The notes beneath the pieces were generated by a model. That model saw only the letters and a program-made list of their open reading frames with translations, was not told the origin of the DNA and did no database searches. 64,000 bases of DNA from Antedon mediterranea (Eukaryota; Echinodermata; Crinoidea; Comatulida; Antedonidae), in the NCBI RefSeq assembly GCF_964355755.1, contig NC_092670.1:2443001-2507000 (forward strand), written 5' to 3'. Shown piece after piece: positions 1-64,000 of the stretch. Each line of letters begins with the position of its first letter. Positions within the stretch are counted from its first letter, which is position 1. The position numbers and the translations under genes were made by a program.

Positions 1-3000
1 ACCCGGCGCAGGACTTATAATACATTGTCGTTTACAGAAACGAATAAATAGACACGATGATTTATGTGGTCAACTAAAATTAGCACACTGGGAATTACTT
101 CCGAAGGAGAAACTTATCACAAAATGAGTCCAAGTTTTTGATTTGGACTCATTTAAAGAAACCCAATTTGTGTTTTGTATGTAACATTAGGGTTGAGGGA
201 TGGGAAAGCGGATAGGTACAAAGAGGAACAATTTTTAAATATATTCTTTATCCAGTCTGTAACGAAATATTTTGTTCATGTTTTATAGGCCTATAAATAA
301 TATACCTCTAAATACAGTAAAACATTTGCGATTTAATACTTTGTTAAAACTGTCACGGTCATAATCGATTGAAATATTAAAGTACATGTCACGATACACC
401 CCTACGACGTTTATATTATTGGTAATTATTAATTAATACAAACGTTGAGAAGGAACTGTCAGTATAAAGTTTATTTGTATATAATAATGTGTTTATATAT
501 CTAACAGTAGAGCCTAACCACAATATCAGTAATAAAGTTTATTTGTATATATTTTTATATTACATCTAACATTACGAACATTCACAGTAAGAAATGTTTG
601 ATTCAAATGAGGACCAAAAATAGTTAATAGGTATTTACAGTATTGTCAAAGTATTGCAAGTTTATTCTCAAAGGGACCATATAATTACCTACCGTATGTG
701 TTAAACCAAGGGCTCATAAATTTACCTACTTGTGTTAAACAAAACTCTGGGATGTTCCATTCATCGCAAATCAATACATTTGTATAATCGTATATTATCC
801 AGGCCCGTATCCAGGGGGGGGGGGGGGGGTGCGTTGGGTGCAGACGCACCCCCCCCCCCCCCAAGTCCCAAAAGGTCCACTATTTCCTCGGTTGGTATTT
901 TTTCTTGTCTTGTTTAACTAAAGACAATATCATTATATATACACAAAATTTACATTATCAATGGTATACAAACAAAAATATGCTAATATAAAATGAAAAA
1001 ATACCGGTAATTAAATTACGGAATCTGAACTGACTACAAACTCGATGTAAAACATGCGCAGTCGATCATGTGACGACAAGCAATAGCTTAGCGCTTCATG
1101 TACGCGGTACGCGGTAAAGTGTTTGCTGGAGAAATACAGACAATTTAACGTCAGGGAACACGTGTACTTTTTGTCGGGGAATATAATATACAGTAAAAGC
1201 GTTCGCGTTCACTTCGTAGCTAGCTTCAGCGCCTAGAAAACCGCGACGTTTCATTGACCGTGAGAGTACGTCAGAGTGATATTATGCACTTTATATGCAT
1301 TCATTATTGCCAGCGATCTAACTTACTACCAAACAATAGCTAGGTACGCACTTGTCTGGCAGTATCCCTTTGTACGAATCGTTCAACGTTGGGTCGAGAC
1401 GCGTGATATCAAGTTTCATCCAGGGACCAAAATGTGTAATGTGTTATTTTCCAGGCGAAGTTTACCGACGGTTACGTCGTGTACTGCGTTGACGTACGCT
1501 ACACTACAGCAAAAACGAATTATGTTAATTGTTCGTTTGTTCACCAATTTTTTAATTTACAAGTAACCTTCTGTACCGTGGGGCACCTAAAATAAATTTT
1601 TCATCCATTACTAAACAAAAAAACATGCCATTTTCGCTTAGCCAACATTATAGCTATAGTTATTACATTTTCAATATCCTGTATGTCATGAATTTCTCAC
1701 CACTCGGAAGTCCAGATGGTACGCATGCATACACCTGGGAGGAATAAACTTTTTTCCCCGACTGAAAAAGGTCTACGCTTGCGTTTTTTAAGCCTCTAGG
1801 CCTGATGTTTCCAAAGTATAAAATGCAATTTTTTGAAGACCTGCAGCTCTAGTTTTAAACATTTTCTTAGCTCAGCCCCAACAATAAAGCTGGTCATATT
1901 TCGAAGAACAAGAAGTACATTTTCCGGGACCTAACATCTCTATTTTTCAAACATTTCTTAGCTCAGTCACAACCCATGATAGGGACTTATATATTTTTTT
2001 TCATGTTTTGAAGTATAATAAGTCCAATTTCCGGGACCTCCAACTCTATTTTTCAAAATTTTCTTTGAACTTTTATTTTTTAAATTGAAAAATATGGATT
2101 GAAACCGTCATCGCGCATCGTTTTTTTGCACGCAGTATTTTATTTATGCATTATAAAAAATGGAAAAAATGGCTACCCTAAATCTGATTAAAAAGACCTC
2201 AAATGACGCTAGAACGCGTTGCTTCCGGGGGCTTCGCCCCCTGGACCCCCACCGGGGGCCCTTGGCGGCCCCTGGCCCTCAGCCTAGTGATGCTCGCTTC
2301 GCTCGCATAGCCCCCTCGTCGGGGAATGTAGCCCCCGCGTCGGGAAGATCCTGGCGCCACCCCTGCTGAGTTGGCCTCATCATGAAAGCGTTAAGTTCTG
2401 GTGTCCATCGTTCAACTAGCCCAAACCACAACAGAGAGTCTTACATCAGTCTTTAGAACGTCAAATAACGCAAATTTTTCCAGGGCCTTCGGCCCCTGGA
2501 CCCTGACCGGGGGCCCTTGGCGGCCCCCTGGCCCCCAGCCATTGTTGCTCGCTTCGCTCGCACCCCCCCCATTATAAATGCTGCATACGGGCCTGTTATC
2601 TATCAAAATAGTATTTTTTTTAAAGAAAATCCGCCTGTCTTCAACATTATGATGCTGTACTCTAGCTGTTCAACCAGTTTTCAGCTATTAAAAACAATTA
2701 TCGTAGGAGGAGATAGGAAAATGCGAAGCCTCCTCGCATTTTTGTGGCGGGTATTTTTCAAGACGGACATCCATTAGAGTGTATACCACGATCAGAAAAC
2801 ACCCCTATTTGGGGCAAATCGTTGAACCTAAATTCGTTTTAATCGTCAATAACTAATTATCTAACTTAATTTAATTAGTAAACAGGGTTACATCAGGTGG
2901 TTAAAATCAGTACCGAAAGTACGAACCAACTTTATATACCATCGAGTAAAAATTCTAGAAGTAAGGCGCGATTTACCGAATTTTGCCCTTACGTAAATTT

Positions 3001-3007
3001 ATATAGA
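1..3007 (-). mobile_element. Helitron-like element, copy 0 (truncated by window edge, split by an insertion)
   Basis: 1-794 and 2601-3007 align in order with the copies at 3008-4449 and 51624-53070. On the minus strand it begins TCTATATAAATTTACG at 3007 and abuts the CTAG end of the next copy with no spacer. The interior is interrupted at 800-2595 by another element. No coding capacity is visible, so it is non-autonomous. Confidence 0.65.
800..2595. mobile_element. GC-rich-ended DNA element with TIR CAGGCCCGTAT and 5-bp duplication TTATC
   Basis: Ends read CAGGCCCGTATCCAG and CTGCATACGGGCCTG, inverted copies of one another, flanked by TTATC at 795-799 and 2596-2600. Inside the left end is a G-run followed by a C-run (about 812-862) able to pair. 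Near the right end lie two related GC-rich blocks (about 2224-2320 and 2480-2570), each ending in GCTCGCTTCGCTCGC. The middle (1020-2150) shows no convincing gene. Superfamily not assigned. Confidence 0.6.
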
Positions 3008-4449
3008 CTAGATGGTACGCTCGCTTCGCTCGCGTACCATCTAGGTCGTGCCCACAGATGGTTCTCGAATACATAATAATTTCAGCGTTAAAAAATTGGC
3101 GATTTCAAATGCACGTACCGCAGGACAATAATACATGTCGTTTACAGGAACGAATAAATAGACACTGTGATTTATGTACTGAACTAAAATTAGCACCCTG
3201 GGAATTATTTCCGAAAGAGAAACTTGTCACAAAATGAGACCAATTGTTTAAGTCAAATTTAAACAAACTTAATTTGTGTTTTGTATGCAACATTAGGGTT
3301 GAGGGATGGGAAAGAGGATGGGTGCAAAGAGGAACAATTTTTAAATATATTCTTTATCCATGTAGTAACGAAATATTAATTGTTTTCATATAATATACCA
3401 CTAAACACAGTAAAACATTGCGATGTAACACTTTGTTGAAACTATCACCGTCCTAGTCGATTGAAATAGTATAGTACATGTAACGATACATCACTACGAC
3501 GTGTATAATATGTTTATATAATGTAAAACAATTTGTGAAAACCACCCCTATTCGTGGCAAATCATAAATTCGATTTAATCGTCAATAAATATTAAATTAT
3601 CTAACTCAACTTAATTAGTAGGCCTAATGGTTTTCAATTGTTTCTTAGAGCCAATTCATACTTAAGTTGGTTCCTAACCCTACCCACCAAAGTTGTTCTG
3701 CGTTTAGGGCATGTGATGCACCGTATGCCTATTCTCTACTGGCTTTACAACGCTACTCATGCCAGTGAGGGAAGGGTGATGATGTCACGTGGGTGGTTTA
3801 ACTGCAATAATAAAGATTTGTACATAATATACGGCGAATGAAAACGCTAGCTCATTATCCGTTTAAAAAAATCTATATCCAACCTCTGCAGCACAGATTG
3901 AAAAAAAATGGATCGAATTTCTGTTATGAGTATACAGTACTTGCCTTTACGATGCCTGAGGGAATAGACACTTGTGGAACAGAGATTGGAATGTTCCATT
4001 CATTTCAAAACAATACATTTGCATAAACGTATATTAAATCTATCAAAATAGTATTTTTTTAAGAAAATCGGCCTGTCTTCAACATTATGATACTGTACTC
4101 GAGCTGTTCAACCGGTTTTCAGCCATTATAAACAATTATCGTAGGAGGAGATAGGAAAATGCGAAGCATCCTCGTATTATTGTCTGCGGGTATTTTTCAA
4201 GACGGACATCCATTAGACAGTGTATACCACGATCGAAAAACACCCCTATTTGGGGCAAATCGTTAACCTAAATTCGTTTTAATCGTCAATAACTAATTAT
4301 CGAACTCAATTTAATTAGTAAACAGGGTTACATCTGGTGGTTAAAATCAGTACCGAAAGTACGAACCAACTTTATATACCATCGAGTAAACATTCTAGAA
4401 ATAACATGCGATTTACCGAATTTTGCCCTTACGTAAATTTATATATAGA
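3008..4449 (-). mobile_element. Helitron-like non-autonomous element, copy 1
   Basis: On the minus strand: 5' end A|TCTATATATAAATTTACG and 3' end a perfect 13-bp-stem hairpin closing in CTAG (palindrome 3008-3044 with GCTCGCTTCGCTCGC in the loop region). TC and CTAG ends with a terminal 3' hairpin and no TIR or target duplication are the Helitron signature. The hairpin is unusually flush with the terminus. It is colinear with copy 2 at 51624-53070 except for small indels. Short ORFs inside are not conserved. Confidence 0.6.
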
Positions 4450-4979
4450 TTCTGACATAGGTGAGCACAATGGAAAAACTTCGGGACAAATCTCCGCCTT
4501 GGATACCTACCTTATCTATCTCAGGTGTACCGCGAAACATCCACATTTATACACACAATATTGTATTATATTTTAATAACACAATTATACTATTTTTGGT
4601 AGATTTCATTGGACTGTTATCTACAATTTACCAAGCATTTGTTATTCTTTTTTACCACTTTTCATATCTACTAGAGGAACATTTGTAAATGTACCATATT
4701 ATTAAAACTTTAAAAATTTAACATATCCCTCAAATAAGCACCTCCCTCAAATTAACTCCGCCTCCCCACATCCACACTATAAGGGCCCTACCAAACAATA
4801 AACACTATACGTAAAACGCTATTAATCATCTAAGACACTGTGAAACAGGTTAGTGAGTAGGTTTAGTTTTACGAATATCAAGCATTTCAATAATGGTAAC
4901 CGACCAAAAACGTCCAGGCCAGAATGTCCTTCATTTTTACCCGAGTCATTATCATTCCGAGAACCATCGTCTACACTTC

Positions 4980-5016
4980 CTAGAGGGGGAGCGAGCGAAG
5001 CGAGCTCACCCTCTAG
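4980..5016. repeat. Isolated CTAG-ended hairpin related to the Helitron-like 3' end
   Basis: Palindrome CTAGAGGG...CCCTCTAG around GCGAGCGAAGCGAGC. It shares the core of the hairpins at 3008 and 51624 but has different stem bases, so it is a terminus of a sister family. The associated element may be 4451-5016, which would begin TCTGAC next to copy 1; this is inference. Confidence 0.5.
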
Positions 5017-5331
5017 TCCAAAATAATTTCAGTAACAAGATGTAACGTAAGATGTTATTTTATTTCACATTTGTTTGAATTGCCGACAAATTTCCGAGCC
5101 AGATGACCCATCTTGATTTTCTCCTAGCCTAATAGGGATTATTTGCAATAGCTGACAGAGGCAGAAAAAACCCAAACTTTGTAAACTCATGTCCATAAAT
5201 GTTGACTGAATTACATAACATCCAGAACAAATTTTTGAGACAAATAGGATGAGAATGGAGTCTGGGACAAGTGGTAAACTGGTTACTAATTTTTGTATTT
5301 TTGTTTTAATTTCATGTGATTGTGTACTTAC

Positions 5332-5423
5332 AAAGCTCTTCTTCCAATTTTTCATCATCATCTTGAGTGTACACTGTTTTTGTTTCTACTATACCATCAG
5401 TTATTTCATGCTCTTTTTTAAAA
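5332..5423 (-). CDS. Roc switch I exon of the upstream paralogue
   Basis: Acceptor TTTCTGTAG at 5424, donor CTT T|GTAAGT at 5331. Encodes FKKEHEITDGIVETKTVYTQ and an acidic tail; TDGI is the canonical Roc G2. This is the last recognisable exon of the gene before repeats begin. Confidence 0.75.
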
Positions 5424-8400
5424 CTACAGAAAAAATAAATATTAATTAAATTAATATTTCACTTGAAAACAATGGCCATACAATATGTAAACACATCTTA
5501 GTCTTCAGTGTTATTTGAGTCCTTTCAGGTTTATGAAGTATTTATACAAATGAATTATACCAACAGTAATATTGTACTGTATAACAAAATTAACTTTCGG
5601 TCAAGGTCATCACGGAGTCACTGGCATGACCAAGACTACTGAAAACAGCCAAAACGTAGCAAGTGAGTACTTGATAATTGGTTTATCCAAAGTTAAATTT
5701 TTTATACAGTATTATTTTGAAACCAGGTGAACCAACAGTAATATTTTCACTTATTCTATTTTATTTCATTCCTTCCAACAGCGAAAGAAATATTTTGTAG
5801 TCATCTGTATTTAAAAGTAAATTCCCATAAATTCATAGCGATAAATATGCCTATGTAAATATCAAAACAGATAGAGTGTGTAACACGAAAATATACGAGA
5901 TAACAAAACAAGAAGAATGGAGTAAAAGAATTAAACGAAGGAGACTAAAATGGTATGGACACATAATTAGATTACCGGATGATACCCCAATCAAACAAAC
6001 AATGAAGGAAACTAACAGGAAAGTAAAACGACCCGTAGGAAGACCAAGAAATATCTGGATGAATCAAATAAAGAAAGACTTACAAGGACTAGTAGACACT
6101 AACACAATAACAAACCATCCTGCCATAAACAGAAAAAAATGGAAACAAATTGTGGAAAGCGTAATGTCGGAAGACGGAAAACGTTAGCAACAACAAGCAT
6201 ATCAAAATAAAATCAAAAAATATAATGTCCCTAGAGTTTCAACCCAAAAAAATCTCAATATTTTTAATGGTAATGATATTTGGAGTGACAAAAAGTAAAT
6301 TTTGTTTTTATAGTGCTAGTCATTCAAAACACTGAAGTCTAGGTGTACAGTACGATTTTTGTTGTCACTTAAACAACATTGATACCAAAAGATAGTTATT
6401 TCAATGTTTTATTACCTTTTCCTTAGTAAAGAATTAATAGTAGAAGTTTTTCCGACTCCCTCAAGACCTACAAAAATAACTCTGCCTTGTTTAACTTCAG
6501 TTTTCCCTTCTTCCAGGGCTTCATTGTATGCTTTAATTGCTTCTGGTCCTCGAGCCTGTATCTCCACAGGAGTTAAATCTTGAAAACATAGTAGTTTACA
6601 ATTAGTATAAAATAAATATTTTAATTCTTTGAATTGATCAGAAAATATTTTAATTCATTGAAAGATTGTTCAATCACTATTAGAATACATCAGATTTTGG
6701 CTGCACTGAATAAATTATACATGGCATGCTCTATGTTTGTTTTGGTGGTGCAAAATATGGCAAAAATATATATGTGTAATAAATGCATTGTGTATTGAAT
6801 TATTCTCTCCTTTTTGGTAATGAATGTAAACAATTAAGTGGGTCAAAAATGAAAAAAATTAAAATGTGTTTCATAATTTCATTTTAGCTGTTGAATAGGA
6901 GGAAGCATGCTTCAAGCACAACACTCCTAGATCAACCACAGAGGGATATCTTTCTTTCAAATATTGAAATTCTTTCAAATATTAGATTGTGTATATAAGG
7001 AGGGACGACAGTGACGGGCTTGTTAGGGTCTCTATGTTGTCCCTCAACCAAATGTTGTTTTATTTGCTTGTTAGTGTGTGATTTTAGTCGAAATAAATGT
7101 TGAATTGAAATGAAATACACCCCATTGCTCATGCAACTGTGCTTGTCAATATAATGATACAGTAACCTGTTAGATTTCAATGTAGTATGTCAAGTGTCAA
7201 CAGGCTAAAAATGATAAATAAATATTACAATAACTTACTATCAATATTGCTTTGTAATTCTCTGTTCGAATATTCTCTTTTAATGTGTCCCACAGTGGTG
7301 CTGAGATCTTTATCTCCAATATCTAATGCAACTCCTCTTTTGGAACATTCTTTGAGCACATGATTGAATACATCACCTGATAGATTGCAATCTATCATAC
7401 CTAGAACCCTCAGTTTAGGAGACATAATCAACAAAGAAACCAGTAAAGTATCATCAATGTTGAAGAGATTGTTACCAGAGATATCGAGGCATTCTAATGC
7501 TAATTGAACTTGTTTGTGTGAACATTCTGAAACCATGTGATTGATGACGTTACCTGATAGATTGCAATCACTCATGTAAAGCCACACCAGCTCAGGAGAC
7601 ATAAAGAATAATGAACACAGTGAAGTACCATCAATGCTGTGAATATTGTTACCCGAGATATTGAGTTGATATAATGCTAATTGAACTCGTTTGAGAGAAC
7701 ATTCTGAAAACATGTGATTGAATACATCACCTGATAGATTGCAATTACTCAAGTCAAGCCACATCAGATCAGGAGACATAATGAATAATGAACACAGTGA
7801 AGTACCATCAATGCTGTGAAGATTGTTACCAGAGATATTGAGATAATATAATGCTAATTGAACTCGTTTGAGAGAACATTCTTTAACCATGTTATTCATT
7901 ATGTCACCTGATAGATTTTGAATCTTAACTTCCTTACGTTTAGCTCCAATACCTAAGATATGTGCAATAACTCTTCCCTTGTGCTCCAATGCCATCCTAC
8001 TACAAAAGGTATTAAAAATGTGATTCTTTTCAGAAGTATATGCATTGTCAACATATTCCATGGCATAAAGTTGCATAATTAGACGTATGAAGTGCCCATC
8101 ACATTGTACACCTGGACTAATGTGATCAATAAACATCCTTATGGAGGTAGATATATCATCCAAATGTTTATTTATTTCCAATTCTTTGGTGGTCATATCA
8201 TTAATTAATTCATTAACCACTGCATCCTCATGTTGTTTTTTAACCAAATTGAAATTACTTGGTAGAGAGCGATATGTTGCTAAATGATTTGTAATCCAAT
8301 GCTTTAAAAATTCACCTGCGTTGGCACCAAGGAAACCAATTGCAAACTCTCTCGCTCTGTATAAATGCTCACTCTCTCTTATCACCTCCCACTCATCATC

Positions 8401-11365
8401 ATCCAGTGGTGTAAGTAATCGCCCTACATCTTCTGTATTCTCCATACCTTCACTTTCACATAACTTGCATAAGTAAAATCCTACCAATGACTCTACTATC
8501 AACTTGTGAGGAGGCATGAAAATATTATCAAAGTAAGATTTCGAAATCGGTGCTTCTTGATAAACGAATCCAAGTTTCACGGACAAGTCAACCATATCTT
8601 TGTTTGAATGGTTATCATTCAAATCTTTCATATCGTTCATGTTAATTGAAAGTTGGTTTACTTTTAGGCTGTGATACATACATTTTCCCAATAAAATCAT
8701 AGCATTTACATATTTTGCTGGAATATCTTCGAATTTCGAAATCTTTGCGAACTGTCTTTGTTTGTTAAACTGGTGCAAAATACTAAGAAATATTTCTTTA
8801 AAAAGTTCAGCTTTATCTTCAGGAAGGATTTGTTTGTCCTCCCACATCATACAGATTGTAACAAGTAGCATTGGATTTTTGCACATAGAATATGCTTCTG
8901 GATGTTTTTCTCCAGCCCGATATGTGTCAAGTTCTAATTCCCTTTTAAGGAATTCTCCCAATTGTGGTTCTCCAAAATTCTTAAAGTGTTTATCAATATA
9001 CTTTCCTATGCTCTCGTCGTTAAATCCCTTAACTCTTATTTGTACATCACACTCTTTTTTTAATTCATCAATGTATTCCGATCTTGAAGTAAGTATTACA
9101 GTACTTTCCTCAAAGGAGTACCTTCTGAAAAGACTAATTATGCTTGGATTATTAAATCTCAATTCATCTAATCCATCTAATAATAACACCACTTTATAGG
9201 CATGTGTCTTGATGAATTTTTTAATCAACATTGGATTTTCTGGGAGATCTGTGCTTAAACTGAAATCCATCATATCCAGTTGCTTTACAATCAGATCAAT
9301 GATGTCTTCATCTTTGTATAAATCTCTTGCACTTAACAGAAATACAATTTTACCTTCAAATACTTTAATTGACTGACCAGCCGTAGCCCAGTTGTATGAT
9401 AAATATCTTAATATGGCAGTTTTACCTATACCACCCTCGCCATCAATAAGAGCTCGACATCCAGGTGTGGAACTGATTACATCTACCACTTCTTCTAATG
9501 TTGTTGGTTTGCTTCCTTTATTGTTTTCATTTTCCTTCAGCAGTTCCATATCGGTAAATATTTGCAAAATGTCAACTTTGTATCTATCACGCATTATTGT
9601 TGTTATAAATCTACAGGCCTCAGCTCTGTACAGTTTCTTTTGTCTTTGAAGCAGATATTCTTCTATCTTTTCTAGATATAAAGAAAGATTTTTAGCTTGA
9701 TTTATTAATATATATTATTATATCGTTATTCATTTTTTTTTTATTTATGTCGTATTTCACAAAGTTGTTATATGTGTTATATGTGCATGCATTTGTCGGA
9801 TCCAGGCTTGACTACTGTAATGCGCTTTTCATTGGTCTTCCGAATAACCGAGTGAAAATTATGCAGCGTCTACAAAATAGCATAACAAGGACACGTAAAT
9901 TTGACAACATCTCCCCAGTATTTGCAGATCTTCACTGGTTACCGGTACAATAACGGATACAGTACAAGGTGTTGATCCTGGCCTACAAAGCTCAGACCAA
10001 TTTGGAGCCTGGCTACCACAATAATAATAATAATTATTATTATTATACCTGTATTATATTTAATTATCTAACTTTGCAAATTAAAAGTTTATTGTTATAA
10101 TTTTTTCCACGCAGTCATAAATAATCTTTATAGAGTGAGTGTGACCCAATATAATTTATTCTTATAAATAAATAAATAAATAAATACTGTATCAGAAAAA
10201 TATAAACCTTAATTAAAAATATGCTCAACAACAGAGGGCATCAAAGAAAATATAATTATCACAAAGAATTTTTGTAATATAAATTAAGTTCCACTTTAGA
10301 GTAAAATAAAATCAACCTAAAACCTTGTTTGTTTAAGTATGGAAGTGCAATTATTCTATTAAAAACTAAAATTGATATCATTAAGACATATTTTTATTTA
10401 TCTTAGTTATAACATATCTCTATTTTCCATATCAATGACAGGCTTGATGCACAAATATGTTCACTATGGTTGGAATGGCATATGCTGTAGACAGGATCCT
10501 ATTTAGCCTACTGTACTTGTAAAATTATCATTAAATCCAAAATCGGTTTATAAATTCAACCTGGACATTTTTCTGGTGTCTTAAGAGTACTGTATAAACT
10601 TATATAGTATATATAGTTACTTCTTTCAGTTTGTCTGATTATCTTGGTATAGGGAAGGCAACAACTTGTCTTAATGATTTGACAATTGTTAAAGTAATTC
10701 AGAAGTAAAAATATAAACTTTAGGGTTTATTATAGATAATTATCTTGGGAATACTGATTAATAGATAAAAGTGATATACAGTATAAATTGAAAGTGTTCA
10801 ACATGTTTGATATATCTCAAATTGTGATGAGTAATGAACATTCACTTTCATCCAATACTGATATAAATAGTTCATAATGGCAGACCAAAAGAACCTTATA
10901 ATAATTGTGTGTACACATAATTGTAGCAGCTTGATTGGCCGGCTTCAAAATTCAATGATTATATTGTATAATTATTGTTGCAGTTGGTTTATTTTTGACA
11001 ATCAGTAAATTCAACAACTGAATTATAAAATGGATCTGATTTGCATTATTATGGTAAACATTACAAGTAAACTCACCTGTTTTTGATTTAACCTCTTTGT
11101 TCATTGGTATCACTGGCTTTGAGTCTGTTTAATAAGCAAATGACAAGAACTGAAATTTTATAATTCTACAGTACCTCAAGAAGACCAATGCTTAACGGCA
11201 TAAATTATGTATAAAAGTTATAATTATAAAATAAAATTCAATTATGTGTGCAATATGAATGATAGAGTGTGTGAATAGTATATAATGAATTAAATCCTAT
11301 TCATCTCCAAAAATTTATTTCAAAACTTGCTTGAAAAAGTAAATCTATTTTCTCTTACCTGCCAT
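5332..11365 (-). CDS. NACHT-LRR-Roc protein gene, 3'-incomplete (five exons seen)
   Basis: Exons: ATG at 11365 (MA, ends 11359), 11124-11077, 9671-7239, 6578-6416, 5423-5332. All junctions are AG/GT and phase-consistent, giving about 914 codons: a short polar N-terminus, NACHT, LRRs, Roc P-loop and Roc switch I. It is the paralogue of the 45713-62575 gene. After 5332 (T|GTAAGT) no exon for Roc G3, COR or Death can be found; a possible acceptor near 5155 leads to a stop in six codons. Below 5.0 kb only repeats occur down to position 1. Either the remaining exons lie outside the window or the gene is truncated. The first exon rests only on phase and an ATG. Confidence 0.72.
5876..6187 (+). pseudogene. 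LINE reverse transcriptase C-terminal fragment
   Basis: Open stretch encoding RIKRRRLKWYGHIIRLPD and KRPVGRPRNIWMNQIKKDL, the typical last 100 residues of endonuclease-reverse transcriptase proteins of non-LTR retrotransposons (RLxWxGHxxRMxD, RGRPxxxW). No upstream RT core remains. It lies antisense in the intron between the two Roc exons of the NACHT-LRR-Roc gene, and the corresponding intron of the paralogue lacks it, so it inserted after the duplication. Confidence 0.75.
6416..6578 (-). CDS. Roc P-loop exon of the upstream paralogue
   Basis: Acceptor TTTTCAAG at 6579 and donor AAAAG|GTAATA at 6415, phases 1 and 2 as in the paralogue. Encodes ARGPEAIKAYNEALEEGK and GRVIFVGLEGVGKTSTINSL. 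Nucleotide identity to 60178-60340 is very high by eye, much above that of the flanking introns. Confidence 0.85.
6935..7185. repeat. Probable retroelement tail in an intron
   Basis: A moderately GC-rich stretch ending in TTGAATTGAAATGAAA, like the 3' tails of RTE-like LINEs or SINEs. It has no counterpart in the paralogous intron. No coding sequence is evident. Confidence 0.25.
7239..9671 (-). CDS. NACHT-LRR exon of the upstream paralogue
   Basis: A 2433-nt exon, acceptor ATATCTAG at 9672-9679, donor GAT A|GTAAGT at 7238. Counting from the internal Met at 9594: Walker A GEGGIGKTA at 52-60, Walker B VVLLLDGLDEL at 134-144, sensor VILTSRSEY at about 166-174. A helical region follows, then ribonuclease-inhibitor-like LRRs with NISGNNLHSIDGTSLCSL and WLDLSNCNLSGDVFNHM. 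The LRR DNA contains near-identical 177-bp tandem units (about 7400-7900), which suggests recent unit duplication. A TAA in frame beyond the donor ends the unspliced frame at 7225. Confidence 0.9.
9747..10020 (+). pseudogene. LINE reverse transcriptase C-terminal fragment
   Basis: Encodes AFVGSRLDYCNALFIGLP, RLQNSITRTRKFDNISPVF and DLHWLPVQ, then a stop and continued homology (KVLILAYKAQ). This is the thumb-region motif of CR1/Rex-like LINEs. It is followed by a perfect AT-rich palindrome (ATAATAATAATAATTATTATTATTAT, about 10020-10046). It is antisense to the NACHT gene, within its intron. Confidence 0.75.
10050..11076. other. Intron sequence; duplicated segment to about 10.4 kb
   Basis: No gene seen. 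About 10060-10390 matches 62085-62370 (shared TTTATAGAGTGAGTGTGACC), which places the end of the segmental duplication near 10.4 kb. The rest is AT-rich intron of the NACHT-LRR-Roc gene. Confidence 0.5.
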
Positions 11366-11632
11366 GTTGTCAACTTTTTAGGTCTTTGTTTCTAAAAGCA
11401 GGATATGTTGTATTAGAGGATAAATCAATCAATAATACAGGATAAATCATCAATTAAAAATATCTTTTTAACTATTCAATCATATAAATAAATAAATCAG
11501 AAACTAAAGTGTTCAATAGATATTTTAATTAATTTAAATATAAAAATTAATTCAGAGATGTAGCCTTTATAGAGTTTTATCTACAGTATCTCGAGCAGTA
11601 GCTGAGCAAAACTAAATGTATATTATTATTAA

Positions 11633-11995
11633 CAGGCAAAGAACATTAATTCTAAACCGCCCGGTGATATACTGAAATTTAATTAATTAATTTGAAACGA
11701 TAAAGATGAGGAAATCTGTGAGAATGAGAAAAAGTCGCCCCAACCGAGACTCGAACTCGGACCGCCTGCTTGATATGCAGATGTCCTAACCGTTAGACCA
11801 CTGGGGCTTTCATGGTATTGTTCGAACTCGATTGGATAGCGACTCTTTAACATTCTCGGCGTGGTACGGCTTACGCCCTCATCTTTCAGTATTTTTATTC
11901 ACGAGGCGGGATCTCCGAAGAGATACTTTTATATATATAAACACAACAGGCAAAGAACATTAATTCTAAACCGCCCGGTGATATACTGAAATTTA
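11633..11995. repeat. 50-bp direct repeats flanking the tRNA-like unit
   Basis: An almost identical block containing CAGGCAAAGAACATTAATTC and CCGCCCGGTGATATACTG occurs at about 11633-11684 and 11945-11995, 312 bp apart. Either a tandemly duplicated unit or a long duplication around the tRNA-containing insert. Confidence 0.55.
11736..11807 (-). tRNA. tRNA-like gene with apparent AUC anticodon
   Basis: A 72-nt cloverleaf folds by eye. Acceptor GCCCCAG pairs with TTGGGGC, discriminator G. D-arm GTCTAACGGTTAGGAC. Anticodon stem TCTGC/GCAGG with loop ATATCAA. T-arm CCGAG-TTCGAGT-CTCGG. A-box-like (TGGTCTAACGGTTAGG) and B-box (GTTCGAGTC) promoters are present. With T33 in place the anticodon is AUC (Asp codon GAU), whereas animal tRNA-Asp normally has GUC. 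The sequence resembles the Asp/Glu class. It lies between 50-bp direct repeats, so it may be a tRNA-derived repeat head rather than a functional tRNA. Confidence 0.6.
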
Positions 11996-11999
11996 TTAT

Positions 12000-12423
12000 T
12001 AGAAATTTACAAGAAAAAACAAAATAAAAATTTAACTAAATTTCTTTGTATATTGTACAGTATACAGGTACCTGAGCCTAATAATAACCTACTCCAGGGT
12101 GCCTTTGTGGCTACCATTCCAATGCATATTTACACAAAACACAAAGTTTAATATGATGATAGGCTTGCTCAACCATGAAATTGCCAAGAAACTTTGTGAT
12201 TGTGTATGAAATGCCAGAGAAGTATTAATTCAGATTATAATATTTTCCATCTATTTCCATACAGTAGTTTTTTGTTAATCAGTCACTTTTATTTATTATT
12301 TATCTATTAGTAATGTGAAGAGTGGGAAAGAAAGAACAAAAATGTACTGCATTATCGCTTGAAAAGCTGCCTATTGTCTTTGCTGTTAATATGTCAATGG
12401 TTCAGGATATTAAATATTCCATA
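12000..12423. other. Intergenic sequence, no gene seen
   Basis: AT-rich. The block ATGAAATGCCAGAGAAGTATTAAT near 12207-12231 recurs near 36524-36547, so part of this is a dispersed repeat. Confidence 0.4.
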
Positions 12424-12990
12424 TAGTAGGCCTGTTAAGCTAACCAATCCTTAAAATTGTGATAACATTCTGAAACTTTGCACAGTTATTCATTAGGGTA
12501 TCAAAAATATGAAATGGAAGGGTTGCACAAAATTTGGTCAGGAGAAATGGCGGACCCCAAGTTTTCACTTTTCAGGTATATCTCTGCTAAAAAGGCACCT
12601 AGAGTTCTGATTTTAGATGCAAATTATATGGTATTGGGGTCACCAAACATATTGGTTATAACTAACCTTTTGATTGCATGGCGGTCATTTTGGATTTCAA
12701 AATGGCGGACCCTAAATTTTCACTTTTCAGGTATATCTGCTAAAAAGGTACACAGAGTTCTGATTTTAGGTGCAAATTATATGGTAATGGGTCACCAAAC
12801 ATATTGGTATATTGCATGGCGGCCATTTTGAAAGGCGACCATTTTTAATTTCAAAATGGCGAACTCAAAATGTTTCAGTACAGTACCTACAGTTATAATT
12901 TTAGGTACAAAGTATAATATGGTATTGAGATCAACAAACTTATTGGTATAACGTATTTGATTGCATGGCGGCCATTTTGAATGTACTGGC
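12424..12990. repeat. Left inverted terminal repeat of the PIN-domain element
   Basis: Starts near GTAGGCCTGTTAAG and contains AATTGTGATAACATTCTGAA, then three degenerate sub-repeats with CTAAAAAGG and GGCGGCCATTTTG. The inverted counterpart is at 33930-34300 with one sub-repeat. The pair brackets the PIN-like gene and its nested insertions. Confidence 0.55.
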
Positions 12991-13026
12991 TTTACAATAT
13001 TTGTTTATGTTTATAGTTACATGCAT

Positions 13027-14220
13027 TTAACATGGACACTTATTGTTGTTCACATTTTCCCTGGCAACCACACAACTCTGTACATCGTAAATCACTCTTT
13101 CTGCATTTACAGCATCCAAGATCACATCACAGTCGGTGTGTCCACAGCGAATTAAAACCTTTGTGACATCTGAAAGTTCCGGCAATGAACTCCAAACCGG
13201 ACTAAATTTGTTGTCGTCCTTCCTCCATCCCCAGTTCGCTGGGTCCTGTTCAACCCTGAAGGCATCTAGACAATTATACCACTTCCTGGCTTGTAGAACA
13301 GACCGTTTCACATGTTCTCTTAATGCCGCAGATGTTGGAGGGATATTTTCAATAGTCTTTCCTCTTGTTGTAAAAAGATATCGTCTTGCATCATTTACCT
13401 TCTTTCCATTAAATGTTCTGCAGTACATGGTTACAACAAACTGTTCTAGATAATCTATGTCTGTTTCACTAACATCCCCTACAGACAATGACATCCTCTC
13501 GAAAACTGGAGTCATACATGGCATCTTTTTCCAAGTCTCGTTAAATGTAGCTTTACCTTTTCCTTGAACAGACGAAGTTGTACCGCAACCGCTAAAGGAA
13601 TGAAAGAACAAGTAAGCGGCTGATGCTTGTGGTCCAAGAGAAGAAGCAATCTCGTGTATTGGGATGTACTTCAAGTGCTTTTCCACTCCAAACTCGATCC
13701 AAAGCTCGTGGATGCCAGGTATTCTGTGAAAAGCTGACAATGCAATAACAACAACATCACTGTCTACAGTCTTGACAAGAATGCGCGGAAAAAATTCAGC
13801 TGCATGTTTAACATGAACAAACATGCGTTCATCTGCCTCTTCTATGTTACATGGCATAAGCAGTTGTATATTTACAGACTCGTTTGTTACAGCTCTGTCT
13901 CCCAAGGACCCTACAAACATTCCGTGATTTGTGTCAATTTTCCCTACTACTTCATTTACAATTAATGAAAACAACTCTGATTTGTTGTCATCACATCTCA
14001 AAAATGTGGTCCAATTGTTGGGCATGCTCCCGCTGGCTTTGACGACCCTCCTTACACCAGAGCCGCGGTTTGAACGCGTACCAGACTTTAAACTGTCGTT
14101 AAAGTATCTATCGAAAACCAAATCTAGTCGCGTCACTGATCGAAGTTGATGGTATATATATGGTTGTACGACACTTGATATATACTCAATGAATGTCTTC
14201 GAATCATTGGGCCTGAGCAT
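13027..14220 (-). pseudogene. C-terminal PIN-like part of the multicopy element gene
   Basis: 397 open codons: an N-terminal helical part (FIEYISSVVQPYIYHQL), GVRRVVKASGSMPNNW, then EADERMFVHVKH, LVKTVDSDVVVIAL and FSGCGTTSSVQGKGK. These resemble acidic active-site strands of the PIN/FEN nuclease fold. It ends with KCPC. The start Met at 14220 is not a true start, because homology continues upstream in another frame (VLDGPAIIN), one base out of phase. Confidence 0.65.
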
Positions 14221-14752
14221 TGATTATTGCTGGTCCATCTAACACCTTGGCATCAACTAATGGTGCTTCGTTTAGCGCTGTGTGCTTGATAGCCAAAATA
14301 GTATCTACAATACCTGCAAAAAAAAACCCAAACTGAACTACTGTACCATACAAATCATCAAGATCACCTGATCCTGTCCTTTCCAGTTGAAATTGAAGAT
14401 TCACTGATGGATACATTTATTAAGTCAAAACTATTACAAACATCACTAAAGAAACCTAATATGTTGCAGATAGTAACCTGATTTGTTCTTGGCTGGTCGT
14501 AGATTTCCACTGTCCGAAAGACTTGGAGGTGCTCCTTGGTTTTCGTGAGAGAAAAACTCATTGAGGTCCCCATCCTTATTTTGGCATGCAATAAACAGTC
14601 TGGAGTACAAAGCAGCGTCACTTCTTGCTACTTTTAGTCGTGTGTCTTTCTTTGTTTTAGGCTTTGGGTTTGCACATTTGAAGATTTGCATGTTGTTCCT
14701 CTTGATGGTATCCGGAATTGGCTCGTTCTTTAAAATTCGAGAATTCATATAA

Positions 14753-15581
14753 AGCCCCTTTCTCACAGAGCTGAGTGCCAGGAATATTGCGGGAATATAC
14801 CATTACCATGCCGGTATGGTTTTCTGTGAGAACGGGTCGTCTTGGCATCATGCCGGCACCATGCCGGCATCGACATGACCTGCTTTAGACCTAGTAATAT
14901 TCTAGGGATATTCCCCGCAATGCCAGACGGGCATTCTGTGAGAACGTAACGCCGTTATATTCCGGGGTTCCCTGTCGAGGCTTCAGACACCTTGCGCGGT
15001 CAAGTGTATCACTTTGGCGCCGATTCAATTCAATTAACAATAATAATGTCGAACTGGAGGGATAATGAGATAAGAGAGCTGCTTAAAATAAGGGGACAAG
15101 AAGAAATTTGTAGCATAATCTATAGCAGGCCTAGCCTACTAGGCCAATAGCTCTTTTGTTGGTGCCTAACTAGCCTGACCCTTCGTCGCGTTGTAAATTG
15201 TACAGCCTTCTAAGGTGTTTTACAGATTGCCGATTGACGGCTAATTAATTGCTGTACCTGTATAATATATGCACAATATACTGTACATAGCATGTATTGC
15301 ATAAATATGCTATAAAGGAAGATAATAATCTGTAACCTAACATTCGCCGCCATATATCCCTAGACAAAAATAATAACAATAAAGGACGCCCTCAATAATT
15401 ATTTTGTCAGAGACTTTTTATTGGCCGAATATGCCCGACTCCTTTCTCACAGAAAGCCGGTATATACCGGTTATATTTCCGGCACGATAGTCCGATGAGA
15501 ATGGGTATATGCCGGTAACGATACCGGCACGACGCCAGCACTGTACCGGTATATTGCAGACACATCTGTGAGAAAGGGGCT
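14753..15581. mobile_element. PIF/Harbinger MITE in the PIN-like gene
   Basis: Ends AGCCCCTTTCTCACAG and its inverse, flanked by the 3-bp duplication TAA at 14750-14752 and 15582-15584. It splits a codon run: the coding sequence reads GKEQFET before and YMNSRILKNEP after. Sub-terminal palindromic GCCGGTAT/ATACCGGC motifs abound. TAA duplication and the Myb-like fragment inside assign it to PIF/Harbinger. Confidence 0.8.
15046..15150 (+). pseudogene. Remnant of Harbinger Myb-like protein gene
   Basis: A 34-codon ORF, MSNWRDNEIRELLKIRGQEE followed by ICSIIYS. The W..NEI..LL.I..QEEI pattern is the first helix of the trihelix/Myb-like DNA-binding domain encoded by Harbinger elements. It stops soon afterwards, so the MITE is a deletion derivative of an autonomous copy. 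Confidence 0.5.
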
Positions 15582-18500
15582 TAAGTTTCAAACTGCTCTT
15601 TCCCCATGGCTTCAACAGCATGCAAGTTTTTAACTGCTTTAATACCAGGTACTAGCTTTGTATCTAATGCGTATAAATCTTCACTATCATCCATTAATGG
15701 GTTGCCAAACTCAGCTAAGCAATAATACATTGCCTTTACATTGTTAATAAAATATTTCTGTGCACTTTTGTTAGAGTCATGATGTTCTAGGATGGTATCC
15801 GACTTGGGTAGTCTGGTGTTGCTCTCGAATTCTTCTATCATTCGATAGACTTCAGGACCTGCCACCAGCCACTTTGCAAGGGATGCATCATTTTCAGTAA
15901 GCCCAATGGCTCCTCCGACTCCTTTGATTTTGGCATTGATTTGTTCATGGTTATGGTCCAATCCTATATGGGAAAACTTCCTGTTCGACTTCTGTGCAGT
16001 AAAGCCGCCTTTTGTGAACTGAGCATATACATCTGGATGGACATTTTGCAGTGTGACCATACTATTGATATGCACTGGCAACCATCTAGCATAGTTATAG
16101 TAATCAAGACTGAACATCCACGGGGCTATTAGGTACATGGATTTTACATACAAGTCGAAATTGGCTGATCTTATAGCTTTGACGAACTGCAACAAGATAA
16201 GTTCCATCCTTAGTGTAATCGACCAGAACTTGAACATAGGATGCCTCATATTTTCCCTGGACCAATCAGTCTCAGATAAAGGAACCGCTGTATTGTTGCA
16301 GTACGACAAATATGCCTCCTTCTTGTGTTGATATAAGACGCATGCTGTAACTTGATGAAAATATCGGCACAGCATGATGTTTGAAGAAGCATGAAGCATG
16401 GCATTGGCTTTTCCAGATGAGGCAAGTTTCGAGGCTGTGAGAAGATCAACCCATCCACTTCCATCGAGCCAATCACCTAGAGGCAAATGTAAAACTTTCA
16501 TTAATACTAAATAACAGAGTATACTATTTTGAACATAAACAGTAAGTGGTAAAAATAAATGTTATTGTCAAACTTTTTACCTATGCATTTCATAAATGTC
16601 ATCTCTATGTGCAGGTCACCCATCATGACAAGGAAATGTTCATCATCAATGTGTCCTTGCTTCGTCCACTGAATCTGCTTTGCCAAAGCATATAGCGGCT
16701 GGTCCACAGTCATTACCGGTATTTGACCTATTGAACATATAAGAAATGTAATATTAAGTATAAATAAATAATCAATGTAAGATTCCTACAAGAAAGACTA
16801 TGTGTTACATATACTTCAACTTACCAGGATTCAAAAACTCAACCTGTTTCTGTATTAACAACATCGCATGGTGAATCATTGCAGGGCTGTTTGCATGCTC
16901 ACGAAACAAGGGGAGCAGGGCAGTAATGACTTTGGCTGGAATGGAATTAGTCATCATTGCCGAGTGGTAGGCAGACCTGTATTAAATAGTCGAAATCAGG
17001 TTTAGTAATTGTGTAATTCAATACTTTTGTTGGAATTAAATTGGGTTGATAAATTAAGTTATTTTAATAACTTAATTTATCAAGATTTAAAAATCTTACC
17101 ATGTAAGTTTTTGGTTATCCGATATTTGATTCTCATTGGTGTTAAAGATTTCTTGAAGCACTTTCCCCATCCATAGTTCATCTGAGGAAGCGAAGTATGC
17201 AGTATCATCTTGGAGCTACCACTAATAAAAAAATATAAACAAGAATATTATTTCATGGTCCGGTATATTTACCAGACAATATAGAGGCTGTTTAGGACTT
17301 TTGAATAATAGATTTTTGTGGGTTTTATTTCAAAAGGTTTTAGTTTATTGTGGCTAAATTATTTTGGAAAACCTGGGATTCTCTACTCACCTCATGATTT
17401 CCTACATCTTTAGCATTCTTGACTATATTCTTTGTCTTCAAAACATATGGTGAAAGACTAGTGTAGTATGTAGGAAGCTGTTTCAATGTCTTTGATTGTA
17501 GCCTGTCCATCTGAAACTCAATGGGCTGCCTAATGGATCCATCATCTTTTTCTATGAGGTGCTGAGATGTAGATATGGCTGTGCCATGCCATGAATTCTT
17601 AGCTGTTCTGGAACTGGGATTGTGGTCTATGTTGTCAACAGCATGCGTGGTGAAGATAGTGTTTTGCAATGATGGAGGACAAATTACTCCATCTTTTTCA
17701 AACTGGTCGATGACACTATTACCCTGATATGTTAATAATGTTGTTAAGCTATCATAAGAAATACACAATCCTAGTGAATGAAGTCTGTTAATTAGATCTT
17801 CACTTCTAGTCTTCGAATAAATGAGAAACGCTATATACAGTAAATAGCTACTGGCGTTTCGTGATCTGCATTATTACGAAATGCTCCAGTTGGCGATCGC
17901 TTTTTTGCTGAGTTGAAGGCGATGAGCTGTGCCAAGACTAAAGCAGGAGACAACTTCGAGGACTTTACCTCATCCATGTTTTTCAATCCAGTTAACATGT
18001 ACATAAAAGACAAAAAGGTAGGAGACACCGAGTGTTCTTGACACTGTTCCCCGAAGTACCCAGTGAATAATTGCTTTCTATCAGACAATTCGGTTTTTAT
18101 TTTCCTAGCAAGTCGATAGATGCTAGTAGCGTTATTGCTTTGAGACTCGGTAACATATTTTAAAGCAGCTACTACATCATCTTTATAGGATATATATATA
18201 TTTCCTTCTTATCTGAAACAGCTTGTAAGTTACTGTCTAGGTCAAGGATCCTATCTTTCAGCCGGGTAACATTCACATTACTTTCTATGCCAACCAGCCT
18301 ACTTAAACTGCCGTCATAAAATTTTCTTATATCAGACAGTTTTATTGATGTTGCTATATCTGAATCTGTGTCTGGAGTAAGACATTCTTCAATAAACATC
18401 ATGATGGTTTCAGCAAGCACTGAGCTTTCATGGTCTTTCATTTTACAATTTTCATCCTTTTCGGTATTGAGGAACGACCTATATCGGTTTCGGAATTCTG

Positions 18501-18886
18501 CATTGCAGTTTATATGGTAACAAGCATCTCTTGCAAATAAATTACCCTCAGAGAGTTTGGCAATTAGCAGTGAATCTCCCATATCCTCAGCTGCCTTTCT
18601 AATAAAATCATCACAGTTATCAGTTCGAACTTTACACATTCGTTTATCTGCAGATGGGTGTTTCATTTTCCAATGTTCTGCCCTGAATATCCCTGGTTCA
18701 TTACAAAATAAACACAGACTTGATTGTAATTGTGTTTTGGTATCTAAGCTGGAGTGTGTTCTTTTAGATGGTGCATCCTCAAGACGCGTTTTTTTACGCT
18801 TTTTATTTGCAGCTGATTCTAAAATACGCTTGAGTTTTGAAGGTGCCAATTCTGCATGACATCCCTTATGCAATGTGGCTTTATAA

Positions 18887-21800
18887 GCTAGTCAATCTAG
18901 CATTTTGAGTGAAACAAATTGCAAACAGAGATTTTTTTTTTTTAATGGTTACATATGATAAGGTGATTATTTTTTGAGCATCACACCTCTGACATTCATC
19001 CCGAAGGTATGCAAATTAGCTTAAATATGCAAATTAGGGTGAAATTACAGTGTTACCATATCTTAAAAACTACTAATCGTAGAGAGTTCATTTTTACACA
19101 GTCTGGTTCATAATATATATATTTATATTTGCTCTAATGAGACATTTTACATAAAAATGTCCGGAAGTACCAAATTTTGACCCTTGACCCCATTTCTCAA
19201 TATTTACATAAATATGTGATTAAAATGTCTGTAGAGACTTTATTTTGGACTCAATGACTTGGATATTGTTTTTCAATACCCACCATAGAACTGTATTATA
19301 ATTCCTAAAATCACAACTTCGTCATGCACTTCGAAAGTATGCAAATTAGTAGTACAAGTAATATTAAATATGCAAATTAGGGAGTGAAATTACAGCGTTG
19401 CCATATCTCGAAAACCGCTAATGCTAGAGTATTGATTTTTTCACTAAAATATTTAAAATGTATATATTTATATTTGCTGTAATGAGACATTTTACAAAAA
19501 AAATGCCCGGAACTATGACATTTGACCCTCGACCCCATTTCTCAATATTGCATATATAATGAAAACTAAAATGTCTGTAGAGACTTTGTTTTGCCCTCAA
19601 ATGACTCGGATACAGGTTTCTAATAGCCAACATAGGAATGTTTAGTAAATCTCAAAATCACACCTGTATCACTCACCTTCAAAGTATGCAAATTATTAGT
19701 ACAAGTTACATGAAATATGCAAATTAGGGGGTGAAATTACAGGTTCCTATATGTATCGAAAACCGCTAAGGTAGAGAGTTAATTTTTTCAAAAACTTGTT
19801 CAGAATGTACATATTTATATTTGCTCTAATGAAACATTTTACGAAAAAATGACCGGAAATACAACAATTGACCCTTGACCCTATTTATCAATGTTTGCAT
19901 ACATAATGCGACTAAAATGTCTGTAGATAATTTTTTTGGACTCAAATGACTCGGATACAGTTTTCCTATTGTCAGCATAGGACCGCTTTGTAATTCCCAA
20001 AATCACATCTTTGTCACATACCTTGAAAGTATGCAAATTATTAGTACAAGTTACATGAAATATGCAAATTAGGGGTGAAATTACAGTCTTCCCATATCTC
20101 GAAAACCATTAATGCTAGAGAGTTGATTTGAATTCAGAGTTGATTCAGAATGTACATATTATTTAGATTCGCTGTAATGAAACATTTTACGCAAAAATTG
20201 TCATGATTGAATTATGACATTTGACCCTTGACCCTATTTCTCAATATTTTCATATAATTCAACTAAAATATCTGTACAGACTGTTTTGGCCTCAAATGAC
20301 TCAGATACAGGTTTCTATAGCCAGCATAGAACTGTTAGTAATTCTCAAAATCACACCTTTGTTACTTCCCTAGAAAATATGCAAATTAGTAGTACAAGAG
20401 GTGAAAGTTGCCATATCTCTATCGGTCATTAGCGTTTTTCGAGATACATAAGGCAAGAGGCTGTAATTTGCATATTTCATATAACTTGTACTAATAATTT
20501 GCATACTTTCGAGTTGCTTGACTTTTTGGAATTACTAAACGATCCTATACTGGCTATATAAAACCTGTATCCAAGTCATTTGAGGCCAAAACAAAGTCTG
20601 TACATACATTTTAGTTACATTATATGCAAATATTGAGAAATAGGTTCGAGGGTCAAATGTCATACTTTCGATAATTTTTTTTTCAATAATGACCCAGATA
20701 CAGGTTTTCTATAGCCAGCATAGAACTGTTTAGTAATTCTCAAAATCACACCTCTGTTACTTCGCTTGAAAGTATGCAACTCAGTAGTACTGTACTAGAA
20801 AGTTGCCATATCTCTCTCTCTCTCTCTCTCGGTCATTAGCGTTTTCGAGATACATAAGGCAATTCACTGTAATTTGCATATTTCATATAGCTTGTACTAC
20901 TAATTTGCATCCTTTCGAGGTGCTTGACTTATACTGGCTATATAAAACCTGTATCCGAGTCATTTGAGGCTAAAACAATGTCTGTACATACATTTTAGTT
21001 GCATTATGCAAATATTGAGAAATAATAATAATAATATTCTGGATTTATATAGCGCCTAATGTTGTGAAACCTCTAAGCGCTGTACATAAACTAATACGAA
21101 AAAAGGGAATTCCAACCATGCCAAAATGAAGGCGTGATTTTGGGAATTACAAAGCGGTCCTATGCTGACTATAGGAAACATGTATCCGAGTTATTTGAGT
21201 CCAAAACAAAGTCTCTACAGACATTTTAGTCGCATTATGTATGCAAACATTGATAAATGGGGTCGAGGGTCAATTGTTGTATTTCCGGTCATTTTTTCGT
21301 AAAATGTTTCATTAGAGTAAATATAAATATGTACATTCTGAACAAGTTATTGAAAAAATCAACTCTCTAGCCTTAGTGGTTTTCGATATATAGGAACCTT
21401 TAATTTCACCCTCTAATTTGCATATTTCATGTAACTTGTACTAATAATTTGCATACTTTGGAGGTGAGTGATACAGGTGTGATTTTGAGATCTACTAAAC
21501 AGTCCTATGTTGGCTATTAGAAACCTGTATCGGAGTCATTTGAGGGCAAAACAAAGTCTCTACAGACATTTTAGTTTCATTTATATATGCAATATTGAGA
21601 AATGGGGTCGAGGGTCAAATGTCATACTTCCGGTCAATTTTTTGTAAAATGTTTCATTGGAGCAAATAGAAATATGTACATTTTGAATACGGCTGTGAAA
21701 AAATCAGCTCTCTAGCATTAGTGGTTTTCGAGATATAGGACAACTGTAATTTTTTCCCCTTATTTGCATATTTTATTTAAATTGTACTACTAATTTGCAT

Positions 21801-22266
21801 ACTTTTGAGGTGTGTGACAAAGGTGTGATTTTGGGAATTACAAAGTGATCCTATGCTGGTTATTAGGAACCTATGTCTGGGTCATTTGAGGGCAAAATAA
21901 AGTCTCTACAGACATTTTAGTCACATTGTATATGCAAACATTGGGAAATGGGGTCGAAGGTCAAATGTTGTACTTCCGGTCATTTTTTCGTAAAATGTTT
22001 CATTAGAGTAAATATAAATATATACATTTTGAATAGATCAGTGAAAATATCAACTCTCTCGGACTAGTAGTTTTTGAGATATGGTAACCCTGTAATTTCA
22101 CCCTAATTTGCATATTTAAGCTAATTTGCATATCATCGGGATGAGTGACAGAGGTGTGATGCTCAAATTTTGATCTCCTCATCATATATGACCATTTAAA
22201 AAAGAAAAATCTCTGTTTGCAATTTGTTTCACTTTGGGCTGTTTTTTTTTGCTAGATTGACTAGCC
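18887..22266. repeat. 3.4-kb imperfect palindrome built of about 340-bp tandem units
   Basis: The left arm (about 18887-20440) is matched in reverse complement by the right arm (about 20445-22266). Outermost parts match closely (GCTAGTCAATCTAGC and GTGAAACAAATTGC with their inverses). Each arm consists of about five degenerate units with TATGCAAATTAGTAGTACAAG, ATATGCAAATTAG and CGACCCCATTTCTCAATAT. The left arm carries the units in one orientation and the right arm in the other. It sits between the first and second coding pieces of the PIN-like gene. Confidence 0.8.
21022..21115. repeat. Short dispersed repeat inserted in the palindrome right arm
   Basis: An ATA-rich start followed by GGATTTATATAGCGCCTAAT and CTCTAAGCGCTGTACATAAA, a repeat widespread in marine invertebrate genomes. 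It has no counterpart in the left arm, so it arrived after the palindrome formed. Confidence 0.5.
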
Positions 22267-22435
22267 TATTATGTGCTTTAAGGTTATCAGCAATATCTGT
22301 ATCCCCACTCAGGTCCGATAAAGCAGTACTGATCTTATTTGGTAATGGTAGACCTTCATTAATAAAGTTGTTTATGTTCCTTGCTAATGCTGCATACCCA
22401 CATACTTTTGGATTCAAGTTTGCAGATGGCACTAT

Positions 22436-22868
22436 AGGTCATCTCCACCATCACGCTGACACAGAACACATGCGCTCCAATCCATCCTACTGGAGCTATA
22501 ATAAAAGAAGCAATCGTAAGAACCCATTTTCTATTTTCAAGACCATCATTTATTCATTTAAATTTATTCAATAAATCTTGGAATCCAAGCCTAAACTTTG
22601 CCTATGCCTAGCCTAATAAAGCTATGTCTGGGTGCCTAGTCAATGCCTACAGTAGGCGTAAAATGATAGCCTACACAGTCAGTCAGGCTACCTACTCTAT
22701 CTTTGCTTAGGCCTAAATCATAATGGAAAATAAACAGTAATATTATTATGATAATATGTTTAGGCCTATTAATTTAATCACAAAATTGATTATAAATATA
22801 GTACTTACTTTTTATGCAGAAGCATCTACTAGTGAAAAATATCTGCTTGCTCACTCAGTGTGCAAAAA
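22436..22868. other. Interval with no gene seen
   Basis: AT-rich sequence with AGGCCTA-type tracts, between the first PIN-like coding piece and element E1. It may belong to the PIN-like element's 5' region. Confidence 0.35.
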
Positions 22869-23479
22869 GAGTGTTGACAAAGTGAGAGGCAGCGAGGCAA
22901 GCGAGGCATGCCAAATATTTGTGCGAGGCATCATTTTATCATTTCCAAAAGTGCGAGGCATGCGAGGCATATAGTTTACAATTTCAAAAAGGTTTGAGGC
23001 ATATCTTAAAGGACAACTGTACCGAGGACCATATTTTAAAAACGTATTAGGCGTATACATATGATTTCAGAACCATCGCGAAATCGAGGATATCGCCGCA
23101 CGCGCTCGCCGTACAGCCGTCGCCGTAAATTGCTGTGACGTCACAGGTGCATCGCATAATCTACTTAATGAGTTTTCGCTGTTGTTACCATACAATAGAT
23201 AGGTACCGTCACTTCAATTGCTTATTTAACCTTTTAAATTACTTAAATTTGCCGAAAATGTTTTCCTGGTATTTTGAAGTAAACACTTCAATATCCAGAT
23301 AGACAAAACAAACAATAAAACAATTCAACTTTTATATTTTTTTACGATTTATTTAAAAAGTGTGTTTACTAGAAATGTTCGCGCTTTGCGAGACTTGTCT
23401 ATGGGACCCGAAGAGTAGCTAGTAGAAACATGACGTATGACGTTCTGGAATCATTCAACCATATCGGACTCAAAACTTT

Positions 23480-23593
23480 TTCTCTGCTAGCTAGCGATTT
23501 TTGGGCCGTGTGCGAGCTTCCTCCTCCTCGTGTGTGTGACGGTGGTGTGATCAACATTGTGTAGAGTAGTAGTAGAGAGAGAGGGAACTGAAA
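23480..23593 (+). promoter_or_regulatory. Probable promoter and 5' leader of the Kolobok transposase
   Basis: A short GC-richer stretch between the end of the long TIR and the THAP start codon, with no TATA box apparent. Placement is inferred only from position. Confidence 0.3.
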
Positions 23594-26500
23594 ATGCCGG
23601 CGTGTGTTGTTTCAAATTGTCGGGAATACGAAAAAGCCCGATTAGATGGAATACCCTTTCATACCTTTCCAAATGATAAGACGTTGGCCAGAAGATGGTT
23701 AACTGTTATTAGAAACGCTAATTTGAATCCCGGCTGTAAGCCGTCGACATACAGAACTCTGCGAGTTTGTGGAAAGCACTTCATGAAGTCAGATTACCTA
23801 CCTGACCCAAAACACGATCTAGCTCCGCATCTTTACAAGCCAAAACACCGCCTGAAACCTGACGCAGTACCAAGTATATTTGCATTTAACAAACCTAGTA
23901 GTACAACTATGAGAAGTGCATTTAAAAAAAGACAGGAGGCTGGTAATCAAGAATCGGTAAGAACAATGATGAATTTACCACCAGAACAATAATATTAACG
24001 CCGTGGTTAGGATTCCGGCACCGGAACTCAACTGCCCACCGTTAGGGAATCCGACACGCTATTGCGCATGCTCATAGCTCTGGGAAGTGAATTATAGCTT
24101 GCACTTATAGAGTGCCACACACACCACACCACCGAGAGTCGGAGTGTTATAGGGATTTACTGTAGCCTAGATAGTCGTTGCGCGAGCGAGAGAGCGATGG
24201 ATGAAACTTGGCCTATGCCATACATGAATTAATAATTAAAATACGACTACGCCACGCGTTAAAATAATTATAATGATATTAATAAGTATCAGTATCTATC
24301 TAAGAATCGTAATGCTGTTTTTAGCGTTGCGACCCTGACTTTCCGAACAGTTTTCACATCCACGCGGTGGCTGCCGTCAACAAATCAACTTGTGATTGCA
24401 TGTTGTTATGTACAGTATAATGCGTTATGAAAAATCATAAAACTAGTCATGTAATTATATAATTCATAATGATATGAAGTTTATATATGAATGAAGCAAC
24501 CACTATTTAATTAAAAAATAAATAGGCCCACTGGTCACGTCTAACTGGTAACCCTAGCCTAGATTAGTGGATACCGTATTAGTAGGCATCTAGACTAGTT
24601 TGCCGTGTGTGGCGCAGCTATGAAATGATCCATCGCTGTTGTTGATAGGGTAGTAACAAAGTGCGAGGCAGCGAGGCACGCGAGGCAGGGAAGGCATGCG
24701 AGGCAAGTCAGAAATTTATGCGAGGCATCGTTTTACCATCATCAAAAAATGCGAGGCATCATTTTATCATTTCTCAAAATTGCAAGGCAGGAAATCACCG
24801 AAATTGAAGTAGCCTAGGCCTAGGCCCGCTAGGCTAGTTTCCTTTTGCACCTGCCTTGTATTTTAACCAACTTTATCCTGAATACCACAGCTTAGAATTA
24901 GTAGGCCTATTTTAATGAAGAAAAATCACATAAAAGTAACAATAAATCCATTAAATTGGTGATTTTACAGACGTTGTTTTTCTCGCATTTCGCACACTCA
25001 ATGTTCAATATTTTGGTTTCTATGGAACGCCAAAAGAGCAAAATTAATTAGAGGGCTAAAAACTCTGTAGAATCCATTTATATTTAACGCATTATTTGGT
25101 GAAAATCAAGTACAATTTCAATAGATTTTGTCACTGTCAGTAAGGAAAAATGTTACTGTTGATAATGTACATGGTTTCGTTAACCTTTTAAAGAATAAAA
25201 TAGAAAAATTCATCATAATATCCTTAGTAGGATGTCCTAGGTCTAGACTAGGTAGTGATGTTGATTTAGGATCGATTATTATTCTTTGAAAACAGAACAG
25301 TATCAGCAGTAACATATTACAACATTTTTATTGACAAATTAACAAATATATTGAAATAAAACGTGTTTTTCACCAATAAATGCATGAGAAATTGACGCAT
25401 TCCACTGAGTTTTAGTCCTCTATTATCGTTGCTCTTTTGGCGCTCCATAGAAACAAAAAATATTGAACATTGAACAAGTGAAATTCGCGAACAGTGTGCG
25501 AGAAACACGCCTGTAAAATCATTAATTTAAGGATTTATTTGTTACTTTTTATGTGATTCTTTCATTAAAGTACTCATGAGGTATACTTCTAAGGTGTGGT
25601 ATTCACACGATAAAGTTAGTTATGATTATCAAATTTGGAGTAAAAATACAAGCGAAGGAAACTATAGCGCCAGGTTTATTAGTACGTACATGGACAACAA
25701 TAAATAAAAATCGTTCGTAATATACCTAGCTTACTAAAACAGGAATAGTGTATCATTATTAAATATTACACCAATTATTATTTTATCAAAATTGATTAAA
25801 TTATTTTCTACATAGGCCTCTTATCTAGGTTAGGGCTAAGCATATTAGCTAAAGTTTAATTTTAGGCCTAGTATTACAAGTCTTTTTTCACACGCGCTCC
25901 AGAATTCTGTCGCAATTTTTTTCTTTGCGGCATGTTATTGGATCGGCATATCATCAGTTACCTTTTATTCACCGCCAGTTATTGAACTTGTCCTGGCAAT
26001 CACTGTTCACCTTATTTGCGAGAGAGGTACACGTGTTGTTCCTAGAGAATGGAATGTCAAAAATGTCTTTGGCACGCCGCTCAGAGAGAAGTCTGTGCGT
26101 TGCTGCTGAAACCACGTGCTATAGGAGGGGAATGCACCACAATCCTCTGAGCTGAGGGCTGAATCATTCCGCTACCTGCTAAATAGTAAAGAGGGATTTT
26201 CCATCTCTCGGGTCTACCGGATCTAGGCGCAGGGGTGTGACAAAATATTATTTTCACTCTGCTATGTTCGAGAGACATGTGAGTAAAATAAAATAAACAA
26301 CATGATGAGTGTATACACGAATCTATTTAGATACGCTTGTATCGATTGATTATTAGGCCTATAATATAGCATAATAGCACGTTAAGATATGCCTCGCACC
26401 TTTTTGAAATTGTAAACTATATGCCTCGCATGCCTCGCACTTTTGGAAATGATAAAATGATGCCTCGCACAAATATTTGGCATGCCTCGCTTGCCTCGCG

Positions 26501-29500
26501 TGCCTCGCTGCCTCGCACTTTGTCAACACTCTTGTTGATAGGTGGTATAGAGTCGCCGATTACCTCGCTCTGGGCATGCGCAATAGCGTGTCGGATTCCC
26601 TAACGCTGGGCAGTTGAGTTCCGGTGCCGGAATCCTAACCACGGCGTAATATTAATAATTAGGCCTAATATATCAAAGTAAATTATAGGCCTAATAAGTT
26701 TTTTTTTTCTTTTTATGTTTAGGCTAAGCCTAAAAAAAAATTAACAATTGACTGGGCCTACTACTCTGTACATTATTAAAATATTACATTTATGATATAG
26801 GCCTAGGGATTTTAGGCTATGCCTAGCCTATAAATCCAAACAAGAAAAAATATAGCCTAGGCCTATGCTAGATAGTATTACTACTACTACTAGCTAGAGA
26901 TAGGCCCTTTCTTAGTGCATTATTTTTTTTTAATGAAAAATGCTATAATGATGATTACTACTAACTAGGCCTACTAACTACTAGCCATCATTTGGTGATT
27001 GAGAACAACAACAATTAACACTAACTATAGTTTAAAAAAACAATTCTATTTTTTGTTACTGTGTAGAAATGGTATTAAAGAAAAATAAATATATTTAGTT
27101 TTTCACAGGCTCAGAATCATCGCATACATCACATGATGTCCAAGAAAAAAAATCAGTACATGGCAATGATGATGAGGTATGATTATTTATGGTTTATCTA
27201 TCTTCACCAACTTGTGAATGCGTAGTGTATGTAATATCAAATTCTGTAAACTATATAATATTATAATTTTACAGGACTTAAATGTAAGCTTTTCATCATC
27301 ACATGGAAATGAGTCGATGGGATGGATACCAGAAGAGGACAGTTCTTCTTCCTCTGAAGAAGAAATAGAAGTAGTAGATGATAATGTTACAGGAAAAGTG
27401 ATAGTCAATGTTGATAGTGTGCTTGAAATGTTTAAGCGATGCCAAGAATGCGGTCAGAAGATAATATCAACAAATGTGTTATACAGGGGAGCAAAAATAA
27501 TTGTACATTGGCAATGTACTGAATATCACTTTGGCAAATGGGAAAGCTGTCCAGATGTTCGTGGAATGGCAGAAATCAATTTACTTACAGCCTCTGCTAT
27601 TTTGTACAGTGAAAACACATATCAAGCAATTAATAATTTTGCTAAAATTCTTGATATGCATTTTTTATCATCATCAAGTTTTTATCAAATTCAAAAATGT
27701 TATTTGTTGCCAGTCATAAATGAAGCATATAAGGAACAACAAGATGTGATGATTGCCGAACTCATTTTAAGAAGTTTGGATAATGAGACTATCTCAATTT
27801 TGGGGGACGCCCGGTCAGACTCGCCAGGGTATTCCGCAAAATATTCTACGTACTCTTTTATTGAAGAGAAAAGTGACAAAATTGTTGATGCTCGGCTGAT
27901 ACAAGTGACGGAATGTTCCAGCTCAGTAGCAATGGAAAAGGAAGGTTTCATCAGAAGTTTAGAGTTTTTGTTGGGTCATGGCATCAACATCAAAACAATC
28001 ACAACTGACAGATCACCATCAATCAGAAAAGTTATGAAGGACGAATACTGGGAGATATCACATCAGCTTGATTGCTGGCATGTTTGTAAAGGTATGATTG
28101 ATACAGTAAAATAATTTTCTAACAAACTAAAACCAAATTAAATCCTTCATTTTTTTTACTCTCATCAGTATATAAATAAGCACCATATACATATTGTACA
28201 AATGAGCATTATATGAGTTTGCTCTAATCTATCTCATCTCGCACAGTGTAATTTCAATTGACACTTCTTCTAGTCTACTAGTGTAGCACCAGCGAGTACA
28301 GTATATACTGTAATCATGTTTGTAAAGTTCATAAATTGTTTTACTAATACTATATTGTATATTTTATCAAATATTTCAGGCATTAAAAAGAAAGTCTTGG
28401 CAAGTGGTAAAAAGAAGGGAAATGAGCACCTATTATTGTGGACCAAGAGCATAACAAACCATTTGTGGTTCTGTTGTGCAACTTGTAAAGGTGATGTCCA
28501 GGTATGACCACTAGTGAATTTTTTTTTCAATCGACAGGGGTGAAGAGGAAAAGCAAAAGTAATGAAACTCTCATCTTGTGATGTGCTTAACAAGCCCTGT
28601 CAATATACTGTAAACAAAACAAAAATATATATTTATGTACATCATCATATTGATAATTGATATATAAAATACTCAAAATTAAAAAATCAGTTCTGCTTTA
28701 TACTGTGTTTATTATTAATAAGTACTATATAATTAATACAGAAATAAAAATAAAGTTGTGTCCAATAAAAAATATTGCAGTACTATATAAACTGCTCTTA
28801 TACTAGTATAAAAGAAAAAAGAGCACCATCATCATCATTCTCTAAATTGAGCTTTACACTATTTTTTTACTAATGTTTAGGTACTCAAAAACAGGTGGAA
28901 ATCAATTTTAAATCACGTGGTAAATGTTCACAGATGGGAGGAAGATGGGATTGAGAATACCTGTGCACACAGTGCCCTAACAGAAGAAGAAGCAGAAAGC
29001 AAGATATGGCTAGAATATGATTCGCCAGCCTATGATGCTTTGAAAAAAATTGTACTGGATAAAAGATTAGATAATGATCTTGGTCAACTTGGAGAATTTA
29101 AGCATACTGGTGGGTGTGAAATGTTTTTTGTGTAGACAATAAGAATTAAACGTTAGTGTAAAACCCATTTTACTTACTCACTGCTCAATTCTTCAATTCA
29201 GGTACCTTAGAGTCCTATCATGCCTCGTACACCAAGTTTGCCCCAAAACGAATTCACTTTCATTATGGTTCTATGCAAGGCAGGACTCAGCTAGCAGTTA
29301 TAGATCATAATGCTAATGTTGGCAGGAAACAGGCACAAACAATTGCAGGTAATACTTATAATGCATGTAATAAAATAATAAGACACTTTAAGTTAATATA
29401 CAACATTTTATTATATTCTCTGTTCACCCATGTCTAAACTGTCTAGTCCAGCTACATAATAGGCCTATTAAAAATGATTTGTTTTTCTGAATTTAATTGT

Positions 29501-29777
29501 AGGTGATATTCGATACAAAATGGTTTGCCCAAAACGGGGCGATGGATCATGGTCTGCCAAAAAAATTTATGAAGCTAAAAAATATGATTACGTTGTTGAT
29601 CTGGTTGAGAAGACGCTACAGAGACGAATGGACCCAGGTATAAGGTACAAATATACAGAATCTGCAGTGCCTCTTCCAGAATTACCAAAAAACATCTCAA
29701 AGCAGGAACAACCTTCTAAAGATTTATTAATAAATGAATATTGTCAAAGAACCGAGCAAATTATGGATAATCAGTAG
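23594..29777 (+). CDS. Kolobok transposase with N-terminal THAP zinc finger, 7 exons, 668 aa
   Basis: Exons: 23594-23942, 27109-27176, 27275-28091, 28380-28501, 28881-29109, 29202-29348, 29503-29777. Total 2007 nt, in frame at every junction. Residues 1-100 are a THAP domain: MPACVVSNCREY start, HTFPNDKTLARRW, and the later Cys-x2-His of VCGKHF. An acidic Ser-rich linker follows. The catalytic part has CQECGQKII, GDARSDSPGYSAKYSTYSF (first acidic site), TITTDRSPSIRKVMKDEY (second), LDCWHVCKGIKKK, NHLWFCCATC and HASYTKFAPKRIHFHYGSMQ. THAP binds the TIRs in related transposases. The 3.2-kb first intron holds a nested transposon, so activity depends on splicing it out. The first donor could instead be at 23957. 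Confidence 0.85.
23999..26646. mobile_element. Element F in the Kolobok intron, 9-bp target duplication
   Basis: Ends CGCCGTGGTTAGGATTCC and the inverse, with about 85 bp of TIR (GGCACCGGAACTCAACTGCC, GAATCCGACACGC), flanked by TAATATTAA at 23990-23998 and 26647-26655. A 9-bp duplication suggests a Mutator-like superfamily. The interior contains element E2 (24650-26531) and about 560 bp of its own without an ORF. Confidence 0.75.
24650..26531. mobile_element. Element E2 (TGCCTCGC-ended MITE), 11-bp target duplication
   Basis: Starts GTAGTAACAAAGTGCGAGGC and ends in the inverse of GAGTGTTGACAAAGTGCGAG, flanked by TTGTTGATAGG at 24639-24649 and 26532-26542. Terminal regions hold many GCGAGGCA units. 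The interior has a smaller inverted repeat around CTATGGAACGCCAAAAGAGC and GCTCTTTTGGCGCTCCATAG. No coding sequence. Duplication length points to a MULE-like element. Confidence 0.75.
26656..27108. other. Remaining part of Kolobok intron 1
   Basis: AT-rich intron with AGGCCTA tracts and CTA/TAC runs. No gene seen. It ends at the acceptor TTTCACAG at 27108. Confidence 0.4.
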
Positions 29778-30352
29778 ATGATTATGATGGTGATGATTTA
29801 AATACTGTTGTTATACAAAGTTTATTTTTCAGTTTAATCGAACAAATTATGCATCATCAGTAGCAGGCCAAGAAAAACCTTTGTATGTTCCATCAGGTGA
29901 AGGAAACTTTTCTCTAATTTTCTTGACCAAACAAGCTGGCAATACCATTCTGTTCTTGTAGCCTAGTTTTTCACCTTGTAGAATCCATTGTAGTACCACT
30001 CTGTAAGCTACAAGGCGGTATTGTCTGATAATTTAAAAAAATGAATGACTTTAGCTAAGTCTGTTAAAAATAAAAAGTGCCATGTTTTCTATATTTTGTT
30101 TTACTCACTGCTTGTTGATATCTAGTATTCTATATAGTAAATGGTTATTAGAGTGACTTTTGAAAACATGGTCATGCAAAACAGATTTAGTGGTCAAATG
30201 TATTTTTAAAAACAAAATATATTCTTGTGCTTATAGAGTAGTTCTCTTGAGTTTAACACAATGGAACTAGCGGCAAAATGAATGTATTATGTAGAAAGAA
30301 TAAAAAAAATAAATAAAGGAAGAAAGATATCTTGAATAAAAAACCAAAAGCC

Positions 30353-30823
30353 TTACTCATTATTTAGTTGGCCATGAAGGCCCCTTGGTTTCGGAAATTG
30401 TTTCCAGTTGTGTCGATGACTTCGAAAAAATGTTGTCAAAACACTTGTATTTAAGTGTGCTTCAAGATCACAATGAGATGTAATGCACCGTAATAATAAA
30501 TCGTCATCTTTTTCCATTGGAGTTGTAGTAGGCCTCTCTCTCTCTAACAAAGACAATGTTTGTTGAACTTCATTGCAACATACACATTCGTCTTCCGTTG
30601 CCATTGGTGTACAAAAACCACATGTACACCAAAAACTGTCATTCAGTCTACTTACTAAAGCTGTTGGTAGGGGTGCAACTGCACTATTATTCTTCTCCTT
30701 TCTTCTGCGCTCTATCTCGGTTGGTGAGTATTGTGGTTCAAATAAATATGGTCTTGGAACAGAATAAAAAATATCGTCGTCACTTCCATACTCTTCTTCT
30801 TCTGTTTCATGCACTTCAGCCAT
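30353..30823 (-). CDS. Second Kolobok ORF, P2X7-tail-like Cys-rich protein, 156 aa
   Basis: An intact ORF convergent with the transposase: acidic N-terminus (MAEVHETEEEEYGSDDD), FEPQYSPTEIERRR, then WCTCGFCTPMATEDECVCCN, a Cys cluster like that in the cytoplasmic tail of P2X7 receptors. After it comes ITSHCDLEAHLNTSVLTTFF. Small proteins of this type accompany Kolobok transposases on the opposite strand in many animals. Zinc binding is probable; the role in transposition is unknown to me. Confidence 0.7.
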   Translation of the reverse strand: MAEVHETEEEEYGSDDDIFYSVPRPYLFEPQYSPTEIERRRKEKNNSAVAPLPTALVSRLNDSFWCTCGFCTPMATEDECVCCNEVQQTLSLLERERPTTTPMEKDDDLLLRCITSHCDLEAHLNTSVLTTFFRSHRHNWKQFPKPRGLHGQLNNE

Positions 30824-33800
30824 GTTTTATCGTTATATGTGTCTATGATGAAATTAAATGAGAGTATTAAATTGGGCTATATTAAATACCGATTTGATAT
30901 GCACTGCCTAGTAGGCCCTGGGTCTACCTAGTAGTATTCAATCCATCTGCCTAACCCTTCCTCTAGCTGGGCACAATATGATTATGAGTGAGGATTTCGA
31001 GTAAAATATTATTAATATTATTATAATAAGTTCATGAATTTTTAGGCGTTCATAAACGGCGGCCATGCCCCACCCATGCCATGGCCAAAGGCCCAAAATA
31101 ATCAGACCCACTCTAAGCTAGTAGTAGAGTACTACTAGGCCTAGGCTGGTACTAGGTAGGCATAGTACTATACTAGGCTCTTGCGCATATCAATTAGTAG
31201 CCTATTTATTATAGGCCTAGCCTAGTAGAATAGGCTTACCCAGACTCCTACTAGGACTAGGCTAGGCATATATATAAAAGAAAACAGCGGCAGCAGAGCC
31301 AGAGGGGACCTAGCTAGGCCTAGGTTAGGCCTAGTTTTGTTTTCCAAAATTGAAATTACGAGACCCTGACACAAAAACAAACATAATCTAATTTTTTTTT
31401 TAAACTTACGTGATAAGCCCACGATCAATGCTAAAAAACTTGTCTGGAAAAATTACAATTATCTCACACACACAGTTTACCACATCACCACACGTCACAT
31501 ACACACCACCACCACACAGCAGCAGCAGAGAAAAAGTTTTGAGTCCGATATGGTTGAATGATTCCAGAACGTCATACGTCATGTTTCTACTAGCTACTCT
31601 TCGGGTCCCATAGACAAGTCTCGCAAAGCGCGAACATTTCTAGTAAACACACTTTTTAAATAAATCGTAAAAAATATAAAAGTTGAATTGTTTTATTGTT
31701 TGTTTTGTCTATCTGGATATTGAAGTGTTTCTTCAAAATACCAGGAAAACATTTTGGCAAATTTAAGTAATTTAAAAGGTTAAATAAGCAATTGAAGTGA
31801 CGGTACCTATCTATTGTATGGTAACAACAGCGAAAACTCATTAAGTAGATTATGCGATGCACCTGTGACGTCACAGCAATTTACGGCGACGGCTGTACGG
31901 CGAGCGCGTGCGGCGATATCCTCGATTTCGCGATGGTTCTGAAATCATATGTATACCCCTAATACGTTTTTAAAATATGGTCCTCGGTACAGTTGTCCTT
32001 TAACGTGCTATTATGATATATTATAGGCCTAATAATCAATCGATACTGTACAAGCGTATCTAAATAGATTCGTGTATACACTCATCATGTTGTTTATTTT
32101 TATGTAACGATTGTTTTTTCATTCAAGTCATATCGTGTCAAATTTTACTTTTACAAAAGTGCCCAAACTACGGTTCAAAAATCTGAACGACAGTCTTCAA
32201 CTTTCGATAAACAATAATTGTTATAGCGACACACTCATCAAATGACTGCAATGTTTGTTGGCATTTCGAGCGTGTTCACTCACATGTCTCTCGAACATAG
32301 CAGAGTGAAAATAATATTTTGTCACACCCCTGCGCCTAGATCCGGTAGACCCGAGAGATGGACAATCCCTCTTTACTATTTAGCAGGTAGCGGAATGATT
32401 CAGCCCTCAGCTCAGAGGATCGTGGTGCATTCCCCTCCTATAGCACGTGGTTTCAGCAGCAACGCACAGACTTCTCTCTGAGCGGCGTGCCAAAGACATT
32501 TTTGACATTCCATTCTCTAGGAACAACACGTGTACCTCTCTCGCAAATAAGGTGAACAGCGATTGCCAGGACAATTTCAATAACTGGCGGTGAATAAAAG
32601 GTAACTGATATGCCGATCCAATAACATGCCGCAAAGAAAAAAATTGCGACAGAATTCTGGAGCGCGTGTGAAAAAAGACTTACGTCCGACAATTGTAATA
32701 CTAGGCCTAAAATTAAACTTTAGCTAATATGCTTAGCCCTAACCTAGATAAGAGGCCTATGTAGAAAATAATTTAATCAATTTTGATAAAATAATAATTG
32801 GTGTAATATTTAATAATGATACACTATTCCTGTTTTAGTAAGCTAGGTATATTACGAACGATTTTTATTTATTGTTGTCCATGTACGTACTAATAAACCT
32901 GGCGCTAGTTTCCTTCGCTTGTATTTTTACTCCAAATTTGATAACTAACTTTATCGTGTGAATACCACACCTTAGAAGTATACCTCATGAGTACTTTAAT
33001 GAAAGAATCACATAAAAAGTAACAAATAAATCCTTAAATTAATGATTTTACAGGCGTGTTTCTCGCACACTGTTCGCGAATTTCACTTATTCAATGTTCA
33101 ATATTTTTGTTTCTATGGAGCGCCAAAAGAGCAACGATAATAGAGGACTAAAACTCAGTGGAATGCGTCAATTTCTCATGCATTTATTGGTGAAAAACAC
33201 GTTTTATTTCAATATATTTGTTAATTTGTCAATAAAAATGTTGTAATATGTTACTGCTGAAACTGTTCTGTTTTCAAAGAATAATAATCGATCCTAAATC
33301 AACATCACTACCTAGTCTAGACCTAGGACATCCTACTAAGGATATTATGATGAATTTTTCTATTTTATTCTTTAAAAGGTTAACGAAACCGTGTACATTA
33401 TCAACAGTAACATTTTTCCTTACTGACAGTGACAAAATCTATTGAAATTGTACTTAATTTTCACCAAATAATGCGTTAAATATAAATGGATTCCACAGAG
33501 TTTTTAGCCCTCTAAATAATTTTGCTCTTTTGGCGTTCCATAGAAACCAAAATATTGAACATTGAATGTGCAAAATGCGAGAAAAACAACGTCTGTAAAA
33601 TCACCAATTTAATGGATTTATTGTTACTTTTATGTGATTTTTCTTCATTAAAGTAGGCCTACTAATTCTAAGCTGTGGTATTCAGGATAAAGCCTTGGTT
33701 AAATTACAAGGCAGGTGCAAAAGGAAACTAGCCTAGCGGGCCTAGGCCTAGGCTACTTCAATTTCGGTGATTTCCTGCCTTGCAATTTTGAGAAATGATA

Positions 33801-33929
33801 AAATGATGCCTCGCATTTTTTGATGATGGTAAAACGATGCCTCGCATAAATTTCTGAATTGCCTCGCATGCCTTCCCTGCCTCGCGTGCCTCGCTGCCTC
33901 GCACTTTGTTACTACTACTTTGTTAATGG

Positions 33930-34300
33930 CGCAAACTACATATGCTTTGCTCTAAAATTGTAGATGCCTCCAAAAACGAAACTTTAAGGTCCACCATTTA
34001 AAATGGCCGCCATGGAATCAAAATTTTAGTTATACCAATGTGACCCATTACCATATAATTTAAACCTAAAATCAGAACTATAGGTGCCTTTTTAGCAGAG
34101 ATATACCTGGAAAGTGAAAATCTGGGGTCCGCCATTTTGAAATCCAAAATGGCGGCTTTCCCCTGACCAAATTTTGTGCAACCCTTCCATTTCATGTTTT
34201 TGACACCCTAATGAATAACTGTGCAAAGTTTCAAAATGTTATCACAATTTGAAAGATTTGCCTAAAATATGCACCTTAACATGCCTACTAATACAAATTA
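33930..34300. repeat. Right inverted terminal repeat of the PIN-domain element
   Basis: The reverse complement matches 12424-12990 (AACTGTGCAAAGTTTCAAAA, CCAAATTTTGTGCAACCC, AAAATGGCGGC). It contains one sub-repeat rather than three. It ends near CATGCCTACTAATAC. No clear target duplication was found at the outer edges. Confidence 0.55.
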
Positions 34301-37300
34301 TAATGTCCATGTGTGTTTTTCTATTATATATGCACCCCAAAGTTTATTCCTATATGTTATTCATTGGGTACCAAAGATTCAGCCAATTGATGTTGTCAAC
34401 TTTGTAGTGCATTTATGATTTTATAAACAAAATAATAAATGCTTTAATTGATTGTTAAATATTTGTTTTTGTTTCATTTTCAGAGATACTAGGGATAACG
34501 AGGCAAAGAAAGTAAATAACTATGAAATCGTACTTGTTTTTAAAAGGCAAAACATTGCCGAAAATTGTTTTTTGCCATCAAAATTACACCCTCTGTTGGT
34601 GAATGCATGAATTACGAAAGTTTTCAAAATAATAAGATGCATATAATTATGTTTGTCAGTAATTTATCGCACCGCGGCTTTAGCCAGCTAAAACCCTAGA
34701 GGCTAGGACATAATCAATATATTACTAAAAACCGTAATTTTTAAAGTTCATATATTTCCCTACTGAGGAAGAAATTTATGAATCCTGGACGATTCGGCCC
34801 TAAGATGATTCGGCACAGGACGATTCGGCCCACTTTTGGTTGTTTAACAATCCTTATTTTTATTGATATTGACAATGTTCATATATTATATAACTTACTA
34901 AAAAACATAATTTTATAAGCAATTTATTCGAAAACTTTTTTTTTGTGAATTCGCCAACAGAGGGCATAACTTGTTTACATCGTTCGCTTAAAAAATGATC
35001 ATTTTCGACAATGTTTTCAAAATGTTTGCTTTATTGCATCTTTTTCTCTAGTAGTAATATCCCATAGTCTCTCTGAAAATAAAGTTTAGGGAAAAAAGCT
35101 TATTTTATGATTATAAATGCATATCAAAACCAATAAATTTAAGTGTGCCGAATCATCTCAGGGCCGAATCATCCCTTGCAGAATCGTCCCAGGGCCGAAT
35201 TGTCCCGCTACCGCAATTGATTACTTAGTTCGTGGCCAAAAGCAATTATTTTTGGTGATTTTTTTACCCTATATTTCGAAAACTACAAGTCAGATTTTAA
35301 TACTTCTTTCTTTATTTTAATATTGATACAAAATAATAACAGGTAATGTAGTTATTAACTTCTACTGTTGCATCGTTATCCCTAGGTAGTAGGCCTGGGC
35401 CTATATAGTACAGGTAAGTGGGCCGGGTCATTAGGGAGTTAATTATGCTCCTACAACCCTGGAATATGTACATACAGTACTCATGGCTTAATCAATGATA
35501 TAGTTTACTTTATGATTATATTTTTGTTCTGTACAGTAGGTCAGACTATATTTACACAAAATGTTTACTATTGTTGATTGTTAAGCAAAAATAATTGATA
35601 TAATAAATCGTTATATCTGAAGAAAGAACAATGATTAAAAATGTTATTTAATATTTCTTGTTTAATATATTAACATTGGAACAATAACATTATTAAGGCC
35701 ACAGTCTACTGTAAAAACACTAAAATTTACTAATTTTGATGTAAATACATTTTTTACATGTTGGCAATGTTTAAATATCCCTCTTTTTTAAAACGCCGAA
35801 AAACCTTTAAAATCCATTGTTTTCATCCAAATTTTCAACACAATGATCATAAAAGCTATTTCAACAAGCTTATAAAAATGAATAATTTATATATTATAAA
35901 TAGATATTACTCTTTCTGGCCTAATAGATAGTGTGTGGAGTTCCACCTTAAAAAACTTGACATACGGTATACATAATATGCATCTATCATTGTGTATGAT
36001 TAAAATATAAAACAAACTTGTTGGAATTTCCTACTCCCCTCATCATCGACATCTTTAAACACTGTGTGCCATAGTTTGTAATAACAACCACTAATAGTTC
36101 ATTCAATTAACTATTTAAATAATTGTTGTAGATAATGCTATTCTTATTATAGTAGGTCTACACCAATCATGTGATTTGAATAAAAACGAAAATAGATTCC
36201 TTTTGTAGGCCTACATTTTTATCAAAATAGTGGAACTAGTTACATCACGTCATCAAAAAGAGTGTACCATAAAATAACAGGATACTGATTCAGTCATTTT
36301 AACATTTTAATAACTAACCTTAATTTCTTTGTGGTCTTACAGTGAAAATTAGTACCTGTTTCCTCCTATAGGTCAGTCATATACAGTACAGGTGATATAA
36401 GCTGTGGGTGCAGTGCATATTGATGTTATTAAATTTTATGATGCCTAAAATCACTCAGCCATGAACTTAGTTATAATAACAATGCAATTGCTGTTTATAC
36501 AATTTCTATTGGACCCTGCAAATATGAAACGCCAGAGAAGTATTAATTTATAATAAATTAATAAATTCCAATTTCATCAAAAGTAGCAGCAGTTTTGTGT
36601 TTAAATGATTTTTAGTTTATACTATATTATCAGCCTATCATGTCTGAATTAGGAAGAATAAGTTATGGCATCCATGAATGACGTTCTTTCTAATGCAAAC
36701 TTTGATAACTGTACAAATAACGGAGTCAATGGTTGAACAAACAACAAGTATGAAACGCCAAAGAATTAAACAGAATTGATTACAAGCAGACTGTTTAACC
36801 ATGGACCTATAATTATAAGTCCATGCTTTAACTGTGTACTAAAAATCAAAGTATGTTTTTATGAGGAGTAAAAGTAATGTTCCCAAAAAGTTTGCTATCA
36901 TTTGTTTATTTATGATTTAGTTCTTGATCATATAAACTTCAGTAGTATGAACTGTATGCTTTATGCTATCATTCTAAATTAAGAGATTAAGAGATATGGT
37001 ATCGAGGTACAACCAATGCATATGATTGACACGTTCTATCCAATGAAAGCCTTTATGTACAATGATTAAACAGTCATGTTAATAATAGAACGATTCTAGC
37101 AATGTTATATGAACAAATAACATATGAAACGGCAAAAATATTAACAGAATTCATTTACAAGCACCCAGGTTAACTGTGTACTAAAAATCAAGCTTTTATA
37201 AGAAAATTTTCCCCAAAAGCTTGCTCATTTGTTCATTTATGATTTAGTTCTTATAAACCTTGGTATGATCAGTATGTCTTATTAATCAGCCCGCTCTCGT

Positions 37301-39567
37301 TTAACAAAGTTAAATCATTTTTTCTACCAATCCATACACAATTTTCCCAAACTATCTGAATTGTTAAAAGCTGAATGATAATTTTAATTATAGGTTATTT
37401 CAGTTTGAAATATAACATTTTTCGTCTCAAATGTGCAATAAAAATGTACTGATTTCGTTAAGTGGTACTTAATTAGGTTTGACTAATCAATCAGGGATTT
37501 TTTTTTTTTAAATAGCCATTTTTCAGTGTGTGCATTTTTTTGATATTGAGGTTTTTAATTTTCTACAAATTTTCTTCCGTTTTTCAAAACTTATCGGCTT
37601 ATTTGTGTAATATGTAAAACAAGTGCCTTTTGTTTGGGACTTTAAAATGTACGTCAATGACTAGTTTTCCTAATTATTAGAGGTAGAAATAGCACCAATC
37701 AAAATTCCTTGCACACGCTTTCTTAACCCATTTGTTGTATGTGGGATGCAATAGTGACATTATAGATTGACATGATATATTCTATTAATTAAATAAAATA
37801 AAATTCGAAGATTTTTTATAAAATAGGCCTAATTTAGTTTTTTAATTTAATAACTTAATTATTAACTATTTTAATGATTTTTTATATTTTTATAATATGC
37901 AATGCTTAAGAAATAATTATATATTTTACTTTGCAATATTAATATCAATTTTATTCAAATGCAAACACAACTACCAGTTCCTGAGTGCAATTTCTCTTAC
38001 ATGTGCAATATTCCATTATGTACAATTTTTGTTATATATCTTTTTCCATTTTTCTTTTGTTATGTAATGATATTTAACTGACATTGAGATGATCTGTTAA
38101 AACCAAAACATCAAGTTAAGCTACAATAAAAATCATTGAATTATTAAAAAAAAATATTATTGTTTAAATAAATTTTATGTTTCTTTAAGAGATGTACGGT
38201 ATGCGACAGAGGTGGGATTCTCGAGCCCACTAATAGTAAAAAAAACTTTAGTAATACAGATGGGTAAAGTATAGTGGGAGGAATTGAGGTCAGCCTTACA
38301 AAATTTAAAATGATTATTGTAATGAAAATCCTTTTAAACAGCATCAATCTGTGTTCAGTCAGCCGGCCCCAACTATGATTGGGGCTGCTCAGTGGATGGA
38401 CATGTAGGTTTAAAAAGAAAACATTGTATCAGAGTGCCATTTCCAGGCATCTAGATGTCCATATTCCCACAAATTTACACACTTTTTAGCACTGATAGAC
38501 CAAGGTGTGAAAGTTCTGCCTTTTTTTTTTGCTGTTAATTAGATCAATGTGTCTAAATATGCAAGTTGTCTGTATGTGTACAGCAAAGCTTCTGTGTGCA
38601 CAATTATCATAGTACGTGTAATTGTTTAAGAGTGTGTATGTAACAGTTTCTCTTTAGTGTCAGGAGGAGAGTGAGAGTGAATTCATCAATGATTATTAGA
38701 TTAATTGCAACAAAGGCTATATTATACACTAATGCCATCACGTGTTTTATAATGTCATTTTCAACAGCGCCACCAATGATTTGTAATATACAGTAACTTT
38801 GTGTTGTATCTTCTAGTTGTGTTCCCTTTCAATGTTTGTTTATTTGTATTCATAGATAAATAAATGTCATAAATCCCATAAATAGACCTAAAAGTTGATA
38901 AGCAAACCAAGAATTCAAGTATGTTTAATTATGAAATATATTGAGGTAAAGAAGACTAATTAATGACAAGTAAAAATACAAGTGTGTAAATATACATTAT
39001 TTCAACCAATCATTGTCAATATTGTAGTTTTCATAATGATAACAGGCCTCAATTTATGCATAATATATCTTGTAAATGGTGGATACCTGTAACATTTACA
39101 AATTGCAAATTAATTTATATTTCAACTTTTTTACAATTTTTTTTACACATTAATTTATACACAATATATAATTTGTTTCACTTTTATTTACAAAAATATA
39201 AGTATTTTATCCTTATTTATTTATAGCAATCAAATTTACAAAAATACAAAAAAAAAAAATTAACAAAAAAGTAAATACAAAAATAAGACTACTTCAGATA
39301 ATAGGAGGAAAGTAACCTGGGTTACATAATAATCAAATCAAATATGTAGAATACATATATATATATATTGTAACATGCAGTTGAGTGTACTTTGGTTCAA
39401 AACTATATGACCCAATCATGTGACCCAAGACAAACATATACTGACAAGATGGGAAATTCTAAAATCTTGATGCATAAATATACAATATAAATGTTCATGC
39501 CCTAAAAAACTGTAGATACAAATAAAATTTGCAGGAAAAAAAAATATGAGTGTAGGATATAGTAAAC
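34301..39567. other. Gene-poor AT-rich interval
   Basis: No convincing gene on either strand. It contains a small MITE at 34787-35207 and loosely repeated blocks with TATGAAACGCCA near 36526, 36750 and 37123 (degenerate units of roughly 220-370 bp). Poly-A and AT runs occur near 39120-39270. Confidence 0.45.
34787..35207. mobile_element. MITE with GACGATTCGGCC ends
   Basis: Left end has GGACGATTCGGCCC, GATGATTCGGCAC, GGACGATTCGGCCC in series. The right end has the inverse set (GGGCCGAATCATCCC, GAATCGTCCCAGGGCCGAAT). About 420 bp, non-coding between. The flanks do not show a clear duplication. Confidence 0.6.
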
Positions 39568-42500
39568 AAATATACCTTGAGAGTTTCTGGTTTAAACTAT
39601 GAGCAGACTTACCTCCAAAGAAGTACTATTCACTAATATACCTTGAGAGTTTCTGGTTTAAACTATGAGCAGACTTGCCTCCAAAGAAGTACTATTCACT
39701 AATATACCTTGAGAGTTTCTGGTTTAAACTATGAGCAGACTTGCCTCCAAAGAAGTACTATTCACTAATATACCTTGAGAGTTTCTGGTTTAAACTATGA
39801 GCAGACTTGCCTCCAAAGAAGTACTATTCACTAATATACCTTGAGAGTTTCTGGTTTAAACTATGAGCAGACTTGCCTCCAAAGAAGTACTAGTTACTAA
39901 TATACCTTGAGAGTTTCTGGTTTAAACTATGGGCAGACTTACCTCCAAAGAAGTACTATTCACTAATATACCTTGAGAGTTTCTGGTTTAAACTATTGGC
40001 AGACTTACCTCCAAAGAAGTACTAGTTACTAATATACCTTGAGAGTTTCTGGTTTAAACTATGAGCAGACTTGCCTCCAAAGAAGTACTAGTTACTAATA
40101 TACCTTGAGAGTTTCTGGTTTAAACTATGGACAGACTTGCCTCCAAAGAAGTACTAGTTACTAATATACCTTGAGAGTTTCTGGTTTAAACTATGAGCAG
40201 ACTTGCCTCCAAAGAAGTACTAGTTACTAATATACCTTGAGAGTTTCTGGTTTAAACTATGAGCAGACTTGCCTCCAAAGAAGTACTAGTTACTAATATA
40301 CCTTGAGAGTTTCTGGTTTAAACTATGGACAGACTTACCTCCAAAGAAGTACTAGTTACTAATATACCTTGAGAGTTTCTGGTTTAAACTATGAGCAGAC
40401 TTGCCTCCAAAGAAGTACTAGTTACTAATATACCTTGAGAGTTTCTGGTTTAAACTATGGACAGACTTACCTCCAAAGAAGTACTAGTTACTAATATACC
40501 TTGAGAGTTTCTGGTTTAAACTATTGGCAGACTTACCTCCAAAGAAGTACTAGTTACTAATATACCTTGAGAGTTTCTGGTTTAAACTATGAGCAGACTT
40601 GCCTCCAAAGAAGTACTAGTTACTAATATACCTTGAGAGTTTCTGGTTTAAACTATGGACAGACTTGCCTCCAAAGAAGTACTAGTTACTAATATACCTT
40701 GAGAGTTTCTGGTTTAAACTATGAGCAGACTTGCCTCCAAAGAAGTACTATTCACTAATATACCTTGAGAGTTTCTGGTTTAAACTATGAGCAGACTTGC
40801 CTCCAAAGAAGTACTATTCACTAATATACCTTGAGAGTTTCTGGTTTAAACTATGAGCAGACTTACCTCCAAAGAAGTACTAGTCACTAATATACCTTGA
40901 GAGTTTCTGGTTTAAACTATGAGCAGACTTGCCTCCAAAGAAGTACTATTCACTAATATACCTTGAGAGTTTCTGGTTTAAACCATGAGCAGACTTACCT
41001 CCAAAGAAGTACTAGTTACTAATATACCTTGAGAGTTTCTGGTTTAAACCATGAGCAGACTTACCTCCAAAGAAGTACTAGTTACTAATATACCTTGAGA
41101 GTTTCTGGTTTAAACTATGAGCAGACTTACCTCCAAAGAAGTACTAGTCACTAATATACCTTGAGAGTTTCTGGTTTAAACCATGAGCAGACTTACCTCC
41201 AAAGAAGTACTAGTCACTAATATACCTTGAGAGTTTCTGGTTTAAACTATGGACAGACTTGCCTCCAAAGAAGTACTATTCACTAATATACCTTGAGAGT
41301 TTCTGGTTTAAACTATGAGCAGACTTGCCTCCAAAGAAGTACTAGTTACTAATATACCTTGAGAGTTTCTGGTTTAAACTATGAGCAGACTTGCCTCCAA
41401 AGAAGTACTATTCACTAATATACCTTGAGAGTTTCTGGTTTAAACTATGGACAGACTTGCCTCCAAAGAAGTACTATTCACTAATATACCTTGAGAGTTT
41501 CTGGTTTAAACTATGAGCAGACTTGCCTCCAAAGAAGTACTATTCACTAATATACCTTGAGAGTTTCTGGTTTAAACTATGGGCAGACTTGCCTCCAAAG
41601 AAGTACTATTCACTAATATACCTTGAGAGTTTCTGGTTTAAACTATGAGCAGACTTGCTCCAAAGAAGTACTATTCACTAATATACCTTGAGAGTTTCTG
41701 GTTTAAACTATGAGCAGACTTGCCTCCAAAGAAGTACTATTCACTAATATACCTTGAGAGTTTCTGGTTTAAACTATGGGCAGACTTGCCTACAAAGAAG
41801 TACTATTCACTAATATACCTTGAGAGTTTCTGGTTTAAACTATGAGCAGACTTGCCTCCAAAGAAGTACTATTCACAAATATACCTTGAGAGTTTCTGGT
41901 TTAAACTATGAGCAGACTTGCCTCCAAAGAAGTACTATTCACAAATATACCTTGAGAGTTTCTGGTTTAAACTATGGGCAGACTTGCCTACAAAGAAGTA
42001 CTATTCACTAATATACCTTGAGAGTTTCTGGTTTAAACTTTGAGCAGACTTGCCTACAAAGAAGTACTATTCACTAATATACCTTGAGAGTTTCTGGTTT
42101 AAACTATGAGCAGACTTGCCTCCAAAGAAGTACTATTCACAAATATACCTTGAGAGTTTCTGGTTTAAACTATGAGCAGACTTGCCTACAAAGAAGTACT
42201 ATTCACTAATATACCTTGAGAGTTTCTGGTTTAAACTATGAGCAGACTTGCCTACAAAGAAGTACTATTCACTAATATACCTTGAGAGTTTCTGGTTTAA
42301 ACTATGAGCAGACTTGCCTCCAAAGAAGTACTATTCACAAATATACCTTGAGAGTTTCTGGTTTAAACTATGAGCAGACTTGCCTCCAAAGAAGTACTAT
42401 TCACAAATATACCTTGAGAGTTTCTGGTTTAAACTATGAGCAGACTTGCCTCCAAAGAAGTACTATTCACTAATATACCTTGAGAGTTTCTGGTTTAAAC

Positions 42501-43854
42501 TATGAGCAGACTTGCCTCCAAAGAAGTACTATTCACTAATATACCTTGAGAGTTTCTGGTTTAAACTATGGGCAGACTTGCCTCCAAAGAAGTACTATTC
42601 ACTAATATACCTTGAGAGTTTCTGGTTTAAACTATGGGCAGACTTGCCTCCAAAGAAGTACTATTCACTAATATACCTTGAGAGTTTCTGGTTTAAACTA
42701 TGAGCAGACTTGCCTCCAAAGAAGTACTATTCACTAATATACCTTGAGAGTTTCTGGTTTAAACTATGGGCAGACTTGCCTCCAAAGAAGTACTATTCAC
42801 TATTATACCTTGAGAGTTTCTGGTTTAAACTATGAGCAGACTTGCCTCCAAAGAAGTACTATTCACTAATATACCTTGAGAGTTTCTGGTTTAAACTATG
42901 AGAAGACTTGCCTCCAAAGAAGTACTATTTAAACTATGGGCAGACTTGCCTCTAAAGAAATACTATTTAAACTATGAGCAGACTTGCCTCTAAAGAAATA
43001 CTATTTAAACTATGAGCAAACTTGCCTCTAAAGAAGTACTATTTAAACTATGAGCAGACTTGCCTCCAAAGAAGTACTATTTAAACTATGAGCAGACTTG
43101 CCTCCAAAGAAGTACTATTCACTAATATACCTTGAGAGTTTCTGGTTTAAACTATGAGCAGACTTGCCTCCAAAGAAGTAGTAGTCACTAATATACCTTG
43201 AGAGTTTCTGGTTTAAACTATGAGAAGACTTGCCTCCAAAAAAGTACAAGTTACTAATATACCTTGAGAGTTTCTGGTTTAAACTATGAGAAGACTTGCC
43301 TCCAAAAAAGTACAAGTTACTAATATACCTTGAGAGTTTCTGGTTTAAACTATGGGCAGACTTGCCTCCAGAGAAATACAAGTTACTAATATACGTTGAG
43401 AGTTTCTGGTTTAAACTATGAGCAGACTTGCCTCCAAAAAAGTACAAGTTACTAATATACCTTGAGAGTTTCTGGTTTAAACTATGGGCAGACTTGCCTC
43501 CAGAGAAATACAAGTTACTAATATACCTTGAGAGTTTCTGGTTTAAACTATGGGCAGACTTGCCTCCAGAGAAATACAAGTTACTAATATACCTTGAGAG
43601 TTTCTGGTTTAAACTATGGACAGACTTGCCTCCAGAGAAATACAAGTTACTAATATACCTTGAGAGTTTCTGGTTTAAACTATGGACAGACTTGCCTCCA
43701 GAGAAATACAAGTTACTAATATACCTTGAGAGTTTCTGGTTTAAACTATGGACAGACTTGCCTCCAGAGAAATACAAGTTACTAATATACCTTGAGAGTT
43801 TCTGGTTTAAACTATGAGCAGACTTGCCTCCAAAGAAGTACTATTCACTAATAC
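39568..43854. repeat. 66-bp tandem satellite, about 65 copies
   Basis: Unit contains ATACCTTGAGAGTTTCTGG, TTTAAACTATGAGCAGACTT and GCCTCCAAAGAAGTACTA. Sub-families differ at the junction (TATTCACTAA, TAGTTACTAA, CAAGTTACTAA) and cluster by position. A block of 39-bp units (42926-43104), each lacking 27 bp of the 66-bp unit, interrupts it. Both lengths are multiples of three, so long 22-residue-periodic open frames exist on both strands. These look like by-products of periodicity, not genes. Confidence 0.95.
42926..43104. repeat. 39-bp derivative units inside the satellite
   Basis: Five units of TTTAAACTATGAGCAGACTT plus GCCTCTAAAGAAATACTA, each with the ATACCTTGAGAGTTTCTGG part deleted. They also share GCCTCTAAAGAAAT variants not seen elsewhere, pointing to local amplification of one deleted unit. 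Confidence 0.85.
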
Positions 43855-44208
43855 TATTACTATTAATATTCCCATACCAATGGTTGAACCAATTCTCCAA
43901 AATAATACCTCCCCCGCCCTATGGTGGGGCATTAATGTTCAACTGGCTCTCTTTATAAACAAAAACCCAAGTTAACTTCCCTTGCAAATAATTACTTTAT
44001 ACAAATAAGATAATTCAATACTGAAGTTGACAGCATATTCACAAAACCACTAAAATTATCCTATTCCAATGGTTGAGCAGATTTAGCTCCTATTATGGAA
44101 TATCTCATGTGAATGGTTGATCTAAATCCTCAGAGTGCTATGCCTACTATTATTATTATTGTAAATTAAGAAAGCCTAACATAAGTTATTTATGCCTTGC
44201 AGAAGGAT

Positions 44209-44990
44209 TAGAACACGATAAGATCTAACTTGGGTGACTGAGGTGGGACCCCTACATTTAACACATTCAGACTAGGTGGGTACTAGAACATAAGATAAGA
44301 TCTAACTTGGGTCACTGAGGTTGGACCCCTACATTTAACACATTCAGACTAGGTGGGTACTAGAACATAAGATAAGATCTAACTTGGGTCACTGAGGTTG
44401 GACCCCTACAATTAACACATTCAGACTAGGTGGGTAATAGAACATAAGATAAGATCTAACTTGGGTCATTGAGGTGGGACCCCTACAATTAACACATTCA
44501 GACTAGGTGGGTACTAGAACATAAGATAAGATCTAACTTGGGTCACTGAGGTGGGACCCCTACATTTAACACATTCAGACTAGGTGGGTACTAGAATATA
44601 AGATAAGATCTAACTTGGGTCATTGAGGTGGGACCCCTACAATTAACACATTCAGACTAGGTGGGTACTAGAACATAAGATAAGATCTAACTTGGGTCAC
44701 TGAGGTGGGACCCCTACATTTAACACATTCAGACTAGGTGGGTACTAGAACATAAGATAAGATCTAACTTGGGTCATTGAGGTGGGACCCCTACATTTAA
44801 CACATTCAGACTAGGTGGGTACTAGAACATAAGATAAGATCTAACTTGGGTCACTGAGGTGGGACCCCTACATTTAACACATTCAGACTAGGTGGGTACT
44901 AGAACATAAGATAAGATCTAACTTGGGTCACTGAGGTCAAACTCCTACATTTAACATATTCAGGCATAGTGGTATTAGTAACCTACGAAC
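44209..44990. repeat. 77-bp tandem repeat, 10 copies
   Basis: AGATCTAACTTGGGTCACTG recurs exactly every 77 bp from 44221 to 44914. The unit also has GGACCCCTACATTTAACAC and TCAGACTAGGTGGGTACTAG. Copies are nearly identical; the first and last diverge. Confidence 0.93.
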
Positions 44991-45067
44991 CCTAACACAC
45001 AAGCCCAACAGAGTAAAGTCCTATTTCTATCCTAGTGTAGCATTAGGATAACGTATCTCAACGTATC

Positions 45068-45462
45068 GGTTTCTATTCTAGTTAGTCTTTTTCTAGCCTA
45101 GAATAACGATTTGAAACGTATCTCTTAATTTCAATTTTAGGGAACACCCTAAAATATCGGTTTTCAACGAATCACTGATAGCAAAGCCTGTACTAATTCA
45201 CGTATTTCACTAGCGTGATAACAGAGTACGACACAATAGCTTTGTTATCTTTGTTTCTTAGTAGTTCCACTGGGGAATTCTAGAAATGTATCAGTTTCTA
45301 TTCTAGTTAGTCTTTTTCTAGCCTAGAATAACGACTTGAAACGTATCTCTTAATTTCTATTTTAGGGAACACCCTAAAATATCGATTTTCAACGAATCGT
45401 TGATAGCAAAGCCTGTACTAATTCACGTATTTCACTAGCGTGATAACAGAGTACGACACTTA
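45068..45462. repeat. Tandem duplication of about 226 bp
   Basis: A block starting TTTCTATTCTAGTTAGTC and ending GTGATAACAGAGTACGACAC occurs at about 45069-45233 and again from about 45294-45460. It lies just 3' of the NACHT-ROCO stop codon. Confidence 0.8.
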
Positions 45463-45712
45463 GTTTGTTTTTTTTTAGTAGTTCAATTCAGGAATTCCAG
45501 GAATTCTTCAATTTGTTTAAATTAATTAAACACACAACAGTGTTACGAAAAGAAGTAATGATGATTTTAGGTTTTAGGTATGTTGAACAACCTATACCAT
45601 TATCCGAGAGGGTGGTGATATGGATGTTAAAGTTCTGTTTGTAATGTTTTCCTCTGTTCGGAGAGAGAGATTATTGTTTGTGTTTTGTGTAGTCATTGAG
45701 GGAATGGAAATA

Positions 45713-46275
45713 TCAATTATCTAAACTTGTCAATGCATTAACTTCATTAATCATTTCATATTCCCTAAGTTTCTCAATGAATTCATTCATCTTCTCTCCT
45801 TCTGTGAGATACCCTTCCATTTCTAATCTTAGAATTAAAGAATACGGATCAGTTACTTCACTAATGCCATAAAATCGTCCAATGGTTTTCATGTTTTTAA
45901 AGCTTACCTTTTTACAAAATTTTAACAATTTTATACGATGATCTGAAAAGGTTTCAATTTGAACATCTTCAAATTTTGGTACATGCCATTTTGGCTTTAT
46001 CACTTCTTCAACACCACCCATCCCACACAATTTAATCAATTGGATTAGAACACGTATGTCAGTACATTTGATAACTCCAGGAAGGATAAGCAAGCTAATT
46101 AGTTCATGTGTATTTTCCGCCCCCTGGATATCGAAAAGTGTCATTTCACAATTCGGCCTATTCATGAAGTCGCTAATCACCATTTTCATCTTGTTTAAAC
46201 ATTTTCCTCGGCCATGTGTGTCACACCAATTAGATACCCCTGTTATCAATTCGTTGAAGTCCGGGCGTGACAATT
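45713..46275 (-). CDS. Last exon of the NACHT-ROCO gene: C-terminal death-fold-like region
   Basis: Exon entered by TTTTAG at 46276 in phase 1, open to a stop at 45713, 187 residues. It is all-helical in composition. The end (DPYSLILRLEMEGYLTEG, then MNEFIEKLREYEMINEVNAL) resembles the last helices of a DED, and the first half (LSRPDFNELITGVSNW...) may be a second copy of such a fold. This assignment is inference; a plain helical tail is also possible. Confidence 0.6.
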
Positions 46276-49200
46276 CTAAAACAAAGATAGTAGACGAGTT
46301 TATAAATTTTAAATGACGTATTTCTCGTAGTGTGAATGGTGAATTTGACCATTAACTCCAGATTCATATCATTTCATAGGATAGGCCCAGCTGATGTACA
46401 CATTTAATTTTGTAAAAAGTGTCGTCGACAATATATATATTTCCAATACATTTACTGTAATTCAACCAATGTAATTGAGGTATTGGGCAGAGTCAGAGTC
46501 AAAACCTATACAGAGATAAATTAATTGCCTTTTGGAATTAGTTTGAACACTGATATGAGGGTATGTTCAAATCCATGGAGTTATGCTTTCATATCACAAG
46601 CAAGGTTATATTATAATTATCCTCTGAAGTGTCAAGTTTCCGGTATGCAAGAGTAAATTTTATTTCAAAATCATTGGTGCATGACTTTCATATCGTAAGT
46701 GTTGTACACTAATCTTGTACCTCAAGCTGTAGTAACAAACAAAAGGTCATTATTGTATCAGGTGGCTTCTACCAATCTTTTACTGGTTCAGACTGCATGG
46801 AATCCTATGTCGTGTATAATACGAACACAACCCTGTAGGTCTAAATATGCCCTGAATGCTTCTTCAAACAATGCACAGTAATTAATGTCAAAGAAAACAA
46901 TTTAAAGGAGGGACAAACTGGTTTGAAAACATGAACAATGCGCAAATTAAAATTGTAATGTCTCAATTTACAAATTGTGACAATTGCCACCACTCAAATG
47001 TTACATTTGAAAAAAATGCATTGAAAATTGTCAACAAGTGTGTTCATTCAAGCCAAATTGAATTTATATTAGGAAATTGTAACATTTGTAATTTTAAATA
47101 CCTGTTAGTTTTATTTGTTTTTCTTTAGGTCTTTCCTCCACAACATTCTTCTGAAACTTATCAGCAAGATCTTTTTGTCCATGTTCTCTTAGAGCCTCAC
47201 ACAATACATCAAGTTGATTCAGTTTACTACTAATGTTCCTCCAAAATTTCAGAATTTCTTCTGGAGATTTCATAGTTGTAACTTCAGACAATTCCAAGCC
47301 CAAAAGAACACCTAACTGTTCACAGTTAACAGTTTCTTCAGATACTTTCCAAATAATTGAATCATCCACATAACCTTATAAAATAGCAAAAATTAAGATA
47401 AATTCATCCAACAGTAAATGAATTGATTAAGTTTTCAAATATATGATCCTTCAATTTAGAATGTCATAATAAAATCTACAAAATCATTACCTTGGAGATG
47501 AGACTGTGGCGGTATAGCTGTAAAAATAGATATGTATTTATCAACAAAATGTTCACAAAGTATTATTTGTTTGAAGATTGTTATTAGTTATTACAAGTTC
47601 TACAGTATGTTATACATATATTATTAAAAATGTACCCAAACTGTTTATTCTTAAAATTTACTTACATTCAACATCAGTCTGTGAAGTAGCTATAAAAAAG
47701 AAATAAATATTAATTTATCAATAAATGTAATTTCATCTTATATGGTATTACCATAGCGAAACGTATTGTTGCATTAATGTGCATATGGCTGAAAAAATAT
47801 TGTACCGTCCATTTCCCAATTTTTAATTAAATGCTTTTTATTTTAATATTAAGAACAGTAAAATATTTGACAAAGCAATAAATCTGGTTACTTACATCTT
47901 GGTATTACTTTATTTCCAAATAATTTACGGTAAAGTTTCACTTTCATTTGATTGCTTCCACAAGGTAACACATCTTTGTCAAACTCGCGAATAACATGCA
48001 TGTGAGCATTTTGAATGTTTGGACTACATGCACAAGGGATGTACATCCTTACTTCAAGACCTCGTGCTCCAGTCTGACTGAACACTTTTAATTCTGTTTG
48101 AAGGAAACGAAGCACCTAAAAAATGGCATTTTACAAAATGTTTAAAATACTGGAAAATATAAAATCAATATTCTCAATCAATATTACTATGAAAATTGAA
48201 TCCTAAACAAATGTTGAATAAATGCAAATTATTTTAACAATGGTGGCCTTTTATTATAGGATAAAAAGTACTTATTATATTAAAACACTTTATTTATATT
48301 ATTTTTATGAATAGTTTTAAAGTAATATTCCTAATGAAATCTTTCATAGATTGTTCACTCATAAATATTTAGAACTAAAATTAATGTATTCTGTATATCT
48401 CTTTTGTTTGTTACCACTATTTACTATTACCTTCTTACAGACTTTAGGCTGTGGTTTCTCATCTTTTGTACGCTGCCGTTTTTTTTGCTTATCAGTATTG
48501 AAGCTCTTTGTTCTGACTATTGTTGTCTACAATATCAAAATGATAAAAATTGTTAGTGGTAGTTTTTTAAAATTTATTATTTCAATTTTATGTGGTGGAA
48601 ACAATTATAAATCTCACTCATTTTAATATTGTACAATATATACACTTTAAAATTCTTGAGCTTTTCCAACTTGTATCAATTATTGATATAAAGTTTGCGA
48701 TACACCACGTATATTAGTTTCTATTGAGTTTCTCAAAGTTTCGATCAATATGCTTTGAACGTCCTCAGGAGTCACAATGCAGGAAGTCCAGGAAAGTGGG
48801 AATATAAGTGAAATAGGTTGGGGCTGGTGTGAAAGCTACACATTTACCTGTAACATACGACAATGCTTAATGGTAGCCACATATAAAATGACTTGATGAT
48901 TGGCATCAATGTTCAATTCTACATGCTCATAGGATAGGTGCCCAATTCCATAGTCTTCCATTTGAAATTTCTCAATGAACTTTGTTGCAGCACGTTGGAA
49001 AAGATCGTCTGGAAGATAGCTACCAAAATCATGAAATAGAGAAATTGCACGCTTTTCTTCAAATTTAGGTGGTTGTGAGGCATGTGGTTTCAAACGTGAA
49101 AGAACGTAGAACATTTTTTCATTATTCTGTGTAAACAAAAAATTATTTAAAAACTAGTAGATCTGTAGGCTATATATAGGCTAGAAAATTAAAATATTAA

Positions 49201-52200
49201 TATGACATTAGTATCAATACCTTTGTATTTTTTTGTTCACACACTAATCCAAACTTTTGCATGAGAGACACAAAGAATGTTAATGTCTCATCAGAATCAC
49301 AGATCTTCTCCCACAGATGTTTTAGCAATCCACCTTTTAAAATGCCTTTTTCCAGCATCCTCCAAGCTGGTCTCATAGCTGGTACCTATTATTTTACAAA
49401 AATAGAATATAATTAAAATTTTAATTTATTAATTCAGAGTAACATTGGTAGGCCTATAATTGATTTTTTTTTCTGTTCTAATATATAAACATCTCATGAC
49501 CTGTAGGCTATGTTTTGTTTGTCTTTATTGCAGTTCACAATATTTATGGTAAGCAGAATGACAAAGTGGATTTGTAGACTCATGTCTGCCAAAGCTACTC
49601 AGGCCAAGTTGAAATAATGTATTGATCTTTGAGTTCATATGATTGTATGATGGGTACCTATATCTCAGAGAAGTTATTTCCAATCAAAATTTCAAACATT
49701 TATTAAACAAATTTAATTTTGAAGCATGTCATTATGTTGCTGCACGTCAGTATGCAAAACATTGTTTTGTATTGAAATATATTTATTGCTAACCATATCT
49801 TTATTGTCTATGACAGTGATGATTGTCTTAAACATGTCAACTAGTTGCATCAAATCTACAACTATTATATCTCTTAGTGCCTCATCATCTGGGTAATAGA
49901 GAATCACGCCGATGTCATGTAAATACTCAAGCAGAACTTTGTGACCTTCTGTTACTTTACAGACTTCTTTGAGTACTTCATCTTGAATCTGTTAAAAAAA
50001 TAGATTGATTAAAACCATATGACAATTCTAAAACAGATGACAAATTTCGTTTTTGTAAAAGCACAAGTTAACGGAGTACTTACTCGAACGTTTCGATCTC
50101 TATCAGAGATCCTTCTCAACTGACTGCGGAGTGTTAATGCAGCTTGGTCATTCTTGACGTCATCTGTTGATGACGTTGTACGCCTCCGGTTGTAGGTTGG
50201 AGGTTGTGCGGGGCTCGGCCAGGTGATGTGTCTATCAAATCATTGTACAAATGCGAGAGTTCGTGGGCTCCAGTGTCCCGGTTCATGGTCTTCTCTTTAT
50301 TTCTCCTTATATGTAATGATTCTCTAATCTGTCTGTCTTTGCGTTTAGGCTCTTTGGTTAAGATGGTAGCCTCCCAGTTCGGTACATGATTGTGTTTTAT
50401 GACATGTTCTTATAAACACGCTTGTGGACAGAGCTGAGAAGGTAGTGGGAGATATGGATTTGAGGAAAGTTGAGATGGATAACATCAAGAAAGCGTTACA
50501 CAACTGCCAGTATCCAGAGTGGTCCTTCCAGAGAGTTATGGAAAACCGAAAAAGGAAAAAGAACAAAGGACACGAACCACAGAAGGAAAAGATCAAGATG
50601 CGAGGTAGCATAGGAATCCCCTATGTAAAAGGAATGGCAGAAAGAATACGACGCACTCTCTCCTATCACAATGTCGGAACCTATTTCCTACCCCAAAATA
50701 AAATCAAGAATAGCCTCGTCCACCCAAAAGATAAAATCGAGAAGATGGATACATGTGGAGTAATCTACGAAGTCACCTGCCGCAACTGTCCACAAGTTTA
50801 TATTGGGGAAACAGGAAGGGCATTACAAACACGAATTAATGATCACAAAAAAGATGTTACAACAAACACGGGGGGAGTAATGACTAGGGCCTCCAGAACA
50901 TCCACATCTTCGATCATACACAAATCTGCCATTACAGAACATGTCATAAAACACAATCATGTACCGAACTGGGAGGCTACCATCTTAACCAAAGAGCCTA
51001 AACGCAAAGACAGACAGATTAGAGAATCATTACATATAAGGAGAAATAAAGAGAAGACCATGAACCGGGACACTGGAGCCCACGAACTCTCGCATTTGTA
51101 CAATGATTTGATAGACACATCACCTGGCCGAGCCCCGCACAACCTCCAACCTACAACCGGAGGCGTACAACGTCATCAACAGATGACGTCAAGAATGACC
51201 AAGCTGCATTAACACTCCGCAGTCAGTTGAGAAGGATCTCTGATAGAGATCGAAACGTTCGAGTAAGTACTCCGTTAACTTGTGCTTTTACAAAAACGAA
51301 ATTTGTCATCTATACAAAATCGAAGCTAAATGAAATTCTTTCAAGAATTCTAAAACAATTATAATAAAAAAACAGTTTATTTAATATACTATCAATTTTC
51401 AAATAGTCTTCTGGATTACAAAACCTGCTCTGAAAACATTGTGTACTAGTATATTTAGAATGTAATTCCTCTATTTTTTATATTTTCCCAACTTTAATGT
51501 AACAGTACATAGTTATAAATACATACTATAGAGATTTAACTTTATATATCAAGTACATCTACTGGTGAATATGGTAGTTGACTGAAAGCTTAATATATTT
51601 ATTTATTCTGTCTTTATACTGAACTAGATGGTACGCTCGCTTCGCTCGCGTACCATCTAGGTCGTGCCCACAGATGGTTCTCGAATACATAATAATTTCA
51701 GCGTTAAAAAACTGGCGATTTCAAATGTACGTACCGCAAGACCATAATACATGTCGTGTACAGGAACGAATAAATAGACACTGTGATTTATGTACTCAAC
51801 TAAAATCAGCACCCTATTACTTCCGAAAGAGAAACTTGTCACAAATAAGACCAATTGTTTAAGTCAAATTTAAACAAACTTAATTTGTGTTTTGTATGTA
51901 ACATTAGGGTTGAGGGATGGGGAAGAGGATGGGTGCAAAGAGGAACAATGTTAAAATATATTCTTTATCCATTTAGTAACGAAATATTAATTGCTTTCAT
52001 GTTTTACAAATAATATACCACTAAACACAGTAAAACATTGCGATGTAATACTTTGTTGAAACTATCACCGTCCTAGTCGATTGAAATAGTACAGCACATG
52101 TAACGATACATCACTACGACGTGTATATGTTTATAATATAATGTAAAACAATTTGTGAAAACCACCTCTATTCGGGGAAAATCATAAATTCGATTTAATC

Positions 52201-55200
52201 GTCAATAAATATTAAATTATCTAACTCAACTTAATTAGTAGGCCTAATGGTTTTCAATTGTTTCTTAGAGCCAATTCATACTTAAGTTGGTTCCTACCCT
52301 ACCCACCAAAGTTGTTCTGCGTTTAGGGCATGTGATGTACCGTAGGCCTATTCTCTACTGGTTTTACAACGCTACTCATGCCAGTGAGGGAAAGGTGATG
52401 ATGTGGGTGGTTTAACTGCAATAATAAAGATTTGTACATAATATACGGCGAGTGAAAACGCTAGCTCATTATCCGTTTAAAAAAAAATTATATCCAACCT
52501 CTGCAGCACAGATTGAAAACAAAAATGGATCGAATTTCGAGTATACAGTACTGTACTTGCCTTTATATTACGACGCCTGAGGGAATAGACACTTGTGAAA
52601 CAGAGATTGGAATGTTCCATTCATCGCAAATCAATACATTTGTATAATCGTATATTAAATCTATCAAAATAGTATTTTTTTAAGAAAATCGGCCTGTCTT
52701 CAACATTATGATGCTGTACTCTAGCTGTTCAACCAGTTTTCAGCTATTAAAAACAATTATCATAGGAGGAGATAGGAAAATGCGAAGCCTCCTCGTATTT
52801 TTGTGGCGGGTATTTTTCAAGATGGACATCCATTAGACAGTGTATACCACGATCGGAAAACACCCCTATTTGGGGCAAATCGTTGAACCTAAATTCGTTT
52901 TAATCGTCAATAACTAATTACCTAACTCAATTTAATTAGTAAACAGGGTTACATCAGATGGTTAAAATCAGTACCGAAAGTATGAACCAACTTTATATAC
53001 CATCGAGTAGAAATTCTAGAAATAAACCGAGATTTACCGAATTTTGCCCTTACGTAAATTTATATATAGATGACACTTTCAGTGCTAAAGCATTGATTTC
53101 CAAAGTGGTTCAGTAGAGAAAAATTAACAATATAATAAATAAAAAGTAATTTACATTAGTAGACACATTTACAAAAAGGTAACTATCTACAAAACATACA
53201 GTATATATAAAAAAAATGGAGGGAATTAAAGGTAAAAGGTACTTAATCAGTAATAATATTAAAATCAATCCAAAATATTATTTTGGATTGAATTTTTAAA
53301 AAGTGTCATAGATTTAATATAAAAAAAATAATTGTTTTATTCAGGCCTAGGATTTTAATGAGGAATTTTATTTTTGTGCCTTAATGCTATGTGTGATTAT
53401 GCTATTTTCACTACAACCATCTGTATGCAAATTTGGTGGAATGGTTATGTAACCAGCCTTTCAACTAATAACAATAGTTTCAGTTGACTAACAATAGAAC
53501 AGCAATGCCAAAAACAAACCTCCAAAATTTAATGGAGTGGTCCTTGACTACATATCTATCTGTATTTTCATTTTGGTAAAGGTCTTTCAATAACTTTTGA
53601 GTAATCCTGCTAACAAACAAACAAACCGACAAACAAACAGACACATGCGATTGACTACATAAACCTCCTTGGCGGAGGTAAATAATTGATTGGTAAGAAA
53701 ATGTTAATATGAACCTATAGATGGCTATAAATTTACCTCTTACATCACACCACCTGTACATTTTCAGATGATTAAAAAGTAGCAATGTATACCGAAAATG
53801 GAGATCTGACTAATCAATATAGAAAAAATACTGTAAACCTTATTTGTGAATCTTTCTTTATAAAAGAAATTGCCACATTATTAATAATTCATTCAATTAT
53901 TAATATTGAACGCTATTGTCTATAAATTCTTGCACCTAACCTCAGAAGTTGGTAAATAGATGTGCTTCTTTCTGCTGTGGATTTCTTGTTGAACTCGCAG
54001 CCATTTTATTGGCAAAGTGCGAATCATTTTCTTTGACAAATCCAGTATTTGTTTCATGATGGCAGAAGCATTGCTCTGTTCAAATGGTACACTGTTTTCA
54101 ATGGTAAAAATAGTTGAACACACCATAGTTTCATATGGTTTGTCTTTTAGGGCTTCCCAAATTTTATTTTCTATTTCTTTAACCTGAAAGAAAGAAATAC
54201 ATTTGGTATGTAGTTTCTAATATTTCTTATTTTAATCAGATTAATTAGAATAATCAGACTATTTATATAGTGATTGCTAAACGTTGTGATCCAGTTTTAG
54301 GATTAAAAAAATAGAAGATTGAATCCACTGCCTATGAAAAAAGTTTCTGCATTGTTGTGTCATGGTGATTTCTCTATGGTAGAGTCAACTCACCTGTTCT
54401 TTCCTTTCTTCTTCAGTTCCTTTAAGGCCATTTAAATGTGTACCTATCAGTAATACAGGAGGACAAGGCTGACCATTTATCTTTGCGTCAGGTCTACTGT
54501 TTGTGTATATAGACTGAATCCAAGAAAGAATGAACTCCAGATTTGTCATTCGATGGTCATAATTGTTTCCCTAAATTTTATAAGTATATATGATAACAAA
54601 AAAATGTTTGTAGAACACTCAATTTTAATTTCTTTGATCATGTATAATACTGTATACAACAATTGAAAAAAACGTAATTGTTCAATCTATTGTTATTCAT
54701 TTATTCAGTAATGGAGGAAAAGAATGTTCATTTATTAATGTAGTTTGTGTTGAATTGTCTATGGATAAAAAGATGTGAGAAGCTAATTGATAAGTCTTAA
54801 AACTTTAAGATGTGTTCAGAGCAAAGGTATACATTTTTCACTATAAAGCAATCACAATCAAGGAATTGAAAATAGTGTTTAAAAACTAATAAAATTCAGC
54901 TTACAGTTGTTGGATCCAAAACTTTAGCTTGGGCATCGAGATCATCACAAAGGTTGAATACTACGCATACAACAGCAAAAGATACCATGAAGATCTATGA
55001 GATCAATTAAACAGTGTATTAAAAAAATGGTGAATATAAAAAAATGCTTGATTATCAATGGAAATGCAGTGTTTGTTTTTCATAGTGTTTTAATTTTTAG
55101 ATTAAAAAAATAGCTGAGTCTAGACTACTACTAAATTTATTACAGGTTTGCCATATGATAGATATTTGTTGCTAGAATTCATAAGAATAATATTTTACTT

Positions 55201-58200
55201 GTTTATTTTTTTACTACTGTATATTAGTGTTGTCTTATTAGAGGAATTGTGGGGAATATAGTTATATTACCATGCTGGGTCATGCAGGCTCCATGCCGGC
55301 ATCAGGTAAAATATCCAGTATATACCAGCTGAAAGTTGGTATATACTGGATATTCCGATCCCTGCTGTAGATAGTTATGCTGGTAACGATACAGGCAGTG
55401 GCATAACGCAGAGGCCTGATGCCCCTGGATTAGGAACCCCAGGCCCTCCAAGGCTGGAGGCCTAGGGCGTTTTTAGCCCTTTTTGACATATTTTAATGCC
55501 TGTATTTTCCTCTGGACACTGCCCAGGGCCCCCACATGCTCCGGGGCTCCTGGTTTTAGCCAGTGAGTGTTCATAGCCATTACGCCACTGGATGCAGGCA
55601 TCATTGGTCTCTTGAATTTGAATTGGTTGTTGTTTTTTGGCAGTTGGTGAGCATTCAATTATTTCCCTGTTTACCATTCAGAATCTCCTCCTGAATGCTA
55701 CCAATGATCTGAGCATTTACACTACCATTCAAAATATCTCCCTGAATTTTTATTTATTTATTTATTTAGGTTTAAAAAACACATACAAAACAGCAGCCAT
55801 TGGCTGATAACGTTTGTTTACAATCAATATACATATATAATTAAAAGTAAAAGAGGCACAATTACAAACAGCATAGAAAAATAACTATATATTATAAAAC
55901 ACAAAATACAGTATTATTCGTTCATAAAATTGAGTACGTCATTATTATTATTATTATTTAAGATTATTATTAGTATATAAATTATTAAAATTATTATATA
56001 AAAGGTCGAAACGGCATCGAGAAAGTGAGAAATAATCATGGAAATCAACCCATATCAGTTAGCATTAATAAACTTAACAATCGTAGGTATGGCAGACCTT
56101 TGGTATCGTTCAGTTTTACACCTGGGGGGGAAGGAGACTTCCGGTACTAGTTGTATTAGACCTAAGGGTTCTCTTCTGCCCGCGGCAAGGAGGTAGGGTG
56201 TCACGAAAGCTCAGACCACGAAAGCTCAGACCCCAAGACCTAAGATCACGAAAGCTAAGACCCAACACCTAAGATTACAAATACTAAGATATACTACAGC
56301 TTAAAAACAATACTTGTTTATCCATACATAATTTTAAACACAGTAGGTTTCATTTATTACCATAAATATAATTTAATACTACCGCAAAACATAGATAAAC
56401 TCACATTATTTTCGCCCGTTGAGTAAATGTATATTTTTTCTTTACAACAAACAAACTTGACGGGTTGTTTGTTGGTATATATTTACTCCATTGTGTTGGT
56501 TCAGAGGATGTTTTTCTTACGCACCTGCCTTTCTTGTATTTTGACTCCAAATTTGTTGGCTAACTTTATCCTGAACACCACACTTTAAAATTAGGACTTA
56601 TAAGTACTTTCAGAAGGAGAAACACATAATAACAAATAAATAAATCCTTTAAATTGATGATTTTACAGATGTGTTTCTTTGTATACTGTAATACTAATGT
56701 AACTCCTCGAGCTACCCATGCTCAATGTTTTTGTTTCTATGGAGCGCCAAAAGAGCAACAATAATAGTACAAGTATAAAAACAGAAAGAAAACGAAACAA
56801 AAAAACTTATCATGATTTTTAAATTAAAATTTATTTGCCAGTATTTATTTCTTCGTACTTACATGATTATACTATTATCATTACAATTTTAATTTTACAT
56901 TGTTCCATCCACACTGTAGATGGACTCCACAGAGTTTTCAGCCCTCTATATAATTTTTGCTCTTTTGACGTTCCATAGAAACAAAAACATTGAACATGGC
57001 CCATGGGGTAGGCCTACTGTACTGTAGGCTAGTCATTTTGTGTGCGAGAAAAACGTCTGTAAAATCATCAATTTAAAAATGTATTTGTTACTTTTTATGT
57101 GATTCTTTTTCATGAAAGTGCCAATTCTAAGGTGTGGTATTCAGAATAAATGTTGGGAGTTAAAATACAAGGCAGGTGCGAAAGATAAATATTTGTAATC
57201 TTAGGTGTTGGGTCTTAGCTTTCGTGATCTTAGGTCTTAGGGGGTCTGAGCTTTCGTGGTCTGAGCTTTCGTGACACCCCAAGGAGGTAGCATGTCTCGA
57301 AAACAGTTGGACTTAAGTAACCCCCTCCCAAAGGACAACACAAGAGTGTCTCTCCTTGCCTCGAGAGAAGGTAACCCTGTAACCTCTAGGGCATTGTCAT
57401 AGGAAATGTAGGTAGCACCTAACATTATTCGACATGCTCTTTTCTGGATGGTCTCAATGCTGCTGGCCATTTTTTTGGTAATAGCACCATGCCATACCTG
57501 GCAAGCGTATTCCAAGATGGGCCTATAATACTGGCATTTTGCTTCCACGCCTGTGAGAAAAGGGCTTTATGTACTTACCCGCTGCATCACATGATAAATT
57601 TGTTGTCCTCCGAAATCCCAGATGTTCATCACAAACTTGTCGCTAGTCACCTTGTCATCACTCCCTTCTTTCTGAAACTCAACTATTAATTTTTCAATTT
57701 CTGACGGAATCTTTATCTGGTCATCTCTTCCTTCTTTCTCAATCTCTATCTTTGAAGGAATCTTTGTCTGGAGTTTTTCTTTCTCTATATATTCATTAAA
57801 ATAAATTAAAATTAAACATCCAATAGCATGTTTAATATGTATGTCATTTTTCTAGGCCTTTTATTAGGATAATTTATTTTAGGATTCTAATTATTTTAGC
57901 AATGGTGATTATAATTATTAATTAATATAGAAAAGTGCATTGTTAGCCAAGATCCCAACAGAATAACACATTGTCTGATGATTTCAGGTTCCAAATTAGC
58001 TTCCCTAATAATTCTACTCGGCTTTTCGTTCCCTACTCAAAAAGAAGAGTTGTCGATATAGTGCCTTTGCAATTGCCACGTATCTTGAAAGCACTCTTCG
58101 TCAATTAGTGAGGATGGAATTTTAAGATATTCGTCTTTCATTGAATTTGTTTTGAGGATTTTTGTATAATATTTATTTTGTTTAATACTAATATACAAAT

Positions 58201-61200
58201 ATAGTTAACAGAGCTAAAGCTAACAGAGGTGCCTTGAAAATAGGTCTGGTTGTGTTTTAGACACAAAGGCCCATAGTTTTAATGAAACAAAGTTTGAAAA
58301 AAAATTTGAAATAGGCAAAGTATATAAAACATTAAAAGACACTAACTGTTCTAAAATCTTTAATTAAATTAATCCACCTTTTCCATCTTAAATCAAATAT
58401 GAAATTCCAGGCCACAAGTCAAAAACCCATGTAAAAGTCAGTGCTTAGTTTTGGTAGAGCAGACAGTGAAATATTAGGTGAAATGTAATAATAATGCACT
58501 TAAAATTCCTATTAACATTTTTACTTACCGTCATCCATTTGGCTTTCTTCTGTTTTAGTTGATTGTGCTGGATTTTCTTTCTCCATATGTTTCACAAGTG
58601 TTTTTTGGGGAGAATTTTCATTGCCAGAAGGCTGTTTTGCTGATGCTGTTGTAACCTCTGCTTGTAGCATACTATTCTTGTTATCAGAAGCATTTTCTGT
58701 TGATGCTGTTTCACGTTTTTCTTCTCGCACATCACCATCAGAACCATTTTGCTTTTCTTTCAGTTGTTTTGCCACATTTCTAGCAACTGTTTCCTCATAC
58801 ATTTCAGAAGCTTGAGCTTTAAAAAAATAAAAATTGATTTTGTATATTATACTTGGATACTATGAATATGTTAATTATTATTAAACATTTTAAAAGGAAG
58901 AAACACACATATCCATGGTAATTACAGAATAAATCTAGTTCTGTGTTGTACCAAAAATAATTTAGGTAAAAAGAAGCAAGGTAAAAAGAAGCAAGGTAAA
59001 AATGGTATCAAATTATTTTAAATTTGTTTAAATTAAAGCAGTAATCAAGAAATTGTATGTAAAACAGATTATTATATAAATAACATCCATAAAACATGAC
59101 AATATAACTTCATAATCAGATTAAAGAATTAAGGAATTTCTGTGAAGCAGCTTTCATCAGATAGCTGACAGCGCAGCAAGAAAAATATGGGAGGCTTTGT
59201 CAAAAAAGAAATGTTTGCAAACGTGTGTTGATAAATGTTGGCTAGTTTCGTAAGTATACTTCTTTAAAAAAAATTCAATTTCCAGTAAGCAGAACAATAA
59301 ATGCAAAATAAACATGGGCGGATGGAGTACCATGAAAATTGCCAATAGTACAAACAATTAAGCACTATCAAAGTGGCTCTCCAATACTTCAAACCAAAAA
59401 AATATATAAGGGTAAGGGGGTTAACAGTATTAAGTTTCGAATAGTACTTGGAATCCAGCACAACACATTTTTAAACAGGATAAAATGGAACAAGTCTGGG
59501 ACAAAGTCTTTGGTGCTAACTGGGTTAATAATTTAGTATTTTGCATCTTTTTTTGGTTTAATTTGCATGTTAATGTATACTTTCTGTTTCTTGCCATATT
59601 GTTTCATCTGCATCATCTTGAGAACACACTGTTTTTGTTGTTGCTATGGCATCAGTTATTTCATGCTTTGATTTAAAACTACAGAAAAAAATGAATATTA
59701 TTATTTCACTTCAATAGCCATACAATATATATAAACCCATCTTAATCATTCAATGTTATTCAAGTCAGCCTTTTGGGATTATATTAATATTATTATTAGT
59801 GTATTTATAACAAAAATGAATATACAAAGAGTAATATTTTTCAGTTGGCTCATAAAGTATGTTTTGGTGTCATCAGTTAATTAAAAGTAAATTCCCATAA
59901 ATTGATAATGATAAAATGCCTACAATTGAGAAGAATATGTTTAAATGCATATTAAAACTAAAATGTACACATAGATTATGTCCCGAGAGTCAAGATAGAT
60001 TTTCAACTCAAACCCCTCTCATTATACTTTAATAGTAGTGATATTTGGGGGAAAGCAAATATTTTTGGTTTTTTTAATTATTTGTCATTCAGAGCATTGG
60101 GGTCTTGGTGTATGTTTTTTTTTCTGTGGTCATTTAATAAATTGTTTTAAACAACATTGATACCACAATTTTCTTACCTTTTCCTTAGTAATGAATTAAT
60201 AGTAGAAGTTTTTCCTACTCCCTCAAGACCTACAAAAATAACTCTGCCTTGTTTAACTTCAGTTTTCCCTTCTTCCAGGGCTTCATTGAATGCTCTAACT
60301 GCTTCTGGTCCTCGAGCCCGTATGTCAATTGGAGTGGAATCTTGAAAAAATAAGTATTTAATAGTAGTTTTACAATAAAGTTATTATATATTTATTATTA
60401 CTATGCATTCATATTGGACACTTAATTAATACCGCTCACTTTTTTAAATCTTTGTAATCCTTGTTAATTTGCTTTTAGAATGATTTTATAATACACAATT
60501 TGTATTGGTTATTTAATTAAAATAACCGATACATTTTATTTTGTAAATAACAGTTGATAATAATAATATAAAATAGAATACTTTAAAAAATACCAATATC
60601 TTACCATCAAAGTTGCTGAGCCTTTGTAATATACTTGGATGCTGTAACATTGTAGTAGTACCAAGAAAACCTACTGCAACCTCTCTTGCCACCTTTAGAT
60701 TCTTACTTTCTCTTATCATCTTCCATTCCTTATCATCCAAAGGAGTAAGTAGTTGCCTTACATCTCCTGTACTTTCACTCTCTGTGTGTTCACTTTCACA
60801 TAATTTACACAAGTAAAATCCTACCAATAACTCTGCTATCAACTTGTGAAGAGGCATGAATATCTTACCAAAGTTTCTTTTGTTAGAAATCAGTGCTTTA
60901 TCATAAACAAATCCAAGTTTCAGGGCCATTTCCGCCATGTCGAAGTTACCTGCAGCTACTAGATTAATTCTGCTTATTGAAAGTTGATTTTCTTTCAAGC
61001 TGTTATACATACACTTTCCTAACAAAATCATAGCGTTTACATATTCAACTGGAGCGTATTCAAATTTATAAATATGTTTAGATGTTAGATATTTAACATT
61101 AAACTCATTCAAAGTACAGCGAATTATTTCTTTAAAAAGGTCAGCATTGTTTTCAGGAAGACTTCGACGGTCTTCCCACAGTACACAGATCGTTTGAAGG

Positions 61201-62371
61201 AACATTGGATTTTTGCACATTAAATATACTTCTGGATGTTTTTGCCTGGCCCATGTGCCAATACCTAATTCTTCTCTGAGGGATTTTCCCAATTCTGGTT
61301 TTCCAAAATACTCAAAGTGTTTTTCAATATACACGCCTATGCTCTTGTCATTAAATCCCTTAACCCTTACATGTACATCACATGCTTTTATGAATTCATC
61401 TATGTTTTCTGATATTGATGTAAATATCACACTACAATAGTTCCTCTTGAAAAGATGGATTAAGCTTTGATTATTAAATCTTAATTCATCTAATCCATCT
61501 AGTAGCAGCACAATCTTATGATCATTTTTATAGATGAATCGTTTAATCAAAGATGAATCTTGTGGGAGTTCTGTGTTCAAAATAAAATCTGTCATATCCA
61601 GTTGCTTCGCAATCAGATCAATGATGCTTTCACCTCTTTCTAAATCTCTAACCCTTAAAGGAAACACAATTTTACCTTTAATTGATAATGATAATTGCCT
61701 TAATATTGTAGTTTTACCAATTCCTCTTTCACCATCTATAAGAGCTATACATCCATGTGTGGAGCTGATCACATCTACCACTTCTGTTAATGTTGTTGGT
61801 TTGCAGCCTTCATTGTTTTTAGTTTCTTTGCGTAGTTCCAAATCAGTGAAACACATCTGCGACATGCTAACATTGTATCTACCAACCCTTTTTTCTGGTG
61901 TAAATGTACTGGCCCGACTGCAGAATTCCTTTTGTCTTTGAAACAGATATTGTTCTATCTTTACTAAATACAAAAAAAAATTTTTTGCTTGATTAAACTA
62001 TAATATTTAGTATCGTTTTATTAATTCTTTTTTTATTTATGTGGTATTTCATAAAGTTAATTCCTCAAACTATTATTTCTTTTAAATAATTTTAATTATC
62101 TAACTTAAATTAAAAGTTTATTGTAATGATTTTTGTTACGCAGTCGTACATAAGCTTTATAGAGTGAGTGTGACCCAATATAATTTATAGAAATAAAAAA
62201 TATAAAACCGCAATTAAAAATATGCTCAAACAAGGGCAGAAAACAAAGAAAATATGATTTTTACAAAGCATTTTTAGGATAATAAAAATTAAGTTCCACT
62301 TTAGAGTAAATAATATTGATCTAAAATTTTGTTTGAGTGTGAAAGTGGAATTATTCTATTAAAAAATTTTA

Positions 62372-62450
<79 letters not shown>

Positions 62451-62575
62451 TATAGATATAAAGTAATGAATTAGTTTAGTAGTTCAAGGCTACCAAATAT
62501 CTATAGTTCTTGTTAAACTTTGTTATACAACAGAAGTAGATGATACTTTCTAAATGTATTACCTTCGCTCTCCAT
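45713..62575 (-). CDS. NACHT-Roc-COR-Death domain protein, 18 coding exons, 1492 codons
   Basis: Spliced by eye. Exons (minus, high to low): 62575-62563, 61963-60605, 60340-60178, 59678-59581, 58816-58529, 57784-57579, 54994-54905, 54570-54394, 54183-53941, 49988-49794, 49385-49221, 49126-48848, 48526-48431, 48115-47896, 47689-47666, 47517-47491, 47374-47102, 46275-45713. Every junction has AG/GT and matching phase, and the total of 4479 nt divides by three. Domains: NACHT (P-loop about residues 82-90, Walker B 157-164); Roc GTPase (P-loop 495-502, DFGGQ 697-701, G4-like GTHLNG 782-787); COR about 800-1200; Death domain about 1215-1305; a C-terminal death-fold-like tail. By family knowledge this is a cytosolic STAND/ROCO signalling protein, likely in innate immunity or cell death; ligand unknown. 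Weak points are the first exon (MESE...) and the donor at 59580. Introns carry several transposons but the reading frame is open throughout. Confidence 0.85.
46300..47095. other. Intron between the Death-domain exon and the last exon
   Basis: No gene or repeat recognised. Short ORFs on the plus strand (46699-46881 and 46931-47128) have no motif. Confidence 0.4.
47102..47689 (-). CDS. Exons 15-17 of the NACHT-ROCO gene: two micro-exons and Death domain
   Basis: Micro-exons of 24 nt (47689-47666) and 27 nt (47517-47491) each add whole codons in phase 1 and could be skipped without frame change. Exon 47374-47102 encodes a Death domain: IWKVSEETVNCEQLGVLLGL, then LSEVTTMKSPEEILKFWRNI, then LDVLCEALREHGQKDLADKF. 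The Trp, the LGL turn and the final L..L...GQ.DLA.K helix are the family's conserved features. Death domains recruit adaptors by homotypic contact. Confidence 0.8.
47896..48526 (-). CDS. Exons 13-14 of the NACHT-ROCO gene: basic linker and Cys-containing C-terminal COR segment
   Basis: Exon 48526-48431 encodes a Lys/Arg-rich linker (KQKKRQRTKDEKPQPK). Exon 48115-47896 encodes FLQTELKVFSQTGARGLEVR, YIPCAC, HVIREF, VLPCGS and a short strand, resembling the Cys-containing end of the post-COR region in invertebrate ROCO proteins. It ends in phase 1 at T|GTAAGT, which fits the two micro-exons that follow. Confidence 0.75.
48848..49988 (-). CDS. Exons 10-12 of the NACHT-ROCO gene: COR domain
   Basis: Three phase-0 exons (49988-49794, 49385-49221, 49126-48848). 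They encode LLEYLHDIGVILYYPDDEA and VVDLMQLVDMFKTIITV (COR-A), then a helical bundle with WRMLEKGILKGGLLKHLWEK and FFVSLMQKFGLVCEQ. Then come FYVLSRLKPHAS and GSYLPDDLFQRAATKFIEKF (COR-B). The order matches COR domains of MFHAS1-like and LRRK-like proteins, where COR mediates dimerisation with Roc. Confidence 0.87.
50036..51345 (+). mobile_element. Penelope-like retroelement, 5'-truncated, with inverted arms
   Basis: A 12-bp target duplication AATTCTAAAACA at 50024-50035 and 51346-51357 brackets the element. The first about 375 bp (50036-50412) are the reverse complement of 50935-51311, the inverted-arm arrangement known for Penelope-like elements. It inserted in the intron between exons 9 and 10 of the NACHT-ROCO gene, antisense to it. 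Confidence 0.8.
50424..51212 (+). pseudogene. Penelope-like C-terminal region with GIY-YIG endonuclease
   Basis: An open stretch of 262 codons lacking the RT core. It has MRGSIGIPYVKGMAERIRR, then the GIY-YIG-like endonuclease GVIYEVTCRNCPQVYIGETG, RALQTRINDHKKDV, and the downstream ITEHVIKHNHVPNW. The IY...YIG pair with following Arg and the CxxC upstream match Penelope endonucleases. The last part runs into the inverted arm. Confidence 0.8.
51624..53070 (-). mobile_element. Helitron-like non-autonomous element, copy 2
   Basis: On the minus strand A|TCTATATATAAATTTACG at the 5' end and hairpin-CTAG|T at the 3' end (palindrome 51624-51660). Flanking A and T fit insertion between A and T without target duplication. 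It is colinear with 3008-4449. No coding capacity. It lies in the same intron as the Penelope-like element. Confidence 0.6.
53071..53940. other. Intron sequence with a SINE-like repeat
   Basis: No gene. 53555-53700 contains AACAAACAAACAAACC and CCTCCTTGGCGGAGGTAA, a short repeat familiar from marine invertebrate genomes. The rest is AT-rich intron. Confidence 0.4.
53941..54183 (-). CDS. Exon 9 of the NACHT-ROCO gene: Roc end and start of COR
   Basis: Phase-0 exon of 81 codons. After STIFTIENSVPFEQS it has LPIKWLRVQQEIHSRK, the start of COR; IPIKWL followed by a helix is the familiar Roc-COR boundary of metazoan ROCO proteins. Acceptor TTTCAG|GTT at 54184, donor GAG|GTTAGG at 53940. The following intron is about 4 kb and contains a Helitron-like element and a Penelope-like element. 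Confidence 0.85.
54394..54994 (-). CDS. Exons 7-8 of the NACHT-ROCO gene: Roc strands to G4
   Basis: Two phase-0 exons. 54994-54905 encodes IFMVSFAVVCVVFNL, the Roc strand after switch II. 54570-54394 encodes TNLEFILSWIQSIYTN, the next helix, and PPVLLIGTHLNG, the G4 strand. The G4 motif reads GTHLN where GTHxD or TKxD is usual, so guanine specificity may be altered. Acceptors are CATAG and TTTAG, donors ACT|GTAAGC and CAG|GTGAGT. Confidence 0.85.
55396..55590. mobile_element. hAT-type MITE
   Basis: Ends CAGTGGCATAACG and the inverse of CAGTGGCGTAATGG, flanked by GATACAGG (55388-55395) and GATGCAGG (55591-55598), an 8-bp duplication with one mismatch. The CAGTGGCGTA terminus and 8-bp duplication are hAT features. 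It is inserted inside a Harbinger MITE relative. The open frames across it are not genes. Confidence 0.75.
55960..57548 (-). pseudogene. LINE reverse transcriptase 3' fragment split by an insertion
   Basis: 57548-57290 encodes YRPILEYACQVWHGAITKKM, IETIQKRACRIMLGA and ALEVTGLPSLEARRDTLVL, the CR1/L2-like C-terminal RT signature. After the insertion at 56196-57279 homology resumes at 56185-55960 (CKTERYQRSAIPTIVKFIN) with frameshifts. It is in the same orientation as the host NACHT-ROCO gene, in the intron between exons 6 and 7. Confidence 0.75.
56196..57279. mobile_element. Element G, 1084 bp, 10-bp target duplication
   Basis: Ends GGGTGTCACGAAAGCTCAG and the inverse, followed by repeated ACGAAAGCTCAGACC and ACCTAAGATCACGAAAGCT motifs. 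It is flanked by CAAGGAGGTA at 56186-56195 and 57280-57289. The interior (CTATGGAGCGCCAAAAGAGC and its inverse, and the AAGGTGTGGTATTCAGAATAA block) is shared with E1/E2 although the ends differ. No ORF. A MULE-like MITE is likely from the duplication length. Confidence 0.8.
57579..57784 (-). CDS. Exon 6 of the NACHT-ROCO gene: Roc G3 (DFGGQ)
   Basis: Encodes a Lys/Glu/Ile-rich stretch and then NIWDFGGQQIYHVMQR, the diagnostic Roc switch II. The DxGGQ motif and following aromatic-His pattern are as in MFHAS1/LRRK-type ROCO proteins. The donor CGG|GTAAGT at 57578 is followed after only ten bases by the end of a Harbinger-type MITE, so that insertion stopped just outside the splice site. Confidence 0.88.
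58529..58816 (-). CDS. Exon 5 of the NACHT-ROCO gene: charged insert within Roc
   Basis: A 288-nt exon rich in Lys, Glu, Ser, Thr and Asn, starting QASEMYEETVARNVAKQ, with no globular motif. It enters in phase 1 and leaves in phase 1 at G|GTAAGT. With the first half of the next exon it separates the Roc G2 and G3 motifs by about 170 residues, far more than the few tens usual in Roc domains, so it is probably a disordered loop. Confidence 0.75.
58817..59560. other. Intron between exons 4 and 5, nothing recognised
   Basis: AT-rich. A short tandem AGGTAAAAAGAAGCA near 58970-59000. The ORFs on both strands here have no recognisable similarity. Confidence 0.4.
59581..59678 (-). CDS. Exon 4 of the NACHT-ROCO gene: Roc switch I region
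   Basis: Short exon encoding FKSKHEITDAI and a polar tail. HEITDAI occupies the place of the Roc G2/switch I threonine (the paralogue has TDGI). The paralogous exon uses a strong donor GTAAGT at 5331. Here that site reads GAAAGT, and the nearest usable donor is GTATAC at 59580, which keeps phase 1 into the next exon. Splicing at this weaker site is inferred; reading on would reach a TAA within three codons. Confidence 0.6.
60178..60340 (-). CDS. Exon 3 of the NACHT-ROCO gene: Roc P-loop (G1)
   Basis: The exon joins the NACHT exon in phase 1 and leaves in phase 2. It encodes a short linker with GPEA and EEGKTEVKQG, followed by the GTPase core strand and P-loop GRVIFVGLEGVGKTS. The GxxGxGKT(S) spacing and the hydrophobic strand before it are those of Roc/Ras-like GTPases, distinct from the NACHT P-loop one exon upstream. 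A near-identical exon is at 6416-6578 in the paralogue. Confidence 0.88.
60605..61963 (-). CDS. Exon 2 of the NACHT-ROCO gene: NACHT domain
   Basis: A 1359-nt exon entered by acceptor TATTTAG at 61964-61969 and left by donor G|GTAAGA at 60604. It encodes a NACHT NTPase: Walker A GERGIGKTT, Walker B LLLDGLDEL, a sensor-like VIFTSISE stretch, then a helical region with CKNPMFLQTICVLWED. The exon goes from GFLGTT straight to a short tail (LQRLSNFD) aligned with the extreme end of the paralogous exon at 7239-9671. About 270 residues of post-NACHT helices and LRRs present in that paralogue are therefore missing here, without loss of frame. An open TTG codon at 61973 lies inside the acceptor region and is not a start. 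Confidence 0.88.
62372..62449. repeat. (TA)n microsatellite
   Basis: About 78 bp of uninterrupted TA dinucleotides in the first intron of the NACHT-ROCO gene. Confidence 0.95.
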
Positions 62576-62993
62576 CTTACTCAGTGCTCCTTTTGAAATG
62601 GATGCTATAGTTAGATAAACATATTTTTTTAATCAATTGCTGTTTATAGATGTATGTAGGTTATTATTTAAGATAGTTAGGTAGTAAGATAGTTAGTACT
62701 GTATTTGTTCAAAAAAGTTAATAAAATACCATCATCCGTATTACTTCTACAGTGTAAGGGAATTCTTCGTCCCACTCTGATATTTACCTATTCTAATTAC
62801 ATAATAGTAGTGTAGTCGTAGTTAAGAGTAGACGTGTACTAAATCACTCTCTGTAGCCTCACTACATTCAGCCTCACTACGCGGTGACAGTTCAAATTTC
62901 CCGCAGGACAGTTGTTGTGTTAGGGCACTCCTGTAGCCTAGCATTTACTTGCCGGTGTTTGTCTGCTGTACATGTACGTATTAATACACCATC
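62576..62993. promoter_or_regulatory. Intergenic region between the NACHT-ROCO start and the divergent LINE ORF1
   Basis: About 420 bp. On the minus side the sequence CTATAG|CATCC near 62607 could be an acceptor for a 5' non-coding exon, or transcription may start here. On the plus side it serves as the LINE 5' UTR. No TATA box is convincing. Confidence 0.35.
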
Positions 62994-63779
62994 ATGGCCG
63001 GAAAGAATACAAGGAAAGGTGGTAAAAAGGACAGCGGTAAGGAGTGTTGCGAACTGAACACTGATACAGCACCTATCATTGATGTGGAACCGCTTACTAT
63101 TATTGTACAAAATGAAATTTCCAATATAATTAAAGGAAATACGAGTATTTTCAATGACCTAGCCGAGAAAATTGCGAGCATTGTTAAACACCAGCTGATT
63201 GAAAGCATTACACAAATTGTAACGGATGCAGCAATTGAAGCAATACGTTTCGAACTTGACGATACTAAAGATCGTCTCAGCAAAGTAGAACAACAGGTAG
63301 AGAACTTACAAAATGAGCTAGATGAAGCAGAACAATATTCAAGAAGGAACTGTTTGATTATTCAAGGAATAGAAGAGAAACAAGGTGAGATAACAGACAA
63401 TATAGTTTTGGATTTGTTTAAGAAAAAGCTAAGCGTAGAAGTAGATAAAACATGCATAGACAGGAGTCATAGATTGGGGCCAAAAGTTAAGAAAAACGGA
63501 AGAGCAAGAGGAATAATAGTAAAGTTTAGTTCGTATAATGTTAGAAATGAAGTATATAGAGCAAAGAAAAAATTAAAGGGGAGCCATATCTACATTCATG
63601 AAAACCTTACGAGCAAAAGATCAAGTTTACTACGTACTGTAAAGCAAAACTATGCATCAGTGGTATCTGCAGTTTGGACACAAGATGGTCGCATACATAC
63701 CATAATCACTGGCAGTAACGAGAAAGTTGTTTTATCCAGAACTTCCGATCTTAAACAATTACCTAAATGTAAAAGGTAA
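62994..63779 (+). CDS. LINE ORF1 protein, 261 aa
   Basis: A complete ORF: basic N-terminus (MAGKNTRKGGKKDSG), a coiled coil (DRLSKVEQQVENLQNELDEA), then the RRM-like part with EQYSRRNCLIIQGIEEK and IDRSHRLGPKVKKNGRARG, VKFSSYNVRNEVYRAKKKLK. This is the L1/L2-type ORF1 (transposase 22-like) layout: trimeric coiled coil followed by an RNA-binding domain. It is open from ATG at 62994 and may be part of a fairly young element running off the right edge. Confidence 0.8.
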   Translation: MAGKNTRKGGKKDSGKECCELNTDTAPIIDVEPLTIIVQNEISNIIKGNTSIFNDLAEKIASIVKHQLIESITQIVTDAAIEAIRFELDDTKDRLSKVEQQVENLQNELDEAEQYSRRNCLIIQGIEEKQGEITDNIVLDLFKKKLSVEVDKTCIDRSHRLGPKVKKNGRARGIIVKFSSYNVRNEVYRAKKKLKGSHIYIHENLTSKRSSLLRTVKQNYASVVSAVWTQDGRIHTIITGSNEKVVLSRTSDLKQLPKCKR

Positions 63780-63828
63780 TGTGTAAGAGAATTTTAAATG
63801 TCCTAAAATTGTATTTTATGTAGATAAG

Positions 63829-64000
63829 ATGATTTTAGATTTTATTTGTAACGCATGTAATAAACCATTTAAACCAATTCAATTGTTAAACGAACATCGT
63901 ACGGGAAGCCTTTTAGACAACGACGTAGACGACGCTGAATTACGTAACGACTCTATTGTTTATCCTGCTTTTGGCATACTATGCAAATTATGCGAGATTG
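63829..64000 (+). CDS. Partial ORF after the LINE ORF1, product unknown
   Basis: Open from ATG at 63829 to the window edge, 57 codons, beginning MILDFICNACNKPFKP. CNAC followed by HRTG and a later CKLC suggests Cys/His pairs but not a standard C2H2 finger. About 50 bp after ORF1, so probably the next ORF or leader of the same LINE. Function not assigned. Confidence 0.4.
   Translation, partial: MILDFICNACNKPFKPIQLLNEHRTGSLLDNDVDDAELRNDSIVYPAFGILCKLCEI

What the first reader, a model, noticed from the sequence alone, without database searches (positions are those of the whole stretch)
45713..62575. One protein joining NACHT, Roc-COR and Death modules
Eighteen exons splice in frame into 1492 codons with a NACHT ATPase directly followed, one exon later, by a Roc GTPase P-loop, then DFGGQ, COR and a Death domain. 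NACHT (NLR) and Roc-COR (ROCO) are normally separate families. A protein with both nucleotide switches and a death-fold output would be an unusual immune or cell-death sensor. The NACHT-Roc junction is seen twice in the window with the same phase.
Basis: partly seen in the sequence, partly recalled or inferred. Interest (0 to 1): 0.92.

Follow-up and report, generated by a model that had tools for sequence, protein, structure and literature searches.

The report
Immune NLR fused to ROCO GTPase
This stretch of an animal chromosome probably encodes one immune or cell-death protein in which two normally separate nucleotide switches, the NLR-type NACHT ATPase and the LRRK2/DAPK-type Roc-COR GTPase, are spliced together between death-fold domains, as one of five related copies found in the same genome.

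Summary
The exons are real and in frame: a 1492-codon model carries NACHT, Roc and COR-A by Pfam, and a borderline Death domain. There is no RNA, so the joining rests on comparison, which favours one gene. Among 93 NACHT and 136 Roc exons listed (capped searches), five pairs lie within 8 kb; in all five Roc is downstream on the same strand. E3-E12 follow in order in the four paralogs. All five NACHT exons end near an in-frame phase-1 GTAAG donor; 1 of 18 control NACHT-LRR exons does, and 14 of 18 simply close on a stop. I chose this criterion after seeing the copies.

Corrections: the 13-bp exon 1 is doubtful; a tandem death-effector-domain (tDED) exon lies 5.1 kb upstream, outside the window. 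The last exon is itself a tDED (caspase-8/cFLIP fold). This copy and P1 lack the LRRs that P2-P4 keep.

A sponge NLR paper already lists COR among NLR architectures. Verdict: new variant of a known kind (NLR plus DAPK-like Roc-COR-Death tail), apparently one of several modular Roc fusions here, including a pseudo-caspase-Roc. Transcripts would settle it.

The parts
62563..62575 (-).
   Evidence: phase fits; not found in three paralog stretches; tDED exon
60605..61963 (-). E2: NACHT ATPase exon, Walker A GERGIGKTT, Walker B VLLLDGLDEL, no LRR; ends in phase-1 donor ATG|GTAAGA
   Evidence: Pfam NACHT 48.3 bits; paralogs; donor; motifs
60341..60604 (-). 264-bp intron between NACHT and Roc exons
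   Evidence: P1 263 bp, P2 660, P3 972, P4 3951
60178..60340 (-). E3: Roc N-terminal exon with P-loop GLEGVGKTS
   Evidence: Pfam Ras family match 490-534; 136 matches listed in the genome
59581..59678 (-). E4: Roc, between P-loop and switch II
58529..58816 (-). E5: low-complexity insertion inside Roc, between P-loop and DFGGQ
   Evidence: 40-58% identical in P2-P4
57579..57784 (-). E6: Roc switch II, DFGGQ
   Evidence: Pfam Roc 683-723; DFGGQ in 5 of 5
54394..54994 (-). E7 (54994-54905) and E8 (54570-54394): rest of Roc, G4-like motif THLN
53941..54183 (-). E9: end of Roc and start of COR
48848..49988 (-). E10 (49988-49794), E11 (49385-49221), E12 (49126-48848): COR
   Evidence: Pfam COR-A 856-1001, 54.8 bits; genome-wide COR-A list
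47491..48526 (-). E13 (48526-48431), E14 (48115-47896), E15 (47689-47666), E16 (47517-47491); E15 and E16 rest on splice sites alone
   Evidence: E13 found in P1, P3, P4 and E14 in P1, P2, P3
47102..47374 (-). E17: Death domain exon; phase-1 donor G|GTAT after it
   Evidence: Pfam Death 23.4 bits; donor in 6 of 6 copies read, which are three distinct sequences; weak fold support
45713..46275 (-). E18: C-terminal tandem DED exon with stop; assignment to this gene less certain than the rest
   Evidence: profile; model pLDDT 90.4; Foldseek ranks 1-47 of the 50 listed are caspase-8, cFLIP or vFLIP entries
7239..9714 (-). Second copy (P2): NACHT-LRR open frame up to the phase-1 donor ATA|GTAAGT; exact exon start not resolved
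6416..6578 (-). P2 Roc P-loop exon, same phase
   Evidence: further exons, some left of the window

Best explanation
One gene on the minus strand encodes an NLR-ROCO fusion: [tDED] - NACHT - Roc-COR - Death - tDED. Shown here: the exons, their order, frames and domains, and a matching phase-1 donor and acceptor in five copies. Inferred: that they form one mRNA; that an NLR-type terminal NACHT-LRR exon lost its stop, gained the donor and spliced into a DAPK-like Roc-COR-Death tail, this copy then losing its LRRs; that the tDED exon 5.1 kb upstream is its N-terminus. Proposed mechanism, untested: ATP-driven NACHT oligomerisation clusters the N-terminal tDEDs, which nucleate a caspase-8-like DED filament; Roc-COR acts as a GTP-dependent dimer switch that gates assembly; Death and the C-terminal tDED recruit adaptors or give a second seed. 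Without LRRs this copy may be a helper or amplifier rather than a direct ligand sensor.
For: In-frame 18-exon model; NACHT, Roc, COR-A above cut-off, Death exon above cut-off alone; the five NACHT/Roc pairs within 8 kb all in the same order and strand; E2-E12 in order in four paralogs, no stop in aligned stretches; phase-1 GTAAG within 150 nt of the ORF end in 5 of 5 against 1 of 18 controls, 14 of the 18 closing on a stop with no LRR beyond; junction peptides alike; no Met in E3 or E4; NACHT omega 0.30-0.43; tDED exon within 6 kb upstream of 21 of 93 NACHT exons, 1 downstream, 0 on the other strand; tDED fold of E18; Walker A and B, P-loop and DFGGQ present in 5 of 5.
Against: No transcript. 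The five copies are related by duplication and conversion, not five independent events. The GTAAG criterion was chosen after seeing them; by a matrix made from 15 other donors of this gene (3.4 to 10.9) the P2-P4 donor scores only 5.3 and W/P1 7.6, while five controls have other phase-1 GT sites scoring 5.4 to 7.7 inside the coding region. Control L022 (C1:3230936) has the same donor but no Roc exon in the about 15.9 kb read downstream. W and P1 are near-identical at the junction, so they count little as two. The tDED exon is seen upstream of only two of five copies (W, P3); none in about 16 kb above P1, 2.8 kb above P4, or in the window above P2 apart from E18, some 36 kb away. Its donor is G|GTAAAA, not consensus. 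G4 reads THLN where THxD is usual (recalled).
Confidence: 0.68

Rival explanations
1. Two neighbouring genes: an NLR ending at the stop about 30 codons past the donor, and a ROCO gene with its own undetected first exon.
For: Of 136 Roc exons listed only 5 have a listed NACHT within 8 kb; the NACHT frame closes in the intron; L022 has the donor without a Roc found; the donor is not outstanding by matrix score.
Against: 264 bp separate the exons; no Met before the P-loop; phase-1 GTAAG in 5 of 5 against 1 of 18 controls; phases match in all five.
Confidence: 0.2
2. Degenerate copy: the fusion is real in P2-P4, but this locus lost its LRRs and is no longer functional.
For: LRRs missing in W and P1 only among the five; the W and P1 tails are a recent duplicate (dS 0.008 over E3-E12) with little time to decay.
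Against: No stop or frameshift in the W model or in the aligned P1 exons; switch motifs present; NACHT omega 0.38 between W and P1.
Confidence: 0.15
3. Alternative isoforms: the locus makes both a NACHT-only protein, by reading into the intron, and the full NACHT-Roc-COR-Death protein.
For: The frame stays open about 30 codons past the donor in W and about 39 in P1.
Against: W and P1 are near-identical here, so this shows no constraint; in P2-P4 the frame closes about 4 codons on.
Confidence: 0.1

Closest known systems
NLR receptors (death-fold - NACHT - LRR), as expanded in marine invertebrates
   Same: NACHT with Walker motifs; a tDED exon upstream of NACHT recurs in this genome (21 of 93 within 6 kb); three of five fusion copies keep LRRs
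   Different: C-terminal Roc-COR-Death-tDED tail; LRRs missing in this copy
DAPK1-type ROCO proteins (kinase-ankyrin-Roc-COR-Death; architecture recalled)
   Same: Roc-COR-Death order
   Different: NACHT instead of kinase-ankyrin; long insertion between P-loop and DFGGQ; tDED after Death
Sponge (Dysidea avara) NLR architectures listing COR (PMC12909245; passages seen, figure not seen)
   Same: COR is named in the legend of the figure of bona fide NLR (NACHT+LRR) architectures
   Different: Roc, Death and domain order not stated in the passages I saw
LRR-Ras/Roc-COR-TIR of sea anemones (PMC5094078) and TLR/MyD88 with Roc-COR in Aplysia (PMC9334734); passages seen
   Same: Roc-COR joined to immune modules in invertebrates
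   Different: TIR-based, not NACHT with DED and Death

Membership tests
NLR | NACHT domain with Walker A and B | tested here: met
NLR | C-terminal LRRs | tested here: not met
   absent in this copy and P1, present in P2, P3, P4. So NLR-derived, not a bona fide NLR
NLR | N-terminal death-fold effector | tested here: inconclusive
   tDED-like exon with a candidate phase-1 donor 5132 bp upstream; Pfam DED 16.4 bits, below cut-off; splicing not shown
ROCO | Roc followed directly by COR | tested here: met
   order in four paralogs
ROCO | GTPase motifs: P-loop, DxxG switch II, THxD/NKxD (motifs recalled) | tested here: inconclusive
   P-loop and DFGGQ met; G4 reads THLN in 5 of 5
DAPK subfamily of ROCO | Death domain C-terminal to COR | tested here: met
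   exon 23.4 bits, cut-off 22.6; 18.0 bits on the whole protein
DAPK subfamily of ROCO | N-terminal kinase and ankyrin repeats (recalled) | tested here: not met
   no kinase or ankyrin among the 25 of 26 Pfam families shown
Tandem-DED proteins (caspase-8, cFLIP) | two packed DEDs | tested here: met
   for E18, by profile and fold; Pfam on E18 alone gives nothing, and 5 of 9 relatives match DED at E 0.1 or better

The most novel reading that the evidence does not exclude
The genome runs a modular receptor system: phase-1 N-terminal cassettes (tDED, NACHT, NACHT-LRR, pseudo-caspase) are shuffled onto a common Roc-COR-Death-(tDED) chassis, and the NACHT exon is diversified by gene conversion while the chassis stays nearly identical, giving proteins that integrate ATP and GTP switches to seed DED filaments.
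Probability: 0.35. Interest if true: 0.8.

Novelty: new variant of a known kind. Interest (0 to 1): 0.62.

Why it matters
NLRs and ROCO proteins (the LRRK2/DAPK family) are usually studied apart. A natural fusion would say that the two switches can work in one complex and that Roc-COR can stand where an NLR's LRRs usually stand. Because copies with and without LRRs, and Roc genes with NACHT, tDED or pseudo-caspase in front, sit in one genome, it offers a natural domain-swap series to test what Roc-COR does in cell-death signalling.

Tried and rejected
Tried and rejected: (a) E18 as the N-terminus of a gene further downstream: its two closest relatives outside P1 (L025, L026, about 65% identical) also end in a stop without an evident donor, and the Death exon keeps a phase-1 donor in 6 of 6 copies read. 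I keep it as C-terminal with less certainty, because more distant relatives (L010, L027-L029) do end at a candidate donor, and many relatives lie upstream of NACHT or Roc. (b) Roc here as an unrelated small GTPase: rejected, Pfam Roc and COR-A. (c) Naming the species: COX1 search empty; two paper searches empty; one search listed 8 of 16 papers, of which I opened none. By recall about 11 large contigs and 354 Mb suggest a crinoid; untested. (d) phmmer of E18 and of the NACHT exon against PDB gave nothing usable; phmmer of the Roc-to-Death part gave as best matches a leucine-rich-repeat protein (E 1.4e-6) and Rab-family proteins (E 1.3e-5 and worse), with LRRK2 at E 0.19 and worse. (e) The Death model has pLDDT 69.0; its Foldseek matches are weak (best E 0.51), led by Death domains. 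For E18 too no Foldseek match has E below 0.001 (best 0.017).

Rows dropped before counts: 93 of 98 NACHT rows used, the other 5 being second pieces of the same exons. Of 19 controls fetched, L036 held no LRR end and was left out, so 18 were used. Of these 14 close on a stop with no LRR beyond it in what I read; L019, L023 and L035 have more LRR-like sequence after the stop, so their true end is unclear; L022 has the donor. One search used 53 of 136 Roc exons; one search repeated it with all 136 without regard to strand and gave the same five pairs within 8 kb. The random-placement test (8 NACHT and 11 Roc exons of C1, mean 0.31, none of 100,000 reached 5) treats copies as independent, which they are not. 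The lists are capped or scored in part, so counts are lower bounds.
Full report
What was checked. The window is C1:2443001-2507000 of an unnamed 354-Mb genome in 18 contigs. The features of this gene are on the minus strand. Pfam finds NACHT (48.3 bits), Roc (48.1) and COR-A (54.8) above their cut-offs. Death reaches 18.0 bits on the whole protein, below the 22.6 cut-off, and 23.4 on the exon alone. So the described domains are there, Death only just.

Is it one gene? There is no RNA, so I used the genome as a comparative experiment. A search with the Roc P-loop exon listed 136 matches, and one with the NACHT exon 98 rows, 93 after removing second pieces; both lists are capped. Only five pairs lie within 8 kb of one another. 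In all five the Roc exon is downstream on the same strand, all in C1:2.3-3.5 Mb: W (this finding), P1 (Roc at C1:3437573), P2 (in the window, Roc at 6416-6578), P3 (C1:2684281) and P4 (C1:2348012). Exons E2 to E12 follow in the same order in all four paralogs. E13 and E14 were found in P1 and P3; P2 showed E14 but no E13; P4 showed E13, and the held stretch ended before E14 was found; E17 was found in P1 and P3, and a Death exon also at C1:2338118 below P4. No aligned stretch carries a stop.

The strongest evidence is the 3' end of the NACHT exon. In 14 of 18 control NACHT-LRR exons the frame closes on a stop with no LRR beyond it, for example CSIRNITFYH-stop. In P2, P3 and P4 the same exon runs on to ...SNIDS with the donor ATA|GTAAGT in phase 1. 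In W and P1 the LRRs are gone but a similar end...LSNFD with ATG|GTAAGA in phase 1, remains. A phase-1 GTAAG within 150 nt of the ORF end is present in 5 of 5 Roc-linked exons and in 1 of 18 controls. I set this criterion after seeing the copies. A donor matrix built from 15 other donors of this gene does not separate the groups as well: 5.3 to 7.6 for the five, and up to 7.7 for phase-1 GT sites inside the coding part of some controls. The exception, L022 (C1:3230936), lies in the same C1 region; no Roc exon was found in about 15.9 kb downstream. It may have lost its partner, or show that the donor came first. The Roc exon begins in phase 1 in all five, and E3 and E4 hold no Met, so the P-loop needs an upstream coding exon.

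First, the N-terminus. The 13-bp exon 1 was not found in three paralog stretches. A 177-residue tDED-like exon with a candidate phase-1 donor (G|GTAAAA) lies at C1:2510095-2510625, 5132 bp upstream of the NACHT exon and outside the window. Its own Pfam DED score is weak (16.4 bits, below the 35.9 cut-off). But 21 of 93 NACHT exons have such an exon within 6 kb upstream on the same strand, against 1 downstream and none on the other strand (150 of 452 candidates scored). P3 has one about 6 kb upstream. None was found in about 16 kb above P1, 2.8 kb above P4, or in the window above P2 apart from E18. Second, the C-terminus. E18 (46275-45713) has no Pfam hit alone, but a profile of nine relatives has caspase-8 and cFLIP tDEDs as its best PDB matches (E 0.0008), and its model (pLDDT 90.4) finds caspase-8, cFLIP or vFLIP entries at Foldseek ranks 1 to 47 of the 50 listed (best E 0.017, TM 0.67 and 0.72).

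How the copies evolve. W and P1 are nearly identical from the end of the NACHT exon through E18 (dS 0.008 over E3-E12), yet their NACHT exons have dS 0.48; the break falls inside the NACHT exon, near window 60,800-60,900. P3 and P4 show a similar mosaic: E3-E12 dS 0.026, NACHT 0.42, with a block of about 900 bp at 62-91% identity inside the NACHT exon, flanked mostly by 92-100%. NACHT omega is 0.30-0.43 in the six pairs, so this looks like conversion among constrained copies rather than decay. It also means that the five copies are not independent witnesses.

Modularity. Other close Roc copies have other modules upstream: four tDED-like repeats in L004, a tDED in L010, and in L009 a caspase-type exon (Pfam Peptidase_C14, E 1.4e-43) with a phase-1 GTGAGT donor 347 bp before the Roc exon. 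Its catalytic His and Cys appear replaced by Asp and Ser, judged against recalled caspase motifs. So a Roc-COR-Death chassis seems to take different phase-1 N-terminal cassettes. For these I did not test the joining as I did for NACHT, and in L002, L003, L005, L006 and L012 I recognised no upstream module by eye.

How it probably works. Walker A and B, P-loop and DFGGQ are present in 5 of 5 copies, so both switches may be active, though THLN stands where THxD is usual (recalled). From known NLR and DED biology (recalled) I infer that NACHT oligomerisation clusters tDEDs to seed a caspase-8-like filament and that Roc-COR gates it by GTP-dependent dimerisation. None of this is tested here.

Known or new. 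Searches for NACHT with Roc-COR, ROCO, Ras of complex and C-terminal of Roc gave no NACHT-Roc-COR-Death protein in what I saw. I saw passages of six papers (PMC12909245, PMC8195603, PMC5094078, PMC9334734, PMC7159879, PMC5903030) and only listings of the rest; one search listed 20 of 73, among them an echinoderm NLR paper (PMC13133943) that I did not open. PMC12909245 lists COR in the legend of its NLR architecture figure, so NACHT with COR is not wholly unreported. Most subscription papers are not in the library. I file this as a new variant of a known kind.

Noticed in passing
L009 (C5:22075600-22084600, minus), oriented 7376-7964: Caspase-type exon with apparently replaced catalytic His and Cys (cFLIP-like by recall), phase-1 GTGAGT donor, 347 bp upstream of a Roc exon: a possible pseudo-caspase-Roc fusion.
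   Followed up: partly
C3:11.9-12.6 Mb, C3:19-25 Mb, C4:16-19.7 Mb, C9:13-15 Mb, C5:12-14 Mb: Many Roc-type exons, often with identical scores, in dispersed clusters with no listed NACHT within 8 kb.
   Followed up: no
C11:4.57-4.65 Mb and C11:17.55-17.60 Mb: Clusters of ORFs, many about 960 codons long, whose Roc match is split in two parts about 1.2 kb apart: perhaps a GTPase with a large insertion.
   Followed up: no
P3 versus P4, oriented 5594-6490 of C1:2674000-2692800: A divergent block of about 900 bp (62-91% identity) inside NACHT-LRR exons that are otherwise mostly 92-100% identical, suggesting conversion with another NACHT copy.
   Followed up: partly
window 40000-43853 and 44217-44963: Tandem arrays of 66-bp and 77-bp units just downstream of the gene; part of the 66-bp array is an open frame.
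   Followed up: no
window 50403-51212 (+), 57237-57566 (-), 62985-63779 (+): Transposable-element-like reading frames (GIY-YIG-like, reverse-transcriptase-like and LINE ORF1-like, judged by eye) in introns or near the 5' end.
   Followed up: no
L022, C1:3230936-3232258: NACHT-LRR exon with the fusion-type phase-1 donor but no Roc exon found in about 15.9 kb downstream; a possible intermediate or orphan.
   Followed up: partly
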